Part shown: positions 1 to 48,865 of the stretch, in pieces
Position numbering within the stretch: the stretch's first letter is position 1
How the letters are laid out: each line of letters starts with the position of its first letter
DNA from: Geobacteraceae bacterium GWC2_53_11
GTDB lineage: Bacteria > Desulfobacterota > Desulfuromonadia > Geobacterales > Pseudopelobacteraceae
DNA: 48,865 nucleotides
NCBI GenBank assembly: GCA_001802645.1
Contig: MGZJ01000021.1
Span: 3,754-52,618, forward strand
Reading direction: 5' to 3'
Position numbers and translations under genes: made by a program
Notes under the pieces: model-generated
The model's input: the letters and a program-made list of their open reading frames with translations, nothing else
What the model was told of the DNA's origin: nothing
The model's database searches: none

Positions 1-1
1 A

Positions 2-1390
2 AAGGCGGTCGGGATTGCAGGCGGAGCTTTGGCAGCATCCTCAGTCAGCCGTGTGGTCATGGCGGCGTTGCCCGAACCCGCTACGCAAAGTTCCCCGGAC
101 ACCATGCCGCCGCTGGTGCCAAACAATGGACATCATTACAACCCGGTAGTGACGCTCAATGGCTGGACATCGCCCTGGCGCATGAATAACGGGGTGAAAG
201 AGTTCCATCTGGTAGCGGAGCCGGTTGTGCGTGAAATGGCACCCGGCATGAAGGCACACCTGTGGGGGTACAACGGGCAAAGTCCCGGTCCCACCATTGA
301 GGTGGTCGAAGGTGATCGGGTACGCATATTTGTGACCAACCGGCTCCCCGAGCACACCAGCATCCACTGGCACGGCCAGCGGCTTCCCAACGGTATGGAT
401 GGCGTTGCCGGGCTTACCCAGCCGGCAATCCAGCCGGGCAAGACCTTTGTTTACGAATTTGCGGCACGGCGTCCCGGTACGTTCATGTACCATCCTCACG
501 CCGATGAAATGACGCAGATGGCGATGGGGATGATGGGGTTCTGGGTCACCCATCCAAAAGCACGGCATCCTCTGATTGATGAAGTGCAGCGTGATTTCTG
601 CTTCCTGCTGAATTCTTACGACATAGACCCTGGCAGCTATACACCGAAGATCATGACCATGCTGGACTTCAACCTGTGGTCCTGGAACAGCCGCATTTTT
701 CCGGGTATCGATTCGTTGAACGTGCGTTTGCATGACAAGGTGCGCATCCGTATCGGCAACCTGACCATGACGAACCACCCGATACATCTGCATGGTCATG
801 AGTTTCTGGTAACCGGTACGGATGGCGGACCTGTCCCGAAGAGCGCACGCTGGCCCGAGGTTACTACCGATATTGCCGTCGGTCAGATGCGGCAGATCGA
901 ATTTGTGGCCGATGAAGAAGGCGATTGGGCCTTTCACTGCCACAAGAGTCACCACACGATGAATGCGATGGGGCATGACGTGCCTACTCTGATCGGTGTG
1001 GATCACCGAAGCGTGGCCAGGAAGATTACCAACCTTATTCCCGACTACATGGTGATGGGTGAGCGCGGCATGGCAGATATGGCCGAGATGCAGATGCCGC
1101 TGCCCGACAATACGATCCCAATGATGACCGGCGATGGGCCGTTCGGTTCTGTAGAAATGGGGGGGATGTTCTCGGTGGTAAAGGTGCGCAAAAACCAGAA
1201 ACCGGGTGATTACACCAATCCGGGCTGGTACAGGCAACCATCCGGCACGGTAGCTTTTGAGTATGCCGGGATGATGGCAGAGCCGGCCCGCTTTAAATCT
1301 GAATCAGGAAAATCCATGCCGCTCAAACAAAAACCTGCTCAGGAGCTGGAGTTTCAGATTCGCAAACCAGTCGGCCATTCTGGTCATTGA
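2..1390 (+). CDS. multicopper oxidase, 5' end outside the window
   Basis: Type 1/2/3 copper oxidase, probably periplasmic and concerned with copper tolerance or metal oxidation. The first in-window start-like codon is TTG at 29, but the frame is open to the left edge and reads a small, Ala/Gly-rich stretch typical of the end of a Tat signal peptide, so the true start lies outside. Counting from 29, the four copper-binding motifs are present: HWHG near residues 113-116, HPH at 155-157, HPIHLHGH at 250-257 and HCHKSHHTMNAM at 303-314. The last one holds the type 1 Cys, its following His and an axial Met five residues on. The total of about 460 residues fits two-domain-rich bacterial multicopper oxidases. 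The protein is Met- and His-rich, as in CopA/CueO relatives, and ends HSGH. Neighbours are a cupredoxin and a CusF-like protein, which supports a copper role. The substrate cannot be told from sequence. Confidence 0.9.
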   Translation, partial: KAVGIAGGALAASSVSRVVMAALPEPATQSSPDTMPPLVPNNGHHYNPVVTLNGWTSPWRMNNGVKEFHLVAEPVVREMAPGMKAHLWGYNGQSPGPTIEVVEGDRVRIFVTNRLPEHTSIHWHGQRLPNGMDGVAGLTQPAIQPGKTFVYEFAARRPGTFMYHPHADEMTQMAMGMMGFWVTHPKARHPLIDEVQRDFCFLLNSYDIDPGSYTPKIMTMLDFNLWSWNSRIFPGIDSLNVRLHDKVRIRIGNLTMTNHPIHLHGHEFLVTGTDGGPVPKSARWPEVTTDIAVGQMRQIEFVADEEGDWAFHCHKSHHTMNAMGHDVPTLIGVDHRSVARKITNLIPDYMVMGERGMADMAEMQMPLPDNTIPMMTGDGPFGSVEMGGMFSVVKVRKNQKPGDYTNPGWYRQPSGTVAFEYAGMMAEPARFKSESGKSMPLKQKPAQELEFQIRKPVGHSGH

Positions 1391-1406
1391 TCGTGGGAGG
1401 TCACCT

Positions 1407-1904
1407 ATGAAGCTCAATTACTTTATCGCGGTACTGTCAATCATTGTCTTTGCAAGTATGGCCTGTGCCAGTGGCAATCATGCCGGTGACCATGGATCGG
1501 TCGATGCCATCGGGCAGGCCGGTAACCCGCAAAAAGTTACCCGTACCATAACGGTTGACATGTCGGATTCAATGAGATTCACGCCGTCAACCATCACGGT
1601 CAAGCAAGGCGAAACCATCCGGTTCAATGTGAGGAATTCCGGCAAGCTTCAACACGAAATGGTGCTTGGCACGGAAAAGGAGTTGAAGGAACACTATGAA
1701 TTCATGAAGAAGCATCCGGAGATGGAGCATGCTGATGACAACATGGTGACGGTTCAATCGGGAAAAACCGGAGAGATCACCTGGCATTTTACCAAAGCGG
1801 GCAGCGTTTCTTTTGCCTGCCTGCTGCCGGGTCACTATGAAGCAGGGATGAAGGGAACGGTAAAGGTGAAAGCCGACACCAGGAAAAGCGGGGATAAAAA
1901 ATGA
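1407..1904 (+). CDS. exported cupredoxin (plastocyanin/azurin-like)
   Basis: Small blue-copper electron carrier or copper-binding protein of the periplasm. An N-terminal signal peptide covers about residues 1-22. The type 1 copper ligands are visible as His83 and the block Cys138-x4-His143-x4-Met148 near the C-terminus. A His/Met/Glu-rich insert lies between them (about residues 90-112). It starts 16 bp after the multicopper oxidase behind a GGGAGG ribosome binding site and overlaps the next gene by ATGA, so it is in the same operon. It could pass electrons to or from the oxidase; serving as an acceptor for the arsenite oxidase farther downstream is possible but speculative. Confidence 0.88.
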   Translation: MKLNYFIAVLSIIVFASMACASGNHAGDHGSVDAIGQAGNPQKVTRTITVDMSDSMRFTPSTITVKQGETIRFNVRNSGKLQHEMVLGTEKELKEHYEFMKKHPEMEHADDNMVTVQSGKTGEITWHFTKAGSVSFACLLPGHYEAGMKGTVKVKADTRKSGDKK

Positions 1905-2245
1905 AAACTATGAAATCACTGTCAATAGCCCTTGCGCTCCTGTTGATATTCGGCATAACCGGCAATGCACTGTCAGAGGAAAAACAGGGTGATGCCATCA
2001 TGCAACAGTCGCCCGCTTCAGTTGAGATGACTGACGGCGTAATACGCAAAGTTGACAAGAGCAACAGCAAGATCACCATAAAACATGGTGAAATTAAAAA
2101 TCTTGATATGCCGGGAATGACAATGGTGTTTCAAGTAAAACATCCTGACTTGCTTGAAAAGGTGCAAGCTGGAGACAAAGTGAAATTCAGGGTCGAAAAA
2201 TCAGGAAGTGCGTTTGTGGTCACCGACATCCAACTCGATAGATAA
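1901..2245 (+). CDS. CusF-like periplasmic copper-binding protein
   Basis: A 114-residue secreted protein with a signal peptide (about 1-25) and a CusF-type beta-barrel domain. The metal site of E. coli CusF is His36, Trp44, Met47, Met49. Here the same spacing is kept as His62, Met70, Met73, Met75, so the Trp that caps the copper in CusF is replaced by Met. In CusF the protein is a Cu(I)/Ag(I) chaperone for the CusCBA efflux pump; no such pump lies in this window. It overlaps the cupredoxin stop codon (ATGA) and is translationally coupled to it. Confidence 0.85.
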   Translation: MKTMKSLSIALALLLIFGITGNALSEEKQGDAIMQQSPASVEMTDGVIRKVDKSNSKITIKHGEIKNLDMPGMTMVFQVKHPDLLEKVQAGDKVKFRVEKSGSAFVVTDIQLDR

Positions 2246-2322
2246 TGTGCCGGTGGGGGCTCCCAGCAAGCCGGGCAAAATGGCGGTACATACTCGTAGC
2301 GACAGTATGAGAAGAAGGACTG

Positions 2323-3252
2323 ATGTCAAATCAAGTGATTATGTGGACTGTTTTCGGCCTGCTGGTAGCCATCATGCTGGTCATCGACCTCGGACTGAAC
2401 CGTAAGAGCCATGAGATCTCCTTCCGGGAGGCACTCACCTGGAGTGCGATCTGGATCTCTCTGGCTCTGATCTTCAATGCCGGTATCTACCTGTATCTGG
2501 GGCAAGCCAAGGCGCTGGAGTTCTTTACCGGATACGTTATTGAAAAGTCCCTTTCGGTTGACAACCTGTTTGTCTTCATCATGATCTTTTCCTACTTCCA
2601 TGTACCACGCCTTTATCAGCCGAAGATCCTGAAGTGGGGTATCATCGGCGCACTGGTGATGCGGGCACTCTTTATCTGGCTGGGGATCGAACTGCTGGAG
2701 GCATTCCACTGGATGATCTACGTCTTCGGTGCGATCCTGATCGTGACCGGTATCAAGATGGCGTTCGGCGGAGATGAGAAAATCGAACCGGAGAAAAACC
2801 CGCTGGTCAGGTTGGTACGACGATTCATTCCCATCACGAAACGGGTATGGGGAGATCGGCTATTTATCGCTAAAAGAGGTGTCCGGGCAGCCACTCCACT
2901 ATTTCTTGCACTGGTGATGATCGAATCGAGCGACGTGATATTTGCCCTTGATTCTATACCGGCCGTGTTTGCCGTCACCAGAGACCCGTTTATTGTCTAT
3001 ACTTCCAACGTCTTTGCCATCATGGGACTCAGGGCGCTCTATTTCCTTCTCTCCAATGTAATGGGGATGTTCGTCTATCTGAAACTGGGGATATCATTTG
3101 TCCTGACATTCGTCGGGGTCAAGATGCTTCTGGCAGATACCCGGTTCGAGATACCGATGCATTTCTCACTCGGAGTTATTTTCGGCGTGCTGGTCATTTC
3201 CATCATTATTTCGATCATTGTCGGGAAAAAGCGCAGCAATGTGGCTCTGTAA
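2323..3252 (+). CDS. TerC-family integral membrane protein
   Basis: Polytopic inner-membrane protein of 309 residues of the TerC/Alx family, whose studied members affect tellurite resistance or export manganese. It has about eight hydrophobic segments and the two family signature blocks: EKSLSVDNLFVF near residues 74-85 and IESSDVIFALDSIPAVFAVT near 205-224, each with the acidic residues thought to bind metal. A cytosolic loop rich in charged residues sits near 145-185. The RBS AGAAGGA precedes the ATG. It lies 77 bp after the CusF-like gene in the same direction; I see no manganese (yybP-ykoY) riboswitch in that gap. The transported ion is not evident. Confidence 0.88.
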   Translation: MSNQVIMWTVFGLLVAIMLVIDLGLNRKSHEISFREALTWSAIWISLALIFNAGIYLYLGQAKALEFFTGYVIEKSLSVDNLFVFIMIFSYFHVPRLYQPKILKWGIIGALVMRALFIWLGIELLEAFHWMIYVFGAILIVTGIKMAFGGDEKIEPEKNPLVRLVRRFIPITKRVWGDRLFIAKRGVRAATPLFLALVMIESSDVIFALDSIPAVFAVTRDPFIVYTSNVFAIMGLRALYFLLSNVMGMFVYLKLGISFVLTFVGVKMLLADTRFEIPMHFSLGVIFGVLVISIIISIIVGKKRSNVAL

Positions 3253-3260
3253 TTCCGGTT

Positions 3261-3656
3261 ATGATTTGGGAATTGACCCATGTTCCGGGAAAGGTGACCT
3301 ATCTCGGTTTTTCTCTGATCTTTACACCGACAGATCTTCTCGAAGCTAACAGCCAATACACCGCTACTATTACGACCGGGGTCAAAGACATTGCGGGTAA
3401 TGCACTGCCAAGCGACTATGTATGGAGCTGGACGACAGGTTCGAGCTTGAACATGGCCACACCGGTTATTCAATACACCATTCCGCTCAACACGCAATCA
3501 AGTGCAAAAAGTCTACTCGAACGGCACTTCCAGCGTAAGATTTTAAAAAAATATCGATGTTGCCTTACCGCCGTTGTACAGACCAACCATGACGGCGAAA
3601 ATGCCTCCTTCATCTTCGAGAAGCGCCACACCATGCCTTTACTTCACATAAATAAA
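3261..3656 (+). pseudogene. remnant of an Ig-like (Big_5) surface protein, cut by the IS
   Basis: The reading frame from 3261 encodes about 65 residues that match a bacterial Ig-like (Big_5/SbsA-type) repeat, with FTPTDLLEANSQYTATIT followed by a KDIAGNALPSDYVWSW block, and the beginning of a next repeat (PVIQYTIPLNT). After about 3500 the resemblance stops and the frame becomes low-complexity and basic. There is no signal peptide or credible start. On the opposite strand, about 3545-3640 reads a short stretch (HGVALLEDEGGIFAVMVGL) of unknown origin, so several fragments may be joined here. The IS begins at 3657. I read this as decayed DNA, not an expressed gene. Confidence 0.6.
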
Positions 3657-4736
3657 CGGACCTATAACCAATAATCAGGTTGCTATGACGTAAGTTGTCA
3701 TATGGTTGATGTAGCATGCTCTCTAAGGAGGGTATGCCATGAATATGAAAGAGTTTAGCACCCAGTTTCCCGATGAGGAAGCCTGCCGAGAGTATCTGGA
3801 ATTGATGATATGGCCTTCAGGCCGAATCTGCCCCCATTGTGGACGTCTGAAGTCCTGGAGCATATCAGCAGAAGGCCGCCGCTATGGACTGTATGAATGT
3901 GCTGCCTGTGGTAAGCAGTTCACTGTCACCACGAAGACACCGCTTCACAGTACCAAGCTGCCGCTGAGAACCTGGTTAATGGCCATGTATTTCATGCTCA
4001 ACTCCAGCAAGGGGATTTCATCTGTTTTCCTTGCGAAGTGGATCGGCACATCTCAGAAGACAGCCTGGAAAGTTGGCCACGCTGTTCGGGCAATTATGGC
4101 CTCACAGGCAGACGGCATGCCCAGACTTGCCGGGACAGTTGAACTTGACGAGAAGTATCTCGGCGGCAAGCCCCGGTATCAGAAAGACGTTAAACACAAA
4201 CGAGGGAGAGGCACCGCCAAGTCATGTGTTTTCGTTGCCGCAAGCCGTGATGGTCATGTGCGGGCACACGTTGTTGAAAATGATAGCTATTCAGAGCTTG
4301 CTCCACAGGTTAACCGATTTGTTGATACAAAAGCTGATCTCATGAGTGACCAGCTTCAGGTTTACCGTAAGATCTCTGAAGATTATGCCAGTCACGCGTC
4401 AGTCAATCATGGAACAAAGGAGTTTGTGAACGGTACCGTTCACAACAATACAGCCGAATCGTTCAATGCAATTCTTGAGCGAGCCAAACAGGGAGTTTTC
4501 CACGCATTGAGCAGACGGCATCTTCAGCGCTACGTCAGCGAGGTTGTCTTCCGATGGAACCACCGTGAACCGGCAAGGGAAATATCAAAGAACGGCATCA
4601 AAAAAATCATCTACAAGGCAAAACCGATACTTGAACAACTTCGATCACTGCTCAGGTATGCGGTTGGAACTCAACTCAGAAGATCCTTTGTCGGTGGGAT
4701 CTTCATACCAAGACCTGCTTTTCGGTTATAGGTCCG
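3657..4736 (+). mobile_element. IS1595-family insertion sequence
   Basis: A complete 1080-bp element. The left end reads CGGACCTATAACC (3657-3669) and the right end is its exact inverse (4724-4736); extended, 21 of 24 terminal bases match. Both ends are flanked by the same 8-bp sequence TAAATAAA (3649-3656 and 4737-4744), a target duplication of the length usual for IS1595. The intact transposase inside and the perfect duplication suggest a recent and possibly still mobile insertion. Confidence 0.93.
3739..4731 (+). CDS. IS1595-family transposase (ISXO2-like)
   Basis: DDE transposase of 330 residues. The N-terminus carries a zinc ribbon (CPHC at 31-34 and CAAC at 54-57), followed by a helix-turn-helix-like region (about 74-120) and an ISXO2-type catalytic domain. 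Candidate acidic residues are Asp137 in ELDEKYLGG, Asp204 in MSDQ and Glu240 in HNNTAESFN. The RBS AAGGAGG sits at 3725-3731 and the ATG at 3739. It nearly fills the element, stopping inside the right terminal repeat. No frameshift or internal stop is visible. Confidence 0.93.
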   Translation: MNMKEFSTQFPDEEACREYLELMIWPSGRICPHCGRLKSWSISAEGRRYGLYECAACGKQFTVTTKTPLHSTKLPLRTWLMAMYFMLNSSKGISSVFLAKWIGTSQKTAWKVGHAVRAIMASQADGMPRLAGTVELDEKYLGGKPRYQKDVKHKRGRGTAKSCVFVAASRDGHVRAHVVENDSYSELAPQVNRFVDTKADLMSDQLQVYRKISEDYASHASVNHGTKEFVNGTVHNNTAESFNAILERAKQGVFHALSRRHLQRYVSEVVFRWNHREPAREISKNGIKKIIYKAKPILEQLRSLLRYAVGTQLRRSFVGGIFIPRPAFRL

Positions 4737-4883
4737 TAAATAAATACCCGATCATTTAAGCTGGTTACAAAAAAAACACTCTGTTGTTCTCAGATAATTC
4801 TCTAGTGCAAGGTATGTTGTTATCCCAGTCATTGACAACAGACAACACGATGATATTTCGAGACTTTATTTGAGCGCAGTTTT

Positions 4884-4915
4884 GTTTCTACTGCAACATA
4901 AGTTGCAGTAGAAAC
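4884..4915. promoter_or_regulatory. perfect 14-bp-arm palindrome, likely activator site
   Basis: Arm 4884-4897 (GTTTCTACTGCAAC), loop ATAA, arm 4902-4915 (GTTGCAGTAGAAAC). Each arm is itself an imperfect dyad of form GTTnC-N4-GnAAC, so the site looks like two operator units side by side. Its near edge is 78 bp upstream of the -24 element of the sigma-54 promoter, a usual distance for an enhancer-binding protein. No T-run follows on either strand, which argues against a terminator. Confidence 0.6.
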
Positions 4916-4992
4916 ACCAGTAATTATAGATTATAAAATCAATTTCTCTCGTATATTCGGAGAGTTGTCGCATTTTTCAATTAGGAATTCCA

Positions 4993-5008
4993 TGGCATTA
5001 AAGTTGCT
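4993..5008 (+). promoter_or_regulatory. sigma-54 (-24/-12) promoter
   Basis: TGGCATTAAAGTTGCT matches the consensus TGGCAYRNNNNTTGCW at all but one informative position, with GG at 4994-4995 and GC at 5006-5007, exactly 12 bp apart. Predicted start near 5019; the SDR start codon is at 5048. Arsenite oxidase genes of several Proteobacteria are known to be sigma-54 dependent under the AioXSR system, which fits. No aioXSR genes are in the window. Confidence 0.78.
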
Positions 5009-5047
5009 GATTACACACAAACATTCTGATATCAGGAGGATCAAAAG

Positions 5048-5815
5048 ATGTCTTTTTCAGATAAGGAAGCTCTCATCGTCGGGGGTAGTAGTGGTATGGG
5101 GCTGGAGAGTGCCAGGCTGCTGGTACAAGCAGGCGCTTCAGTGACGCTGGTTGGACGAAGCCTGGAAAAGCTGGAGAGAGCGCGTGATACGTTCACTATT
5201 CGTGACAATGTCCACACGATTCAGTGTGACCTTCTAAAAGAAAAGGACATCAACGATTTAGTTCTACATGTGCGCGATAATATGAAAGATATGAAATATC
5301 TGGTCAACGCAGCGGGCGTATTCTCTCCAAAGTCATTTTTAGAACATACCTATGAAGATTATGACGCCTACATGGAACTTAACAAGGCAACCTTCTTTGT
5401 GACCCAACAGGTAGCCAGGAACATGACAGTAAACGGCGGCGGGTCAATAGTAAACATTGGCTCCATGTGGGCCCATCAGGCAATAAAGGCAACACCTTCT
5501 TCGGCCTACTCGATGGCCAAGGCCGGTTTGCACTCCCTGACTAATCATCTGGCCATGGAACTGGCAGAATTTGACATCCGGGTCAACGGAGTTGCTCCTG
5601 CTGTGGTAGAGACTCCCATCTATGGCTCCTTCATTAATCCCACCGAGATTCATGCTGCTCTCCAAGCCTTTAATAACTTTCATCCAATCGGGCGAATCGG
5701 AAAACCTATCGATGTGGCGGCAGTAATCATGTTCCTGCTCTCTGACGATGCCAGTTGGGTGACAGGGGCGATCTGGAATGTAGATGGCGGGGTGATGGCA
5801 GGACGTAACCAGTAG
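5048..5815 (+). CDS. short-chain dehydrogenase/reductase in the arsenite oxidase operon
   Basis: NAD(P)-dependent oxidoreductase of 255 residues, the usual length for a classical SDR. Visible motifs are the cofactor-binding GGSSGMG at 12-18, NAAG at 87-90, catalytic Ser139 in NIGSM, and Tyr154-x3-Lys158 (YSMAK). The C-terminal [10 protein letters not shown] is typical of the family. It is the first gene behind the sigma-54 promoter, with a strong AGGAGG site, and is followed after 93 bp by aioB, so it is probably co-transcribed with the oxidase. Its substrate is unknown. One described antimonite oxidase (AnoA of Agrobacterium) is also an SDR, so a role with metalloids is conceivable but unproven. 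Confidence 0.85.
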
Positions 5816-5908
5816 CCCTGGTAATCACTAATTGGCTGCTGGCCATTATCGTAAAAGTCAATAACACGGAACTTTGGGCAGATATCGCGAATTCCAAGGG
5901 GGTTGATC

Positions 5909-6427
5909 ATGAGCGAAACAGTTTCACGACGTGATTTTTTCAAAATAAGTGGTGGAGTGGCTGCCGGTGTAGGTCTGGCTGTGAGCGGAATGGCAGCGCA
6001 TTCTGCTGAAGCGGCAGTCAATACCAGCACCAATTTGCCCTACCGGAGTAAACCGATAGCGAACATCAGAACAATGAAAACAAATGACCCGGTGCACTTT
6101 GCCTATCCGGACTCAGCCAGCCCCTGTGTGGCAATCAAGACGGGCAATCCGGTTCCGGGTGGCATCGGTCCGGACAAAGACATCATCGCCTACAGCACGC
6201 AGTGCACCCATCATGGCTGCCCGGTCTCTTATGATCCAAAAGAGAAGTCGTTCAAATGCCCCTGTCACTTCAGTCTGTTCGATGCGGAAAAGCAGGGTCA
6301 GGTTATTTGTGGTCAGGCGCCTACCAAGTTGCCGCAAATCGTACTGGAATATGACACTAAATCCGGGTCAATTTTTGCGGTTTCCGTGATTGGCCTGATT
6401 TATGGCCGCCAGGCAAATATCCTCTAA
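5909..6427 (+). CDS. aioB: arsenite oxidase small subunit (Rieske protein)
   Basis: Rieske [2Fe-2S] subunit of arsenite oxidase, which takes electrons from the molybdenum subunit and hands them to a periplasmic cytochrome or cupredoxin. I chose the ATG at 5909 because AAGGGGG lies about 7 bp before it; an in-frame TTG at 5903 is less likely. A twin-arginine signal (SRRDFFK, residues 6-12) is followed by a hydrophobic stretch to about 35. Cluster ligands are Cys99-Thr-His101 and Cys117-Pro-Cys119-His120. Cys104 and Cys119 are placed to form the disulfide of high-potential Rieske proteins; some AioB proteins lack that pair. The mature length of about 137 residues is normal. aioA starts 11 bp downstream. 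Confidence 0.92.
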   Translation: MSETVSRRDFFKISGGVAAGVGLAVSGMAAHSAEAAVNTSTNLPYRSKPIANIRTMKTNDPVHFAYPDSASPCVAIKTGNPVPGGIGPDKDIIAYSTQCTHHGCPVSYDPKEKSFKCPCHFSLFDAEKQGQVICGQAPTKLPQIVLEYDTKSGSIFAVSVIGLIYGRQANIL

Positions 6428-6438
6428 GGAGATAAGCT

Positions 6439-8928
6439 ATGTCAGAAGATCGTCTCGTATTGCCGCCGGTTAATGCGCACAAGACCAACTTGACCTGCCA
6501 TTTCTGTATCGTGGGCTGTGGTTACAAAGTTTACAAATGGCCGGAAAACAGAGAGGGTGGCAAGGCACCCAATCAAAACGCCCTGAAACTCGATTTTCGT
6601 AAACAGATTCCCGCATTTTCTGTCATCGCAACCAAGGCGCAACAGACTGTCGTAGCGGATAAAGATGGCGGCCGTTACAACGTGTTGATTGTTCCGGACA
6701 ACGACTGTGTCGTGAACCGTGGTGGCGGATCCTGGCGAGGCCTGCATATGGCAAGCTACATGTACAACGCCGACAAGCAGCCCAATGCCCGCCTGATTCA
6801 TCCGCGTATGCATACCGGCGACCAGTGGCTGGATACCAGCTGGAAACAGGCGCTCGCCTTGTATGCCGGTGTGACCAAAAAAATTCTGGACAGCAAAGGT
6901 CCCCGTGAGATCGCCTTTGATAGTGCAGATCACGGCGGTGCCGGCGGCGGCTTCGAAAACACCTGGGGAGCGGGCAAGCTGATGTTCACCGCATTGCAAA
7001 CTCCGCTGGTGCGCATCCACAATCGCCCTTCCTACAATTCAGAATGCCACGCCACCCGGGAAATGGGCATCATGGAATTGAACAATTCCTACGAGGATGC
7101 TGAAATTGCCGACTGCATCATGGCCGTCGGCTGCAACCCGTATGAATCGCAAACCAACTATTTCCTCTACCACTGGGTACCCAACCTCAATGGCACCAGC
7201 ATGGACAAGAAGAAGAAATGGTTCGGTACGGAAATCATCGGCAAAGCCCGCATTATTTACGTTGATCCGCGCAAAACCACAACAATCAGCATCAGCGAGT
7301 CAATAGCTCCGGATCGAGTGCTGCATCTGGACATCCAGCCGGGTACTGACGTAGCACTATTTAACGGACTGTTCACCTATGTGGTCGAGCAAGGCTGGAT
7401 AGACCGGGACTTCATAGCCAGGCGCACCAAGGGCTTCGATGAGGCGGTCGCCGCCAACAGGATAAGTCTGGAAGAGAGCAGCAGGATTACCGGCGTATCC
7501 GTGGAGAAGCTCAAGCAGGCTGCCGAATGGGCCTACAAGCCGAAAGACGACGGCAAGAGGAAGCGTACCATGCATGCCTACGAAAAAGGCATCATCTGGG
7601 GCAACGACAACTACGCCATCCAGTCGTCACTGCTCGATCTGGTTATCGCCACACACAATGTGGGTGGTCGTCGTGGTACCGGTTGTGTGCGTATGGGGGG
7701 CCACCAGGAAGGGTATGCCCGCCCGCCCCACCCCACCGGAGAAAAACTTTACAACGACCAGGAAATCATTGCCGGTAAAGGCATGATCTACACCGCCTGG
7801 GGTGCGAACCCGTTCCAAAGCACCTGCAACGCCGAGCAATTCCGCGAAGTAGTGCTGCGGCGCTCCCGGATTGTCAAGGAAGCGATGCAAAAAAGCCGGA
7901 GAGCAACCACCGAACAAATGGTGGAAGCGATTTATGACGCCGTAGCCAACCATGGAGGCCTTTTTGTTGTTAACATCAATCTCTACCCGACCATGCTTGA
8001 GCAGGCTGCGCACCTGATGCTGCCGGCGGTACATCCGGGCGAAATGAACCTGACTTCCATGAACGGCGAGCGCCGTATGCGGCTGTCACAAAGATTCATG
8101 GATCCACCGGGCAGTGCCAAAGCGGACTGCCTGATTGCTGCCGATATCGCCAACACCTTGAAGGAACTGTACAAAGCTGAAGGCAATGACAAGATGGCGG
8201 ACCGCTTTAAAGGCTTTGAGTGGAAAACGGAAGAAGACGCCTTCAACGATGGCTTCCGGCTACAGGGTGCGAAAGATGTAGGCGGCGTGATCCACAGCCA
8301 GGGTGGCGACACCGGCTATCTGGCAACGTACGCATTGCTTGCGGCTGCCGGCAACAACGGCGTGCAATTGCCGATCAAGGAAGTGAGTAACGGCAAGCTG
8401 ATCGGAACCGAGATGCTCTATACCGACAAGTTCGGTACCGATGACGGATTGGCGCATTTCAAGCCTTCACCATGGAAGGGGCTGCTACCCGCCGTGCAAG
8501 GGCAGAAGGACAAATATCGTTTCTGGATCAACAATGGCCGTATCAATGAAACGTGGCAAACCATGTTTCACGAACTGGCTGCAAGTAACGGATATGCAGC
8601 GGATACCACAGAGCGCTGGCCAATGGCACCGCTGGAGATCAATCCGCAGGATGCGCAGGAACTGGGTGTCGCCAGTGGTGATATCGTTGAGGTATTCAAC
8701 GACTATGGCTCCACGTATGCCATGGCTTATCTTGTACCGACCATGAAACGCAACCAGGTGTTCATGCAGTTTGGGCACTTCAATGGCGTGATGGGTGATG
8801 TGACCACCGAAGCCGTTGACCGCAATGTCATCCCTTACTACAAGGGAGCATGGGCCAATTTGCGCAAGGTGAGCAGCGGTGAATACAAGAAAACCGTCAG
8901 CTTTAAGAGCCGGTTGTACACGGCTTGA
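6439..8928 (+). CDS. aioA: arsenite oxidase large molybdopterin subunit
   Basis: Catalytic subunit that oxidises As(III) to As(V), with bis-MGD molybdenum and a [3Fe-4S] cluster. At 829 residues it matches characterised AioA in length. Motif Cys20-x2-Cys23-x3-Cys27-x70-Ser98 is the diagnostic AioA cluster motif, with Ser where most DMSO-reductase relatives have a fourth Cys. The substrate-site residues of the Alcaligenes enzyme (His195, Glu203, Arg419, His423) have counterparts at His194, Glu202, Arg418 and His422, with identical spacing. It has no signal peptide and would be exported with AioB by the Tat route. The RBS AAGGAGA precedes the ATG. This is a genuine AioA and not ArrA or another family member; whether it runs as an oxidase in this host is inference. 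Confidence 0.96.
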
Positions 8929-9101
8929 CCGCGAGTATTGTAAGATCGGCGGTATGATCACTTCAGCGGTACACGTACTCATTATGACACCAGTGATATT
9001 CGTGCTTATGAAGAAGCGGGATCTGATAGAAGGGACGACTGCATTATTCGGGGATGAAACATTGAAAACGAATGGACGGGTATGGACTCCGGCGGTGAGC
9101 C

Positions 9102-11033
9102 ATGACAATCAGTACGGAAAAAGAATCCCCGACAATACCGCTCGCGGACCCGGATGACAGAAACCATGAAGCGGGCAGCCGCATTCTTCTGCTGAGCCTG
9201 TCGGCCCTCGGGATTGTCTACGGCGATATCGGGACGAGTCCGATCTATGCCTTGCGTGAATGTTTTCACGGTTCTCACCCATTTCCACCGACGGAATCAA
9301 ACATCCTTGGCGTACTGTCGCTCATCTTCTGGGCGCTCATGATCATAATTTCGCTCAAGTACCTGATCTACGTAATGAGAGCCGACAACCACGGAGAAGG
9401 AGGCATCCTGGCGCTGCTGGCATTGCTTGCGCCCTGGAAAGACCATTCGCAGAAAAGCCGGGTATTGCTCTTTATCGGGCTGTTCGGCGCGGCGCTCCTC
9501 TATGGCGACGGGGCGATCACCCCGGCCATTTCGGTGCTCTCCGCCGTAGAAGGTCTGGAGATTGCGGCGCCGGGGCTGAAGCCGTATGTGCTGCCGATTA
9601 CCATAGCGGTTCTGGTGCTCCTCTTCCGTTTCCAGAAGCGCGGCACCACCCGGATCGGAATAATTTTCGGCCCCATTATGCTCCTCTGGTTCGCAACCCT
9701 GGCGCTCTTAGGTATCAGCTGGATTGTCCGGGCACCGCAGGTACTCGCCGCCATCAACCCGTCTCATGGAGTTATTTTCTTTATCCACAACGGCTGGCGC
9801 GGTTTTGTTGTTCTCGGGGCCGTCTTCCTGGTGGTGACCGGCGGAGAAGCTCTTTACGCCGACATGGGACATTTCGGACGTTTTCCGATCAGGCTTGCCT
9901 GGTTCGCTTTGGTGCTCCCTGCTCTCCTGCTCAATTATTTCGGTCAGGCGGCCCTGATCCTGCTCCACCCGGAGCAGGCGCATCAGCCGTTCTTCAATCT
10001 TGCCCCGGACTGGGCGCTCTACCCTCTGGTTCTGCTTGCCACATGTGCCACCGTTATTGCCTCACAGGCCGTTATCTCCGGGGCTTTTTCCCTTACCAGG
10101 CAGGCCGTGCAGCTCGGGCAGTGCCCGCATGTCCACATTATCCAGACCTCTCAGGAAGAAATTGGACAAATCTACATTCCCAGTGTCAATTGGCTGCTCA
10201 TGGTTGTGACGATCTCACTCGTGTTAGGCTTCGGCACGTCGAGTAAACTTGCCGGTGCGTACGGAGTGGCGGTTACGACTACCATGGTGATCACGGTTGT
10301 GTTGGCCTATTTTGTAGCCGTAGGGACATGGCGGTGGCATCCCGTCACTGCCGGAGTTGTCACAGTACTGTTCCTGACGGTAGACGTGGCTTTTTTCGGA
10401 GCGAACATGATGAAAATAGGATCCGGCGGATGGTTCCCCCTGGCAGCAGGCGGTATCGTTTTCACCATGATGGCGACCTGGCGGCGCGGCAAGGAAATCC
10501 TCACCCAACGATATGAAGAAGACATGGAACCTCTTGAAAACTTCCTGCTCCGGATTGCCGAAAATCCCCCGTTGCGTGTTCCGGGCACGGCGGTATTCAT
10601 GGTCAAGCGGATTCCCGGAACGCCTCCCCAACTGCTCCATCATCTCGCCCATAATCAGGTTCTTCATGAGCAGGTCATATTTCTCAGCGTCGTTACCAAA
10701 GAAGTCCCACGGGTATCAGCTGAAAATCGGCTTGAGGTCATAAAGATGGAACAGGGGTTCTCCCAGGTGATCGTCAACTACGGTTTCATGCAAAGCCCTC
10801 ATGTGCCGGTTGCCTTGCGGGAATGTGAATCATTCGGTTTGAAGGTAAACCTGGACACCGTCACGTACTACCTGGCCCACGAGACTCTGATTCCCTCCCT
10901 GAAACGACGAGGAATGGTGCTCTGGCGGGAAAAACTGTTCTCGTTTATGACCCGGAACGCTATGCCGGCGACTGATTTTTTCAGGATTCCGCCAGAACGG
11001 GCCATTGAATTGGGTATACGGATCGAAATTTAA
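9102..11033 (+). CDS. kup: Kup-type low-affinity potassium transporter
   Basis: K+/H+ symporter of the inner membrane, 643 residues, close to the E. coli Kup length of 622. The N-terminal signature GIVYGDIGTSPIYALRECF lies near residues 37-55, followed by about twelve membrane segments to residue 450 and a hydrophilic C-terminal cytoplasmic domain. An ATG at 9102 follows GGCGGTGAG. It stands alone, 173 bp after aioA. I see no recognisable riboswitch in that gap, nor any other gene I would support. The - strand gene hpnH converges on it. Confidence 0.93.
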   Translation: MTISTEKESPTIPLADPDDRNHEAGSRILLLSLSALGIVYGDIGTSPIYALRECFHGSHPFPPTESNILGVLSLIFWALMIIISLKYLIYVMRADNHGEGGILALLALLAPWKDHSQKSRVLLFIGLFGAALLYGDGAITPAISVLSAVEGLEIAAPGLKPYVLPITIAVLVLLFRFQKRGTTRIGIIFGPIMLLWFATLALLGISWIVRAPQVLAAINPSHGVIFFIHNGWRGFVVLGAVFLVVTGGEALYADMGHFGRFPIRLAWFALVLPALLLNYFGQAALILLHPEQAHQPFFNLAPDWALYPLVLLATCATVIASQAVISGAFSLTRQAVQLGQCPHVHIIQTSQEEIGQIYIPSVNWLLMVVTISLVLGFGTSSKLAGAYGVAVTTTMVITVVLAYFVAVGTWRWHPVTAGVVTVLFLTVDVAFFGANMMKIGSGGWFPLAAGGIVFTMMATWRRGKEILTQRYEEDMEPLENFLLRIAENPPLRVPGTAVFMVKRIPGTPPQLLHHLAHNQVLHEQVIFLSVVTKEVPRVSAENRLEVIKMEQGFSQVIVNYGFMQSPHVPVALRECESFGLKVNLDTVTYYLAHETLIPSLKRRGMVLWREKLFSFMTRNAMPATDFFRIPPERAIELGIRIEI

Positions 11034-11067
11034 TTTGGCTGGGCGCAGCAAAGAAGGCTCAAAGTTT

Positions 11068-11106
11068 ACAAAAGAAAGCCCCCATCTCGCAGCTCGAAAT
11101 GGGGGC
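11068..11106 (-). terminator. rho-independent terminator of hpnH
   Basis: Inverted arms GCCCCCAT (11078-11085) and ATGGGGGC (11099-11106). On the - strand the hairpin is followed by TTTCTTTTGT, so it works best for hpnH. On the + strand (after kup) there is no clear U-tract. Confidence 0.75.
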
Positions 11107-11137
11107 ATCTTCTCCAAGCACAAAACCCGTAAAAAGC

Positions 11138-12136
11138 TTACGTCAAATTCCAGATCATCATTTCCAGTATGTCTCTCCAGTTCTTGCCGATTTCGTTGAC
11201 GACCGTCGGCTCAAAACCGCAGTGCATCATGCACTGGGCACAGCGGACATCCTTCCCTACCCCGTACTTACTCCAGTCGGTCTTTGCCATCATCTCGGCA
11301 TAGGTTGGATAATGGTCATCGGTAATCAGGTAGCACGGAGCTTTCCAGCCGCGCGGATTGCGAGTCGGGTTGCCCCAGGGGGTGCATTCCAGCTTTTTTT
11401 CGCCCTTGAGAAAGCGCAGATACATCGGTGTCGAATAGAAACGATGCTTTTTGCTCATCTCGTAGACATCGATAAACTTTTTCTCAATCTCACGCCGCTC
11501 CAGAAAAAGCTTTTCGCCGACCGCCTCATAGCCGAAACCGGGCGCTACCAGCACTCCGTCAACACCAATATCCTCAAGCTTGCTGAACAGCATCTCAATT
11601 TCGACCAGATCGGTTTCCTTGAAAATGGTGGTATTGGTGCATACCCTGAAACCAAGCTCTTTCGCCTTCTTGATGGCTTCCATGGCAATCTTGAAGGCGC
11701 CTTGGCGCTCCAGAATACGATCATGGGTCTCTTCCAACCCGTCCACATGGATATTGAGCGTAAAATTGGGGTGAGGCGTCATGCTGTCAAGCGCTTTTTC
11801 AAGCAGGATGCCGTTGGTGCAGAAGTAGATATGCTTGCCCCGCTTCAGCACACCGGCAATAAGTTCATGGATGTGGGGATAGAGAAAAGGCTCGCCACCG
11901 GTGATGGTGACAACCGGTGCCGGACATTCATCCACCGACTTCAGGCACTCTTCCAGGCTCATCATATCCTGAATTGTGTCGGCATATTCGCGGATTCTGC
12001 CGCAACCGGAACAGGCGAGATTGCAGAGGTGGGTCGGTTCCAGCATCAGGACCAGCGGATATTTTTCTATTTTGTTGATCTTGTTGGTGATGATGTATTT
12101 GGTAAGATCGTAATTCAGCCGCAGAGGAAAACGCAT
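11138..12136 (-). CDS. hpnH: hopanoid biosynthesis radical SAM protein HpnH
   Basis: Adenosylhopane synthase, which joins a 5'-deoxyadenosyl group to diploptene in the first step toward extended C35 hopanoids. It has 332 residues. The radical-SAM cluster motif here is Cys38-x3-Cys42-x2-Cys45 (CNLACSGC), followed by the GGEP motif near 100. A C-terminal DUF3463 region with conserved Cys (CAQCMMHCGFEP near 299-310) is typical of HpnH. No squalene-hopene cyclase or other hpn gene lies beside it; the liv operon upstream is separated by a palindromic repeat. The start codon is ATG at 12136. Confidence 0.93.
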   Translation of the reverse strand: MRFPLRLNYDLTKYIITNKINKIEKYPLVLMLEPTHLCNLACSGCGRIREYADTIQDMMSLEECLKSVDECPAPVVTITGGEPFLYPHIHELIAGVLKRGKHIYFCTNGILLEKALDSMTPHPNFTLNIHVDGLEETHDRILERQGAFKIAMEAIKKAKELGFRVCTNTTIFKETDLVEIEMLFSKLEDIGVDGVLVAPGFGYEAVGEKLFLERREIEKKFIDVYEMSKKHRFYSTPMYLRFLKGEKKLECTPWGNPTRNPRGWKAPCYLITDDHYPTYAEMMAKTDWSKYGVGKDVRCAQCMMHCGFEPTVVNEIGKNWRDILEMMIWNLT

Positions 12137-12170
12137 TGTTAAGTTCCTTATTTAACCAAAACGGCAATTA

Positions 12171-12248
12171 TGCCACAGAGGCTCAGAGACGCAGAGAGAA
12201 ACACAGGGTTTTATTATGTCTTCCTCTGTGGCTCTGCGTCTCTGTGGC
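12171..12248. repeat. intergenic palindromic repeat (GCCACAGAG type)
   Basis: Imperfect inverted arms, GCCACAGAGGCTCAGAGACG from 12172 and the near-complement CTCTGCGTCTCTGTGGC ending at 12248, separated by an AT-rich loop. Purine-rich CACAGAG/CAGAGAC repeats of this kind occur between genes in many Deltaproteobacteria. It lies between livF and hpnH and may form RNA structure limiting read-through. Confidence 0.6.
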
Positions 12249-12254
12249 AAAATG

Positions 12255-12998
12255 TTATCGTTCCCACATTTCCTTCTTGTCCTTGCCGAGATAGGCACGC
12301 TTTACCTCGGCATTTTCCAGCAGTTCATCAGCCGGTCCTTCGAGAATGACCTTGCCGGTTTCCAGCACATAGCCGCGATCAGCAAGTTTCAGGGCAGCCT
12401 TGGCATTCTGTTCGACCAGCAGGATGGTTGTGCCGTTCTCCTGTCGCAACCGCTCCAGCACCCGGAAGATCTCTTGCACGACCAGCGGGGCAAGCCCCAT
12501 AGACGGTTCGTCAAGGAGCAGCATTTTCGGGTTCGCCATGAGCGCCCGGCCGATGGCCAGCATCTGCTGTTCGCCGCCGGACATGGTGCCGGCCAGCTGT
12601 TTGCGCCGTTCTAATAGACGCGGAAACAGGGTAAACACCTTTTCCATATCCTTGTGGATGGAGGCTTTTCCTTCCCTGCTCCGATAGCGCAGGTATGCTC
12701 CCAGCTCCAGATTATCCTCGACGGAAAGGGGCTTAAAGACCTGTCGCCCCTCAGGAACCTGGGAAATGCCGCGCTGCACGATTTTGTCCGGCGCCAGAAA
12801 CGTGACCGTTTCCTTGCAGAAATTGACCTCACCGGCAGAGGCGGGCGTCACGCCGGAGATGGTGTTGAGGATGGTGGTCTTGCCGGCCCCGTTAGCGCCG
12901 ATCAGGGTAACGATCTCTCCTTCGCCCAGATGGAGGGAAACGTTTTTGAGGGCGTGTACTTTTCCATAATAGGTATTGATGTTTTTAAGTCGCAGCAT
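12255..12998 (-). CDS. livF: branched-chain amino-acid ABC transporter ATPase LivF
   Basis: Second ATPase of the Liv high-affinity branched-chain amino-acid importer, 247 residues. Walker A GANGAGKTT is at about 34-42, the signature MSGGEQQMLAIGRAL near 142, and Walker B MLLLDEP near 163. Its ATG overlaps the livG stop by one base (TGATG), indicating translational coupling. It is the last gene of livHMGF. Substrate range cannot be read from ATPase sequence; the LivF family also serves urea, amide and aromatic uptake. Confidence 0.92.
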   Translation of the reverse strand: MLRLKNINTYYGKVHALKNVSLHLGEGEIVTLIGANGAGKTTILNTISGVTPASAGEVNFCKETVTFLAPDKIVQRGISQVPEGRQVFKPLSVEDNLELGAYLRYRSREGKASIHKDMEKVFTLFPRLLERRKQLAGTMSGGEQQMLAIGRALMANPKMLLLDEPSMGLAPLVVQEIFRVLERLRQENGTTILLVEQNAKAALKLADRGYVLETGKVILEGPADELLENAEVKRAYLGKDKKEMWER

Positions 12999-13753
12999 CA
13001 GTCGTCATCCCCCAGGTATGCAGCAATGACTTCAGGACTTTCCTGAATCTGGCGCGGTGTCCCTTCCGCCAGTTTTTTGCCGAGGTTAAGCACCACGATC
13101 CGGTCACAGATATCCATGACCAGCTCCATATCGTGTTCCACCAGCACGACGGTAATATCCAGGTCACGAATACGTTTGATCAGCCCGGCAAGGGCGAGCG
13201 TTTCCTGGCTATTCAGTCCGGCGGCCGGCTCATCCATGAGGACGATACGTGGCCCGACCGCCAGCGCCCGGGCGATCTCCAGCAGGCGCCCCTTGCCGAA
13301 CGGCAAGCTACCGGCTGTGTGGTCCGCAAGATCGGCAATGCCGGTAAATTCCAGCCATTTCAGTGCGCCGTCTCGGATGCGGCGCTCTTCGGAAACAGTC
13401 CAGGGCATTTTAAGCGCACAAGCCAGCAGACCGCTGGAACTCTTGGTATGCATGCCGACCATGACGTTTTCCAGCACGGTCATACCGCCGAACAGTTCGA
13501 TATTCTGAAAGGTCCGCACCATGGCCAGTCGGGCCAATCGTTCCGGCGGCAGGCCGGTGACATCCTTACCCTCCAGGGTGACCGTCCCGGCGGTCTGGTG
13601 ATAAATGCCGGTAATAATGTTGAACAGCGTGGTTTTACCGGCGCCGTTCGGACCGATCACGCCGGTGATGTCCCCCTTGGCAATGGAAAAGGAGACCGAA
13701 TCAAGAGCGGTGACACCGCCGAATATCTGCGTAATGCCGGAAACTTCAAGCAT
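12998..13753 (-). CDS. livG: branched-chain amino-acid ABC transporter ATPase LivG
   Basis: First ATPase of the Liv importer. I set the start at the ATG at 13753 (MLEVSGITQIF), overlapping the livM stop by 8 bp behind a GGGGGAGGG site. A longer frame beginning at 13819 would add an unconserved 22-residue extension inside livM. Length is 251 residues. Walker A is GPNGAGKTT, and Walker B is IVLMDEPAAGLN. The ABC signature is unusual: LPFGKGRLLEIARAL instead of the common LSYGQQRRLEIARAL, although its core is still recognisable. The C-terminal extension (GTPRQIQESPEVIAAYLG) is typical of LivG. Confidence 0.92.
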   Translation of the reverse strand: MLEVSGITQIFGGVTALDSVSFSIAKGDITGVIGPNGAGKTTLFNIITGIYHQTAGTVTLEGKDVTGLPPERLARLAMVRTFQNIELFGGMTVLENVMVGMHTKSSSGLLACALKMPWTVSEERRIRDGALKWLEFTGIADLADHTAGSLPFGKGRLLEIARALAVGPRIVLMDEPAAGLNSQETLALAGLIKRIRDLDITVVLVEHDMELVMDICDRIVVLNLGKKLAEGTPRQIQESPEVIAAYLGDDD

Positions 13754-14705
13754 TGTCGCCCTCCCCCTTCTGCTTGAAAATTTTCCGGTAGAGAGCGGGA
13801 ATACCACGCACGAGTCCACCTGGCATGAACATGACCATGATCATCAGCAGGGCACCGTAGATAATAATATCGTAATCGTTGGCGCCGCGCAGGAACTCCG
13901 GCAGCAGCGTCAGCAGTGCGGCACCAAGGAATGACCCATAAATACTGCCGAGTCCGCCGATAACAACCATCGTCAGCACTTCAATCGAAAAGTTGAAGCC
14001 GAAGGACGCTGGAGAAACAAACGTCATGGTGTGGGCGTACAGGCTGCCCGCCAGGGAGGAGATAACCGCCGAGAGAGCAAATATCTGCACTTTCAGAACC
14101 CGTGAGTTGACACCCAAAACCTGTGCCGCTACCTCTGAGTCATGCACCGCACGCAGCGCCCGGCCAATCCGGGAATTCGCCAGGTTGAGCGAAAACAACA
14201 TAACCGCCAGGGTCACGCCCCAGATCAGGTAATAGTTTTTCACATCGGAATCGAACACAACGCCCGCCACTTCCAGATTCGGGATACCGGACAGACCGGA
14301 CGGGCCGCCGGTCAGATCGACCGTTTCGTTGAACACGATGTAGATGATGATGCCGAGGCCGAGGGTCGCCATGGCAAGATAGTGACCTTTGAGCTTCAGA
14401 ATCGGAAACCCGATCAGGTAGGCCAGGCAGCCGACCACAAGCGCCGCCAGCGGCATGGCGCTCCACGGATTCAGGGCGTAGGTAGTTGTCAGGACGCCGG
14501 AAATATACGCACCGAGGCCAAAGAAACCGGCGTGGCCGAGGGATATCTGGCCGGCATAGCCAAGCAGCAGGTTGAGGGCAATGGCCAGCATGGTGTTGAT
14601 GCCGACAAACACCAACACGTTCATCAGGTAGCCACCGTGAAAAAAATGGGGAGCAACCATGATCAACAGGGCAAAAGCAATAAACAGGAGCAGATCACGT
14701 TTCAT
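13746..14705 (-). CDS. livM: branched-chain amino-acid ABC transporter permease LivM
   Basis: Inner-membrane permease of 319 residues with about nine hydrophobic segments and the family block GYAGQISLGHAGFFGLGAY near 49-67. The conserved GGLGSIYGSFLGAALL block near 248 contacts the ATPases. It begins 3 bp after livH and its last codons overlap livG. It works with LivH, LivG, LivF and the two binding proteins upstream. Confidence 0.92.
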   Translation of the reverse strand: MKRDLLLFIAFALLIMVAPHFFHGGYLMNVLVFVGINTMLAIALNLLLGYAGQISLGHAGFFGLGAYISGVLTTTYALNPWSAMPLAALVVGCLAYLIGFPILKLKGHYLAMATLGLGIIIYIVFNETVDLTGGPSGLSGIPNLEVAGVVFDSDVKNYYLIWGVTLAVMLFSLNLANSRIGRALRAVHDSEVAAQVLGVNSRVLKVQIFALSAVISSLAGSLYAHTMTFVSPASFGFNFSIEVLTMVVIGGLGSIYGSFLGAALLTLLPEFLRGANDYDIIIYGALLMIMVMFMPGGLVRGIPALYRKIFKQKGEGDNA

Positions 14706-14708
14706 ACG

Positions 14709-15590
14709 TTACACCCGCTCCGAGTCGGCTTTGCCGAACAGTCCTTGCGGCCTGAGAAACAGGATCAGCAGGAGGATGATAAAGGCGATGGCGTCCTTGT
14801 ACCCCGACGAGATCAGACCGGCGCCGAGAGATTCGAGTATACCCAGGAGCAGGCCGCCGATTACCGTGGAGATACCACTGCTCATGCCGCCGATGATTGC
14901 CGCGCAGAACCCTTTCAAGCCCAGCATGACACCGACATCGTAGGCGGTCATGGTCAGGGGGGCCACGATGATTCCGGCAACCGCTCCCATGGCCGAACTG
15001 ATGATAAAGGAAAACAGCACCATGCGCCGCACGTCAATCCCGACCAGACCGGCGGCCCGGCGGTTGTAGGAACAGGCCCGCATCGCCTTGCCGCTAATGG
15101 TGTGATAGAAATAGAGCTTGTTGAAAATGATAATTATCAGGGTGATTGCCAGGATCCAGAGATGCTGCGGGAGAATGGTGGCGCCGCCAATGGCAATAGG
15201 GGTATCACCGGAAAACGGAGGGATCGCATGGGTATCCTTGCCCCACACCAGCATTGCCAGACCGCGGATCAGAATGCTCCCGCCGATGGTAATGATGACC
15301 AGATTGATCGGGGTCGGCTGGCGAAGCGGCCGGATAGCCAGCCGCTCGAACAGGACTCCGATGACAGTGCAGACGGCAACGGCACAGGGAATCGCCGCCC
15401 AGAGCGGGAGCTGTAAAAGCTCCAGGCAAGAGAGCGTCACCAGCCCGCCCAGCATGACGAATTCACCCTGGGCAAAGTTGATGATGCCGGTGGCGTTGTA
15501 AATGATCGAAAAACCGATGCCTATCAGCGCATAGATGGCGCCGGTCGAAAGACCGGACAGCGAATATTGAAGAATCTGATCGAACTGCAT
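14709..15590 (-). CDS. livH: branched-chain amino-acid ABC transporter permease LivH
   Basis: Second permease of the importer, 293 residues, with about eight membrane segments. The N-terminal SGLSTGAIYALIGIGFSIIY and GIINFAQGEFVMLGG blocks are characteristic of LivH. The start at 15590 follows GAGGTCC. It is separated from the binding-protein gene by a short hairpin (15606-15629) that may lower expression of the membrane genes relative to the binding protein. Confidence 0.92.
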   Translation of the reverse strand: MQFDQILQYSLSGLSTGAIYALIGIGFSIIYNATGIINFAQGEFVMLGGLVTLSCLELLQLPLWAAIPCAVAVCTVIGVLFERLAIRPLRQPTPINLVIITIGGSILIRGLAMLVWGKDTHAIPPFSGDTPIAIGGATILPQHLWILAITLIIIIFNKLYFYHTISGKAMRACSYNRRAAGLVGIDVRRMVLFSFIISSAMGAVAGIIVAPLTMTAYDVGVMLGLKGFCAAIIGGMSSGISTVIGGLLLGILESLGAGLISSGYKDAIAFIILLLILFLRPQGLFGKADSERV

Positions 15591-15605
15591 TGGACCTCAT
15601 AAAAG

Positions 15606-15629
15606 AGGGGCGAACGACTGTTCGCCCCT
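15606..15629 (-). terminator. intercistronic hairpin between binding protein and livH
   Basis: Perfect 10-bp arms AGGGGCGAAC and GTTCGCCCCT around GACT. Read on the - strand it is followed by CTTTTATG, a weak U-tract, so it probably acts as a partial terminator or 3' RNA stabiliser for the upstream binding-protein message. Confidence 0.6.
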
Positions 15630-15654
15630 GCACAAAGAATTATTTCCGGACAAC

Positions 15655-16794
15655 CTATTTGACGATAACCCAGTCTTTGTTCTTGATTTCAACCAGCACA
15701 AAAGCGTCCTTGCCCAACCCGGCATGGTCCTGGCCGGAATAATTGAAGCTGCCGCCGATACCGGCAAAGTTACGGGTTTTTTCCAACTGGTCGCGAATCG
15801 CAGCAGCCGTATCCGCACCTTTTTCAACGGCATTCCTGATCAGCATGACGGCGTCCCAGGCGTGTCCGCCAAAATGGTCACCTTCTGCACGATAATGTTT
15901 CTGGTAATCCTTGACGAATGCCATGAGTGATTTCTTCTGCTTATCGGAGCCGGACAACATATCGGCAACAACAACCTTGCCGGATGGGAGCTTGATCCCT
16001 TCGGCAGCTTCGCCGGCCAGTTCGATGAATTTCTTGGACGAAACGCCGTGGCTCATGAACAGCGGTGTTTTGATGCCGAGCTGGCGGGCGTTTTTGGCAA
16101 TAACAGCCGGACCGGGGTTGGTACCCCAGCAGATTATGGCCTGGGCATGAGCGCCGCGAATTTTGGTCAGCTGGGCGGTCATATCCGTATCCTTGGGACC
16201 GTAGGTATCGTCGGAAACGATGGAGATACCGTATTTAGCAGCCTGCTGCTTAAGCTGTTCACGACCCGAGGCGCCAAAACCATCAGATACGGTGAGAATG
16301 GATACCTTGGTCATCCTGTTTTTCTGGAGGTGTTCAAATATTTTGCCGACAGCCAGCGCATCATTCTGGGCGGTTTTGAAGACCCATCGTTTAACCGGGT
16401 CAGTGATCTTGCTGCCCGCTGAACAGGAGATGAGGGGAATCTGCTCTTTTTCCGCAACCGGAATAACCGCCATGGTTTCACCGGTGGTGCTTGGTCCGAT
16501 AATGGCCACGACCTTATCGTCCTTGATCAGCTTGGTAGCGAGCTGGACAGCTTTGGTAGCATCGCCTGCGGTATCGTATACCACCAGCTCCAGTTTACGG
16601 CCCTTGACGCCCCCTGATTTGTTGATTTCATCTATAACCATCTTGGCGCTGTTGCGTTCCGGCTCACCCAGGAAAGCGGCGGGTCCGGTAACGGCAAACA
16701 GTGCGCCAATTTTGATCGGTGCAGCGGCAAATACAGTCGTTGAAAACAGCAAGGTAACAGCTGCAAGTATGAAGTTCATAACTTTAAAGTTCAT
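15655..16794 (-). CDS. periplasmic branched-chain amino-acid binding protein (copy 1)
   Basis: Substrate-binding protein of the Liv/Leu-Ile-Val family (Peripla_BP_6), 379 residues. A signal peptide spans about 1-24. The mature start APIKIGALFAVTGPAAFLGEPE is typical. The blocks IGPSTTGETMAVIP, ISCSAGSKITDP and YGPKDTDMTAQLTKIRGA are shared almost word for word with the next upstream gene, so the two are tandem paralogues. It is closest to livH and is likely the main partner of the permeases. The ligand may be Leu/Ile/Val or an aromatic acid; sequence does not decide. Confidence 0.88.
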   Translation of the reverse strand: MNFKVMNFILAAVTLLFSTTVFAAAPIKIGALFAVTGPAAFLGEPERNSAKMVIDEINKSGGVKGRKLELVVYDTAGDATKAVQLATKLIKDDKVVAIIGPSTTGETMAVIPVAEKEQIPLISCSAGSKITDPVKRWVFKTAQNDALAVGKIFEHLQKNRMTKVSILTVSDGFGASGREQLKQQAAKYGISIVSDDTYGPKDTDMTAQLTKIRGAHAQAIICWGTNPGPAVIAKNARQLGIKTPLFMSHGVSSKKFIELAGEAAEGIKLPSGKVVVADMLSGSDKQKKSLMAFVKDYQKHYRAEGDHFGGHAWDAVMLIRNAVEKGADTAAAIRDQLEKTRNFAGIGGSFNYSGQDHAGLGKDAFVLVEIKNKDWVIVK

Positions 16795-16826
16795 TGAACA
16801 ATCCCCCTGAAATCCGGTTTAGTAGA

Positions 16827-17969
16827 TTACTTGATCAGCGCCCAATCGCCCTTGACAACCTTGACCATCTCAAAGGCGGACAGATCCAGCCCGTTGTGGT
16901 CCTTGGCCGACATGTTGAAAACACCCGATATGCTCACAAGCTTGCTGGTGCGCTCTATACCGGCACGAATCAGGTCGGGAGTTGATCCGGACTTTTTGAT
17001 GGCGTTGGTGGCCAGCAGGAACGCGTCGTACGCGTAACCGCCAAAGGTGGAAGCTTCGACTCCATACGCTTTTTTGTATGACTGGTCGTAGCTTTTCAGC
17101 AGGCTCTTCTGGACATCGTTTTTCGGGAGCGCATCGTACACTGCCAGCTTGCCGGCCGGGAGCATAACTCCTTCAGCGGAGTCGGCGCCTGCCAGTTCGA
17201 TGTATTTTTTCGAGGCAACACCATGGCTCATGTAGAGCGGTGTCTTGATGCCAAGCTGTTTGACATTTTTGGTGATAACGGCAGGGCCCGGATTGGTGCC
17301 CCAGCAAATGATCGCATCCGGCTTGATGCCGCGGATTTTGGTCAGCTGCGCGGTCATGTCCGTATCCTTGGGACCGTACACTTCGTCGGCAACAACGGTG
17401 AAACCTTTCTGCTTGGCCAGTGCCTTGATCTGCTCGCGGCCCGAGGCGCCGAAGCCGTCGGTTACGGTCAACAGGGCAAAGCTCTTCTGTTTTTTGGCAG
17501 CCATGTAATTGAGGATTTTTTCTGCGGCAACATGGTCGTTAGCCGGAGTCTTGAATACCCAGTGTTTGGCCGGATCGGTGATTTTGATGCCGGCGGCGCA
17601 GGAAATCAGCGGCACTTTCTCTTTTTCCACGACTGGGATGACGGCCATGCTCTCGCCGGTGGTGCTTGGTCCGATGATGACGCTGACCTTGTCGTCCTTG
17701 ATTAGCTTGGTAGCAAGCTGGACAGCCTTGGTGGCATCGCCGCCGGTGTCATAAATGACCGCTTCCAGCTTCACGCCGTTAATGCCTCCCTTGGCATTGG
17801 CTTCCTTCACCAGCAGCTCAAGGGTCTTTTTTTCCGGTTCGCCCAGGAACGATGCCGGACCGGTAACGGCAAAAAGGCCGCCGATCTTGATGGTTCCGGC
17901 TGCCAGCGACAACGACGCGGTGACGAGCACCAGACAGATACTGCTGAAGAGTAACGACAACTTTTTCAT
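16827..17969 (-). CDS. periplasmic branched-chain amino-acid binding protein (copy 2)
   Basis: Paralogue of the preceding binding protein, 380 residues from the ATG at 17969 (MKKLSLLFSSICLVL), which follows GGAGGTCTCA. A start at 18023 would put 18 extra residues before the signal peptide and is unlikely. The mature protein begins near AGTIKIGGLFAVTGPASFLG. Shared blocks with copy 1 include IGPSTTGESMAVIP and YGPKDTDMTAQLTKIRGIKPDAIICWGTN-type sequence. Differences are concentrated in the C-terminal third, which could alter ligand preference. Both copies probably feed the same LivHMGF membrane complex. Confidence 0.88.
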   Translation of the reverse strand: MKKLSLLFSSICLVLVTASLSLAAGTIKIGGLFAVTGPASFLGEPEKKTLELLVKEANAKGGINGVKLEAVIYDTGGDATKAVQLATKLIKDDKVSVIIGPSTTGESMAVIPVVEKEKVPLISCAAGIKITDPAKHWVFKTPANDHVAAEKILNYMAAKKQKSFALLTVTDGFGASGREQIKALAKQKGFTVVADEVYGPKDTDMTAQLTKIRGIKPDAIICWGTNPGPAVITKNVKQLGIKTPLYMSHGVASKKYIELAGADSAEGVMLPAGKLAVYDALPKNDVQKSLLKSYDQSYKKAYGVEASTFGGYAYDAFLLATNAIKKSGSTPDLIRAGIERTSKLVSISGVFNMSAKDHNGLDLSAFEMVKVVKGDWALIK

Positions 17970-17994
17970 TGAGACCTCCGAGAGTGTAGTCAAT

Positions 17995-18426
17995 CTACAA
18001 ATTGTACAGTCTACTACCTTCAAGCATATTCACATTATTGGCCTTCAATGCGGCAATCGCTTTGTCCGTTTCATCAAAACGGAAAATGATGACCGCATTG
18101 CCGCCACAACGCTCCACATAGGCATACATATATTCGACGTTGATTGCTTCGCGATCCAGCGTCTGGAGAATCGCGGAGAGGCCGCCGGGACTGTCCGGTA
18201 CTTCGACGGCAACAACTTCCGTCTGGTTGACCGTGAAACCGTGCTCTTTCAGCACCGTAGTCGCCTTGGCGCCGTCGTTGACGATCAGGCGCAGGATGCC
18301 GAAGTCCGACGTATCGGCCAGGGAGAGCGCCCGGATGTTGATAGCGGCTTCACCAAGAATACGGGTTATTTCGGCCAGACGGCCGGACTTGTTTTCGATA
18401 AAAATGGATATCTGTTCAACTTTCAT
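17995..18426 (-). CDS. tandem ACT-domain regulatory protein
   Basis: A 143-residue protein of two ACT domains (about 1-68 and 70-140) and nothing else. ACT domains bind amino acids and usually control enzymes or transcription. The first begins [22 protein letters not shown] and the second [20 protein letters not shown], each with the conserved Gly-Arg/Gly turn. It lies between paaK and the liv genes; such ACT proteins are often found next to paaK/ior genes, so it may sense an aromatic or branched-chain amino acid. Its partner is unknown. Confidence 0.85.
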
Positions 18427-18442
18427 TGTTTCCTCCTGTTAG

Positions 18443-18480
18443 TCCCCTCCCCCCTTGTGGGGGAGGGCTAGGGTGGGGGG
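18443..18480. repeat. intergenic GC-rich palindrome
   Basis: Hairpin CCCTCCCCC / GGGGGAGGG followed by CTAGGGTGGGG. It is related to the CCCTAGCCCTCTCCC element at 19909-19941 and lies between paaK and the ACT gene. No adjacent U-tract, so it is a repeat element and not a standard terminator. Confidence 0.6.
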
Positions 18481-18485
18481 AGAAT

Positions 18486-19787
18486 TTATAGTTTCCGGTT
18501 ATCAATAACCCGCTTTGCCTTGCCTTCACTCCGCTGGATCGTTTTTGGCTCGACCAGTTTTGCCGTGCAGGTAACGCCGAGCATATCCTTGATCTCTTTT
18601 TCGACCCGGCGCGACAGCGCCTGAAGCACCTTGATCTCATCGGAAAAGAGCTGTTCGCTGACTTCAACCTGCACGGTCAGCGTATCCAGCGTGCCCTGCC
18701 GGTCAACAATCAGCATGTAGTGCGGTTCGATCCCCTCGATGCCGACCAGTACCGCCTCAATCTGGGACGGGAACACGTTGACGCCCCGGATGATAAGCAT
18801 GTCGTCGGAGCGTCCGCTCATGCGGGTGATGCGGGCGTGGGTGCGGCCGCAGATGCACGGCTCATAGGTAAGGCTGGTGATGTCGCGCGTACGGTAGCGG
18901 ATCAGCGGGATGCCCTGTTTAGTGATGGTGGTGATGACCAGTTCGCCCCGCTCCCCTTCCGGGAGACGTTCGCCGGTATCCGGATCGATGATCTCGGGGA
19001 TGAAGTGATCTTCCCAGATATGCAGACCTTTTTTGGCTTCGATGCACTCGATGGCAACGCCGGGCCCCATGATCTCCGACAGGCCGTAGATATCGATGGC
19101 CGACAGGTTGAGCTTCTGCTCAATCTCGCCGCGCATCTCCTCTGACCAGGGCTCGGCGCCGAAAATGCCGACGCGCAGCTTCAGCTTCTTGAAATCGACA
19201 CCTTCCGCCTGCGCTTCCTCGGCCATGAACAGCGAGTAGGACGGGGTGCAGGTCAGTACCGTCGAACCGAAATCCTGCATGATCATGATCTGTCGCTTGG
19301 TATTGCCGCCGGAGATCGGAATAACCGAAGCCCCCAGCATCTCGGCACCGTAATGGGCGCCAAGTCCGCCGGTGAAGAGGCCGTAACCGTAGGCGTTGTG
19401 GATGATGTCGCCCTTATGGGCGCCGGCGGCGACGAAAGAACGTGCCATCAGCTCGGACCAGACCGAGATATCTTTCTTGGTATAGCCAACGACGGTCGGT
19501 TTGCCGGTGGTGCCGCTTGAGGCATGAATGCGGACGATCTCTTCCATCGGCGCGGCAAACAGGCCGTAGGGATAGGAATCGCGCATGTTCTGTTTGGTGG
19601 TAAAGGGGAGTTTCTGCAGGTCATCAAGGCATTTTACGGTCGCAGGCGAAACACCAGCAGCGGCAAAAGATGTTTTATAAAACGGCACGTTGGCATACAC
19701 CCGTTCAAGCGTCGCTTGCAGACGTTTCAGCTGCAGAGCTTCCAGTGCGGGACGCGGCAGGGTTTCAAATTCGTCGTTGAAAAACAT
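18486..19787 (-). CDS. paaK: phenylacetate-CoA ligase family protein
   Basis: AMP-forming arylacetate-CoA ligase, 433 residues from the ATG at 19787 behind GAGG with 8-bp spacing. An alternative TTG at 19817 would add 10 residues. Motifs are the P-loop-like [14 protein letters not shown] near residues 93-106, YRTRDIT, the hinge [20 protein letters not shown], and the C-terminal Lys region [13 protein letters not shown]. In anaerobes such ligases next to iorAB interconvert arylacetates and their CoA esters, with IorAB making the CoA ester from the arylpyruvate. Phenylacetate, indoleacetate or hydroxyphenylacetate are all possible substrates. Confidence 0.9.
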
Positions 19788-19820
19788 ACGTCTTACCTCG
19801 ATAGTATTTTTAGGCAATTT

Positions 19821-19942
19821 CCCTTCTCCCTGAGGACCCTCTGGGGCCTAAAGGAGAAGGTGGCCAAAGACCGGATGAGGGGGGACAGCACCATTATTGC
19901 AGCATTCCCCCTCACCCTAGCCCTCTCCCTCAGGGAGAGGGA
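19821..19942. repeat. composite intergenic palindromic repeat
   Basis: Two palindromes in one unit: CCTTCTCC / GGAGAAGG (arms near 19822 and 19853) and the perfect CCCTCTCCC-TCA-GGGAGAGGG (19921-19941). The inner flanks GATGAGGGGG and CCCCCTCACC also pair. It resembles the REP/BIME-like elements scattered between genes in Geobacter relatives and shares its CACCCTAGCCCTC core with the repeat at 18443-18480. Confidence 0.65.
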
Positions 19943-19956
19943 ATTGATTCAGAAAA

Positions 19957-20532
19957 TCAAACCAACCCGGCGGCAAAGCTCTCCTGGGTGTAGCCGTTGA
20001 CAACCACATCCAGATGGCCGTCGTTCGGACAGAACAGCAGGCCATGAACCGGTACATCCTTGGGAATCAGCGGGTTATGCCTGATGATCTTGACCACCCG
20101 TTCAATGTTTTCAACCGGATGGGCAAACACTCCCAGCCACTGCTTCAGGTCGGGAATATGGATATCGATCACATCAGGTGAAATGCCTCGCGCGATCATA
20201 TCCTGCTTGATCGATTCGGCGTCGATCTGGGCCATGCCGCAATCGCGATGGCCGATGACAAACACCTCGTCCACGCCAAGCATGAAGATACCGGCCACCA
20301 GGCTCCGGATCACGGCGCCTGACATGGGATCGACAATGGTGTTGCCGGCGTTCTTGATCACCTTGGCTTCGCCGCGTTTGAGCCCCATGGCTGGTTCGAG
20401 GAAATCGACCAGACGGGTATCCATGCAGGTAAAGATCGCCAGCTGCTTCTGGGGCGATTTGGGCAGCGGCGGGAAAGCGTTCGGCTTCACAAAATTCTTG
20501 TTGGCGGCGATGATGGAGTCGAGCTGCGTCAT
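19957..20532 (-). CDS. beta-class carbonic anhydrase
   Basis: Zinc enzyme interconverting CO2 and bicarbonate, 191 residues. The zinc and active-site residues are visible as Cys36-x-Asp38-x-Arg40 (CMDTR) and His95-x2-Cys98 (HRDC). The start overlaps the iorB stop by one base (TAATG), so it is translationally coupled to iorB. Placement in the ior operon makes sense because IorAB releases CO2 during oxidative decarboxylation of arylpyruvates, but that link is inference. Confidence 0.9.
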   Translation of the reverse strand: MTQLDSIIAANKNFVKPNAFPPLPKSPQKQLAIFTCMDTRLVDFLEPAMGLKRGEAKVIKNAGNTIVDPMSGAVIRSLVAGIFMLGVDEVFVIGHRDCGMAQIDAESIKQDMIARGISPDVIDIHIPDLKQWLGVFAHPVENIERVVKIIRHNPLIPKDVPVHGLLFCPNDGHLDVVVNGYTQESFAAGLV

Positions 20533-21110
20533 TAGAGCGCCCTGCCCTGCTGGAATGCCAGCTTGTTGACCGCCAGCGCCTTCGGCGGCACCATCTTTTC
20601 CAGCGCTTTCAGCCAGAATTCTTCGGCAATGTCGAGACGCCTGGATACCGCACCCAGCAGGACCGTGTTGGCTGCCCGGACATTACCGGCGTCGGCGGCA
20701 ATTCTTTGACCGTCCACCAGCAGGAAATCGGGGAAACGGGCCTTGATGCGTTCCACCAGCCCTTCAGGATACAGTTCCTGCCCCATCAGCACCGACGGCG
20801 GAGAAATCTGCAGATCGTTGGCCACCACGCTTCCACCCTGCTTGAGCAGCGGCAGCGAACGGGCGGTCTCCATCAGCTCGAAGCCGAACAGGATGTCACC
20901 CTCTCCTTCCGGCACGATAGGAGAGAATACCTCGGCGCCGAAACGGACATGGGACACCACGCTGCCGCCCCGCTGGGACATGCCGTGGATCTCGCTCTTT
21001 TTGACATCGAAACCGGCCAGCATGGCCGCTTCGGAAAGTATTTCGGATGCCAGCAGAATGCCCTGCCCGCCGACCCCGACCAGCAGTATATTCGTTATCT
21101 TATCGCTCAT
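20532..21110 (-). CDS. iorB: indolepyruvate:ferredoxin oxidoreductase beta subunit
   Basis: Gamma/POR-type subunit of the arylpyruvate oxidoreductase, 192 residues from the ATG at 21110, which overlaps the iorA stop as ATGA. A longer frame from 21140 would run back into iorA and has no support. The N-terminal ILLVGVGGQGILLASEILSEA block is diagnostic of the family. With IorA it converts indolepyruvate or phenylpyruvate to the arylacetyl-CoA, reducing ferredoxin. Confidence 0.93.
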   Translation of the reverse strand: MSDKITNILLVGVGGQGILLASEILSEAAMLAGFDVKKSEIHGMSQRGGSVVSHVRFGAEVFSPIVPEGEGDILFGFELMETARSLPLLKQGGSVVANDLQISPPSVLMGQELYPEGLVERIKARFPDFLLVDGQRIAADAGNVRAANTVLLGAVSRRLDIAEEFWLKALEKMVPPKALAVNKLAFQQGRAL

Positions 21111-22867
21111 TTCACACCCCCGATTGCGCCAAACTTGCACAACTGGCGGCAGACATCACACCCCGTACAGAGCAGCGGATCAATATACGCCTTGCCTTTT
21201 TTGCTGCCATCCCCCGCCGGACGCCATTCAATGGCCGGACAGCCGATTTTCAGACAGGCGCGGCAGCCGGTACAGGCGTCGGCATCGACGGCGTAGACGG
21301 GCCCTTTCTGGAACACTTCTTCACGTTTGATCAACACGCACGGCTTGTTGGTAATGATTACGGACGGCTCGGGACGTTCCATCTCCTCGGCAATGACCCG
21401 TTTGGTTTCTTCCAGGTCAAGCGGGTTGATGATGCGGATGTGCTTGACGCCAAGCGCCTTGCAAAGGAGCGGAATCTGTACCGCGTTGGTCGGCTGATCC
21501 ATCAGGGTAAAGCCGGACGCCGGATTGTCCTGGCGGCCGGTCATGGCGGTAATGCTGTTGTCGAGGATAATCACCGTGGCCGGGGCATTGTTGTAGACCA
21601 TGTCCATGAGGCCATTGATGCCGGTGTGCAGGAAGGTGGAATCACCGATAACTGCCACAACCTTTTTCTTCTCCTCGGCGGAGACAACCTTGGTCACGCC
21701 GGTAGCCATGCCGATGGAGGCGCCCATGCAGACGCAGGTATCCATGGCGGAGAGCGGCGGCATGAAGCCGAGCGTGTAGCAGCCGATATCGCCGGTAACA
21801 TAGGCTTTCAGCTGGTTCAGCGTATAAAACACACCACGGTGCGGACAGCCGGGGCACATGTTAGGCGGACGGCCGGGAAGTTTTTCGGCGGCGGATTCAG
21901 ATGCCTGCGGAATCTTGAAGGCGGCGCGGAGACGGCCCGGTGTCAGTTCGCCGCACAGCGAGATGATTTCCTTGCCGATGGCCGGAATCCCCATGGCCTT
22001 GACCTGATCTTCGATAAACGGGTCAAGCTCTTCAATGACATACAGCACATCAACCTTGGCGGCAAATTCGCGGATCAGGTCGTGCGGAAGCGGATGCACC
22101 ATGCCGAGCTTCAGGGTCGAAGCGTTGGGGAGCACTTCCCGCACGTACTGGTAGCAGATACCGGCGGTGATAATACCGATGGAGGTATCGCGCATCTCCA
22201 CACGGTTGAACGGCATGGTGACCGCAGCCTTGGAGAGATTGACCAGGTTCTGCTCTACCAAGGGATGACGAACCTTGGCGTTGCCCGGAAGCATGACCAG
22301 CTTGGCCGGATTCTTTTCCAGTTTCGGCACCGGCAGACCGGTCACCCGTTCGCCCAGTTCGACAACTGATTTGCCGTGGGAAATGCGGGTACTGCTGCGT
22401 AGCATGACCGGTGTGTCGTACTGCTCGGACAGCTCGAACGCCAGGCGGGTGAACTCCTTGCACTCGCGCGAATCGGACGGCTCCAGCATCGGCACCTTGG
22501 CAAAGCGGGCATAGTTGCGGCTGTCCTGCTCGTTCTGGGATGAATGCATTTCCGGGTCATCGGCGGCAACCAGCACGAGGCCGCCCCGTACGCCGGTGTA
22601 GGACAGGGTAAAGAGCGGATCGGCCGCCACGTTGACGCCGACATGCTTCATAGTGCAGAGCGCCCGGCCGCCTCCAAACGAAGCGCCGATGGCGACTTCC
22701 AGAGCCACCTTTTCGTTGGGTGCCCAGGAGGAGTTGATTTCCTTGTACTGCAGGGTGTTTTCGAGAATCTCGGTCGAAGGGGTGCCGGGATAGGCACAGG
22801 CAACAAGGCAACCCGCTTCAAAAGCGCCACGGGCGATGGCTTCATTGCCGGATAGAATGGTTTTCAT
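21107..22867 (-). CDS. iorA: indolepyruvate:ferredoxin oxidoreductase alpha subunit
   Basis: Catalytic thiamine-diphosphate subunit, 586 residues. I chose the ATG at 22867 (MKTILSGNEAIARG) because AAGGA lies 9 bp before it; the frame continues to 22939 but without an RBS. The N-terminal half is a pyruvate-ferredoxin-oxidoreductase-like domain, followed by a TPP-binding domain with GDSTFLHTGINGLMDMVYN. The last 60 residues form a 2x[4Fe-4S] ferredoxin domain with CTGCRACLKIGCP and CTGCDVCRQLC. It heads the operon iorA-iorB-carbonic anhydrase behind a good sigma-70 promoter. Confidence 0.94.
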   Translation of the reverse strand: MKTILSGNEAIARGAFEAGCLVACAYPGTPSTEILENTLQYKEINSSWAPNEKVALEVAIGASFGGGRALCTMKHVGVNVAADPLFTLSYTGVRGGLVLVAADDPEMHSSQNEQDSRNYARFAKVPMLEPSDSRECKEFTRLAFELSEQYDTPVMLRSSTRISHGKSVVELGERVTGLPVPKLEKNPAKLVMLPGNAKVRHPLVEQNLVNLSKAAVTMPFNRVEMRDTSIGIITAGICYQYVREVLPNASTLKLGMVHPLPHDLIREFAAKVDVLYVIEELDPFIEDQVKAMGIPAIGKEIISLCGELTPGRLRAAFKIPQASESAAEKLPGRPPNMCPGCPHRGVFYTLNQLKAYVTGDIGCYTLGFMPPLSAMDTCVCMGASIGMATGVTKVVSAEEKKKVVAVIGDSTFLHTGINGLMDMVYNNAPATVIILDNSITAMTGRQDNPASGFTLMDQPTNAVQIPLLCKALGVKHIRIINPLDLEETKRVIAEEMERPEPSVIITNKPCVLIKREEVFQKGPVYAVDADACTGCRACLKIGCPAIEWRPAGDGSKKGKAYIDPLLCTGCDVCRQLCKFGAIGGVK

Positions 22868-22910
22868 CAGATGTATCCTTGGAGCGATCAGTTGGAGTAA
22901 ATAACGGCGG

Positions 22911-22939
22911 ACTATACTAAAAATGGCGTGATAATGCAA
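22911..22939 (-). promoter_or_regulatory. sigma-70 promoter of the ior operon
   Basis: On the - strand TTGCAT (22939-22934), a 17-bp spacer, then TATAGT (22916-22911). This puts transcription start near 22904 and a leader of about 37 bases before the iorA ATG at 22867. Confidence 0.65.
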
Positions 22940-22968
22940 TTTGTTTGAGAATCCAAGTAAAACAGGAT

Positions 22969-23083
22969 GTTATTTTGGGCCGGTATAATAAAACTATTTT
23001 CAGGTTAGGGCAATTGCCCTCTTGACAAAGTTTTATATGACCCCGTATGTATTGCTGAAACTACGTAGCAGGTTATGGCGTTT
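22969..23083 (+). repeat. direct repeat, left copy (flanks cassette array)
   Basis: Starts GTTATTTTGGGCCGGTATAAT and contains CTTGACA (23021-23027), CCCGTATG (23043-23050) and GGTTATGG (about 23071-23078). The same landmarks occur in the same order and spacing at 32250-32361; identity by eye is about 75%. TTGACA with a 17-bp gap to GTATGT could be a promoter. Nothing coding is visible in it. Confidence 0.7.
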
Positions 23084-23120
23084 TTGCAAAATTCGGAAAT
23101 GTTTTCAAAGTGAAGGAAAG

Positions 23121-23246
23121 TTTATAGATGTAGAAACCAGTTGATTTTGCGAAAAGTACGAAAGTATATATTTGTAGAAACTTCTTGGGGTTATAGATCT
23201 AGAAACTTGCTTCTACATCTATAAACTTGTTTCTACATTTAGAAAC
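23121..23246. repeat. cluster of TAGAAAC / GTTTCTA dyads
   Basis: Five copies of a motif near TTATAGATGTAGAAAC: 23121-23137 (+), 23165-23181 (+), 23191-23206 (+), 23211-23226 (inverse) and the palindrome GTTTCTACATTTAGAAAC at 23229-23246. Copies three and four form an inverted pair. Spacing is irregular, so it is not a CRISPR array. It occupies the otherwise empty DNA between the left direct repeat and the first cassette gene. Possible multiple operator or iteron-like site; function unknown. Confidence 0.65.
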
Positions 23247-23330
23247 CCGGCTCTAACCGGTGATTTACGAGTTGGCCGACGAACAGAAAGAAAATCGAGC
23301 AGTGTGGCGATTTGTTGGCGGAGGTGCTAA

Positions 23331-23753
23331 GTGGCGACAAAGAAGAAAACTAAAACCCTGCTGGATCAACTTTCAATTTCGGGCGGATGTTTCTTTGCGG
23401 GAATTCTTTGCATTTTATTTGGTTCTTCGTACCAAGGCGAATTACTTGGAAATGGAAGCGTCAATATCGGAAAAAACAGTGCACGCGTCCTTTTGGCTGG
23501 GAAAGACGCTCAGAACAATATCAACTTTTTCTGGGTCGGTGCAGTCGTTTTTTTTCTTGCCGCCCTCATTAATCTAATCGTTTCCGCACGTAGAGAGTTT
23601 AACACCCCTCAACCTTTCGGGGACTCCACCAATATGGTTATGATTTGCTCGAAGTGTGAAAAGCCGTTTTCGCTTGAGAGTTTGGAAAAGGCAGAATGTC
23701 CTGATTGCCAAGTTGGTTTGGTACAACTGAAAGGGTTTTACGACAAATCATAA
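23331..23753 (+). CDS. small membrane protein with C-terminal zinc ribbon
   Basis: Unrecognised 140-residue protein. GTG start at 23331 behind GGAGGTGC. A basic N-terminus (KKKTK) is followed by two hydrophobic segments (about 17-33 and 66-84) and a C-terminal zinc-ribbon pair CSKC and CPDC (about 106-125). It would sit in the inner membrane with the zinc ribbon in the cytoplasm. First gene of the cassette array; only 21 bp separate it from the next gene, so the two probably share a cassette. No function is claimed. Confidence 0.7.
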   Translation: MATKKKTKTLLDQLSISGGCFFAGILCILFGSSYQGELLGNGSVNIGKNSARVLLAGKDAQNNINFFWVGAVVFFLAALINLIVSARREFNTPQPFGDSTNMVMICSKCEKPFSLESLEKAECPDCQVGLVQLKGFYDKS

Positions 23754-23774
23754 GTATTTACTGAGGTTCAGCAA

Positions 23775-24200
23775 ATGGACGTTTTCGCAATTACATTGAT
23801 GGGAATATTTTGTAGTCTCCTCATATTCATTTCTTTTCTAATATATTTTGGTCAAAGCTCCAGAAAATGGCCATCCGCCGCAGGTAAACTCCTAGAATTC
23901 AAAGCAGAGCAAGTTCGATTTGTTTCAATAAAGGTGAAATATGAATATTTTGTGAATGGAGAAAAATATATCGGAAAGAGAATTAGTTTTATCAATCCGT
24001 TTTTCTCAACACTTGAGGAATTAAAATCAGATGAATTCTGCAGCCGGATCCAGCGAGAGGATTTTAACGTATTTTATCATCGTAAGTACCCTAAGATATC
24101 AACACTCAAAAGAGGTTACAACGAGTGGGGCGCAACAGTACTGGTCATATTGATGCTTCTATTTGGTGTTTTTGAGCTGATAAAAAATATCTATTTTTAG
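23775..24200 (+). CDS. DUF3592-like membrane protein
   Basis: A 141-residue protein with one membrane segment at each end (about 5-27 and 118-138) and a soluble beta-rich middle. The WPSAAGKLLEF motif, the following VKYEYFVNGEKYIGKRI block and the DFNVFYHRKYP block match the pattern of DUF3592 proteins, whose function is unknown. It starts 21 bp after the zinc-ribbon gene and is followed at 24203 by an attC-like box (ATCCAAC). Related pairs of small membrane proteins are common cargo in integron cassettes. Confidence 0.72.
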   Translation: MDVFAITLMGIFCSLLIFISFLIYFGQSSRKWPSAAGKLLEFKAEQVRFVSIKVKYEYFVNGEKYIGKRISFINPFFSTLEELKSDEFCSRIQREDFNVFYHRKYPKISTLKRGYNEWGATVLVILMLLFGVFELIKNIYF

Positions 24201-24202
24201 GA

Positions 24203-24254
24203 ATCCAACCCACTCGGCGGCACGCGGCCGCCGCTTTGCTCCGCCGCTTAGCCC
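24203..24254 (+). other. degenerate attC-like site 1
   Basis: ATCCAAC (fits RYYYAAC) at 24203-24209 begins two bases after the upstream stop codon, followed by a GC-rich inverted region (GGCGG...CCGCC with an inner GCGG/CCGC) and ending near CTTAGCC, where a consensus site would have GTTRRRY. The right box has lost its G, so the site may no longer recombine. Confidence 0.45.
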
Positions 24255-24299
24255 CAACCCCTTCGGACGAGAAATAATTATGAAAAAGGCGAAAAAGAA

Positions 24300-24602
24300 A
24301 TGACGTCCGAAAACCAAGAAAAGTCAAAGGATGAAAACGACGATGAAAAGGCCAAAGATTCTTTAGAAACCGAAATCAACGGGGCATATCAGAAACGGGA
24401 TGAGCTGTGGAGCCGGAATTGGTGCCCTTTTTGTGGGAGAACAGACTGTAAAAGCAAACTACACTTTTTGAAACTTTACACGTTACCAATGTCATCTCTT
24501 CCACCGAAGTATGCATTTCTTATGAGAGTGGTGCCCTTCGGCATCCTGTTGTTGCTCATAATAGGCGGGAAAATTCTGTATCTCATGTTCACGAAAAACT
24601 GA
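24300..24602 (+). CDS. small protein with CPFCGRTDC motif and C-terminal membrane anchor
   Basis: Unrecognised 100-residue protein. The first 35 residues are highly charged (Lys/Glu/Asp). A zinc-binding-like CPFCGRTDC lies at about 42-50, and a single hydrophobic segment (about 75-95) ends the protein, suggesting a tail anchor with the rest in the cytoplasm. The RBS is weak. Its stop codon is followed 15 bp later by the attC-like site at 24618. No function can be assigned. Confidence 0.6.
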   Translation: MTSENQEKSKDENDDEKAKDSLETEINGAYQKRDELWSRNWCPFCGRTDCKSKLHFLKLYTLPMSSLPPKYAFLMRVVPFGILLLLIIGGKILYLMFTKN

Positions 24603-24617
24603 GGCAAGGAACACAAT

Positions 24618-24689
24618 GCCCAACCACGTCGTTAGACGCCGCCCGCCCGAAAAGACCGGGCCTGCGGGTCAACGCCGACCCCGTTGGCC
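24618..24689 (+). other. attC-like recombination site 2
   Basis: Left box GCCCAAC (24618-24624), right box GTTGGCC (24683-24689). Between them CGTT-A-GAC-G-CCGC...CCCG on the left pairs with CCCG...GCGG-GTC-AACG on the right, leaving A24634 and G24638 as single unpaired bases on the left arm only. Unpaired bases on one arm are the hallmark by which integrases recognise the folded bottom strand. 72 bp, a normal attC size. Confidence 0.65.
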
Positions 24690-24715
24690 CAGAAACATAA
24701 CTCATATCCACAGCG

Positions 24716-25522
24716 ATGATATTCGGGACTTTAATGAAAAAGAAAAACATACAAAATAGACTGGTTGCGTTTATAGATATTTTAGGATTCTCACAAAGGG
24801 TGAAGAATATATCAACAACGAAAGACTTAAAGGACTTATATAACGATGTAGATCACGTCCAGAGAGAATTTGAAGTAGTTGTTAAGGACAAATCTGAAAA
24901 AGAGTATAGAAAAATGGCCGGCAAAGATGTCCTTGCCTTTTCTGATTGTCTAGTAATAAGCCTAGGTGCCGAAACGAAGTGGACCGACTCTGAAGGTTCA
25001 TTTGAAACATTTTTAGTTGAGTTTGAACAAATAGGTCTCGCGCAGATGCACTGCATTCAGAAAGGTATTTTCATAAGAGGAGGGATTGATATTGGTTGGT
25101 GGTATCACGACAGCCATAAGGTAATTAGCAGTGCTCTAGCAACGTCCTATGAACTTGAGGGGAAAGCTGATGTTCCGGTTATTGCACTGTGTAAAAAAAT
25201 TCATGATTATCTTAATGGACACCCCAATAAGGAAGCCTACAAGCACGACTTTGACCCACTAGAACTTCTTAGAAAGTACCACGACAAAAATATGGAATTC
25301 TGGTTCATCGACTATCTATCTATCTGCTTGAGGGCGCAGGATTTTTATGAAGATAGAGAATTTGTCTTTGAAGTGCATAAAAAACAGATTGAAAAGGCAT
25401 ATAGCAAAGCTAATACAACTAAAATAAAAAAGAAATACCGATGGCTATCAAAATATCATAACGAGATCCTTGCAGAACATGGGTCTGGATTCGCTAAACA
25501 CAAAATAGTATTAAAATCATAG
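24716..25522 (+). CDS. class III nucleotidyl cyclase-like protein (1)
   Basis: A 268-residue protein (alternative ATG at 24734). Its layout resembles a diverged class III adenylyl/guanylyl cyclase fold: VAFIDILGFS near 17-26 with Asp21 as first metal ligand, AFSDCLVIS near 74-82 with Asp77 as second, RGGIDIG at 121-127, and a following SSALATSYELE block corresponding to the G-x4-A-x2-LE segment. It shares this order with the gene at 26376 but little else. The C-terminal 80 residues are basic and helical. Cyclase-like proteins of this general type occur in anti-phage systems, but activity and product here are unknown. It begins 26 bp after the right box of the preceding attC-like site. Confidence 0.6.
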   Translation: MIFGTLMKKKNIQNRLVAFIDILGFSQRVKNISTTKDLKDLYNDVDHVQREFEVVVKDKSEKEYRKMAGKDVLAFSDCLVISLGAETKWTDSEGSFETFLVEFEQIGLAQMHCIQKGIFIRGGIDIGWWYHDSHKVISSALATSYELEGKADVPVIALCKKIHDYLNGHPNKEAYKHDFDPLELLRKYHDKNMEFWFIDYLSICLRAQDFYEDREFVFEVHKKQIEKAYSKANTTKIKKKYRWLSKYHNEILAEHGSGFAKHKIVLKS

Positions 25523-25533
25523 GTACAAAGGGA

Positions 25534-25574
25534 TGCCGGCCAAGAAACTGCCGGTCAGGCTCCTGGCGTTGGCA
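25534..25574 (+). other. degenerate attC-like site 3
   Basis: TGCCGGC (25534-25540) pairs with GCCGGTCA (25550-25557) with one unpaired A on the right arm, and GTTGGCA (25568-25574) takes the place of the core box. No left RYYYAAC box is evident. Position between two cassette genes supports the call more than its sequence does. Confidence 0.4.
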
Positions 25575-25591
25575 AAGATGAGGAAGACAGA

Positions 25592-26206
25592 ATGGACCCA
25601 CTTACGATATTAGGATTAATCCTCGGGATTCTGGGCATTGCCATAAGTATCGGCATAGCCTTCTGGCAAAATTCACGAGCAAAGAATGCGGAGGCAGAGC
25701 TGAACGGTATTCTATGTAGCTTGCCATCGCAGGTCCTTGACAACATGACAAGGCTTTTACAAAACAACCAATCTGAAACGTCAGGGTTATACGGAATGAT
25801 GAACTCCGAAAAAGTGCTCCATTCCAAATATGTTGATTTAGATGGAGATGAACAAGAAGAACTCATAGTTCAATATCCTTACGGTGCTCATGGCTCAGCA
25901 ATGCAGGTCTTCGGACTCCGAAATCGGGAGTTCAAATTCATTGCTGAACTCTTAACGAATACACCCTCTGGATTTATTGCTGAAGATATCGATAACGATG
26001 GCAGAATTGAGATTGTCGCCCACGAAACCTCAGAAGACTTTCCATTCGTACTGGGTCTGCGAGATGAGGTCTGGTACAGACTTGAGAGCAATCGATTTGT
26101 CGAGATCAAACGAACAAAACTGTATGAGCCGCATGATGTAGACCTAGCTTATGCTGATATAGATAAGCAAACCGAAGCGCTCTCAAAAAAAGGCCAAGCT
26201 GTTTAA
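25592..26206 (+). CDS. membrane-anchored protein with Ca-binding-like DxDxDG loops
   Basis: Unrecognised 204-residue protein with an N-terminal membrane segment (about 5-24) and two FG-GAP/VCBS-like loops, DLDGDEQEELIV near 82-93 and DIDNDGRIEIVA near 131-142, which resemble calcium-binding loops of beta-propeller repeats. With only two loops it is too short for a propeller. The ATG follows GAGGA with 7-bp spacing and lies 18 bp after the GTTGGCA core box, as expected for a cassette gene. Confidence 0.65.
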   Translation: MDPLTILGLILGILGIAISIGIAFWQNSRAKNAEAELNGILCSLPSQVLDNMTRLLQNNQSETSGLYGMMNSEKVLHSKYVDLDGDEQEELIVQYPYGAHGSAMQVFGLRNREFKFIAELLTNTPSGFIAEDIDNDGRIEIVAHETSEDFPFVLGLRDEVWYRLESNRFVEIKRTKLYEPHDVDLAYADIDKQTEALSKKGQAV

Positions 26207-26221
26207 GTTTCCGAATCGAGG

Positions 26222-26287
26222 CCAACTGGGAATGCCAACCATCGGCTTGTGCGGTGAAGCCCACACACACTCAGCCCAGTTGAACAG
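26222..26287 (+). other. attC-like site 4
   Basis: Left GGCCAACTGGG (26222-26232) and right CCCAGTTGAAC (26277-26287) pair over CAACTGGG/CCCAGTTG; the right core GTTGAAC fits GTTRRRY. A second box-like GTTAGCC is at 26321-26327. The inner stem is weak. 66 bp overall. Confidence 0.5.
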
Positions 26288-26375
26288 GGAATTTGGGGTC
26301 AGATCAATTTTGGGGTTCGTTAGCCATAAACCTGTCCAGGTTTTCCCAACTTTAAAAGTTATTGGAGGAATGACA

Positions 26376-27233
26376 ATGTATGTCGCATTTGTAGATTTAT
26401 TAGGATTCTCTTCTGCGGTGGAAAGTTTATCTGAAGCTGATGATGTTTCATTCGCCGATTTGGTTTCCGAAACGACGTCGTTGGGTTCAAAAACACCCTA
26501 TTCGTACCATTTATCCAGTAGTTCTGTTCGCAACCTTTACGACATGTACACAGAATTCCAGCGCGAATGTGAAAAGGCTGCTTGGGTTCTATCAGAATAT
26601 CATTCCCATGTCCGATTTTCACAAAAAATGTCAGCTCCAGACGCACAAGGAGATAACTTCTCCTACAAAGCTGTGGTTTTCTCGGATTCAATTTTTCTAG
26701 CGGCATCTTCACTCGAACCTGTCATCGACGCTGCTGGAGAACTAATCGCAAACCTTCTTTTAAAGAAAATTCCTAGTCGCGGTTCGATCGCCAAAGGGAG
26801 TTTTCGTACTTTCGAATGGAACTTAAAAACAGGGCAAGGGGCCTCATTTACAGCATGTGCACCGTTCCTTGGGTCAGGTGTGATACGAGCGTATCATACC
26901 GAATCGAAAGGTCCACGAGGGATTCGGCTTCTAATTAATAAGTCCTGCTGGCAAGATGTCCAAGCGCTAGACAGTTGGGCACTATTAAGCCTTTCTCCTG
27001 ATGAGATGTCAGAACACTGGGGTCATGAAGTAAATCTAGATTTATACGGACTGTCAGGAAATGCAAACATAACCCTTCTTCAGATGATGGCAGAAGAGCT
27101 TAGCAATCTGGTTCCTGACAACATAAAAGCTCGCCATTATGACCCTACCCTTTCTGCGTATTCTCGCATGGCCGCTGTCGATAGAGATCAACCGCGTCAA
27201 TTTACTCGATCTGATTGGCGTGATGAATTTTAA
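26376..27233 (+). CDS. class III nucleotidyl cyclase-like protein (2)
   Basis: A 285-residue protein from the ATG at 26376, chosen because GGAGG (26364-26368) lies 7 bp before it; the frame is open from 26232 but that extension would run through the attC-like site. YVAFVDLLGFS (Asp7), VVFSDSIFLAA (Asp104) and RGSIAKG (135-141), followed by FLGSGVIRAYHTES, repeat the order seen in the gene at 24716, consistent with a diverged class III cyclase-like fold with both metal Asp residues. No transmembrane segment. Partner effector unknown. The array thus carries two such proteins in separate cassettes. Confidence 0.58.
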   Translation: MYVAFVDLLGFSSAVESLSEADDVSFADLVSETTSLGSKTPYSYHLSSSSVRNLYDMYTEFQRECEKAAWVLSEYHSHVRFSQKMSAPDAQGDNFSYKAVVFSDSIFLAASSLEPVIDAAGELIANLLLKKIPSRGSIAKGSFRTFEWNLKTGQGASFTACAPFLGSGVIRAYHTESKGPRGIRLLINKSCWQDVQALDSWALLSLSPDEMSEHWGHEVNLDLYGLSGNANITLLQMMAEELSNLVPDNIKARHYDPTLSAYSRMAAVDRDQPRQFTRSDWRDEF

Positions 27234-27247
27234 GGAAAAGGAGGTGG

Positions 27248-27287
27248 CAGGTCTCCACCCGGGACAAATTTCATAGTTGGAGACCTG
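27248..27287. repeat. perfect 10-bp inverted repeat after the cyclase-like gene
   Basis: CAGGTCTCCA (27248-27257) and TGGAGACCTG (27278-27287). A second inverted pair, CTGACGCCT and AGGCGTCAG (about 27285 and 27361), overlaps it. There is no adjacent U-tract. It lies between the gene stop at 27233 and the intron end near 27403, in DNA where I see no gene. Confidence 0.6.
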
Positions 27288-27441
27288 ACGCCTATGTATT
27301 TTCACTATGGGAAGTAACAAGGAGAGGCTGTCAATTGGTCAACATTGAATACAAAGTGAAGGCGTCAGTCCTCGAAATTTGACATTTCGTAAAATGAGGT
27401 CCCAATCGGGTAGCCGGGGGTTTTTCTCCCCCAGCCCCCAC

Positions 27442-27473
27442 ACCACCCGGCATGCGGGTCCGCACCGGGCGGT
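27442..27473 (-). ncRNA. group II intron domain V
   Basis: On the - strand, arms ACCGCCCGG and CCGGGTGGT pair over nine positions with one G-U, followed by a TGCG-GACC-CGCA tip separated by a short bulge. Size (about 32 nt) and shape fit the catalytic domain V of bacterial group II introns. Confidence 0.8.
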
Positions 27474-27482
27474 TCGATAGAA

Positions 27483-28823
27483 TTACCGGGCCGTAGCCGG
27501 GTAATGGATCTTCACCCACAGGTCTTTGACAGATAGTAACCCTTGATCCTTCAGACATTTGTTGGTCAGACCGGTATGGGCGGCGAGTCGTCTTGACATC
27601 GCCCACGGGCCGCTTCTATTCAGGCCCGCTCGGATGGCGGTGCCAAGTTGTGTACCAAGCCTGAGAAGGTTCTTGATCTTGGTACGGCACCAGCGCCACT
27701 GTTTCCAGTAGCACAACCGTATTCTGCGCCGTATCCAGCCGTCTATCTCCGGGATTTCACGGTAATATTCCGAGATGCCGAAGTACCCCATCCAGCCACG
27801 GAGATATTGGGCCAGTTTGAACAACCGGTACTTCATGGAGACCCGCCAGCTTCTTCCGGTGTACTGCTTGACGCGGCGTCGGAATTCCCGGTATGCCTTG
27901 TCAGACCAGATGATGCGGGTTCCGCTGAAGATGAAACCGAGGAAATCAATGCGGGATGTTCTTGCTACCGCACTCTTGGTTTCATTGACCGTAAGCTTGA
28001 GTTTGTTCGTCAGAAAGGTTTTCATGCCTTCCATCACCCGATCACCGGCACGCTGGCTTTTGACCAGTATGACGAAGTCGTCAGCGTAGCGGACGAATTT
28101 GTGACCGCGTGTCTCAAGCTCTTTGTCTAGTGTGTCGAGCAGAATGTTGGCGAGGAGCGGCGAGAGCGGCCCACCTTGAGGAACACCCAGACGGGTCTTT
28201 TCCAGACGCCCGTTCACCTTCACCCCGGCTCGCAGGTACTTGCCGATCAAAGCTAACACCCGCTTGTCGTGAACTTTCCTACTCACCAGATGCATGAGTA
28301 GATCATGGTTGACCGTGTCGAAGAATTTGGCAAGGTCGATGTCCACGGCAATACGGTAGCCCTGCCGGATGTACTCCCGTACCTGACGGACAGCGTCTTT
28401 CGCTGACCGGCGGGGACGGAAACCGAAGCTTGATTCCGAGAAGTCCGGATCGAAGATCGGCGTCAACACTTGGGCAATGGACTGTTGGATCAGCCGGTCA
28501 AGTACGGTGGGTATCCCCAGCGGGCGGGTTCCGCCCGTTGCTTTGGGTATCTCCACCCGTTTAACCGGCAAGGGTTTGTAACTGCCTGTCGTCAGCGATT
28601 CGCGGATGGTTTTCCAGTGAGAGCGGGTATGGTCGGGGAATTGTTCGATGGTGATGCCATCGACGCCGGGTGCGCCTTTGTTAGCCCGTACCCGTTTCCA
28701 CGCTTGCTCCATGTTCGCACTGGAGAGTATCCGCTCCAGCAGGTGTTGCTCCGGGGTTGGCTGGTCAATGACGCGCTCCATGGGCATTCCCCCGGTCGGG
28801 TTCTCTATGTCATGAAAGCTCAT
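27483..28823 (-). CDS. ltrA: group II intron reverse transcriptase/maturase
   Basis: Intron-encoded protein of 446 residues from the ATG at 28823, which follows GGGGAGGAG; the frame is open to 28916 but that part lies in structured intron RNA. Reverse-transcriptase blocks are complete: GVDG near 53-56, RPLGIPTVLDR at 100-110, VDIDLAKFFDTVNHD at 160-174, GVPQGGPLSPLLANI at 213-227 and the catalytic YADD at 246-249. A maturase (X) domain with GWMGYFGISEYY and RRIRLCYWKQWR follows. No HNH endonuclease domain is present, as in class C introns. It is intact and may be active. Confidence 0.94.
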   Translation of the reverse strand: MSFHDIENPTGGMPMERVIDQPTPEQHLLERILSSANMEQAWKRVRANKGAPGVDGITIEQFPDHTRSHWKTIRESLTTGSYKPLPVKRVEIPKATGGTRPLGIPTVLDRLIQQSIAQVLTPIFDPDFSESSFGFRPRRSAKDAVRQVREYIRQGYRIAVDIDLAKFFDTVNHDLLMHLVSRKVHDKRVLALIGKYLRAGVKVNGRLEKTRLGVPQGGPLSPLLANILLDTLDKELETRGHKFVRYADDFVILVKSQRAGDRVMEGMKTFLTNKLKLTVNETKSAVARTSRIDFLGFIFSGTRIIWSDKAYREFRRRVKQYTGRSWRVSMKYRLFKLAQYLRGWMGYFGISEYYREIPEIDGWIRRRIRLCYWKQWRWCRTKIKNLLRLGTQLGTAIRAGLNRSGPWAMSRRLAAHTGLTNKCLKDQGLLSVKDLWVKIHYPATAR

Positions 28824-29306
28824 TGGGGCTCCTCCCCTGTTCTTCGTTCGGCCCTTCGGCGGGGTAAGGCTTCCCGGCTCTCTGTGCCGGGCTTGTTTCC
28901 AGCCGTCCAATCGCAAGGGGACGGCGTCCGACGCCTACTATGGCTTTTGCTGACTTCTGCTCCATCACGGCTACCTTTACGGTGCCGCGCTTTTCTTGCG
29001 AAACGCAAAGTGGAGCAGATCTCCCCGGATAAGAACGTGAACTGTCGCTACACAACCGCAGCATTTACCATTTCTCCTGAATCCGTGGACTTCGTCATGT
29101 TGTGCTGACTTGTCCGGATGATGGCCTTGTATGCTGTTTCTGTTCGTCGGCTCATAGCTTTGCGCTCGGGCTTCCTCCAGACCTCTCCTCGCGGAGACGC
29201 CCTTGCCTTCGGCTAGTACTTGTTTTACCCTGTCTTCGCGACAGTGACTGGATTCTCGTACAGGGGACTTGCACCCCATAAGTTCACGCCCATGACGGGC
29301 GTACAC
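28824..29306 (-). other. non-coding 5' part of the group II intron
   Basis: These 483 bases correspond to ribozyme domains I to IV before the maturase start. They contain the conserved 5' region and many short complementary arms. Reading frames on the + strand here (and one - strand frame across 28977-29615) have no recognisable protein content and are by-products of structured RNA. Confidence 0.75.
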
Positions 29307-29364
29307 TCTCGTGTGGACGCGGACGGCAAAAACCCGCCGCCGGTCACACTCATACACGTTGAAC
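29307..29364 (+). other. attC-like site 5, split by the intron
   Basis: Right core GTTGAAC (29358-29364) fits GTTRRRY. The stem GTGTG-G-AC-G-CGG-A-CGGC pairs with GCCG-CCG-GT-CACAC, leaving three single unpaired bases on the left arm. The expected left box would be the AATCC/TCCCAA-like sequence on the other side of the intron (about 27396-27402). The TPR gene starts 9 bp after the core. Confidence 0.6.
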
Positions 29365-29372
29365 GAGGAATA

Positions 29373-30128
29373 ATGAAAGACGGATTTTTCAAAAAAGAAG
29401 CGAAAATAATGTTGTGGCTTTACGTGATGATTCCAGTAATCGGAATTGTTGCTGCCGTTGTCATTCCGTATTTGGCAAGGCATAGCGAGAGCCCCCTGTC
29501 GTTCGAAGAGCTTATGAATCGGGGTGAGCAGTACACGGCTAAAGGGGACATTAAGAAAGCTATCGAAACATACAAAAAGGCAGTAGTACAAAAGTCTGAC
29601 GATTCGAGAGCACATGAAGCATTAGGTAATGCATATTACGAAATGATGGGAATCACAATTCGCCGATCAGCGGCCAATTCCGAGGAATGGGAGCAGATAA
29701 AAAAGCAAGGCCAAGAATTAAGTGGGTTGGCAATTGAGGAATACACGAAGGTTCTGCAAAAGAATAAAGACAACTGGAAAGTACGCTATAGAGTCGCGAC
29801 AGAGCTTTTCAATCAAAAGAAATACAAAGAAGCTATTGAAGAATATCAGCAAACAATACAGTCAAAACCTGAATACGCAACTGCATACTCAATGCTCGCA
29901 AGTGCATATCTCGGAGTTGGTATGCATGTCCTTGCTTTGAAAAACATTGAGAAGGCTCACTCGCTTGACCACGACGATGAGTACTATTATTTCGACCTCG
30001 GCAAAGCCTACTATTTCATAAAGGACAATGACAAAGGGTTTGAAATGGAAGCAAGGCTAAAGGCCATGAAATCCAAGTACTACCAAGAGCTCTTGGACTA
30101 CAGATTTTCCAAAAAAAAAGAACCGTGA
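29373..30128 (+). CDS. membrane-anchored TPR-repeat protein
   Basis: A 251-residue protein from the ATG at 29373 behind GAGGA. One membrane segment near 14-36 is followed by tetratricopeptide-like repeats, e.g. GDIKKAIETYKKAVVQKSDDSRAH-type sequence near 62-85 and KYKEAIEEYQQTIQSKPEYATAY near 155-177. Such proteins usually act as scaffolds. The start codon lies directly after the attC-like core box, and the stop is followed 8 bp later by the next attC-like site, so this is a textbook one-gene cassette. Specific function unknown. The longer frame from 29220 would run back through the intron. Confidence 0.8.
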   Translation: MKDGFFKKEAKIMLWLYVMIPVIGIVAAVVIPYLARHSESPLSFEELMNRGEQYTAKGDIKKAIETYKKAVVQKSDDSRAHEALGNAYYEMMGITIRRSAANSEEWEQIKKQGQELSGLAIEEYTKVLQKNKDNWKVRYRVATELFNQKKYKEAIEEYQQTIQSKPEYATAYSMLASAYLGVGMHVLALKNIEKAHSLDHDDEYYYFDLGKAYYFIKDNDKGFEMEARLKAMKSKYYQELLDYRFSKKKEP

Positions 30129-30135
30129 CAGCGAT

Positions 30136-30194
30136 GTCCAACAAGACAGAAGCAGCGGCCAAAAAACCGCCGCTGTTCTGCCAAGCCGTTGACC
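30136..30194 (+). other. attC-like recombination site 6
   Basis: 59 bp, the classical attC length. Left box GTCCAAC (30136-30142), right box GTTGACC (30188-30194). Left arm CAGAA-G-CAGCGGC pairs with GCCGCTGTTCTG on the right with G30152 as the only unpaired base, and the loop is A-rich. The best-formed site of the array. Confidence 0.75.
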
Positions 30195-30219
30195 GGAATA
30201 AAGAAAGATCAGGATTGAA

Positions 30220-31545
30220 ATGGGCGAGCTAACGAAGAAACAACATCGTATTTTAGATTTTGCCCTTGATCAGTTATTCAATACAAAATCTATTATTGCA
30301 CCGGCATCAATAAAAGACTTTTCAACCCAAAATGTTCTTTCACGAATACTCAGACTGGAGGATAAACGGACTATCCTCCTCACGGATAGTGGTCTTAGCC
30401 AACTAAGCAGAATTGTTACAACAATCGATGAAGCTAATGTTTTTGATGGTCTGGCTAACTACTCTGATATTTGGAGCGCCTGTCATTGCACTATTGAAAT
30501 GCTGTTTTCAAAGGGGATGAGACCAGACAACGGGTTAGAGTTACTAGAATTACTATGTAACAAGCTAGGGTCTGAGATAGACAATCACACTTACGCAGTC
30601 CCGTTATACGGCCTCAAAATGGAAGGAATTGATGCCATAACTATTGGAACGATGAAAATTGTTAGTTCACCTCAATCAGATCTTGAAACTTCTGGCGTAA
30701 AATACAACCATGTAAACCTTCCAAATATACTGAAATCAACGAGCGATTATCTTTGGCTTATAGGTTCCGAAAGAGGTACGCCGCGAGTCTCACAAGACAA
30801 GTTTAGTGAGCAAGCTTTACTGGCTGTTGGTCTGCTCGCAGTACATGCTGGTGCAATATATGATAGAGGAGCTTCAGTATTTCGGATAGGTGTAGTGCTG
30901 TCCCCGGAAGATGCCCATGGCAGAGCAGTATGGTTTTCATGGAAAGACAACAATCCGCAACTAACGGAGCATCACACCTTCATCAGGTCTCAGCCTTTTG
31001 TCGTTGATACTTTAGTGTCTAAAGAACTTAAATCAAACACCATCCTTACTCGCGGGTTTCAGATACTCAAGTTAAATGATAAAAACGAAATTGAGGACGC
31101 AATCACCAAAGCAATCTATTGGTACTCAGATGCACACCGTGATACCGCGCTCTCCATGAAATTCATTAAATTCTGGAGTTGCGTTGAGACGTTCTTCTCA
31201 ATGGACAAAAAAGACATTACCAGATCAGTATCAATTGGCCTGACTACCGTCTTGGTCTTCGGAGGCTACAAGTTCGTGGCAGAAGCAGAATATATCTCAT
31301 TCAAAAAACGAGTAGCCAAATTGTATGACCTCAGATCTCATGCGGTGCACAGAGCATCATACAAACATGTCACTGAGCGTGACGTTGCCGAACTCAGCCA
31401 ATGGGTTGCCTGGATGCTTATCAATATGATTTCTTTCGTCGAGCGTGGTTATACTCAGATCAAGAAAATAATGGCTATATCTGAGCAACTCGATAAGAAG
31501 TGCGTCGCTGAATCAAAAATGTCAGCAATGGGGCCATCCGTTTAA
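30220..31545 (+). CDS. Apea/HEPN-like protein with RX4H motif
   Basis: A 441-residue soluble protein. The C-terminal third resembles Apea-like HEPN domains: helix FIKFWSCVETFFS (about 315-327), SVSIGLTTVLVF, and YDLRSHAVHRAS, in which Arg372-x4-His377 matches the RX4-6H ribonuclease motif of HEPN toxins. The N-terminal two thirds have no recognised domain. HEPN proteins act in toxin-antitoxin and anti-phage systems, and the cassette setting (start 26 bp after a core box, attC-like site after the stop) fits a defence cargo, but RNase activity is inference. Confidence 0.62.
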   Translation: MGELTKKQHRILDFALDQLFNTKSIIAPASIKDFSTQNVLSRILRLEDKRTILLTDSGLSQLSRIVTTIDEANVFDGLANYSDIWSACHCTIEMLFSKGMRPDNGLELLELLCNKLGSEIDNHTYAVPLYGLKMEGIDAITIGTMKIVSSPQSDLETSGVKYNHVNLPNILKSTSDYLWLIGSERGTPRVSQDKFSEQALLAVGLLAVHAGAIYDRGASVFRIGVVLSPEDAHGRAVWFSWKDNNPQLTEHHTFIRSQPFVVDTLVSKELKSNTILTRGFQILKLNDKNEIEDAITKAIYWYSDAHRDTALSMKFIKFWSCVETFFSMDKKDITRSVSIGLTTVLVFGGYKFVAEAEYISFKKRVAKLYDLRSHAVHRASYKHVTERDVAELSQWVAWMLINMISFVERGYTQIKKIMAISEQLDKKCVAESKMSAMGPSV

Positions 31546-31569
31546 AATGGAATAATCTAAAAATGCGAT

Positions 31570-31608
31570 CCCCAACAAGGCCGGTGGACACCGACCGAGC
31601 CGTTAGAT
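31570..31608 (+). other. short attC-like site 7
   Basis: CCCCAAC (31570-31576), an inverted region GGC-CGGT / ACCG...GCC, and a right core GTTAGAT (31602-31608) fitting GTTRRRY exactly. At 39 bp it is shorter than known attC sites, so it may be partly deleted. Confidence 0.45.
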
Positions 31609-31617
31609 GAAAAATGA

Positions 31618-31656
31618 TTGACTTAAAACAACCATCGGCGTACGGTTAAACGTACG
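31618..31656 (+). promoter_or_regulatory. toxin-antitoxin promoter with twin CGTACG operator
   Basis: TTGACT (31618-31623), 17-bp gap, TACGGT (31641-31646). Two identical 6-bp palindromes CGTACG at 31639-31644 and 31651-31656 overlap and follow the -10 region. YefM/Phd antitoxins bind paired TGTACA-like hexamers, so this is a likely autoregulatory operator. Confidence 0.55.
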
Positions 31657-31673
31657 AAATGGAGGTTATTTAA

Positions 31674-31916
31674 ATGACAACGCTATCAGCAACAGAAGCA
31701 AGAAAATCCCTTTATAACCTTGTCGATGATGTTGCTTTATCACATGTCCCGATTCAGATTGTTGGCAAACGGCATTCAGCCGTTCTCATCTCAGAAGAAG
31801 ATTGGCGTGCAATTCAGGAAACATTGTATCTCACATCAATTTCTGGCATGCGAGAATCCATCAAGAGAGGTCTCAAAACCCCAGTATCCGAGTGCAGTGA
31901 GGAACTTGCATGGTAA
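31674..31916 (+). CDS. Phd/YefM-family antitoxin
   Basis: An 80-residue antitoxin. The N-terminal ATEARKSLYNLVDDV block and the following VPIQIVGKRHSAVLISEEDW block are the family's DNA-binding fold; the C-terminal part that would wrap the toxin is ESIKRGLKTPVSECSEELAW. GGAGG (31661-31665) precedes the ATG. It overlaps the toxin gene by 7 bp, the usual arrangement. Located in the last cassette of the array, where toxin-antitoxin modules are known to stabilise large arrays. Confidence 0.88.
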   Translation: MTTLSATEARKSLYNLVDDVALSHVPIQIVGKRHSAVLISEEDWRAIQETLYLTSISGMRESIKRGLKTPVSECSEELAW

Positions 31917-32176
31917 GCTGGCAACTTGTTTTTACCAAGCAAGCGCAAAAAGATGCAAAAAAGATCGCGAATTCCGGGTTAAAGCCGCAAGCCGAACGAC
32001 TACTCGAAATTATCAAAGAAAACCCCTTCAAAAATCCCCCTCCATACGAAAAACTTGTAGGCGATCTGTCAGGTGCATATTCCCGTAGAATCAATATTCA
32101 GCATCGACTGGTTTATGAGGTTTTGGACAACATAAAGACTATAAAGATTATCCGAATGTGGACGCATTACGAGTAG
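31910..32176 (+). CDS. yoeB: YoeB/Txe-family mRNA interferase toxin
   Basis: Ribosome-dependent RNase toxin of 88 residues. Family catalytic residues (E. coli YoeB Glu46, Arg65, His83, Tyr84) have counterparts at Glu47, Arg66, His86 and Tyr87; the C-terminus ends THYE as in the family. The sequence is intact. Translation is coupled to the antitoxin. It ends 12 bp before the final attC-like site. Confidence 0.88.
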   Translation: MVSWQLVFTKQAQKDAKKIANSGLKPQAERLLEIIKENPFKNPPPYEKLVGDLSGAYSRRINIQHRLVYEVLDNIKTIKIIRMWTHYE

Positions 32177-32188
32177 CCGAAGCTGATC

Positions 32189-32256
32189 ATCCAACTAGCG
32201 CTCAGACCATGTCGCGGCAAAAAGCGCCGCACAGGTCAAGCGCTGATCCGTTATTT
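32189..32256 (+). other. terminal attC-like site 8
   Basis: Left box ATCCAAC (32189-32195). Arm AGCGCT-C-AGACC-A-TGT-C-GCGGC pairs with GCCGC-ACA-GGTC(A)-AGCGCT, leaving three unpaired bases on the left arm and an A/A mismatch near the first. The right core is GTT (32250-32252) followed by ATTT, not RRRY, as expected where the last cassette joins ordinary chromosomal DNA. Confidence 0.72.
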
Positions 32257-32361
32257 TTGCCCGGTATAATACAACTATTTTTCAGATTTGGGCATCTGTT
32301 CTCTTGACAAATATTAATATGAGCCCGTATGAACGCTTAAGAAACTTTTGCGCGTTATGGG
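32250..32361 (+). repeat. direct repeat, right copy (flanks cassette array)
   Basis: Begins GTTATTTTTGCCCGGTATAAT, with CTTGACA at 32303-32309, CCCGTATG and GCGTTATGGG, matching the left copy at 22969-23083. TTGACA with a 17-bp gap to GTATGA may be the promoter of the downstream histidine kinase (start codon 32430). Confidence 0.7.
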
Positions 32362-32429
32362 AAGCATAACGCTGAAATGGCATGATATGTAACCCCCGTG
32401 GGTGTCAATACCGACTAGAGGCTGTTACC

Positions 32430-34436
32430 GTGAAAATCACACTGAGCAAACGCCCCACCAAGGACGAGTTGATCCTTGAACTGCACGAGTCGAAGTTGAT
32501 CGAAAGAGAATATCGACTGCTGCTTGATGAGTCGAGTGACCCTATTTTTGCCTTTTATCCTGACGGTCGCTACCGTTATGTAAATCAGGCATTTGCAAGC
32601 GGTGTCGGTTACGACCGTAACGCCATCATTGGCAATAAAATATGGGACATTTTCTCCAAAGATGAAGCAGACAAGCGCTTTGCCTTGGTCAAGTGGGTTT
32701 TTGAAAACGGACAGACCAGAATCATCGAAGTGCGCGTACCCCGCCCGGACGGAGACCGCTTCTATGTGACCACAGTCAAGCCGATAGTAGACAGCGACGG
32801 GGCTGTAGTTACTGTTATCTGCATTTCAAAGGACATTACCGAGCACAAGCAAGGTGAAAAAGCGCTTCAGGAAGGCAAAGACCTTCTTGAGGAAATAATC
32901 GAACTGAGCCCTATCTCAATGGCTATCGTTACTATGGACGGCACTATTGAGCAAATCAATCGCCGCGCTATTGAAACATTCGGGTATTCCCCGAACGACA
33001 TTCCAACTATGGAACAATGGTGGGTACTGGCATATCCCGATGAATTGTACCGTGCCGAAGTGATTGCCAAATGGATGGAGCTTGTCGGAAAAGCCATTGC
33101 CGAAAAGAGCGAAATCGAACGCCGCGAATACCGGGTCACCTGCAAGGATGGTGCGGTCAAGACGGTACTTATCTTTGGCATCCCGGTTACAGGCAGGGTT
33201 TTCGTGATGTTTGACGACATCACTGAGCGCAAACGCGCCGAGGAAGAACGGCTGCAACTGGAGCAGCAATTCCTGCAAGCGCAGAAACTGGAGAGCCTGG
33301 GCATAATGGCGGGCGGCATCGCCCACGACTTCAACAATCTGCTGCAGTCGATTCTTGGCAATATGGAACTGGCAGTGCGATCTCTTCCACAGGACGCAGC
33401 CCCACATACCTATATCACCAGTGCCGTGAACTCTGTCCAGGCTGCTGTTCATCTTACCAATTTGATGTTGGCATATGTCGGCAAGGGTTTTCTTGCCAAA
33501 AAGGTTCTGGATCTGAACGAACTGGTCAGGGTGAATGCCGATATGCTGAAAACAACCGTCGGTTCCGCAGTATCACTGGAATTGTCCCTCTCACCGGATT
33601 CACCAAAAACAATGGCGGATGAAGCTCAAATTCAGCAGGTGATCATGAATCTGCTGACCAATGCAGCTGAATCCATTACGGAACAACCAGGCTTTGTCAG
33701 GCTTGCTACGGGTCTTCAAAACTGCGATCACACCTTTCTGGCAGCCAGTCTGCTTGACAAGAAACCGGAACCTGGACGCTACGTATTTCTGGAAGTCAGC
33801 GATACCGGCTGCGGTATGTGTGCGGAAACCATGGAACGGCTCTTCGATCCGTTCTTTACGACAAAATTTTTTGGGCGTGGCCTCGGAATGTCGGCCGTTA
33901 TGGGGATCATGAAGTCGCACAACGGTGCTTTGTTTGTCCAGAGTGCTCCAGGGAGCGGTACAACCTTCAAGGCATTTTTTCCCGCATCCGATGCAACGCT
34001 ACCGGGCATATCACCGCAAGAAAAAGCACCCTCTGTTGAAAACAGCATAATGACAAAAGCGCCTTTGTCCGGCGTGGCACTGGTGGTGGATGATGAAAGG
34101 AATGTTCTGCGGACATGTAAGAAGATGGTTGAACTGTGCGGTTTTACGGTAATTACCGCCCGTGATGGCATTGAGGCGGTTGCCCGATTCCGTGAACATA
34201 CCGAAGAGATTGATATCGTTCTCCTTGACCTGACCATGCCGAATATGGACGGGATCGCCGCAATGAACGAAATCTACCGTATCAGACCTAATGTCAAGGT
34301 GATCCTCTCCAGCGGTTTCAACAAGGATGAGCTGAATAGCCGCATCACCGGCCAGGCCCCTTCCTGCTTCATCCGCAAACCATACAGCCTGACCGTGCTG
34401 GAAACAGAGCTCCGAAGGGTCATGGTGACAGAATAA
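32430..34436 (+). CDS. PAS-domain hybrid histidine kinase
   Basis: Cytoplasmic sensor kinase of 668 residues. I set the start at GTG 32430 because GAGG lies 8 bp upstream; an in-frame ATG at 32382 lacks a site. Domains in order: PAS (about 25-135), PAS (about 155-265), HisKA with His299 in GGIAHDFNNLL, HATPase (NLLTNAAES, DTGCGM, GRGLGM) and a C-terminal receiver with phospho-acceptor Asp600 in LLDLTMPNMDG and KPYS. No membrane segment, so it senses an internal signal through PAS. No response regulator gene is adjacent. Its C-terminal half closely resembles that of the kinase at 37236-39752. Confidence 0.92.
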   Translation: MKITLSKRPTKDELILELHESKLIEREYRLLLDESSDPIFAFYPDGRYRYVNQAFASGVGYDRNAIIGNKIWDIFSKDEADKRFALVKWVFENGQTRIIEVRVPRPDGDRFYVTTVKPIVDSDGAVVTVICISKDITEHKQGEKALQEGKDLLEEIIELSPISMAIVTMDGTIEQINRRAIETFGYSPNDIPTMEQWWVLAYPDELYRAEVIAKWMELVGKAIAEKSEIERREYRVTCKDGAVKTVLIFGIPVTGRVFVMFDDITERKRAEEERLQLEQQFLQAQKLESLGIMAGGIAHDFNNLLQSILGNMELAVRSLPQDAAPHTYITSAVNSVQAAVHLTNLMLAYVGKGFLAKKVLDLNELVRVNADMLKTTVGSAVSLELSLSPDSPKTMADEAQIQQVIMNLLTNAAESITEQPGFVRLATGLQNCDHTFLAASLLDKKPEPGRYVFLEVSDTGCGMCAETMERLFDPFFTTKFFGRGLGMSAVMGIMKSHNGALFVQSAPGSGTTFKAFFPASDATLPGISPQEKAPSVENSIMTKAPLSGVALVVDDERNVLRTCKKMVELCGFTVITARDGIEAVARFREHTEEIDIVLLDLTMPNMDGIAAMNEIYRIRPNVKVILSSGFNKDELNSRITGQAPSCFIRKPYSLTVLETELRRVMVTE

Positions 34437-34467
34437 TTTACATCTGAAAAGATGATAAGGTTTATGT

Positions 34468-35034
34468 ATGAACATCACCGCACTCATCACCATAACCCTT
34501 GCGATAATCCTGCAGTCGCCCTGTCCGTCACACGCCGAAAACCATCCGCCGCCCGCAGCCGCTATGGCCCCCTCCCCTGTGATCACCCATGTCATCGAGA
34601 TCAGCATGAGCCGCAACCTGTTGACACTGTACGAAATAGAAGATGGCGGCAATAGATCGGCCATTGCCGAATACCCGGTCGGCTCCGCCGTCACGGGGCT
34701 TAAAACCTATCCGCTTGGGGTCGGCAAAGTAACCGGGATTTACTTCAATCCCTGGTGGTATCCAACCCCCTATTCCCGCCAGGTATTCCGGGAACGCGGC
34801 ATCATCCTTCCCGCAGCAGTGCCGCCCGGTGATCCGCTCAACTACATGGGGCCATTCAAGATTGCCCTGTCGCACCGGACGTTCAAGGGAGCCATCTACC
34901 GGATCCACGGCAACAACAACCCGAAACGGGTCGGCAAACGGGTGACTGGGGGCTGCTTCGTTATGGACAACAGAGACGGCCTGACCCTGGCTCATACAAT
35001 CAAAGTCGGCACCCCGGTCACCATCCTCCCCTGA
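34468..35034 (+). CDS. L,D-transpeptidase (YkuD domain)
   Basis: Secreted cell-wall enzyme of 188 residues with a signal peptide (about 1-23). The YkuD catalytic motif is present: His147 in IHGNN and Cys163 in RVTGGCFVM. Such enzymes make 3-3 peptidoglycan cross-links or attach proteins to peptidoglycan. A weak AAGG site precedes the ATG, 31 bp after the histidine kinase, so co-transcription is possible. The substrate is not predictable. Confidence 0.88.
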   Translation: MNITALITITLAIILQSPCPSHAENHPPPAAAMAPSPVITHVIEISMSRNLLTLYEIEDGGNRSAIAEYPVGSAVTGLKTYPLGVGKVTGIYFNPWWYPTPYSRQVFRERGIILPAAVPPGDPLNYMGPFKIALSHRTFKGAIYRIHGNNNPKRVGKRVTGGCFVMDNRDGLTLAHTIKVGTPVTILP

Positions 35035-35071
35035 ACAACTTCCGAATCATGCTCCTTCCCCGCCTCTCCTC

Positions 35072-35100
35072 TTGACAAAACGGCCTCAGGGGTAAATAAT
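35072..35100 (+). promoter_or_regulatory. sigma-70 promoter of nadB
   Basis: TTGACA (35072-35077), 17-bp spacer, AATAAT (35095-35100). Predicted start near 35107, 33 bases before the nadB ATG. Confidence 0.65.
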
Positions 35101-35139
35101 CCGCGTTCCTGTATACACAAGCCTGAAGGGACGTTTATC

Positions 35140-36735
35140 ATGCGTATTGAAAGTGATTTCCTCGTTATCGGCAGCGGCATCGCCGGCCTCTCCTTTGCCC
35201 TCCAGGCAGCCAAGCATGGCAGCGTCGCCATCGTAACCAAACGTGACATTTCCGAATCTGCCACCAGATATGCCCAGGGGGGCATCGCCTCGGTGTATTC
35301 AGACGAAGACTCGTTCGATGCCCATGTGGAGGATACACTTGTGGCAGGAGCCGGAATCTGCCATGAGGATGTGGTACGGATGGTAGTCGAAGAAGGACCG
35401 CAGACCATTCGCAACCTGATCGACTGGGGGGTGAAGTTCACCACCAGCGGCGAATCGTATGACCTGACCCGCGAGGGCGGCCACAGCGCGCGCCGTATTC
35501 TGCATGCCGAAGATATCACCGGCCGGGAAATAGAACGGGCACTGGTTGAAGCGGTCAAGCAGCACCCGTCAATTACCATTTACGAAAACCACATCGCCAT
35601 CGACCTGATTACCTCCGCCAAGATCGAGCGCCGCAAACTGGAGCAGAACCGCTGCCTGGGCGCATATGTTCTGGATATCCCCAACGACGCCGTGATCACG
35701 TTCAGCGCCAAGATCACCCTGCTGGCCAGCGGCGGCGCCGGCAAGGTGTATCTGTACACCTGCAACCCCGACGTGGCGTCCGGCGACGGCGTTGCCATGG
35801 CCTACCGCGCCGGGGCAACCATTGCCAACATGGAGTTCATGCAGTTCCACCCCACTACGCTGTTTCACCCGCAAGCCAAGTCGTTTCTGATTTCCGAAGC
35901 GGTGCGGGGCGAAGGGGCAATTCTGCGCCGCCGCGACGGCACCGCATTTATGGAGAAGTATCACAAGCTCAAGGACCTGGCTCCCCGGGACATCGTGGCC
36001 CGCGCCATTGACAACGAAATGAAGACCAGTGGTGATGACTGTGCCTTCCTCGATATCACCCATGAGCCTGCCGATGTGGTACGCAACCGCTTTCCCAACA
36101 TCTACCAGACCTGTATGGAATTCGGCCTGGACATGACCAAGGATTGGCTGCCGGTCGTCCCAGCCGCTCACTACCTATGCGGAGGGGTGGCGGTCAATTT
36201 CGACGCCGAGACCGATATCCCCGGCCTGTACGCCATTGGCGAAACCGCCTTCACCGGCCTGCATGGCGCCAACCGCTTGGCCAGCAACTCGCTGCTTGAG
36301 GCTGCCGTGTACGCGGGACGCGCTTTCCGTCATGCCACTACTGCTATTTCATCAATGGCGGGCGATCTGCGCGAGATCCCGGCGTGGGATTCCGGCACCG
36401 CCACCAACAGTGATGAGATGGTTGTCGTTTCCCAAAACTGGGATGAAATCCGCCGCACCATGTGGAATTATGTCGGCATTGTCCGTTCGGACAAGCGCCT
36501 GGCACGAGCCATGAGCCGCATCAAGCTGATTCAGGGAGAGATTGAGGAATATTACTGGAACTTCAACGTGACGTCCGACCTGATCGAACTGCGCAACATC
36601 GCAACGGTCGCTGAGCTGATCATTAGCTGTGCCCAGAAGCGCAAGGAATCACGAGGCCTGCATTATAACCTGGATTACCCGTTCCTCGATGAGGTGAACG
36701 GCAAGAAGGACAGCTTTGTCAAGAAACGGTTCTAA
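35140..36735 (+). CDS. nadB: L-aspartate oxidase
   Basis: FAD enzyme that oxidises L-aspartate to iminoaspartate in the first step of NAD synthesis; 531 residues, the normal length. FAD-binding VIGSGIAGLSFALQA is at 11-25; SATRYAQGGIASVY near 40-53 and the REGGHSARRILHAEDITGREIE block near 111-133 are family signatures, with a late GLHGANRLASNSLLEA FAD block near 373-388. In anaerobes fumarate can be the electron acceptor. nadA and nadC are not in the window. The chorismate mutase gene follows after 13 bp and probably shares the transcript. Confidence 0.95.
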   Translation: MRIESDFLVIGSGIAGLSFALQAAKHGSVAIVTKRDISESATRYAQGGIASVYSDEDSFDAHVEDTLVAGAGICHEDVVRMVVEEGPQTIRNLIDWGVKFTTSGESYDLTREGGHSARRILHAEDITGREIERALVEAVKQHPSITIYENHIAIDLITSAKIERRKLEQNRCLGAYVLDIPNDAVITFSAKITLLASGGAGKVYLYTCNPDVASGDGVAMAYRAGATIANMEFMQFHPTTLFHPQAKSFLISEAVRGEGAILRRRDGTAFMEKYHKLKDLAPRDIVARAIDNEMKTSGDDCAFLDITHEPADVVRNRFPNIYQTCMEFGLDMTKDWLPVVPAAHYLCGGVAVNFDAETDIPGLYAIGETAFTGLHGANRLASNSLLEAAVYAGRAFRHATTAISSMAGDLREIPAWDSGTATNSDEMVVVSQNWDEIRRTMWNYVGIVRSDKRLARAMSRIKLIQGEIEEYYWNFNVTSDLIELRNIATVAELIISCAQKRKESRGLHYNLDYPFLDEVNGKKDSFVKKRF

Positions 36736-36748
36736 AAGGACGGTACCC

Positions 36749-37027
36749 GTGGATATTAACGAAGTTCGCAAGCGGATTGACCTGCTGGATGACGTGCTGC
36801 TGCGCATCTTTAACGAGCGCGCCCGGTTGGCTCTGGAAATCGGCCATGCCAAGAAAGAACTTAATTTGCCGGTTTTTGATCCTGCGCGGGAAAAACGGAT
36901 TTTCAACCGCATGAAAGAGGATAATCCGGGACCGCTGGATGATGAAGCCATCGTCAGGATGTTCGAGCGCGTGGTTGACGAGTCCCGCCGCCTGGAACGT
37001 ATCATGTCACATATAGAAGAAGTTTAA
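36749..37027 (+). CDS. chorismate mutase (AroQ type)
   Basis: Converts chorismate to prephenate, the branch to Phe and Tyr; 92 residues, the size of a monofunctional AroQ domain. The GTG at 36749 follows AAAGGA; a start at 36716 would overlap nadB. The helix 1 motif INEVRKRIDLLDDVLLRIFNERARLALEIGHAK contains the conserved Arg, Asp and Lys of the active site, and the end ERVVDESRRLE is typical. It is followed 15 bp later by a small DAHP-synthase-type domain, so the two likely act together in aromatic amino-acid synthesis. Confidence 0.88.
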   Translation: MDINEVRKRIDLLDDVLLRIFNERARLALEIGHAKKELNLPVFDPAREKRIFNRMKEDNPGPLDDEAIVRMFERVVDESRRLERIMSHIEEV

Positions 37028-37042
37028 GGGAGTATATATATC

Positions 37043-37252
37043 ATGTTGATTATCATGAAGAAGCATGCTGAGGAAACGGCTTTGGATTCCATCAAGGAAT
37101 ACCTGATTACCCGCGATTTCGACATTCACCAGTCAACCGGCGCCAACCGCACCATCATCGGGGTGATCGGCGACACCGCGACCCTTAATGACCATGAAAT
37201 TGAAACCATGCCGGGAGTCAGCCAGGTGGTGCGCATCAGGAAGGACGACTAG
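37043..37252 (+). CDS. stand-alone DAHP-synthase ferredoxin-like (FXD) domain
   Basis: A 69-residue protein that matches only the N-terminal regulatory domain of type I-beta DAHP synthases: MLIIMKKHAEETALDSI, then TIIGVIGDTATLNDHEIE and a PGVSQVVRIRK end. The catalytic barrel is absent; the frame stops where the barrel would begin. In full-length enzymes this domain mediates feedback control by Phe/Tyr. Here it may regulate a separate DAHP synthase or the neighbouring chorismate mutase. Its last 17 bases overlap the 3' end of the convergent kinase gene, so a truncation is the alternative. Confidence 0.75.
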   Translation: MLIIMKKHAEETALDSIKEYLITRDFDIHQSTGANRTIIGVIGDTATLNDHEIETMPGVSQVVRIRKDD

Positions 37253-39752
37253 CAACGGGTACCAAAACCTTATCAAGGGCGGTTTTCAAGCTTTCAATGG
37301 TGTACGGTTTTTGAATGAATATCACCAGGCCTTCTTCATCAGCCACTGCTGCCGGAAAGTCGTCTCTGCTGTAACCGCTCGACAACAATGCGGGCACTCG
37401 TGATCCCCTCTTCCGCAACTCATTCAGCACCTCTGTTCCGTCCATTTCCGACATGGTCATATCAAGCAGCAAAAGGTCTATCGAGTGTCCTTGAGCTGTA
37501 TATATCTGTAGCGCCTCTCTGCCGTTCCCAGCGCTGATGACAGAATATCCGAGTGCATCCAGAAGGTTTCCGGTCATTTCTTTCAACATCTCATCATCAT
37601 CAACAAACAGTATGGTAGGCCTGTCCGTTAACTCATGTCTTTTAGGCATGTCTTCTATGGTCGCCGGCATAACCTCTTCCGAACACGCGGGGAGAACGAA
37701 CCGGACAACCGTACATTCACCCGGATGACTCTGAATACTGATCGTTCCCTTCAGTGCCTTGACAACTCCGGAAACAGCCGCCATATCAAGTCCGCGACCG
37801 GTAAATTTGGTGCTGAAGAACGGATCAAAGACCCGTTGCAGCGTATCTTCATCCATACCGCAGCCACTGTCAGCAACCTCAAGAACGACCTTGTTTCCGG
37901 TCGCGGCAACCTCGCAATACCCTCTGATAGCAACCGTGCCCGGCTGATTGCCAATTGCCTCGACAGCATTATTAAGAACACTGGTTACCGCCTGCCGCAG
38001 CTGAATCGGGTCCGCCTTGATATGCGGGAGATCATCCGGTATATGCAGACTCACCACAACGCCGGTACTGCCAACTGATGCACGGACCTGATCATAGACG
38101 GGAGCAAGAAGCGTTTTCGGATGCATTTTCACAAAACGGTACATGCCATGACCTGAGTACAGAAGCATTTTGTGACACAGGTCCGCAGCATGCTGCGTGG
38201 CTACGGATATTTTTTCCAGATACGTCTGCACCGGCGATTGCGGCTGTAGTTTCATTTTTGACAGATCAACCGCCCCCTGGATAACCATCAGAAGATTGTT
38301 GAAGTCATGGGCTACACCTCCTGCCAGGGTGCCGATATTTTCTAGATGACGGGCATGCTGAACCTGCTCAAGAAGAGATAAACGTTCGGCTTCGCCCCGT
38401 TTGATTTCGCTTATGTCCTGTATAACCCAGATTGACCCATTATCAGGCTTTGCAGGATCGACAGCCTGACCGGCAAGAAAACAGGGAAAATGGGTGCCGT
38501 CAACCCGTTTCATCGTTACTTCCGCGGAGAACATTCCGCCGTTGGAAAGTTCCTTATACCCTTCGTTTCCTATTCGCTGACATTCTCCCGTATCTGCGTA
38601 AAAAAGACAGGTATTCATCCCCCTGGTTTGCCCCGGTTCATAGCCGAACATCGTGTCGTGTAGCGCGTTTGTCCATTGAATGGTACGATTCTTTATGAAA
38701 CCGATGCCTACCGAAACATTATTGAGGATGATGCGCTGTTCATGGACGGAAGCGGCGAGAAGTGAAGTACGCTCGTCCAGTTCCGTCTGCGTGGTCTGAA
38801 GTGTGTCAAGATGCCGCAGCATCGCACGGGTCAGCATGAAAACAAGAAGACATAATCCCAACGTGAGAGCGGACTGAATGACCGACCGATGAACCCAAGG
38901 CGTAAGAACGTCCTGCTCATGGAGCGACACGATTGCCACGATTGGAAAACGGGTTAACCGGTTATACGAAATAATACGATTGGCATTATCCAACGTACTT
39001 TTAACAATATGATAGGTTCCGGATTCTTTCTGGAACAGGACATCCTGAAAGATTCTTGAATTTTTGAAGTCCGTTTGATAGGCATTTTCAACGTACGGCT
39101 GGATAACCAGCGGTGCTCCGTCATTACGCACCAGCAGTATTCTTCCACGGGGGCCGATACTGGTCTGGCTTAAAAAGCGTTTGTAATAATCCACCTCGAA
39201 GGCTGCGGCAATAAGACCGTTAAACGCCTGTCCTGGCTTGTTGAGCGGCCTCATGAGATTGAAACGCCAACGGTTCACCAGGCGGCTCATGACCGGTTTT
39301 CCAATTGTCACGTCAGCATCGGGATGATTCAAATAATGTTTAAAATAGTCGCGATCAGCAACTGATCGTGTACTCGGCGGGAACTGCTCTTGTGTGTTGG
39401 TAAACATCTCACCGTTCCTGTTTACCAGAAACAGGGCGCCAACCTGCGGAGTACTTTTAAGCTGGCGTTGCAGTTCCTGATACAAGCCAAGCGGGTCAAC
39501 TTTCTCGTAATTCCTTTTAAGCGAGATGTCATGCACGGTCTCCCGTAACATCCCGCTTGCTTCAGCAAAGGCACTTTCGGTATGCTCGGCAAGAATCCGG
39601 GCATAATCAGCGGATTGCCGTTCCGCCTGGGTCATCGTTTCCCTCCGCCCCGAGTAGATATCCCACACGGAAAGGGCAATTACGGCAAAAAGGGTAATCC
39701 CGACAAACAGTCGCAGATTCGTTTTTATTTTCTGTATGGTGCATGCGGTCAC
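37236..39752 (-). CDS. Cache/PAS hybrid histidine kinase
   Basis: Membrane sensor kinase of 838 residues. GTG start at 39752 behind AAAGGA. Order: membrane segment (about 12-31), periplasmic Cache domain (about 35-285), second membrane segment (about 291-311), PAS (about 335-450), HisKA with His482 in GGVAHDFNNLL, HATPase and receiver with Asp763 in LLLLDMTMSEMDG and a late QKPYT. The ATP-lid G2 box reads GRGLDMAAV: Asp656 replaces the usual Gly of GLG, which could weaken ATP binding. DSGCGM is intact. The Cache domain suggests a small extracellular ligand. The gene stands alone on the - strand. Confidence 0.92.
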   Translation of the reverse strand: MTACTIQKIKTNLRLFVGITLFAVIALSVWDIYSGRRETMTQAERQSADYARILAEHTESAFAEASGMLRETVHDISLKRNYEKVDPLGLYQELQRQLKSTPQVGALFLVNRNGEMFTNTQEQFPPSTRSVADRDYFKHYLNHPDADVTIGKPVMSRLVNRWRFNLMRPLNKPGQAFNGLIAAAFEVDYYKRFLSQTSIGPRGRILLVRNDGAPLVIQPYVENAYQTDFKNSRIFQDVLFQKESGTYHIVKSTLDNANRIISYNRLTRFPIVAIVSLHEQDVLTPWVHRSVIQSALTLGLCLLVFMLTRAMLRHLDTLQTTQTELDERTSLLAASVHEQRIILNNVSVGIGFIKNRTIQWTNALHDTMFGYEPGQTRGMNTCLFYADTGECQRIGNEGYKELSNGGMFSAEVTMKRVDGTHFPCFLAGQAVDPAKPDNGSIWVIQDISEIKRGEAERLSLLEQVQHARHLENIGTLAGGVAHDFNNLLMVIQGAVDLSKMKLQPQSPVQTYLEKISVATQHAADLCHKMLLYSGHGMYRFVKMHPKTLLAPVYDQVRASVGSTGVVVSLHIPDDLPHIKADPIQLRQAVTSVLNNAVEAIGNQPGTVAIRGYCEVAATGNKVVLEVADSGCGMDEDTLQRVFDPFFSTKFTGRGLDMAAVSGVVKALKGTISIQSHPGECTVVRFVLPACSEEVMPATIEDMPKRHELTDRPTILFVDDDEMLKEMTGNLLDALGYSVISAGNGREALQIYTAQGHSIDLLLLDMTMSEMDGTEVLNELRKRGSRVPALLSSGYSRDDFPAAVADEEGLVIFIQKPYTIESLKTALDKVLVPVASRPS

Positions 39753-39932
39753 GCGGATGTCCTTTATAGATCCGGATAGAATAGTAGCTGCTGCATGGCG
39801 TAAGCGGCTGCAAAACAGGGTTAATTAAAACGTATACAACACCCACTTTACTCTTTCAAGGCTAATCACATACAGTTTTCTCGAACTAGCTGACCCCAAT
39901 CACTCATATGTACCATCCAAATTACTATTTGC

Positions 39933-39961
39933 TTGACACTGCTTGCGGGATAATGCTAAGT
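39933..39961 (+). promoter_or_regulatory. probable rpsT promoter
   Basis: TTGACA (39933-39938), 17-bp spacer, CTAAGT (39956-39961; or TAAGTA with an 18-bp spacer). The 39753-40012 region otherwise holds only the upstream leader of the divergent kinase; no gene is seen there. Confidence 0.5.
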
Positions 39962-40012
39962 AACTAGCTTCAATTCCGATAATAACTCAAGAAAACATTT
40001 TGGAGGTGTAGT

Positions 40013-40276
40013 TTGGCTCATCATAAGTCAGCAATCAAAAGGATCAAGCAGAGTATTAAGAAAACCGCACGTAATCGTCATGTATCTTCGACGCTGAAAA
40101 CATATATCAAGCGTGTTCGTGAAGCGGTAGCAGCTAAAGACAAAGACGCTGCTGTAGCAGCACTGAAAGCAGCTATTCCTGTTATTGACGCCACCTCTTC
40201 CAAAGGTGTCATTCACAGTTCAACTGCTTCCCGTAATGTTTCACGCCTGACCAAACTGGTTAACACTCTCGGCTAA
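40013..40276 (+). CDS. rpsT: 30S ribosomal protein S20
   Basis: Small-subunit ribosomal protein of 87 residues, highly basic, with the signature (M)[20 protein letters not shown] at the start. The start codon is TTG, 6 bp after GGAGGTG. E. coli rpsT also starts with UUG, used there for autoregulation, so the rare start is likely functional. Followed by a strong terminator. Confidence 0.95.
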
Positions 40277-40287
40277 TTCACCGCTAT

Positions 40288-40334
40288 ACAACACAAAAAG
40301 GGGGCTGCGCATGCATGCCCCCTTTTTGTGTTGT
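40288..40334. terminator. bidirectional terminator between rpsT and holA
   Basis: Arms ACAACACAAAAAGGGGG (40288-40304) and CCCCTTTTTGTGTTGT (40319-40334) form a long near-perfect stem with T-runs usable on both strands. It serves rpsT (+) and holA (-), which converge here. Confidence 0.9.
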
Positions 40335-40375
40335 AATGAGACTGTTTGCAGTACGTGGATTGAAAACCCGCTTTC

Positions 40376-41371
40376 CTACCACCCGCCCGTGCAAATCCCC
40401 ATGGTTAATCCGTGCATCAGCGTATAGGGCTGTCCTCCCGTTTTTGAAGCGACATCACAACTATAAAACTCTTCGAAAATCCGCTTCAATTCTCTTCTCG
40501 AAAAATTGCGGGCCTGGGTAATAATATCACCGAGGAAAAATGCATTTATCGAAAGCTCGCGGCCAATATCGGCCTGCGGCATCTTCCGGTCCAGCAACTC
40601 CCGGACGCGCCATAACTGACGGAAATGCCGTGTCAGCGCCCCTACCATCATCGGCGCATCTTCCCCGTTCAGGAAAAGCGCATCAAGACTTCGTATCGAA
40701 TTCTGCACATCACGCAAGCCGAGATATTTTGCCAGTTCAAAAGCGGTAAACGCTTTACTGCTGCTTGCCATGGTACGGACATCATCGACGCTTATACGCG
40801 CTTTGGTTCCGGCATACACAGCCAGTTTTTCTATCTGGGAACTTAATTCCTGCAGGTTGTTGCCGATCAGGGCCGCCAGCAGTTCTGCTGCGGCCGTTTC
40901 CATGGATTTTCCGTGAACCGTCGTCTCTGACTGGATAAATCCCGGCAACTTGTTATCGTACATCCGTTTATACTCGACCAGGTCGCCATGTTTTTTAAAT
41001 TCCAGAAAAAACTTCTTGCGCTGATCGATCTTGGTACCGGTCAACAACAGACAGGTGCCAGCCGCCGGCTTCATAATATACGGAAGCAGCACTTCGAGCG
41101 CATCAGCTTTGAGCTGTTCCGCCCGCTTTACCACCACCGCACGGCGATCAGAAAACATCGGCAGAGTCTGAGCGGCATCGAGGATATCGACCCCCTTGGA
41201 TTCGTTGCCGTAGAACACATTGAAATTAAAGTCTTTCAGGGACGGATCAATCGCCCGCTCAAGCAGCATCAGCACCGCCCGATCGACCAAAAACTGTTCT
41301 TCTCCGTACAAAAAACAGACGGTAGGGATGATGCCTTTTTTCAGTGATGTTTCAAATTCCTGCGGTGTCAT
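40376..41371 (-). CDS. holA: DNA polymerase III delta subunit
   Basis: Clamp-loader subunit of 331 residues that opens the sliding clamp. The N-terminal VCFLYGEEQFLVDRAVLMLLERAI block, the LPMFSDRRAVVVKRAEQL block near 90 and the ELSSQIEKLAVYAG block near 176 are characteristic. Last gene of leuS-lptE-holA; its ATG is 2 bp after the lptE stop. This order is common in Geobacter relatives. Confidence 0.93.
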   Translation of the reverse strand: MTPQEFETSLKKGIIPTVCFLYGEEQFLVDRAVLMLLERAIDPSLKDFNFNVFYGNESKGVDILDAAQTLPMFSDRRAVVVKRAEQLKADALEVLLPYIMKPAAGTCLLLTGTKIDQRKKFFLEFKKHGDLVEYKRMYDNKLPGFIQSETTVHGKSMETAAAELLAALIGNNLQELSSQIEKLAVYAGTKARISVDDVRTMASSSKAFTAFELAKYLGLRDVQNSIRSLDALFLNGEDAPMMVGALTRHFRQLWRVRELLDRKMPQADIGRELSINAFFLGDIITQARNFSRRELKRIFEEFYSCDVASKTGGQPYTLMHGLTMGICTGGW

Positions 41372-41373
41372 GA

Positions 41374-41898
41374 TTAGTAGGACTCTTCCAATGCAGATAT
41401 GAATTTTTGGGCAATGATACGGGCGGCAGCATCAAGCGCCTGATCTTCAGCGTTACGCTGGAAGGCAAGATTCGTGTTGGCAGGGAACTGCTTTGATCCT
41501 TGCAGCTGCCCTTTCCAGAGCGGAGCCGCCTCTCCTTTTTTGCTGATTTCCAGTTCTACATCCAGGACCAGACTGTACTCCCGGATCTGGTCAAGAGCAC
41601 TGTATGACATAGCCTTAGTGGTATAGGAGACGAGACGCGCCTTCATAAGGAGATCTGCATTCATTTCACTGTTTGCAGGGTTCAGACCGCGCCGGGCGTG
41701 AAATTCATCGTAGAACGCCCGGCGCAAAACGGTTTGAGCAGTAGGGCTGATACTTTCGTTCGCAAAGAACGGTACCCAGATTTGCTGATGCGCGCCAAGA
41801 TGCCGGGATTGGGGGATGGTGGCATGATAGCCGCATCCCGTCAATGCCACCAGCAACAAGGCCGACAGCAACGATCTCCCCCGGATCATCATCGACAT
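41374..41898 (-). CDS. lptE: LPS-assembly lipoprotein LptE
   Basis: Outer-membrane lipoprotein that plugs the LptD barrel for LPS insertion, 174 residues. Signal peptide with lipobox LTGC, Cys22 being the lipidated residue. The GCGYH start of the mature protein and the IWVPFFANES block are typical of LptE. Position between leuS and holA is the conserved one. Confidence 0.88.
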   Translation of the reverse strand: MSMMIRGRSLLSALLLVALTGCGYHATIPQSRHLGAHQQIWVPFFANESISPTAQTVLRRAFYDEFHARRGLNPANSEMNADLLMKARLVSYTTKAMSYSALDQIREYSLVLDVELEISKKGEAAPLWKGQLQGSKQFPANTNLAFQRNAEDQALDAAARIIAQKFISALEESY

Positions 41899-41901
41899 CT
41901 C

Positions 41902-44373
41902 CTACCCCACCACAATATTGACAAGCTTGCCCGGTACACAGATAACTTTGCGGACCGTCAATCCTTCAACGAACGGCACAATCTTTTCGTCCGCCAGGGC
42001 CAGCTGCTTCAGCTCTTCTTCACCGGTACCCGCCGCAACGGTTATCTTGGAGCGCAGCTTGCCGTTTACCTGCACGACGACCAGAAGTTCTTCGTCCACA
42101 ACAGCACTCCGGTCGTAGTCAGGCCACGAGGCCTGCGTCAACGGTGTTGCATTGCCGAGACGCTGCCAGAGCTCTTCGGTAATGTGCGGAACAAAAGGAG
42201 CCATCATCAGCACGACACTCTGAAGGGCTTCTTTCATGACTGCCGGGAATTGCGGAGTGGTAAAATCGGCGGGCTGAAGAACATTAAGCAACTCCATGAC
42301 CGCCGCGATTGCCGTGTTAAAGTGAAAACGCTCATCCAAGTCCTCAGTAACTTTACGGATCGTCTTATGTACCGCCCTGCGTAAAACGCGCTCTTCAGCG
42401 GTCAAAGCATCAAGATCCGGGGAACCGGCATTCTTGATCAGATCCAGACGATCATGGACCAGTTTCCAGATGCGCCCCAGAAAACGGAACGAACCGTCCA
42501 CACCCGAATCATTCCAATCCAGATCCTTTTCCGGGGGAGCAGCAAAGAGCGAAAAGAGTCTGGCCGTGTCGGCGCCGTATCTTGAAATCAGGGCATCCGG
42601 ATCGACAACGTTTCCTTTTGACTTGCTCATTTTTGCACCATCTTTGATGACCATACCCTGGGTCAGAAGGTTCACAAACGGCTCATCGGCGGAAACATGT
42701 CCCAGATCGCGCATGACTTTTGTAAAGAAACGGGCGTAGAGCAGGTGCAGTACCGCATGCTCTATTCCGCCGATATACTGGTCAACCCCCATCCAATAGT
42801 CAACCGGCTCCCTGTCAAGAATGTTGTCCTTGAAGTCAGGGCAGCAGTAACGCAGAAAGTACCAGGAGGATTGGACGAACGTATCCATGGTGTCAGTTTC
42901 ACGCCGCGCCGCTTTCCCGCATGACGGGCAGGTGCAGTTTACGAATGACTCCATCTGAGCCAGCGGGCTTCCCCCCTCGCCGCTGAATTCAACATCTTTT
43001 GGGAGTACAACCGGCAGTTCCTGTTCCGGAACCGGCACGACACCGCAACTGTCACAATAGATGACCGGAATCGGGTTACCCCAGTAGCGCTGGCGTGAAA
43101 TGCCCCAGTCGCGCAGCCGGTAGTTAACCGTTTTCGTACCATGTCCCGCTGCTTGCAGAAAATCGGCAATCGTTTCCTTGGCATCACTACTCAGCTGGCC
43201 GTCAAACTGAGCTGAATTCGTCATGACACCTGCTTCGGTATACGCCTCGGCCATACACGCCGGATCAAGTGTTACGCCGGCTGGCTGTATGACCACTTTC
43301 AGCGGTAGATCGTATTTTTTGGCAAACTCGAAGTCACGTTGATCATGAGTCGGCACCGCCATGACGGCGCCGGTGCCGTAATCCATCAGCACGAAATTGG
43401 CCAGAAAAATCGGCATCCGTGCTCCGGTCAAAGGATTGATGCAGTAGGAACCGGTAAAAACACCCTCTTTTTCAAAATCATCGGCGGTGCGTTTGATGCG
43501 ATCAGTCTTTCTGATTTTATCAATGAAAGCAACGACAGCTTCTTTCTGTTCCGGCGATGCCAGATCAAGGGCACGGGGGTGCTCCGGAGCCAGTGACATG
43601 AAAGTCGCACCGAAGATGGTGTCCTGACGCGTCGTAAAAACCCTGATTTTATCAGAGCTGTTCTCCAGGGGGAAATCGATCTCGCAACCGTAACTTTTGC
43701 CGATCCAGTTGCGCTGCATGACCAGAACGCGCTCCGGCCAGCCGGGAAGCTTATACGTGTTTTCAAGCAGTTCCTCGGCATAATCGGTTATCCGGAAAAA
43801 CCACTGATCGAGCTCCTTTTGATTGACTTCCGTATCGCACCGCCAGCAGCCGCCATTTTCTACCTGTTCATTGGCAAGTACGGTTTCGCACTTGGGACAC
43901 CAGTTAACAAACGAGGTCTTCTTGTAGGCCAGCCCTTTGGCAAACATTTCCAGAAACAGTTTCTGTTCCCACCGGTAATAGTCAACGTCGCAGGTTGCCA
44001 GTTCACGATCCCAGTCATAGGAGAAGCCCATTTTTTTAATCTGGTTGCGCATATAGGCGATGTTTTCATAGGTCCAGGTTGCAGGATGGCTTTTATTCTG
44101 GATGGCCGCGTTTTCAGCCGGCATGCCAAACGCATCCCACCCCATTGGATGCATGACATTAAAGCCGCGCATCCTCTTGAATCTGCCGATAACATCCCCG
44201 ATGGAATAGTTTCTGACATGCCCCATATGAATGCGGCCCGATGGATACGGGAACATTTCCAGAAGGTAATATTTTTCTTTATCTTTATCGACGAATGCCT
44301 TGAACGTTTTTTCGCTGTCCCATATTGTCTGCCATTTCTGCTCGATGTCTTTTGGTATGTACTTCTGTTCCAC
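41902..44373 (-). CDS. leuS: leucyl-tRNA synthetase
   Basis: Class I aminoacyl-tRNA synthetase of 823 residues. The HIGH motif is HMGH at 49-52, the KMSKS motif is intact ([10 protein letters not shown] near 575), and a CP1 editing domain lies between them. Two CxxC pairs near 159-174 and 441-470 may bind zinc. GTG start at 44373 behind AAAGGA. Starts 40 bp after the cytochrome gene in the same direction. Confidence 0.97.
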
Positions 44374-44413
44374 GGTAGTATCCTTTCAAACTGTTTTTTT
44401 TATATCAGTATTG

Positions 44414-46588
44414 CTATTGCATTGGCTGAGGACGCCAATCCGACTCTTTCTGATGACATCGTTCGCAGGCTGTCGGGTCTTTGACACTGAATGCCATGCT
44501 GAAACCATGACACGTACCGCAGAATTTCCCCTGATCCATCTCTTTCATCACCCAGCGTTTATCGGACAGCCCCGATGGAATCACGGCATAATGGCAATCA
44601 CTGCAATTGTATCCCTTGTCGAAATGGGGCTTATGACTGAACTCGACGTTGCCGGTACTGGGAGAGAGCTCGTAGCGGACTGTACGCGGCATTCCGGGGT
44701 GGCACTTAACACAGTTGGATTTCACACTGAACGCAGTTTTGTCATCATGGCAGCTACCGCACGATTTTCCCTGCTCCATCTGACTCATGCTGAAATGCTT
44801 GTTGCCGGCTCCCGGAATGAACAAGTCAGGATGGCAGTCCTTGCAGCTATAGGCGGCAACATGCACTGTATGGCTGAACACCGCACTGCCGGAACGGTAA
44901 TTGATCTGCTTTACCGTATGGCACTTCTGACAGTCGGATTTCACGCCAAAAGCAGCCTTGCCATCGTGGCAGGTACCGCATGAATTCCCTTTTTCCATAT
45001 CAGCCATAGTAGCGCGCCGGCTCTCTTTCCCGGCCTTGAAAATGCCGTTATGACACTCAACGCATTTGAACATGCCGGTATGGACCGAATGGCTGAAGGT
45101 TGTTCCTCCGGTTTCCTTGAGCTTGAAAACCACATTTACCGTGGATTTATGGCATGTGCCGCAATCACCTTTTACGCTAAATACGGTCGAACCGTCATGA
45201 CAGGAGCCACACGAAGCTCCCTTTTCCATCTGGGCCATGGAGTAGCGTTTATTATCCGGACCGGCATTGTACAACTGGTTATGACAATCAGTGCAGGTGT
45301 ACAGGGCCAGGTGTTTGTCATGGTTAAATCTGGCGTCGTCAGAAAACAGCACTTCCTTGACAGGGTGGCATTTACTGCACGACTTAACACTGAACGCAGC
45401 TTTGCCGTCATGGCAGGCTCCGCATGATTTACCCTTTTCCATGTCACTCATGGAGTAACGACGGGAAGCAGCTCCGGCTGTAACAATGGCATTGTGACAC
45501 ATGCTGCAGGAAAATTTATCGCGATGTTTTACATGACTGAACGTCACAATACCGGCATCCTTAACTGTAAAGACCCGGACAGCAGGAGCAGACAGATGGC
45601 ATTTTTCACAGTTTCCGGATACGGAAAAAGCCGTTTTACCCTCGTGGCACACACCACACGACTTTCCCTGCTCCATCTGTTGCATCGTATAGCGGACGCT
45701 TCGACTGCCGCCAATAAAAATCGAACTGTGGCATTCATCGCACTTGAACATTTTCAGATGTTCGCCGTGGCTGAACCTGGCGTCAAAGGCCTTGAAACGG
45801 ACATTTTCAACATTCTTGTGGCATTTCTGGCAATCACCTTTGGATGAGAACGCCGTTTTCCCGTTATGGCACGCACCGCAGGATTTGCCCGATTCCATAT
45901 CAAGCATCGTATGGCTGACCCGGTTCGGTCCGGGAATAAAGATTTTGTTGTGGCACTCAGAACAGGTAAAAGACATGTCAAGGTGGGCTGTATGACTGAA
46001 AACAGAGCCGCCCGCCAACGGAATCTCAGCAACAGCATGACACTTGACACAATCTCCTTTTACCGAAAAAGCGCTTTTTCCATCATGACAACCGCCGCAG
46101 GACCTGCCCTGCTGCATCTGTGCCATGGACACATGCGGATTTGTCTTATCTGCTTTGAAGAGCGCATCATGACAATCCGTACAGGTGAACATGTCGAGAT
46201 GCTTGCTATGTTTGAACACCACCTTCCCGAAATCGGGAACAATAATGGATACGGAATCAACGGCATGGCAGCTTGAACAATTCTTTAACTGCGGAGCTTT
46301 AGGATTATCCTTGTTATGGCAGGCGCCACAAGACTTTCCTTTTTCCATTTCTGCCATGGTAACGGGACGATTGTTTTTTCGAACAATGTGATACACGGAA
46401 TTATGGCAGGCAGAGCAATTGTTGTTGAGATTCTTTAAATGATTCTCGTGACTGAAGGGGATGTTTCCGGCGTTTTTGGTTGAAAACATCAGTATCTGCC
46501 TGAAATCGGCGGATACTGCACCTGGAAGCGAGAGTACCAAAACATACAGCAGAAAATGTAGAAACACGTTCAATATAATAGCCCTCAT
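44414..46588 (-). CDS. 27-heme c-type cytochrome of nine c7-type units
   Basis: Exported multiheme cytochrome of 724 residues from the ATG at 46588, which begins a signal peptide (MRAIILNVFLHFLLYVLVL); the frame from 46735 adds unrelated sequence, though no strong RBS is visible. I count 27 CxxCH motifs arranged as nine repeats of about 75 residues, each reading roughly FSHxxHL-CxxCH-MxxMxxGKSCGxCHxGKxAFSV-CxxCH, i.e. a cytochrome c7 triheme unit. Geobacter sulfurreducens has 12-heme and 27-heme polymers of this unit, seen as extended nanowire-like periplasmic proteins. Likely role: electron storage or transfer across the periplasm during extracellular respiration. Confidence 0.93.
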   Translation of the reverse strand: MRAIILNVFLHFLLYVLVLSLPGAVSADFRQILMFSTKNAGNIPFSHENHLKNLNNNCSACHNSVYHIVRKNNRPVTMAEMEKGKSCGACHNKDNPKAPQLKNCSSCHAVDSVSIIVPDFGKVVFKHSKHLDMFTCTDCHDALFKADKTNPHVSMAQMQQGRSCGGCHDGKSAFSVKGDCVKCHAVAEIPLAGGSVFSHTAHLDMSFTCSECHNKIFIPGPNRVSHTMLDMESGKSCGACHNGKTAFSSKGDCQKCHKNVENVRFKAFDARFSHGEHLKMFKCDECHSSIFIGGSRSVRYTMQQMEQGKSCGVCHEGKTAFSVSGNCEKCHLSAPAVRVFTVKDAGIVTFSHVKHRDKFSCSMCHNAIVTAGAASRRYSMSDMEKGKSCGACHDGKAAFSVKSCSKCHPVKEVLFSDDARFNHDKHLALYTCTDCHNQLYNAGPDNKRYSMAQMEKGASCGSCHDGSTVFSVKGDCGTCHKSTVNVVFKLKETGGTTFSHSVHTGMFKCVECHNGIFKAGKESRRATMADMEKGNSCGTCHDGKAAFGVKSDCQKCHTVKQINYRSGSAVFSHTVHVAAYSCKDCHPDLFIPGAGNKHFSMSQMEQGKSCGSCHDDKTAFSVKSNCVKCHPGMPRTVRYELSPSTGNVEFSHKPHFDKGYNCSDCHYAVIPSGLSDKRWVMKEMDQGKFCGTCHGFSMAFSVKDPTACERCHQKESDWRPQPMQ

Positions 46589-46604
46589 ATATATAACCAA
46601 TGAA

Positions 46605-47672
46605 TCAGGAGAATCCGCCCTGCAAGATAATTTCCCCCGCAACCTGATCGAGCGGGACAATGCGATCAACCACTCCGGTCGCAACAGCTTCACGGGGCAT
46701 GCCATACACGACTGCGGTTTCTTCCGACTCGGCAATCACGTACCCCCCCTGCTCCTTTATCGTTCGGATACCTTTGCTGCCGTCATTACCCATACCGGTA
46801 AGGATAACAGCCGCAACTCTCTTGCGGTAAATGCCGGCGCACGACTGGAGCATGACATCCACGGAAGGAATATAGCGATCAGATTCCGAAGGCGCAACAA
46901 TACGAGCGGTTACCTGGCCTCCGCATACCTCAAAAACCATGTTATTGCCGCCCGGAGCAATCAATACCCGTCCGGGAAGCACCAGATCTCCGTCTTCGGC
47001 TTCTTTCACATCAAAATGTGAACTTCGATTCAGCCGGTCTGCAAAAGCTTTGGTAAACCCCGCCGGCATATGTTGGGAAACAACAATGGCAAAGGGATAT
47101 TTCTGGCCAAAAGAAGATAATATCTGCTGAAGAGCTGGCGGTCCTCCGGTAGATGAACCGATCGCAACCAGGTCGATTGTATGCTGGAGGCCGACTCCTG
47201 CCCGACCTTCCTCAGACTTGACGGCGGTACGCTCCGGCAATAGCTGATCGGATGAGGTACGAACCCGGTTTCCGGGCTTAATCGCAAGGACCTGAAGAAC
47301 CTTTTTCAGAAGGTCTTCTTTGATAGAAAGCAGGTCCACCGAAGCATTGCTTGAAGGTTTCGGCACAAAATCAAGCGCGCCAAGTTCCAAGGCCCTGAAA
47401 ACCTTGTCAGCACCGCTTAAGGCACTGATCACAATTACCGGCAGTGAAAAACGGTTCGTGAGAATTCGAAGCAGCGTAAAACCGTCCATTTTGGGCATTT
47501 CAAGGTCCAGCGTCACCAGATCAGGTTTAAGCGCAATAACCTTTTGGATACCCTCTTCACCGTTTATGGCATAGCCTACGACTTCAACGGAATCGAGCCC
47601 TTCCAGCATCTTGGTTATGGTGCGGCGGCTGAATGCAGAATCATCAACCACAACAATCTTGATCTTTTTCAC
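46605..47672 (-). CDS. cheB: chemotaxis protein-glutamate methylesterase CheB
   Basis: Response regulator-methylesterase of 355 residues that demethylates chemoreceptors. Receiver domain with [12 protein letters not shown] and phospho-acceptor Asp56 in [11 protein letters not shown]-terminal CheB domain with the catalytic Ser in [10 protein letters not shown], His in SQHMPAGF and Asp in [12 protein letters not shown] start at 47672 overlaps the cheR stop (GTGA) behind AGGAGG. The cytochrome gene begins 16 bp downstream. Confidence 0.95.
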
Positions 47673-48547
47673 AGAGGACCTCCTGCTGGGAAACGATCAG
47701 GCTTCTGGTAAATCATATCGTTTTTGAAGTGTCGAAGAGTAAACAGGGTAGTTATGTTCATAAGAGATTCTGAGTGCCCCAACAGCAGAAAGCCACCGTC
47801 ATACAAGGCAGAATGGAAAGATTCAATCACCCGCTTTTTGGCCGCTTGGTCAAAATAGATGATCACGTTGCGGCAAAAAATCAGATCAACTTTTCCAAGC
47901 ATGGTCAAACGGTGCGTGTCAAATAAATTAAGGTGACTGATTGTTACCAATTCCCTGATGGAATCATTGACTTTATACCCGTCATCCTGCTGATGAAAAA
48001 AACGTCGCACATCCTGCTCTTCAGTTGCCCGAAAAGACGATTTGCCATAGACGGCACGGCGGGCGTGCTGGAGAACTTTTTGACTGATATCGGTTCCGAT
48101 AATTTCAATGTCCCAGCCGGACAGTTCCGGTATGGTACTCAGCAGCATTGCAATAGTGTATGGTTCTTCCCCCGTTGAACATCCGGCACTCCAGATGCGT
48201 AGAGAGCGATTTCCACGCGCAGATTTTTTCTTGATCAGTTCAGGAATGATCTCATCGGAAAAAGCTTTCAGCTGAAACGATTCACGAAAAAAATATGTTT
48301 CGTTAGTCGTAAGAACATCCATGATATCCATTAGTTCTTGATCTTTGTTACGGTTGTACTTCAAGTAATGATAGTAGTCGTAGTACGTAGGAAGATTCAA
48401 GTCGGTCAGTCGATGGGAGAGCCGCTTCTCAAGAATGTATTTTGAATCCTGATCAAAATAGATCCCGCAATGCCCATAAATGCAATCGCGCAAAAGCAGA
48501 AATTCATCCTCAGACATCGTATGGTCAAGTGTAAAAGAAAATGTCAT
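47669..48547 (-). CDS. cheR: chemotaxis protein methyltransferase CheR
   Basis: SAM-dependent receptor methyltransferase, 292 residues. The N-terminal helical domain ([16 protein letters not shown]) precedes the methyltransferase domain with [10 protein letters not shown] and the SAM-binding [19 protein letters not shown], and late [12 protein letters not shown]. An alternative ATG 10 codons in has no better RBS. Translationally coupled to cheB; the HEAT-repeat gene upstream is co-oriented, suggesting one chemotaxis-like operon. Confidence 0.94.
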
Positions 48548-48626
48548 TGATAACCTGGGCCTGATAAACAGGGTAAGTATGTGTACAAAACACCATCAAC
48601 GAGAACGGATGAGTAGACTGCGCGTA

Positions 48627-48865
48627 CTAGTTTGAATTCCTGATTGAAAGGTTTTCTAAAGACTTGGCTGCCTGGCGTACGATATCAGGATCGCTGCTTG
48701 TAAGAGCATGGCGGATTATTTCTTCCGAAGTGCCCCCCCCGATTTCTTCCAGTATTTTCAGACTGGTTATCATCAGCAGGCCATCTGCAGTAGCGTGGAT
48801 TGCTTTAATGATTATCCCGGCACGAACGGAATCAATACGTGCGATAGCTTTCAATATCGCGGACT
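48627..48865 (-). CDS. HEAT-repeat protein, C-terminal fragment (gene runs off the right edge)
   Basis: The frame is open to the right edge, and about 78 C-terminal residues are visible. The sequence LLMITSLKILEEIGGGTSEEIIRHALTSSDPDIVRQAAKSLENL-like pattern is that of HEAT repeats, helical protein-protein interaction units. It stops 79 bp before cheR on the same strand. HEAT proteins are found in several Geobacter chemosensory clusters. The true start lies outside the window. Confidence 0.65.
   Translation of the reverse strand, partial: SAILKAIARIDSVRAGIIIKAIHATADGLLMITSLKILEEIGGGTSEEIIRHALTSSDPDIVRQAAKSLENLSIRNSN

Follow-up and report, generated by a model that had tools for sequence, protein, structure and literature searches.

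CALIN denotes a cluster of attC sites lacking an integron integrase (PMC8618304). Integrase-less cassette arrays of this kind are easily taken for debris. Outside class 1, attI sites are poorly described and go undetected by IntegronFinder 2.0; no other integron component there has been described as little (PMC9024848). Group IIC-attC introns lie opposite to the cassettes with an attC hairpin as the 5′ exon and are known in CALINs too (PMC7923331).

Here, a window of 48,865 nucleotides (the whole stretch of DNA analyzed) from Geobacteraceae bacterium GWC2_53_11 was found to contain what is very probably an integron that has kept its attI without an integrase, i.e., an attI at 23120-23273 followed by a cassette array ending at 32256.

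An attI site at the head of the array

The preliminary description placed the array start at 23271, which is exactly the core GTT of the attI, and missed the site itself, namely, five dyads at fixed spacing ending at the cassette-start GTT:

23120..23246, plus strand: attI, five 18-bp dyads of the GTTTMTA-N4-TAKAAAC type; R2 score, 107 bits (the window is among the nine training rows)
23120-23137, 23164-23181, 23189-23206, 23209-23226, and 23229-23246, plus strand: the five attI dyads
23247..23273, plus strand: attI core region, CCGGCTCTAACCGGTGATTTACGA followed by GTT (predicted crossover at GTT 23271-23273)

R2 is a sequence-plus-symmetry attI model that detects the site without requiring intI; it was trained on nine rows including the attI of the window and that of another contig of the genome, C91, so that the R2 scores of these two sites follow by construction. 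Nine attI sites align without gaps over 110 columns with co-varying half-sites (0.319 versus 0.154 when shuffled, 0 of 500 shuffles reaching 0.319; slid versions, ≤0.111). The dyad layout is fixed, with a 20-bp phasing and 42 bp from the start of the last dyad to the GTT, and the same architecture was found adjoining intI in relatives. Homology among arrays ends at the core GTT, beyond which the first cassettes differ, except in one recent copy (L050/L117). By homology and architecture, the first cassette of the array adjoins an attI. No sigma-70-like promoter that might serve as the cassette promoter Pc was found on the plus strand in 22850-23400, the lone consensus match being on the minus strand (shuffles give 1.1).

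The attC array

attC sites were searched for with R1, a covariance model of 27 sites from relatives, none of them from the GWC2_53_11 genome. The training pool comprised 36 candidates from our own scan of 484,561 bases (8 on the reversed sequence), nine of which were discarded on visual inspection because they were doubtful or overlong. The model was run on the entire window with filters off.

24203..24253, plus strand: possible decayed attC at background level (9.2 bits)
24618..24689, plus strand: attC 1 (56.7 bits, E 1.4e-10)
26233..26285, plus strand: possible attC at background level (10.3 bits)
29307..29364, plus strand: attC half (L''-L'-R') adjoining a group II intron (match 29310-29357, 16.4 bits, E 0.12)
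30136..30194, plus strand: attC (43.2 bits, E 1.4e-7)
31570..31608, plus strand: short attC (20.7 bits, E 0.013)
32189..32256, plus strand: last attC (25.4 bits, E 0.0012); its R' core, GTTATTTT, is the start of the right direct repeat (below)

Among the 15 matches with E ≤ 10, the top five are all on the plus strand and all within 23271..32256, the best match beyond that span scoring 11.1 bits (at 22564, E 1.8). The odds of four matches with E < 0.02 all falling in 18% of the window in a single orientation are ~7e-5. The three sites singled out previously as well formed (24618, 30136, and 32189) are the best three R1 matches, and a fourth is added at 31570; the array thus contains four model-supported attC sites plus the half beside the intron. 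Together with an attI architecture common to intI-linked relatives, these matches substantiate the earlier proposal of an integron-like cassette array. The claim that every array gene has its own site is overstated: 24203 and 26233 are at background level, R1 lists no match in the gap between ORF4 and ORF5, and no convincing attC separates ORF1, ORF2, and ORF3 or ORF4, ORF5, and ORF6. Pairs changed on both sides were no more frequent in the attC sites than in shuffles (10 versus 9.5), other measures being better.

The array is flanked by an imperfect direct repeat and is part of a 12.3-kb block between iorA on the left, a position backed by iorB and nadB matches and an open reading frame, and nadB (35140):

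22969..23049, plus strand: 82-bp direct repeat bordering the array at the left (83%); the alignment starts GTTATTTT
32250..32331, plus strand: 82-bp direct repeat at the right, starting exactly at the last attC core
32382..35034, plus strand: PAS histidine kinase and L,D-transpeptidase-like gene, remainder of the 12.3-kb block

Cassette cargo and group II intron

23331..23753, plus strand: ORF1, 140 aa, with a membrane segment and CxxC pairs seen on visual inspection; no profile match over cutoff
23775..24200, plus strand: ORF2, 141 aa, weak DUF3592 match below cutoff
24300..24602, plus strand: ORF3, 100 aa; zero matches in the profile search
24716..25522, plus strand: ORF4, 268 aa, modeled with a class III nucleotide-cyclase fold; phrog_23933
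25592..26206, plus strand: ORF5, 204 aa, FG-GAP_3 repeat over Pfam cutoff; N-terminal membrane segment by eye
26373..27233, plus strand: ORF6, 286 aa, second phrog_23933 member (E 2e-5)
27404..29306, minus strand: group II intron, most likely of class IIC to judge from the hairpin exon, opposite to the cassettes and beside the attC half
27483..28916, minus strand: intron-encoded reverse transcriptase/maturase, TIGR04416 over cutoff (27486-28823 scanned)
29373..30128, plus strand: ORF7, TPR protein, 251 aa
30220..31545, plus strand: ORF8, 441 aa, resembling HEPN on visual inspection only
31674..31916, plus strand: Phd/YefM antitoxin, model over cutoff
31910..32176, plus strand: Txe/YoeB toxin, TIGR02116 over cutoff

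The cassette genes are all on one strand, as previously stated, but the reverse transcriptase, which went unmentioned, is on the other (27483-28916). The cyclase-like label given before is backed by the ORF4 structure model; ORF6 is a second member of phrog_23933. Both models of the toxin-antitoxin pair are over cutoff. The Apea/HEPN-like label given to ORF8 found no Pfam or PADLOC match for HEPN or ApeA, only an RSHAVH motif seen by eye, and the supposed anti-phage character of the cargo mix receives only weak PADLOC matches and no complete known system.

ORF4 has no Pfam matches, and the structure model supports a class III adenylate/guanylate cyclase fold for it, with putative catalysis. 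Residues D21 and D77, candidates for a part in such catalysis, are invariant in A8. Class III cyclases usually carry an Asn/Arg transition-state motif; this motif reads ALxxAYxLE in the ORF4 family, so that ORF4 is no more than a putative cyclase.

The intron boundaries are given by the homology in relatives, which stops at 27404 and 29306, and the RNA core by Rfam matches (RF02001, RF00029, and RF01998). This core, the reverse transcriptase/maturase, the opposite orientation, and the attC bottom-strand hairpin as the 5′ exon are all as in group IIC-attC introns. Of the 10 readable right exons at further copies of this intron, 8 are attC-like by eye, and attC matches occur at 8 of 14 loci. The TTGT/T target of group IIC-attC introns is absent here, the exon ending in GAGA (bottom strand), and no attC R'' was found across the intron in the window or in the other copies examined.

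Integrase status of the genome

No intact intI was found in the window or in the assembly, in line with the earlier label "without integrase"; with a completeness of 96.5% and 91 contigs, the assembly may have failed to capture an intI. The TIGR02249 search of the genome gave eight matches, none over cutoff, with comparable matches in all 14 control genomes. The sole trace of intI is a C-terminal 62-residue remnant (residues 408 to 469) on contig C34, and the functional intI of a complete integron is lacking from the assembled genome. This intI end adjoins a fragment that appears by eye to be IS91-like.

Two further arrays were detected. One, on C91, has a leader 83% identical to that of the window and three attC sites. 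The other, on C53, has an intact ORF124, a ~124-aa protein whose gene often separates intI from attI in relatives, and five dyads spaced 44/25/20/20 as in the window; these have a different half-site, score 24, and were not listed by R2. Of 2,574 first-look candidates, 150 were scored when attC sites were sought across the genome, and a 38-bit site on C54 was overlooked, so further arrays may have been missed.

Orphan attI platforms across the order

The attI architecture was found at 131 places in 62 of 141 genomes of the order and in none of 193 sampled genomes outside it. Only 18 of the places are beside intI, the attI lying 851 to 1,403 bp from the integrase-domain match in divergent orientation, a built-in search criterion; checking both lists by eye showed no nondivergent arrangement near intI. 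The intI open frame is at least 450 aa at 15 of the 18. In these relatives, the long IntI has ~155 residues beyond the TIGR02249 domain at the N terminus (469 aa in one). Counting plus-strand places on contigs long enough to judge, integrase-less platforms outnumber linked ones by ~5:1 (46 versus 9, the latter our own count from the same lists); intI neighbors were counted only at E ≤ 1e-60, fragments being left out, and broken contigs may make a linked attI appear orphan. attC sites were present downstream of 17 of 20 orphan loci retrieved. Given the attC array, the attI architecture, and these 131 places with 18 linked, the window array is a CALIN that keeps its attI, one of a widespread integrase-less class.

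Dyad pairing has a median of 28 out of 35 at all 21 scored orphan sites (three are low, at 12, 15, and 22) and of 27 at 11 intI-linked sites, a likeness that is partly selection because both sets come from dyad-rewarding searches. Random positions in the same loci average 11.5, with a maximum of 22 among 3,800. The all-21 figure is preferred to that of a 16-orphan subset (median, 29), which omitted L110, L111, L113, L114, and L115.

Where a long intI is accompanied by ORF124, 12 of 16 loci have dyads scoring at least 23 (three exactly 23), which is the case for 0 of 5 loci with a long intI but no ORF124 and for 0 of 15 short-intI loci. The raw score is reported because three short-IntI loci, L019, L020, and L021, exceed their own shuffles (15 simple shuffles per locus) by 1 to 2 points. 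From this co-occurrence, ORF124 is the best candidate for a dyad-binding protein; fold comparison of ORF124 yielded no helpful match.

Origin of the array

In the reading of an integron that kept its attI, cassettes would have been captured singly at GTT 23271 by a long IntI of the Geobacterales type folding the attC bottom strand and acting either in cis, before the loss of intI, or from another locus. The dyads would most likely bind a dimeric protein, either one assisting IntI or one regulating the leader, ORF124 being the best candidate, with the copy on C53 as its survivor in this genome. The intron would have arrived later by targeting the attC bottom strand. With no intact intI in the assembly, the array would at present be frozen, barring the entry of an IntI into the cell.

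It is quite possible, if short of probable, that a complete integron lost intI and ORF124 in place by deletion, the orphans of relatives being independent decayed remnants and the array dead. L112 retains, judging from coordinates, approximately the first 84 bp of intI plus a nearly full ORF124, and L111, L118, L119, L120, and L122 retain parts of ORF124 (with L112, 6 of 19 arrays); the left borders of orphan arrays are variable, and the C34 intI end lies beside the IS91-like fragment. Against this, orphan dyads score no lower than linked ones, the sets being partly alike by selection, and some orphans are copies rather than in-place remnants, because L118 and L119, orphans of one genome, share an identical shortened ORF124 before their flanks diverge, and L117 duplicates, at 95%, the linked attI and first-cassette start of its own genome, the copy bordering 72 bases before the second dyad. 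We tentatively raise the possibility that Geobacterales carry satellite (non-autonomous) integrons, i.e., integrase-free units of attI and cassettes that occur several times in a genome, are copied whole to new places, and depend in trans on a single long IntI and on an attI-binding ORF124 recognizing lineage-specific dyads; GWC2_53_11 would then have three of them, including the array of the window. An IntI acting in trans on orphan attI sites would be part of such an arrangement.

The dyads themselves might be an operator outside the recombination site, for example for ORF124 autoregulation, which would fit their tracking ORF124 presence rather than IntI length and the first dyad overlapping or abutting the ORF124 3′ end in several loci; their fixed distances even where ORF124 has been lost make this rather unlikely. 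Insertion by a distant IntI at a secondary attG-like site, with no true attI and the repeat from GTT 32250 marking the target, would agree with off-target insertion being a route to CALINs mentioned in the literature on these clusters (PMC8618304) and with the right repeat starting exactly at the last attC core, but it is improbable for a leader homologous to attI regions adjoining intI in several genomes. Cargo genes all on one strand could suggest an ordinary operon, or a genomic island, whose hairpins arose by chance, but this is scarcely credible in view of the attC scores, the intron abutting an attC half, and the attC sites after 17 of 20 orphan attI loci.

Comparison with known systems

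A search for attI independent of intI links integrase-less platforms to a small uncharacterized protein, ORF124. Whether CALINs are dead becomes the testable question of whether the IntI of one locus supplies cassettes to an attI at another locus of the genome. The window array resembles a CALIN in having at least two attC sites in one orientation with intI absent nearby but differs in keeping a recognizable five-dyad attI, an architecture common to many loci. It shares attI, attC, and cassette order with sedentary chromosomal integrons (intI-attI-cassettes) but has no intI, while the loci of its relatives differ from these integrons by an integrase with a longer N terminus and by an ORF124 often situated between intI and attI.

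An integron cassette array between iorA and nadB

Integron integrase genes (intI) were sought in genomes of the same order with TIGR02249 and found, at E ≤ 1e-60, in 59 of 141, of which 57 exceeded the cut-off. From the stretches beside them (18 fetched first, 14 more later) we listed 36 hairpins with YAAC/GTTR ends, compared with 8 in the reversed control, and 27 were aligned for a covariance model of attC, R1, trained on relatives' sites only. In the hand-named structure of the 27 aligned sites, both-side changes filled 66 cells versus 29 in shuffles, the pairs with such a change (10) being no more numerous than in shuffles (9.5). With filters off, the three attC sites of the preliminary description rank top in the window, and R1 adds a site at 31570 and an attC half at 29310; all lie on the + strand inside the span 23271..32256, the next match being at background level (11.1 bits). 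The covariance search returned at least three matches in one orientation, and these attC sites support the earlier reading of the GTT boxes and stem-loops as an integron array. The window array is an integron cassette array, as the core observation had indicated.

Across the window's genome, R1 gave 10 matches at E ≤ 1, a lower bound, a further, stronger site on contig C54 having been missed: three in the window array, two on contig C91, and one each on C53, C36, C56, C41, and C54. Besides those in the window array and on C91 and C53, these were

C36 86960, attC (R1)
C56 18018, attC (R1)
C41 54714, attC (R1)
C54 77769, attC (R1)

The array also holds a group II reverse transcriptase gene (27483-28916, - strand). 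The surrounding intron runs from 27404 to 29306, and homology to most of the full-ended copies breaks off at these two bases. In the window, the attC half adjoins the right side of the intron; that side is attC-like by eye in 8 of the 10 other readable copies (L270 is doubtful, L271 is not attC-like), and attC matches are present in 8 of 14 loci with such an intron. The TTGT/T target was not seen at the window's intron.

Two relatives have iorA and nadB side by side, about 235 bp apart. In the window they are separated by 12.3 kb comprising, in order, a repeat, the attI, the array, a second copy of the repeat, a histidine kinase gene, and an L,D-transpeptidase-like gene. The array is flanked by

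22969-23049 and 32250-32331, direct repeat, 82 bp, 83% identical

In the last attC, the core GTT marks the exact start of the repeat, and a flanking repeat of comparable length was found in none of the other arrays among 19. In another genome of the genus (L153, G078:C100, about 3964-6223), a partly decayed attI and short gene directly precede a homolog of the histidine kinase (83%); the window's kinase may travel with integrons. The iorA-nadB gap of another genome of the genus is occupied by a different insertion, a 650-residue gene (L154 11860-14449). The gap is possibly an insertion hotspot.

Architecture and distribution of attI

The attI consists of five 18-bp inverted repeats (dyads), whose starts are spaced by 44, 25, 20, and 20 bases, and of a core, TCTAAC..ACGA|GTT; a gap-free alignment of nine examples spans 110 columns. 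The TAGAAAC repeat clusters of the window and C91 are 83% identical over 162 columns, and a leader of their type also adjoins intI in relatives. The dyad half-site varies by lineage (GTTTMTA, GCATMTA, and others), both arms changing together. Between arrays, homology stops at GTT and the first cassettes differ except in one recent copy, which is the behavior expected of attI.

The nine rows, including those of the window and C91, whose own scores are therefore high by construction, were used to train an attI model, R2. Over 141 genomes of the order it gave matches in 62 (132 rows, reduced to 131 places by dropping one reverse shadow). Only 18 of the 131 places lie within 3.5 kb of intI, all divergent, at 851 to 1403 bp from the integrase-domain match; the long-form start codon is about 0.46 kb nearer, and the intI open frame is at least 450 aa at 15 of these 18. 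The other 113 places are not near intI. Sixty of these are on the + strand; the contig extends 4.5 kb or more upstream of 46 of them, compared with nine linked places on that strand. In 32 of the 62 genomes there is no intI at 1e-60. Among 198 sampled genomes of the phylum, R2 matched only two, both of this order, and none of the 193 listed as outside it. In G091, a genome without intI at 1e-60, orphan attI of two half-site classes coexist, two of GTTT type and two of GCAT type (L120-L123). In many integron integrases of the order, the TIGR02249 domain is preceded by some 155 additional, conserved N-terminal residues (e.g., L035 1135-2544).

A gene of about 124 residues, ORF124, is often found between long intI and attI. 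It has ten invariant positions over 66 relatives (out of 71 free of stops) and matches DUF5710 weakly, below the cut-off (E 0.0011). Of 251 relatives from a scan of named genomes, the best 80 were kept; these come from Geobacter, Geotalea, Geomonas, Pelotalea, and Desulfonema magnum, and also from metagenome bins called Nitrospirae, Acidobacteria, and Rokuibacteriota. The AlphaFold model (pLDDT 88) predicts two small alpha/beta domains, with no telling match among structural relatives. Dyad scores of at least 23 occur in 12 of the 16 loci that combine a long intI with ORF124, versus none of five long-intI loci without ORF124 (one further locus is cut) and none of 15 short-intI loci. Among the 16, G047 shows its extension merely as a weak, separate segment. 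Two loci combining a short IntI with ORF124, L241 (25) and L244 (28), do carry dyads. From these counts and these two loci, we conclude that the dyads track ORF124 and not the longer form of the integrase.

Origin of the orphan loci

Of 20 orphan attI loci fetched, 17 have at least one attC match at E ≤ 1; L116 has none, and the other two (L125 and L128) are cut by a contig end. All 65 attC matches (58 in the 17 orphan loci, four in the window, three on C91) have the strand and side that attI predicts. No intI was detected by tblastn within the stretch of about 4 kb upstream of any of 19 arrays tested. ORF124 remains nearly whole or partial in six of the 19 and, judging from coordinates, L112 retains roughly the initial 84 bp of intI, so one route to orphan arrays is deletion.

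Copying is another. A shortened ORF124 and the attI are common to L118 and L119, two loci of one genome that then diverge. Orphan L117 matches its genome's linked attI at 95% identity and has the same first-cassette start; it begins 72 bases ahead of the second dyad. Median dyad pairing is 28 of 35 in all 21 scored orphans versus 27 in 11 linked sites, both sets coming from dyad-favoring searches; at the fixed dyad positions, scores fall to 12 and 15 in orphans that have small insertions or deletions.

The window's genome retains one ORF124, intact, on C53, and an integrase remnant on C34:

C53 36496-38030 (L163 2497-4031), third integrase-less platform: ORF124, dyads, one cassette region, attC
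C34 1-1620 (L053), IntI remnant: 62-residue C-terminal end of a long IntI, adjoining an IS91-like fragment by eye

The C53 attI, found by script and absent from the R2 list, has five dyads with the same spacing and another half-site (score 24). Hairpins on C34 are attC-like by eye and absent from the R1 list.

Cassette cargo

ORF4 and ORF6, two window cassette genes, encode members of one phage family without known function. The cyclase-like character proposed earlier agrees with the class III cyclase fold predicted in the ORF4 model; when the family profile is searched against solved structures, adenylate cyclases rank first and fill 7 of 8 rows, but the matches are weak (best E 0.098). The proposed toxin-antitoxin pair is Txe/YoeB-like. 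ORF8, described earlier as Apea/HEPN-like, received no assignment, having no Pfam or PADLOC hit. The suggestion of anti-phage cargo was not supported, nothing in the cargo showing defense. As a plain attC cluster lacking an integron integrase (CALIN), the window array would be ordinary; it is notable through its kept attI and the class of loci thereby revealed.
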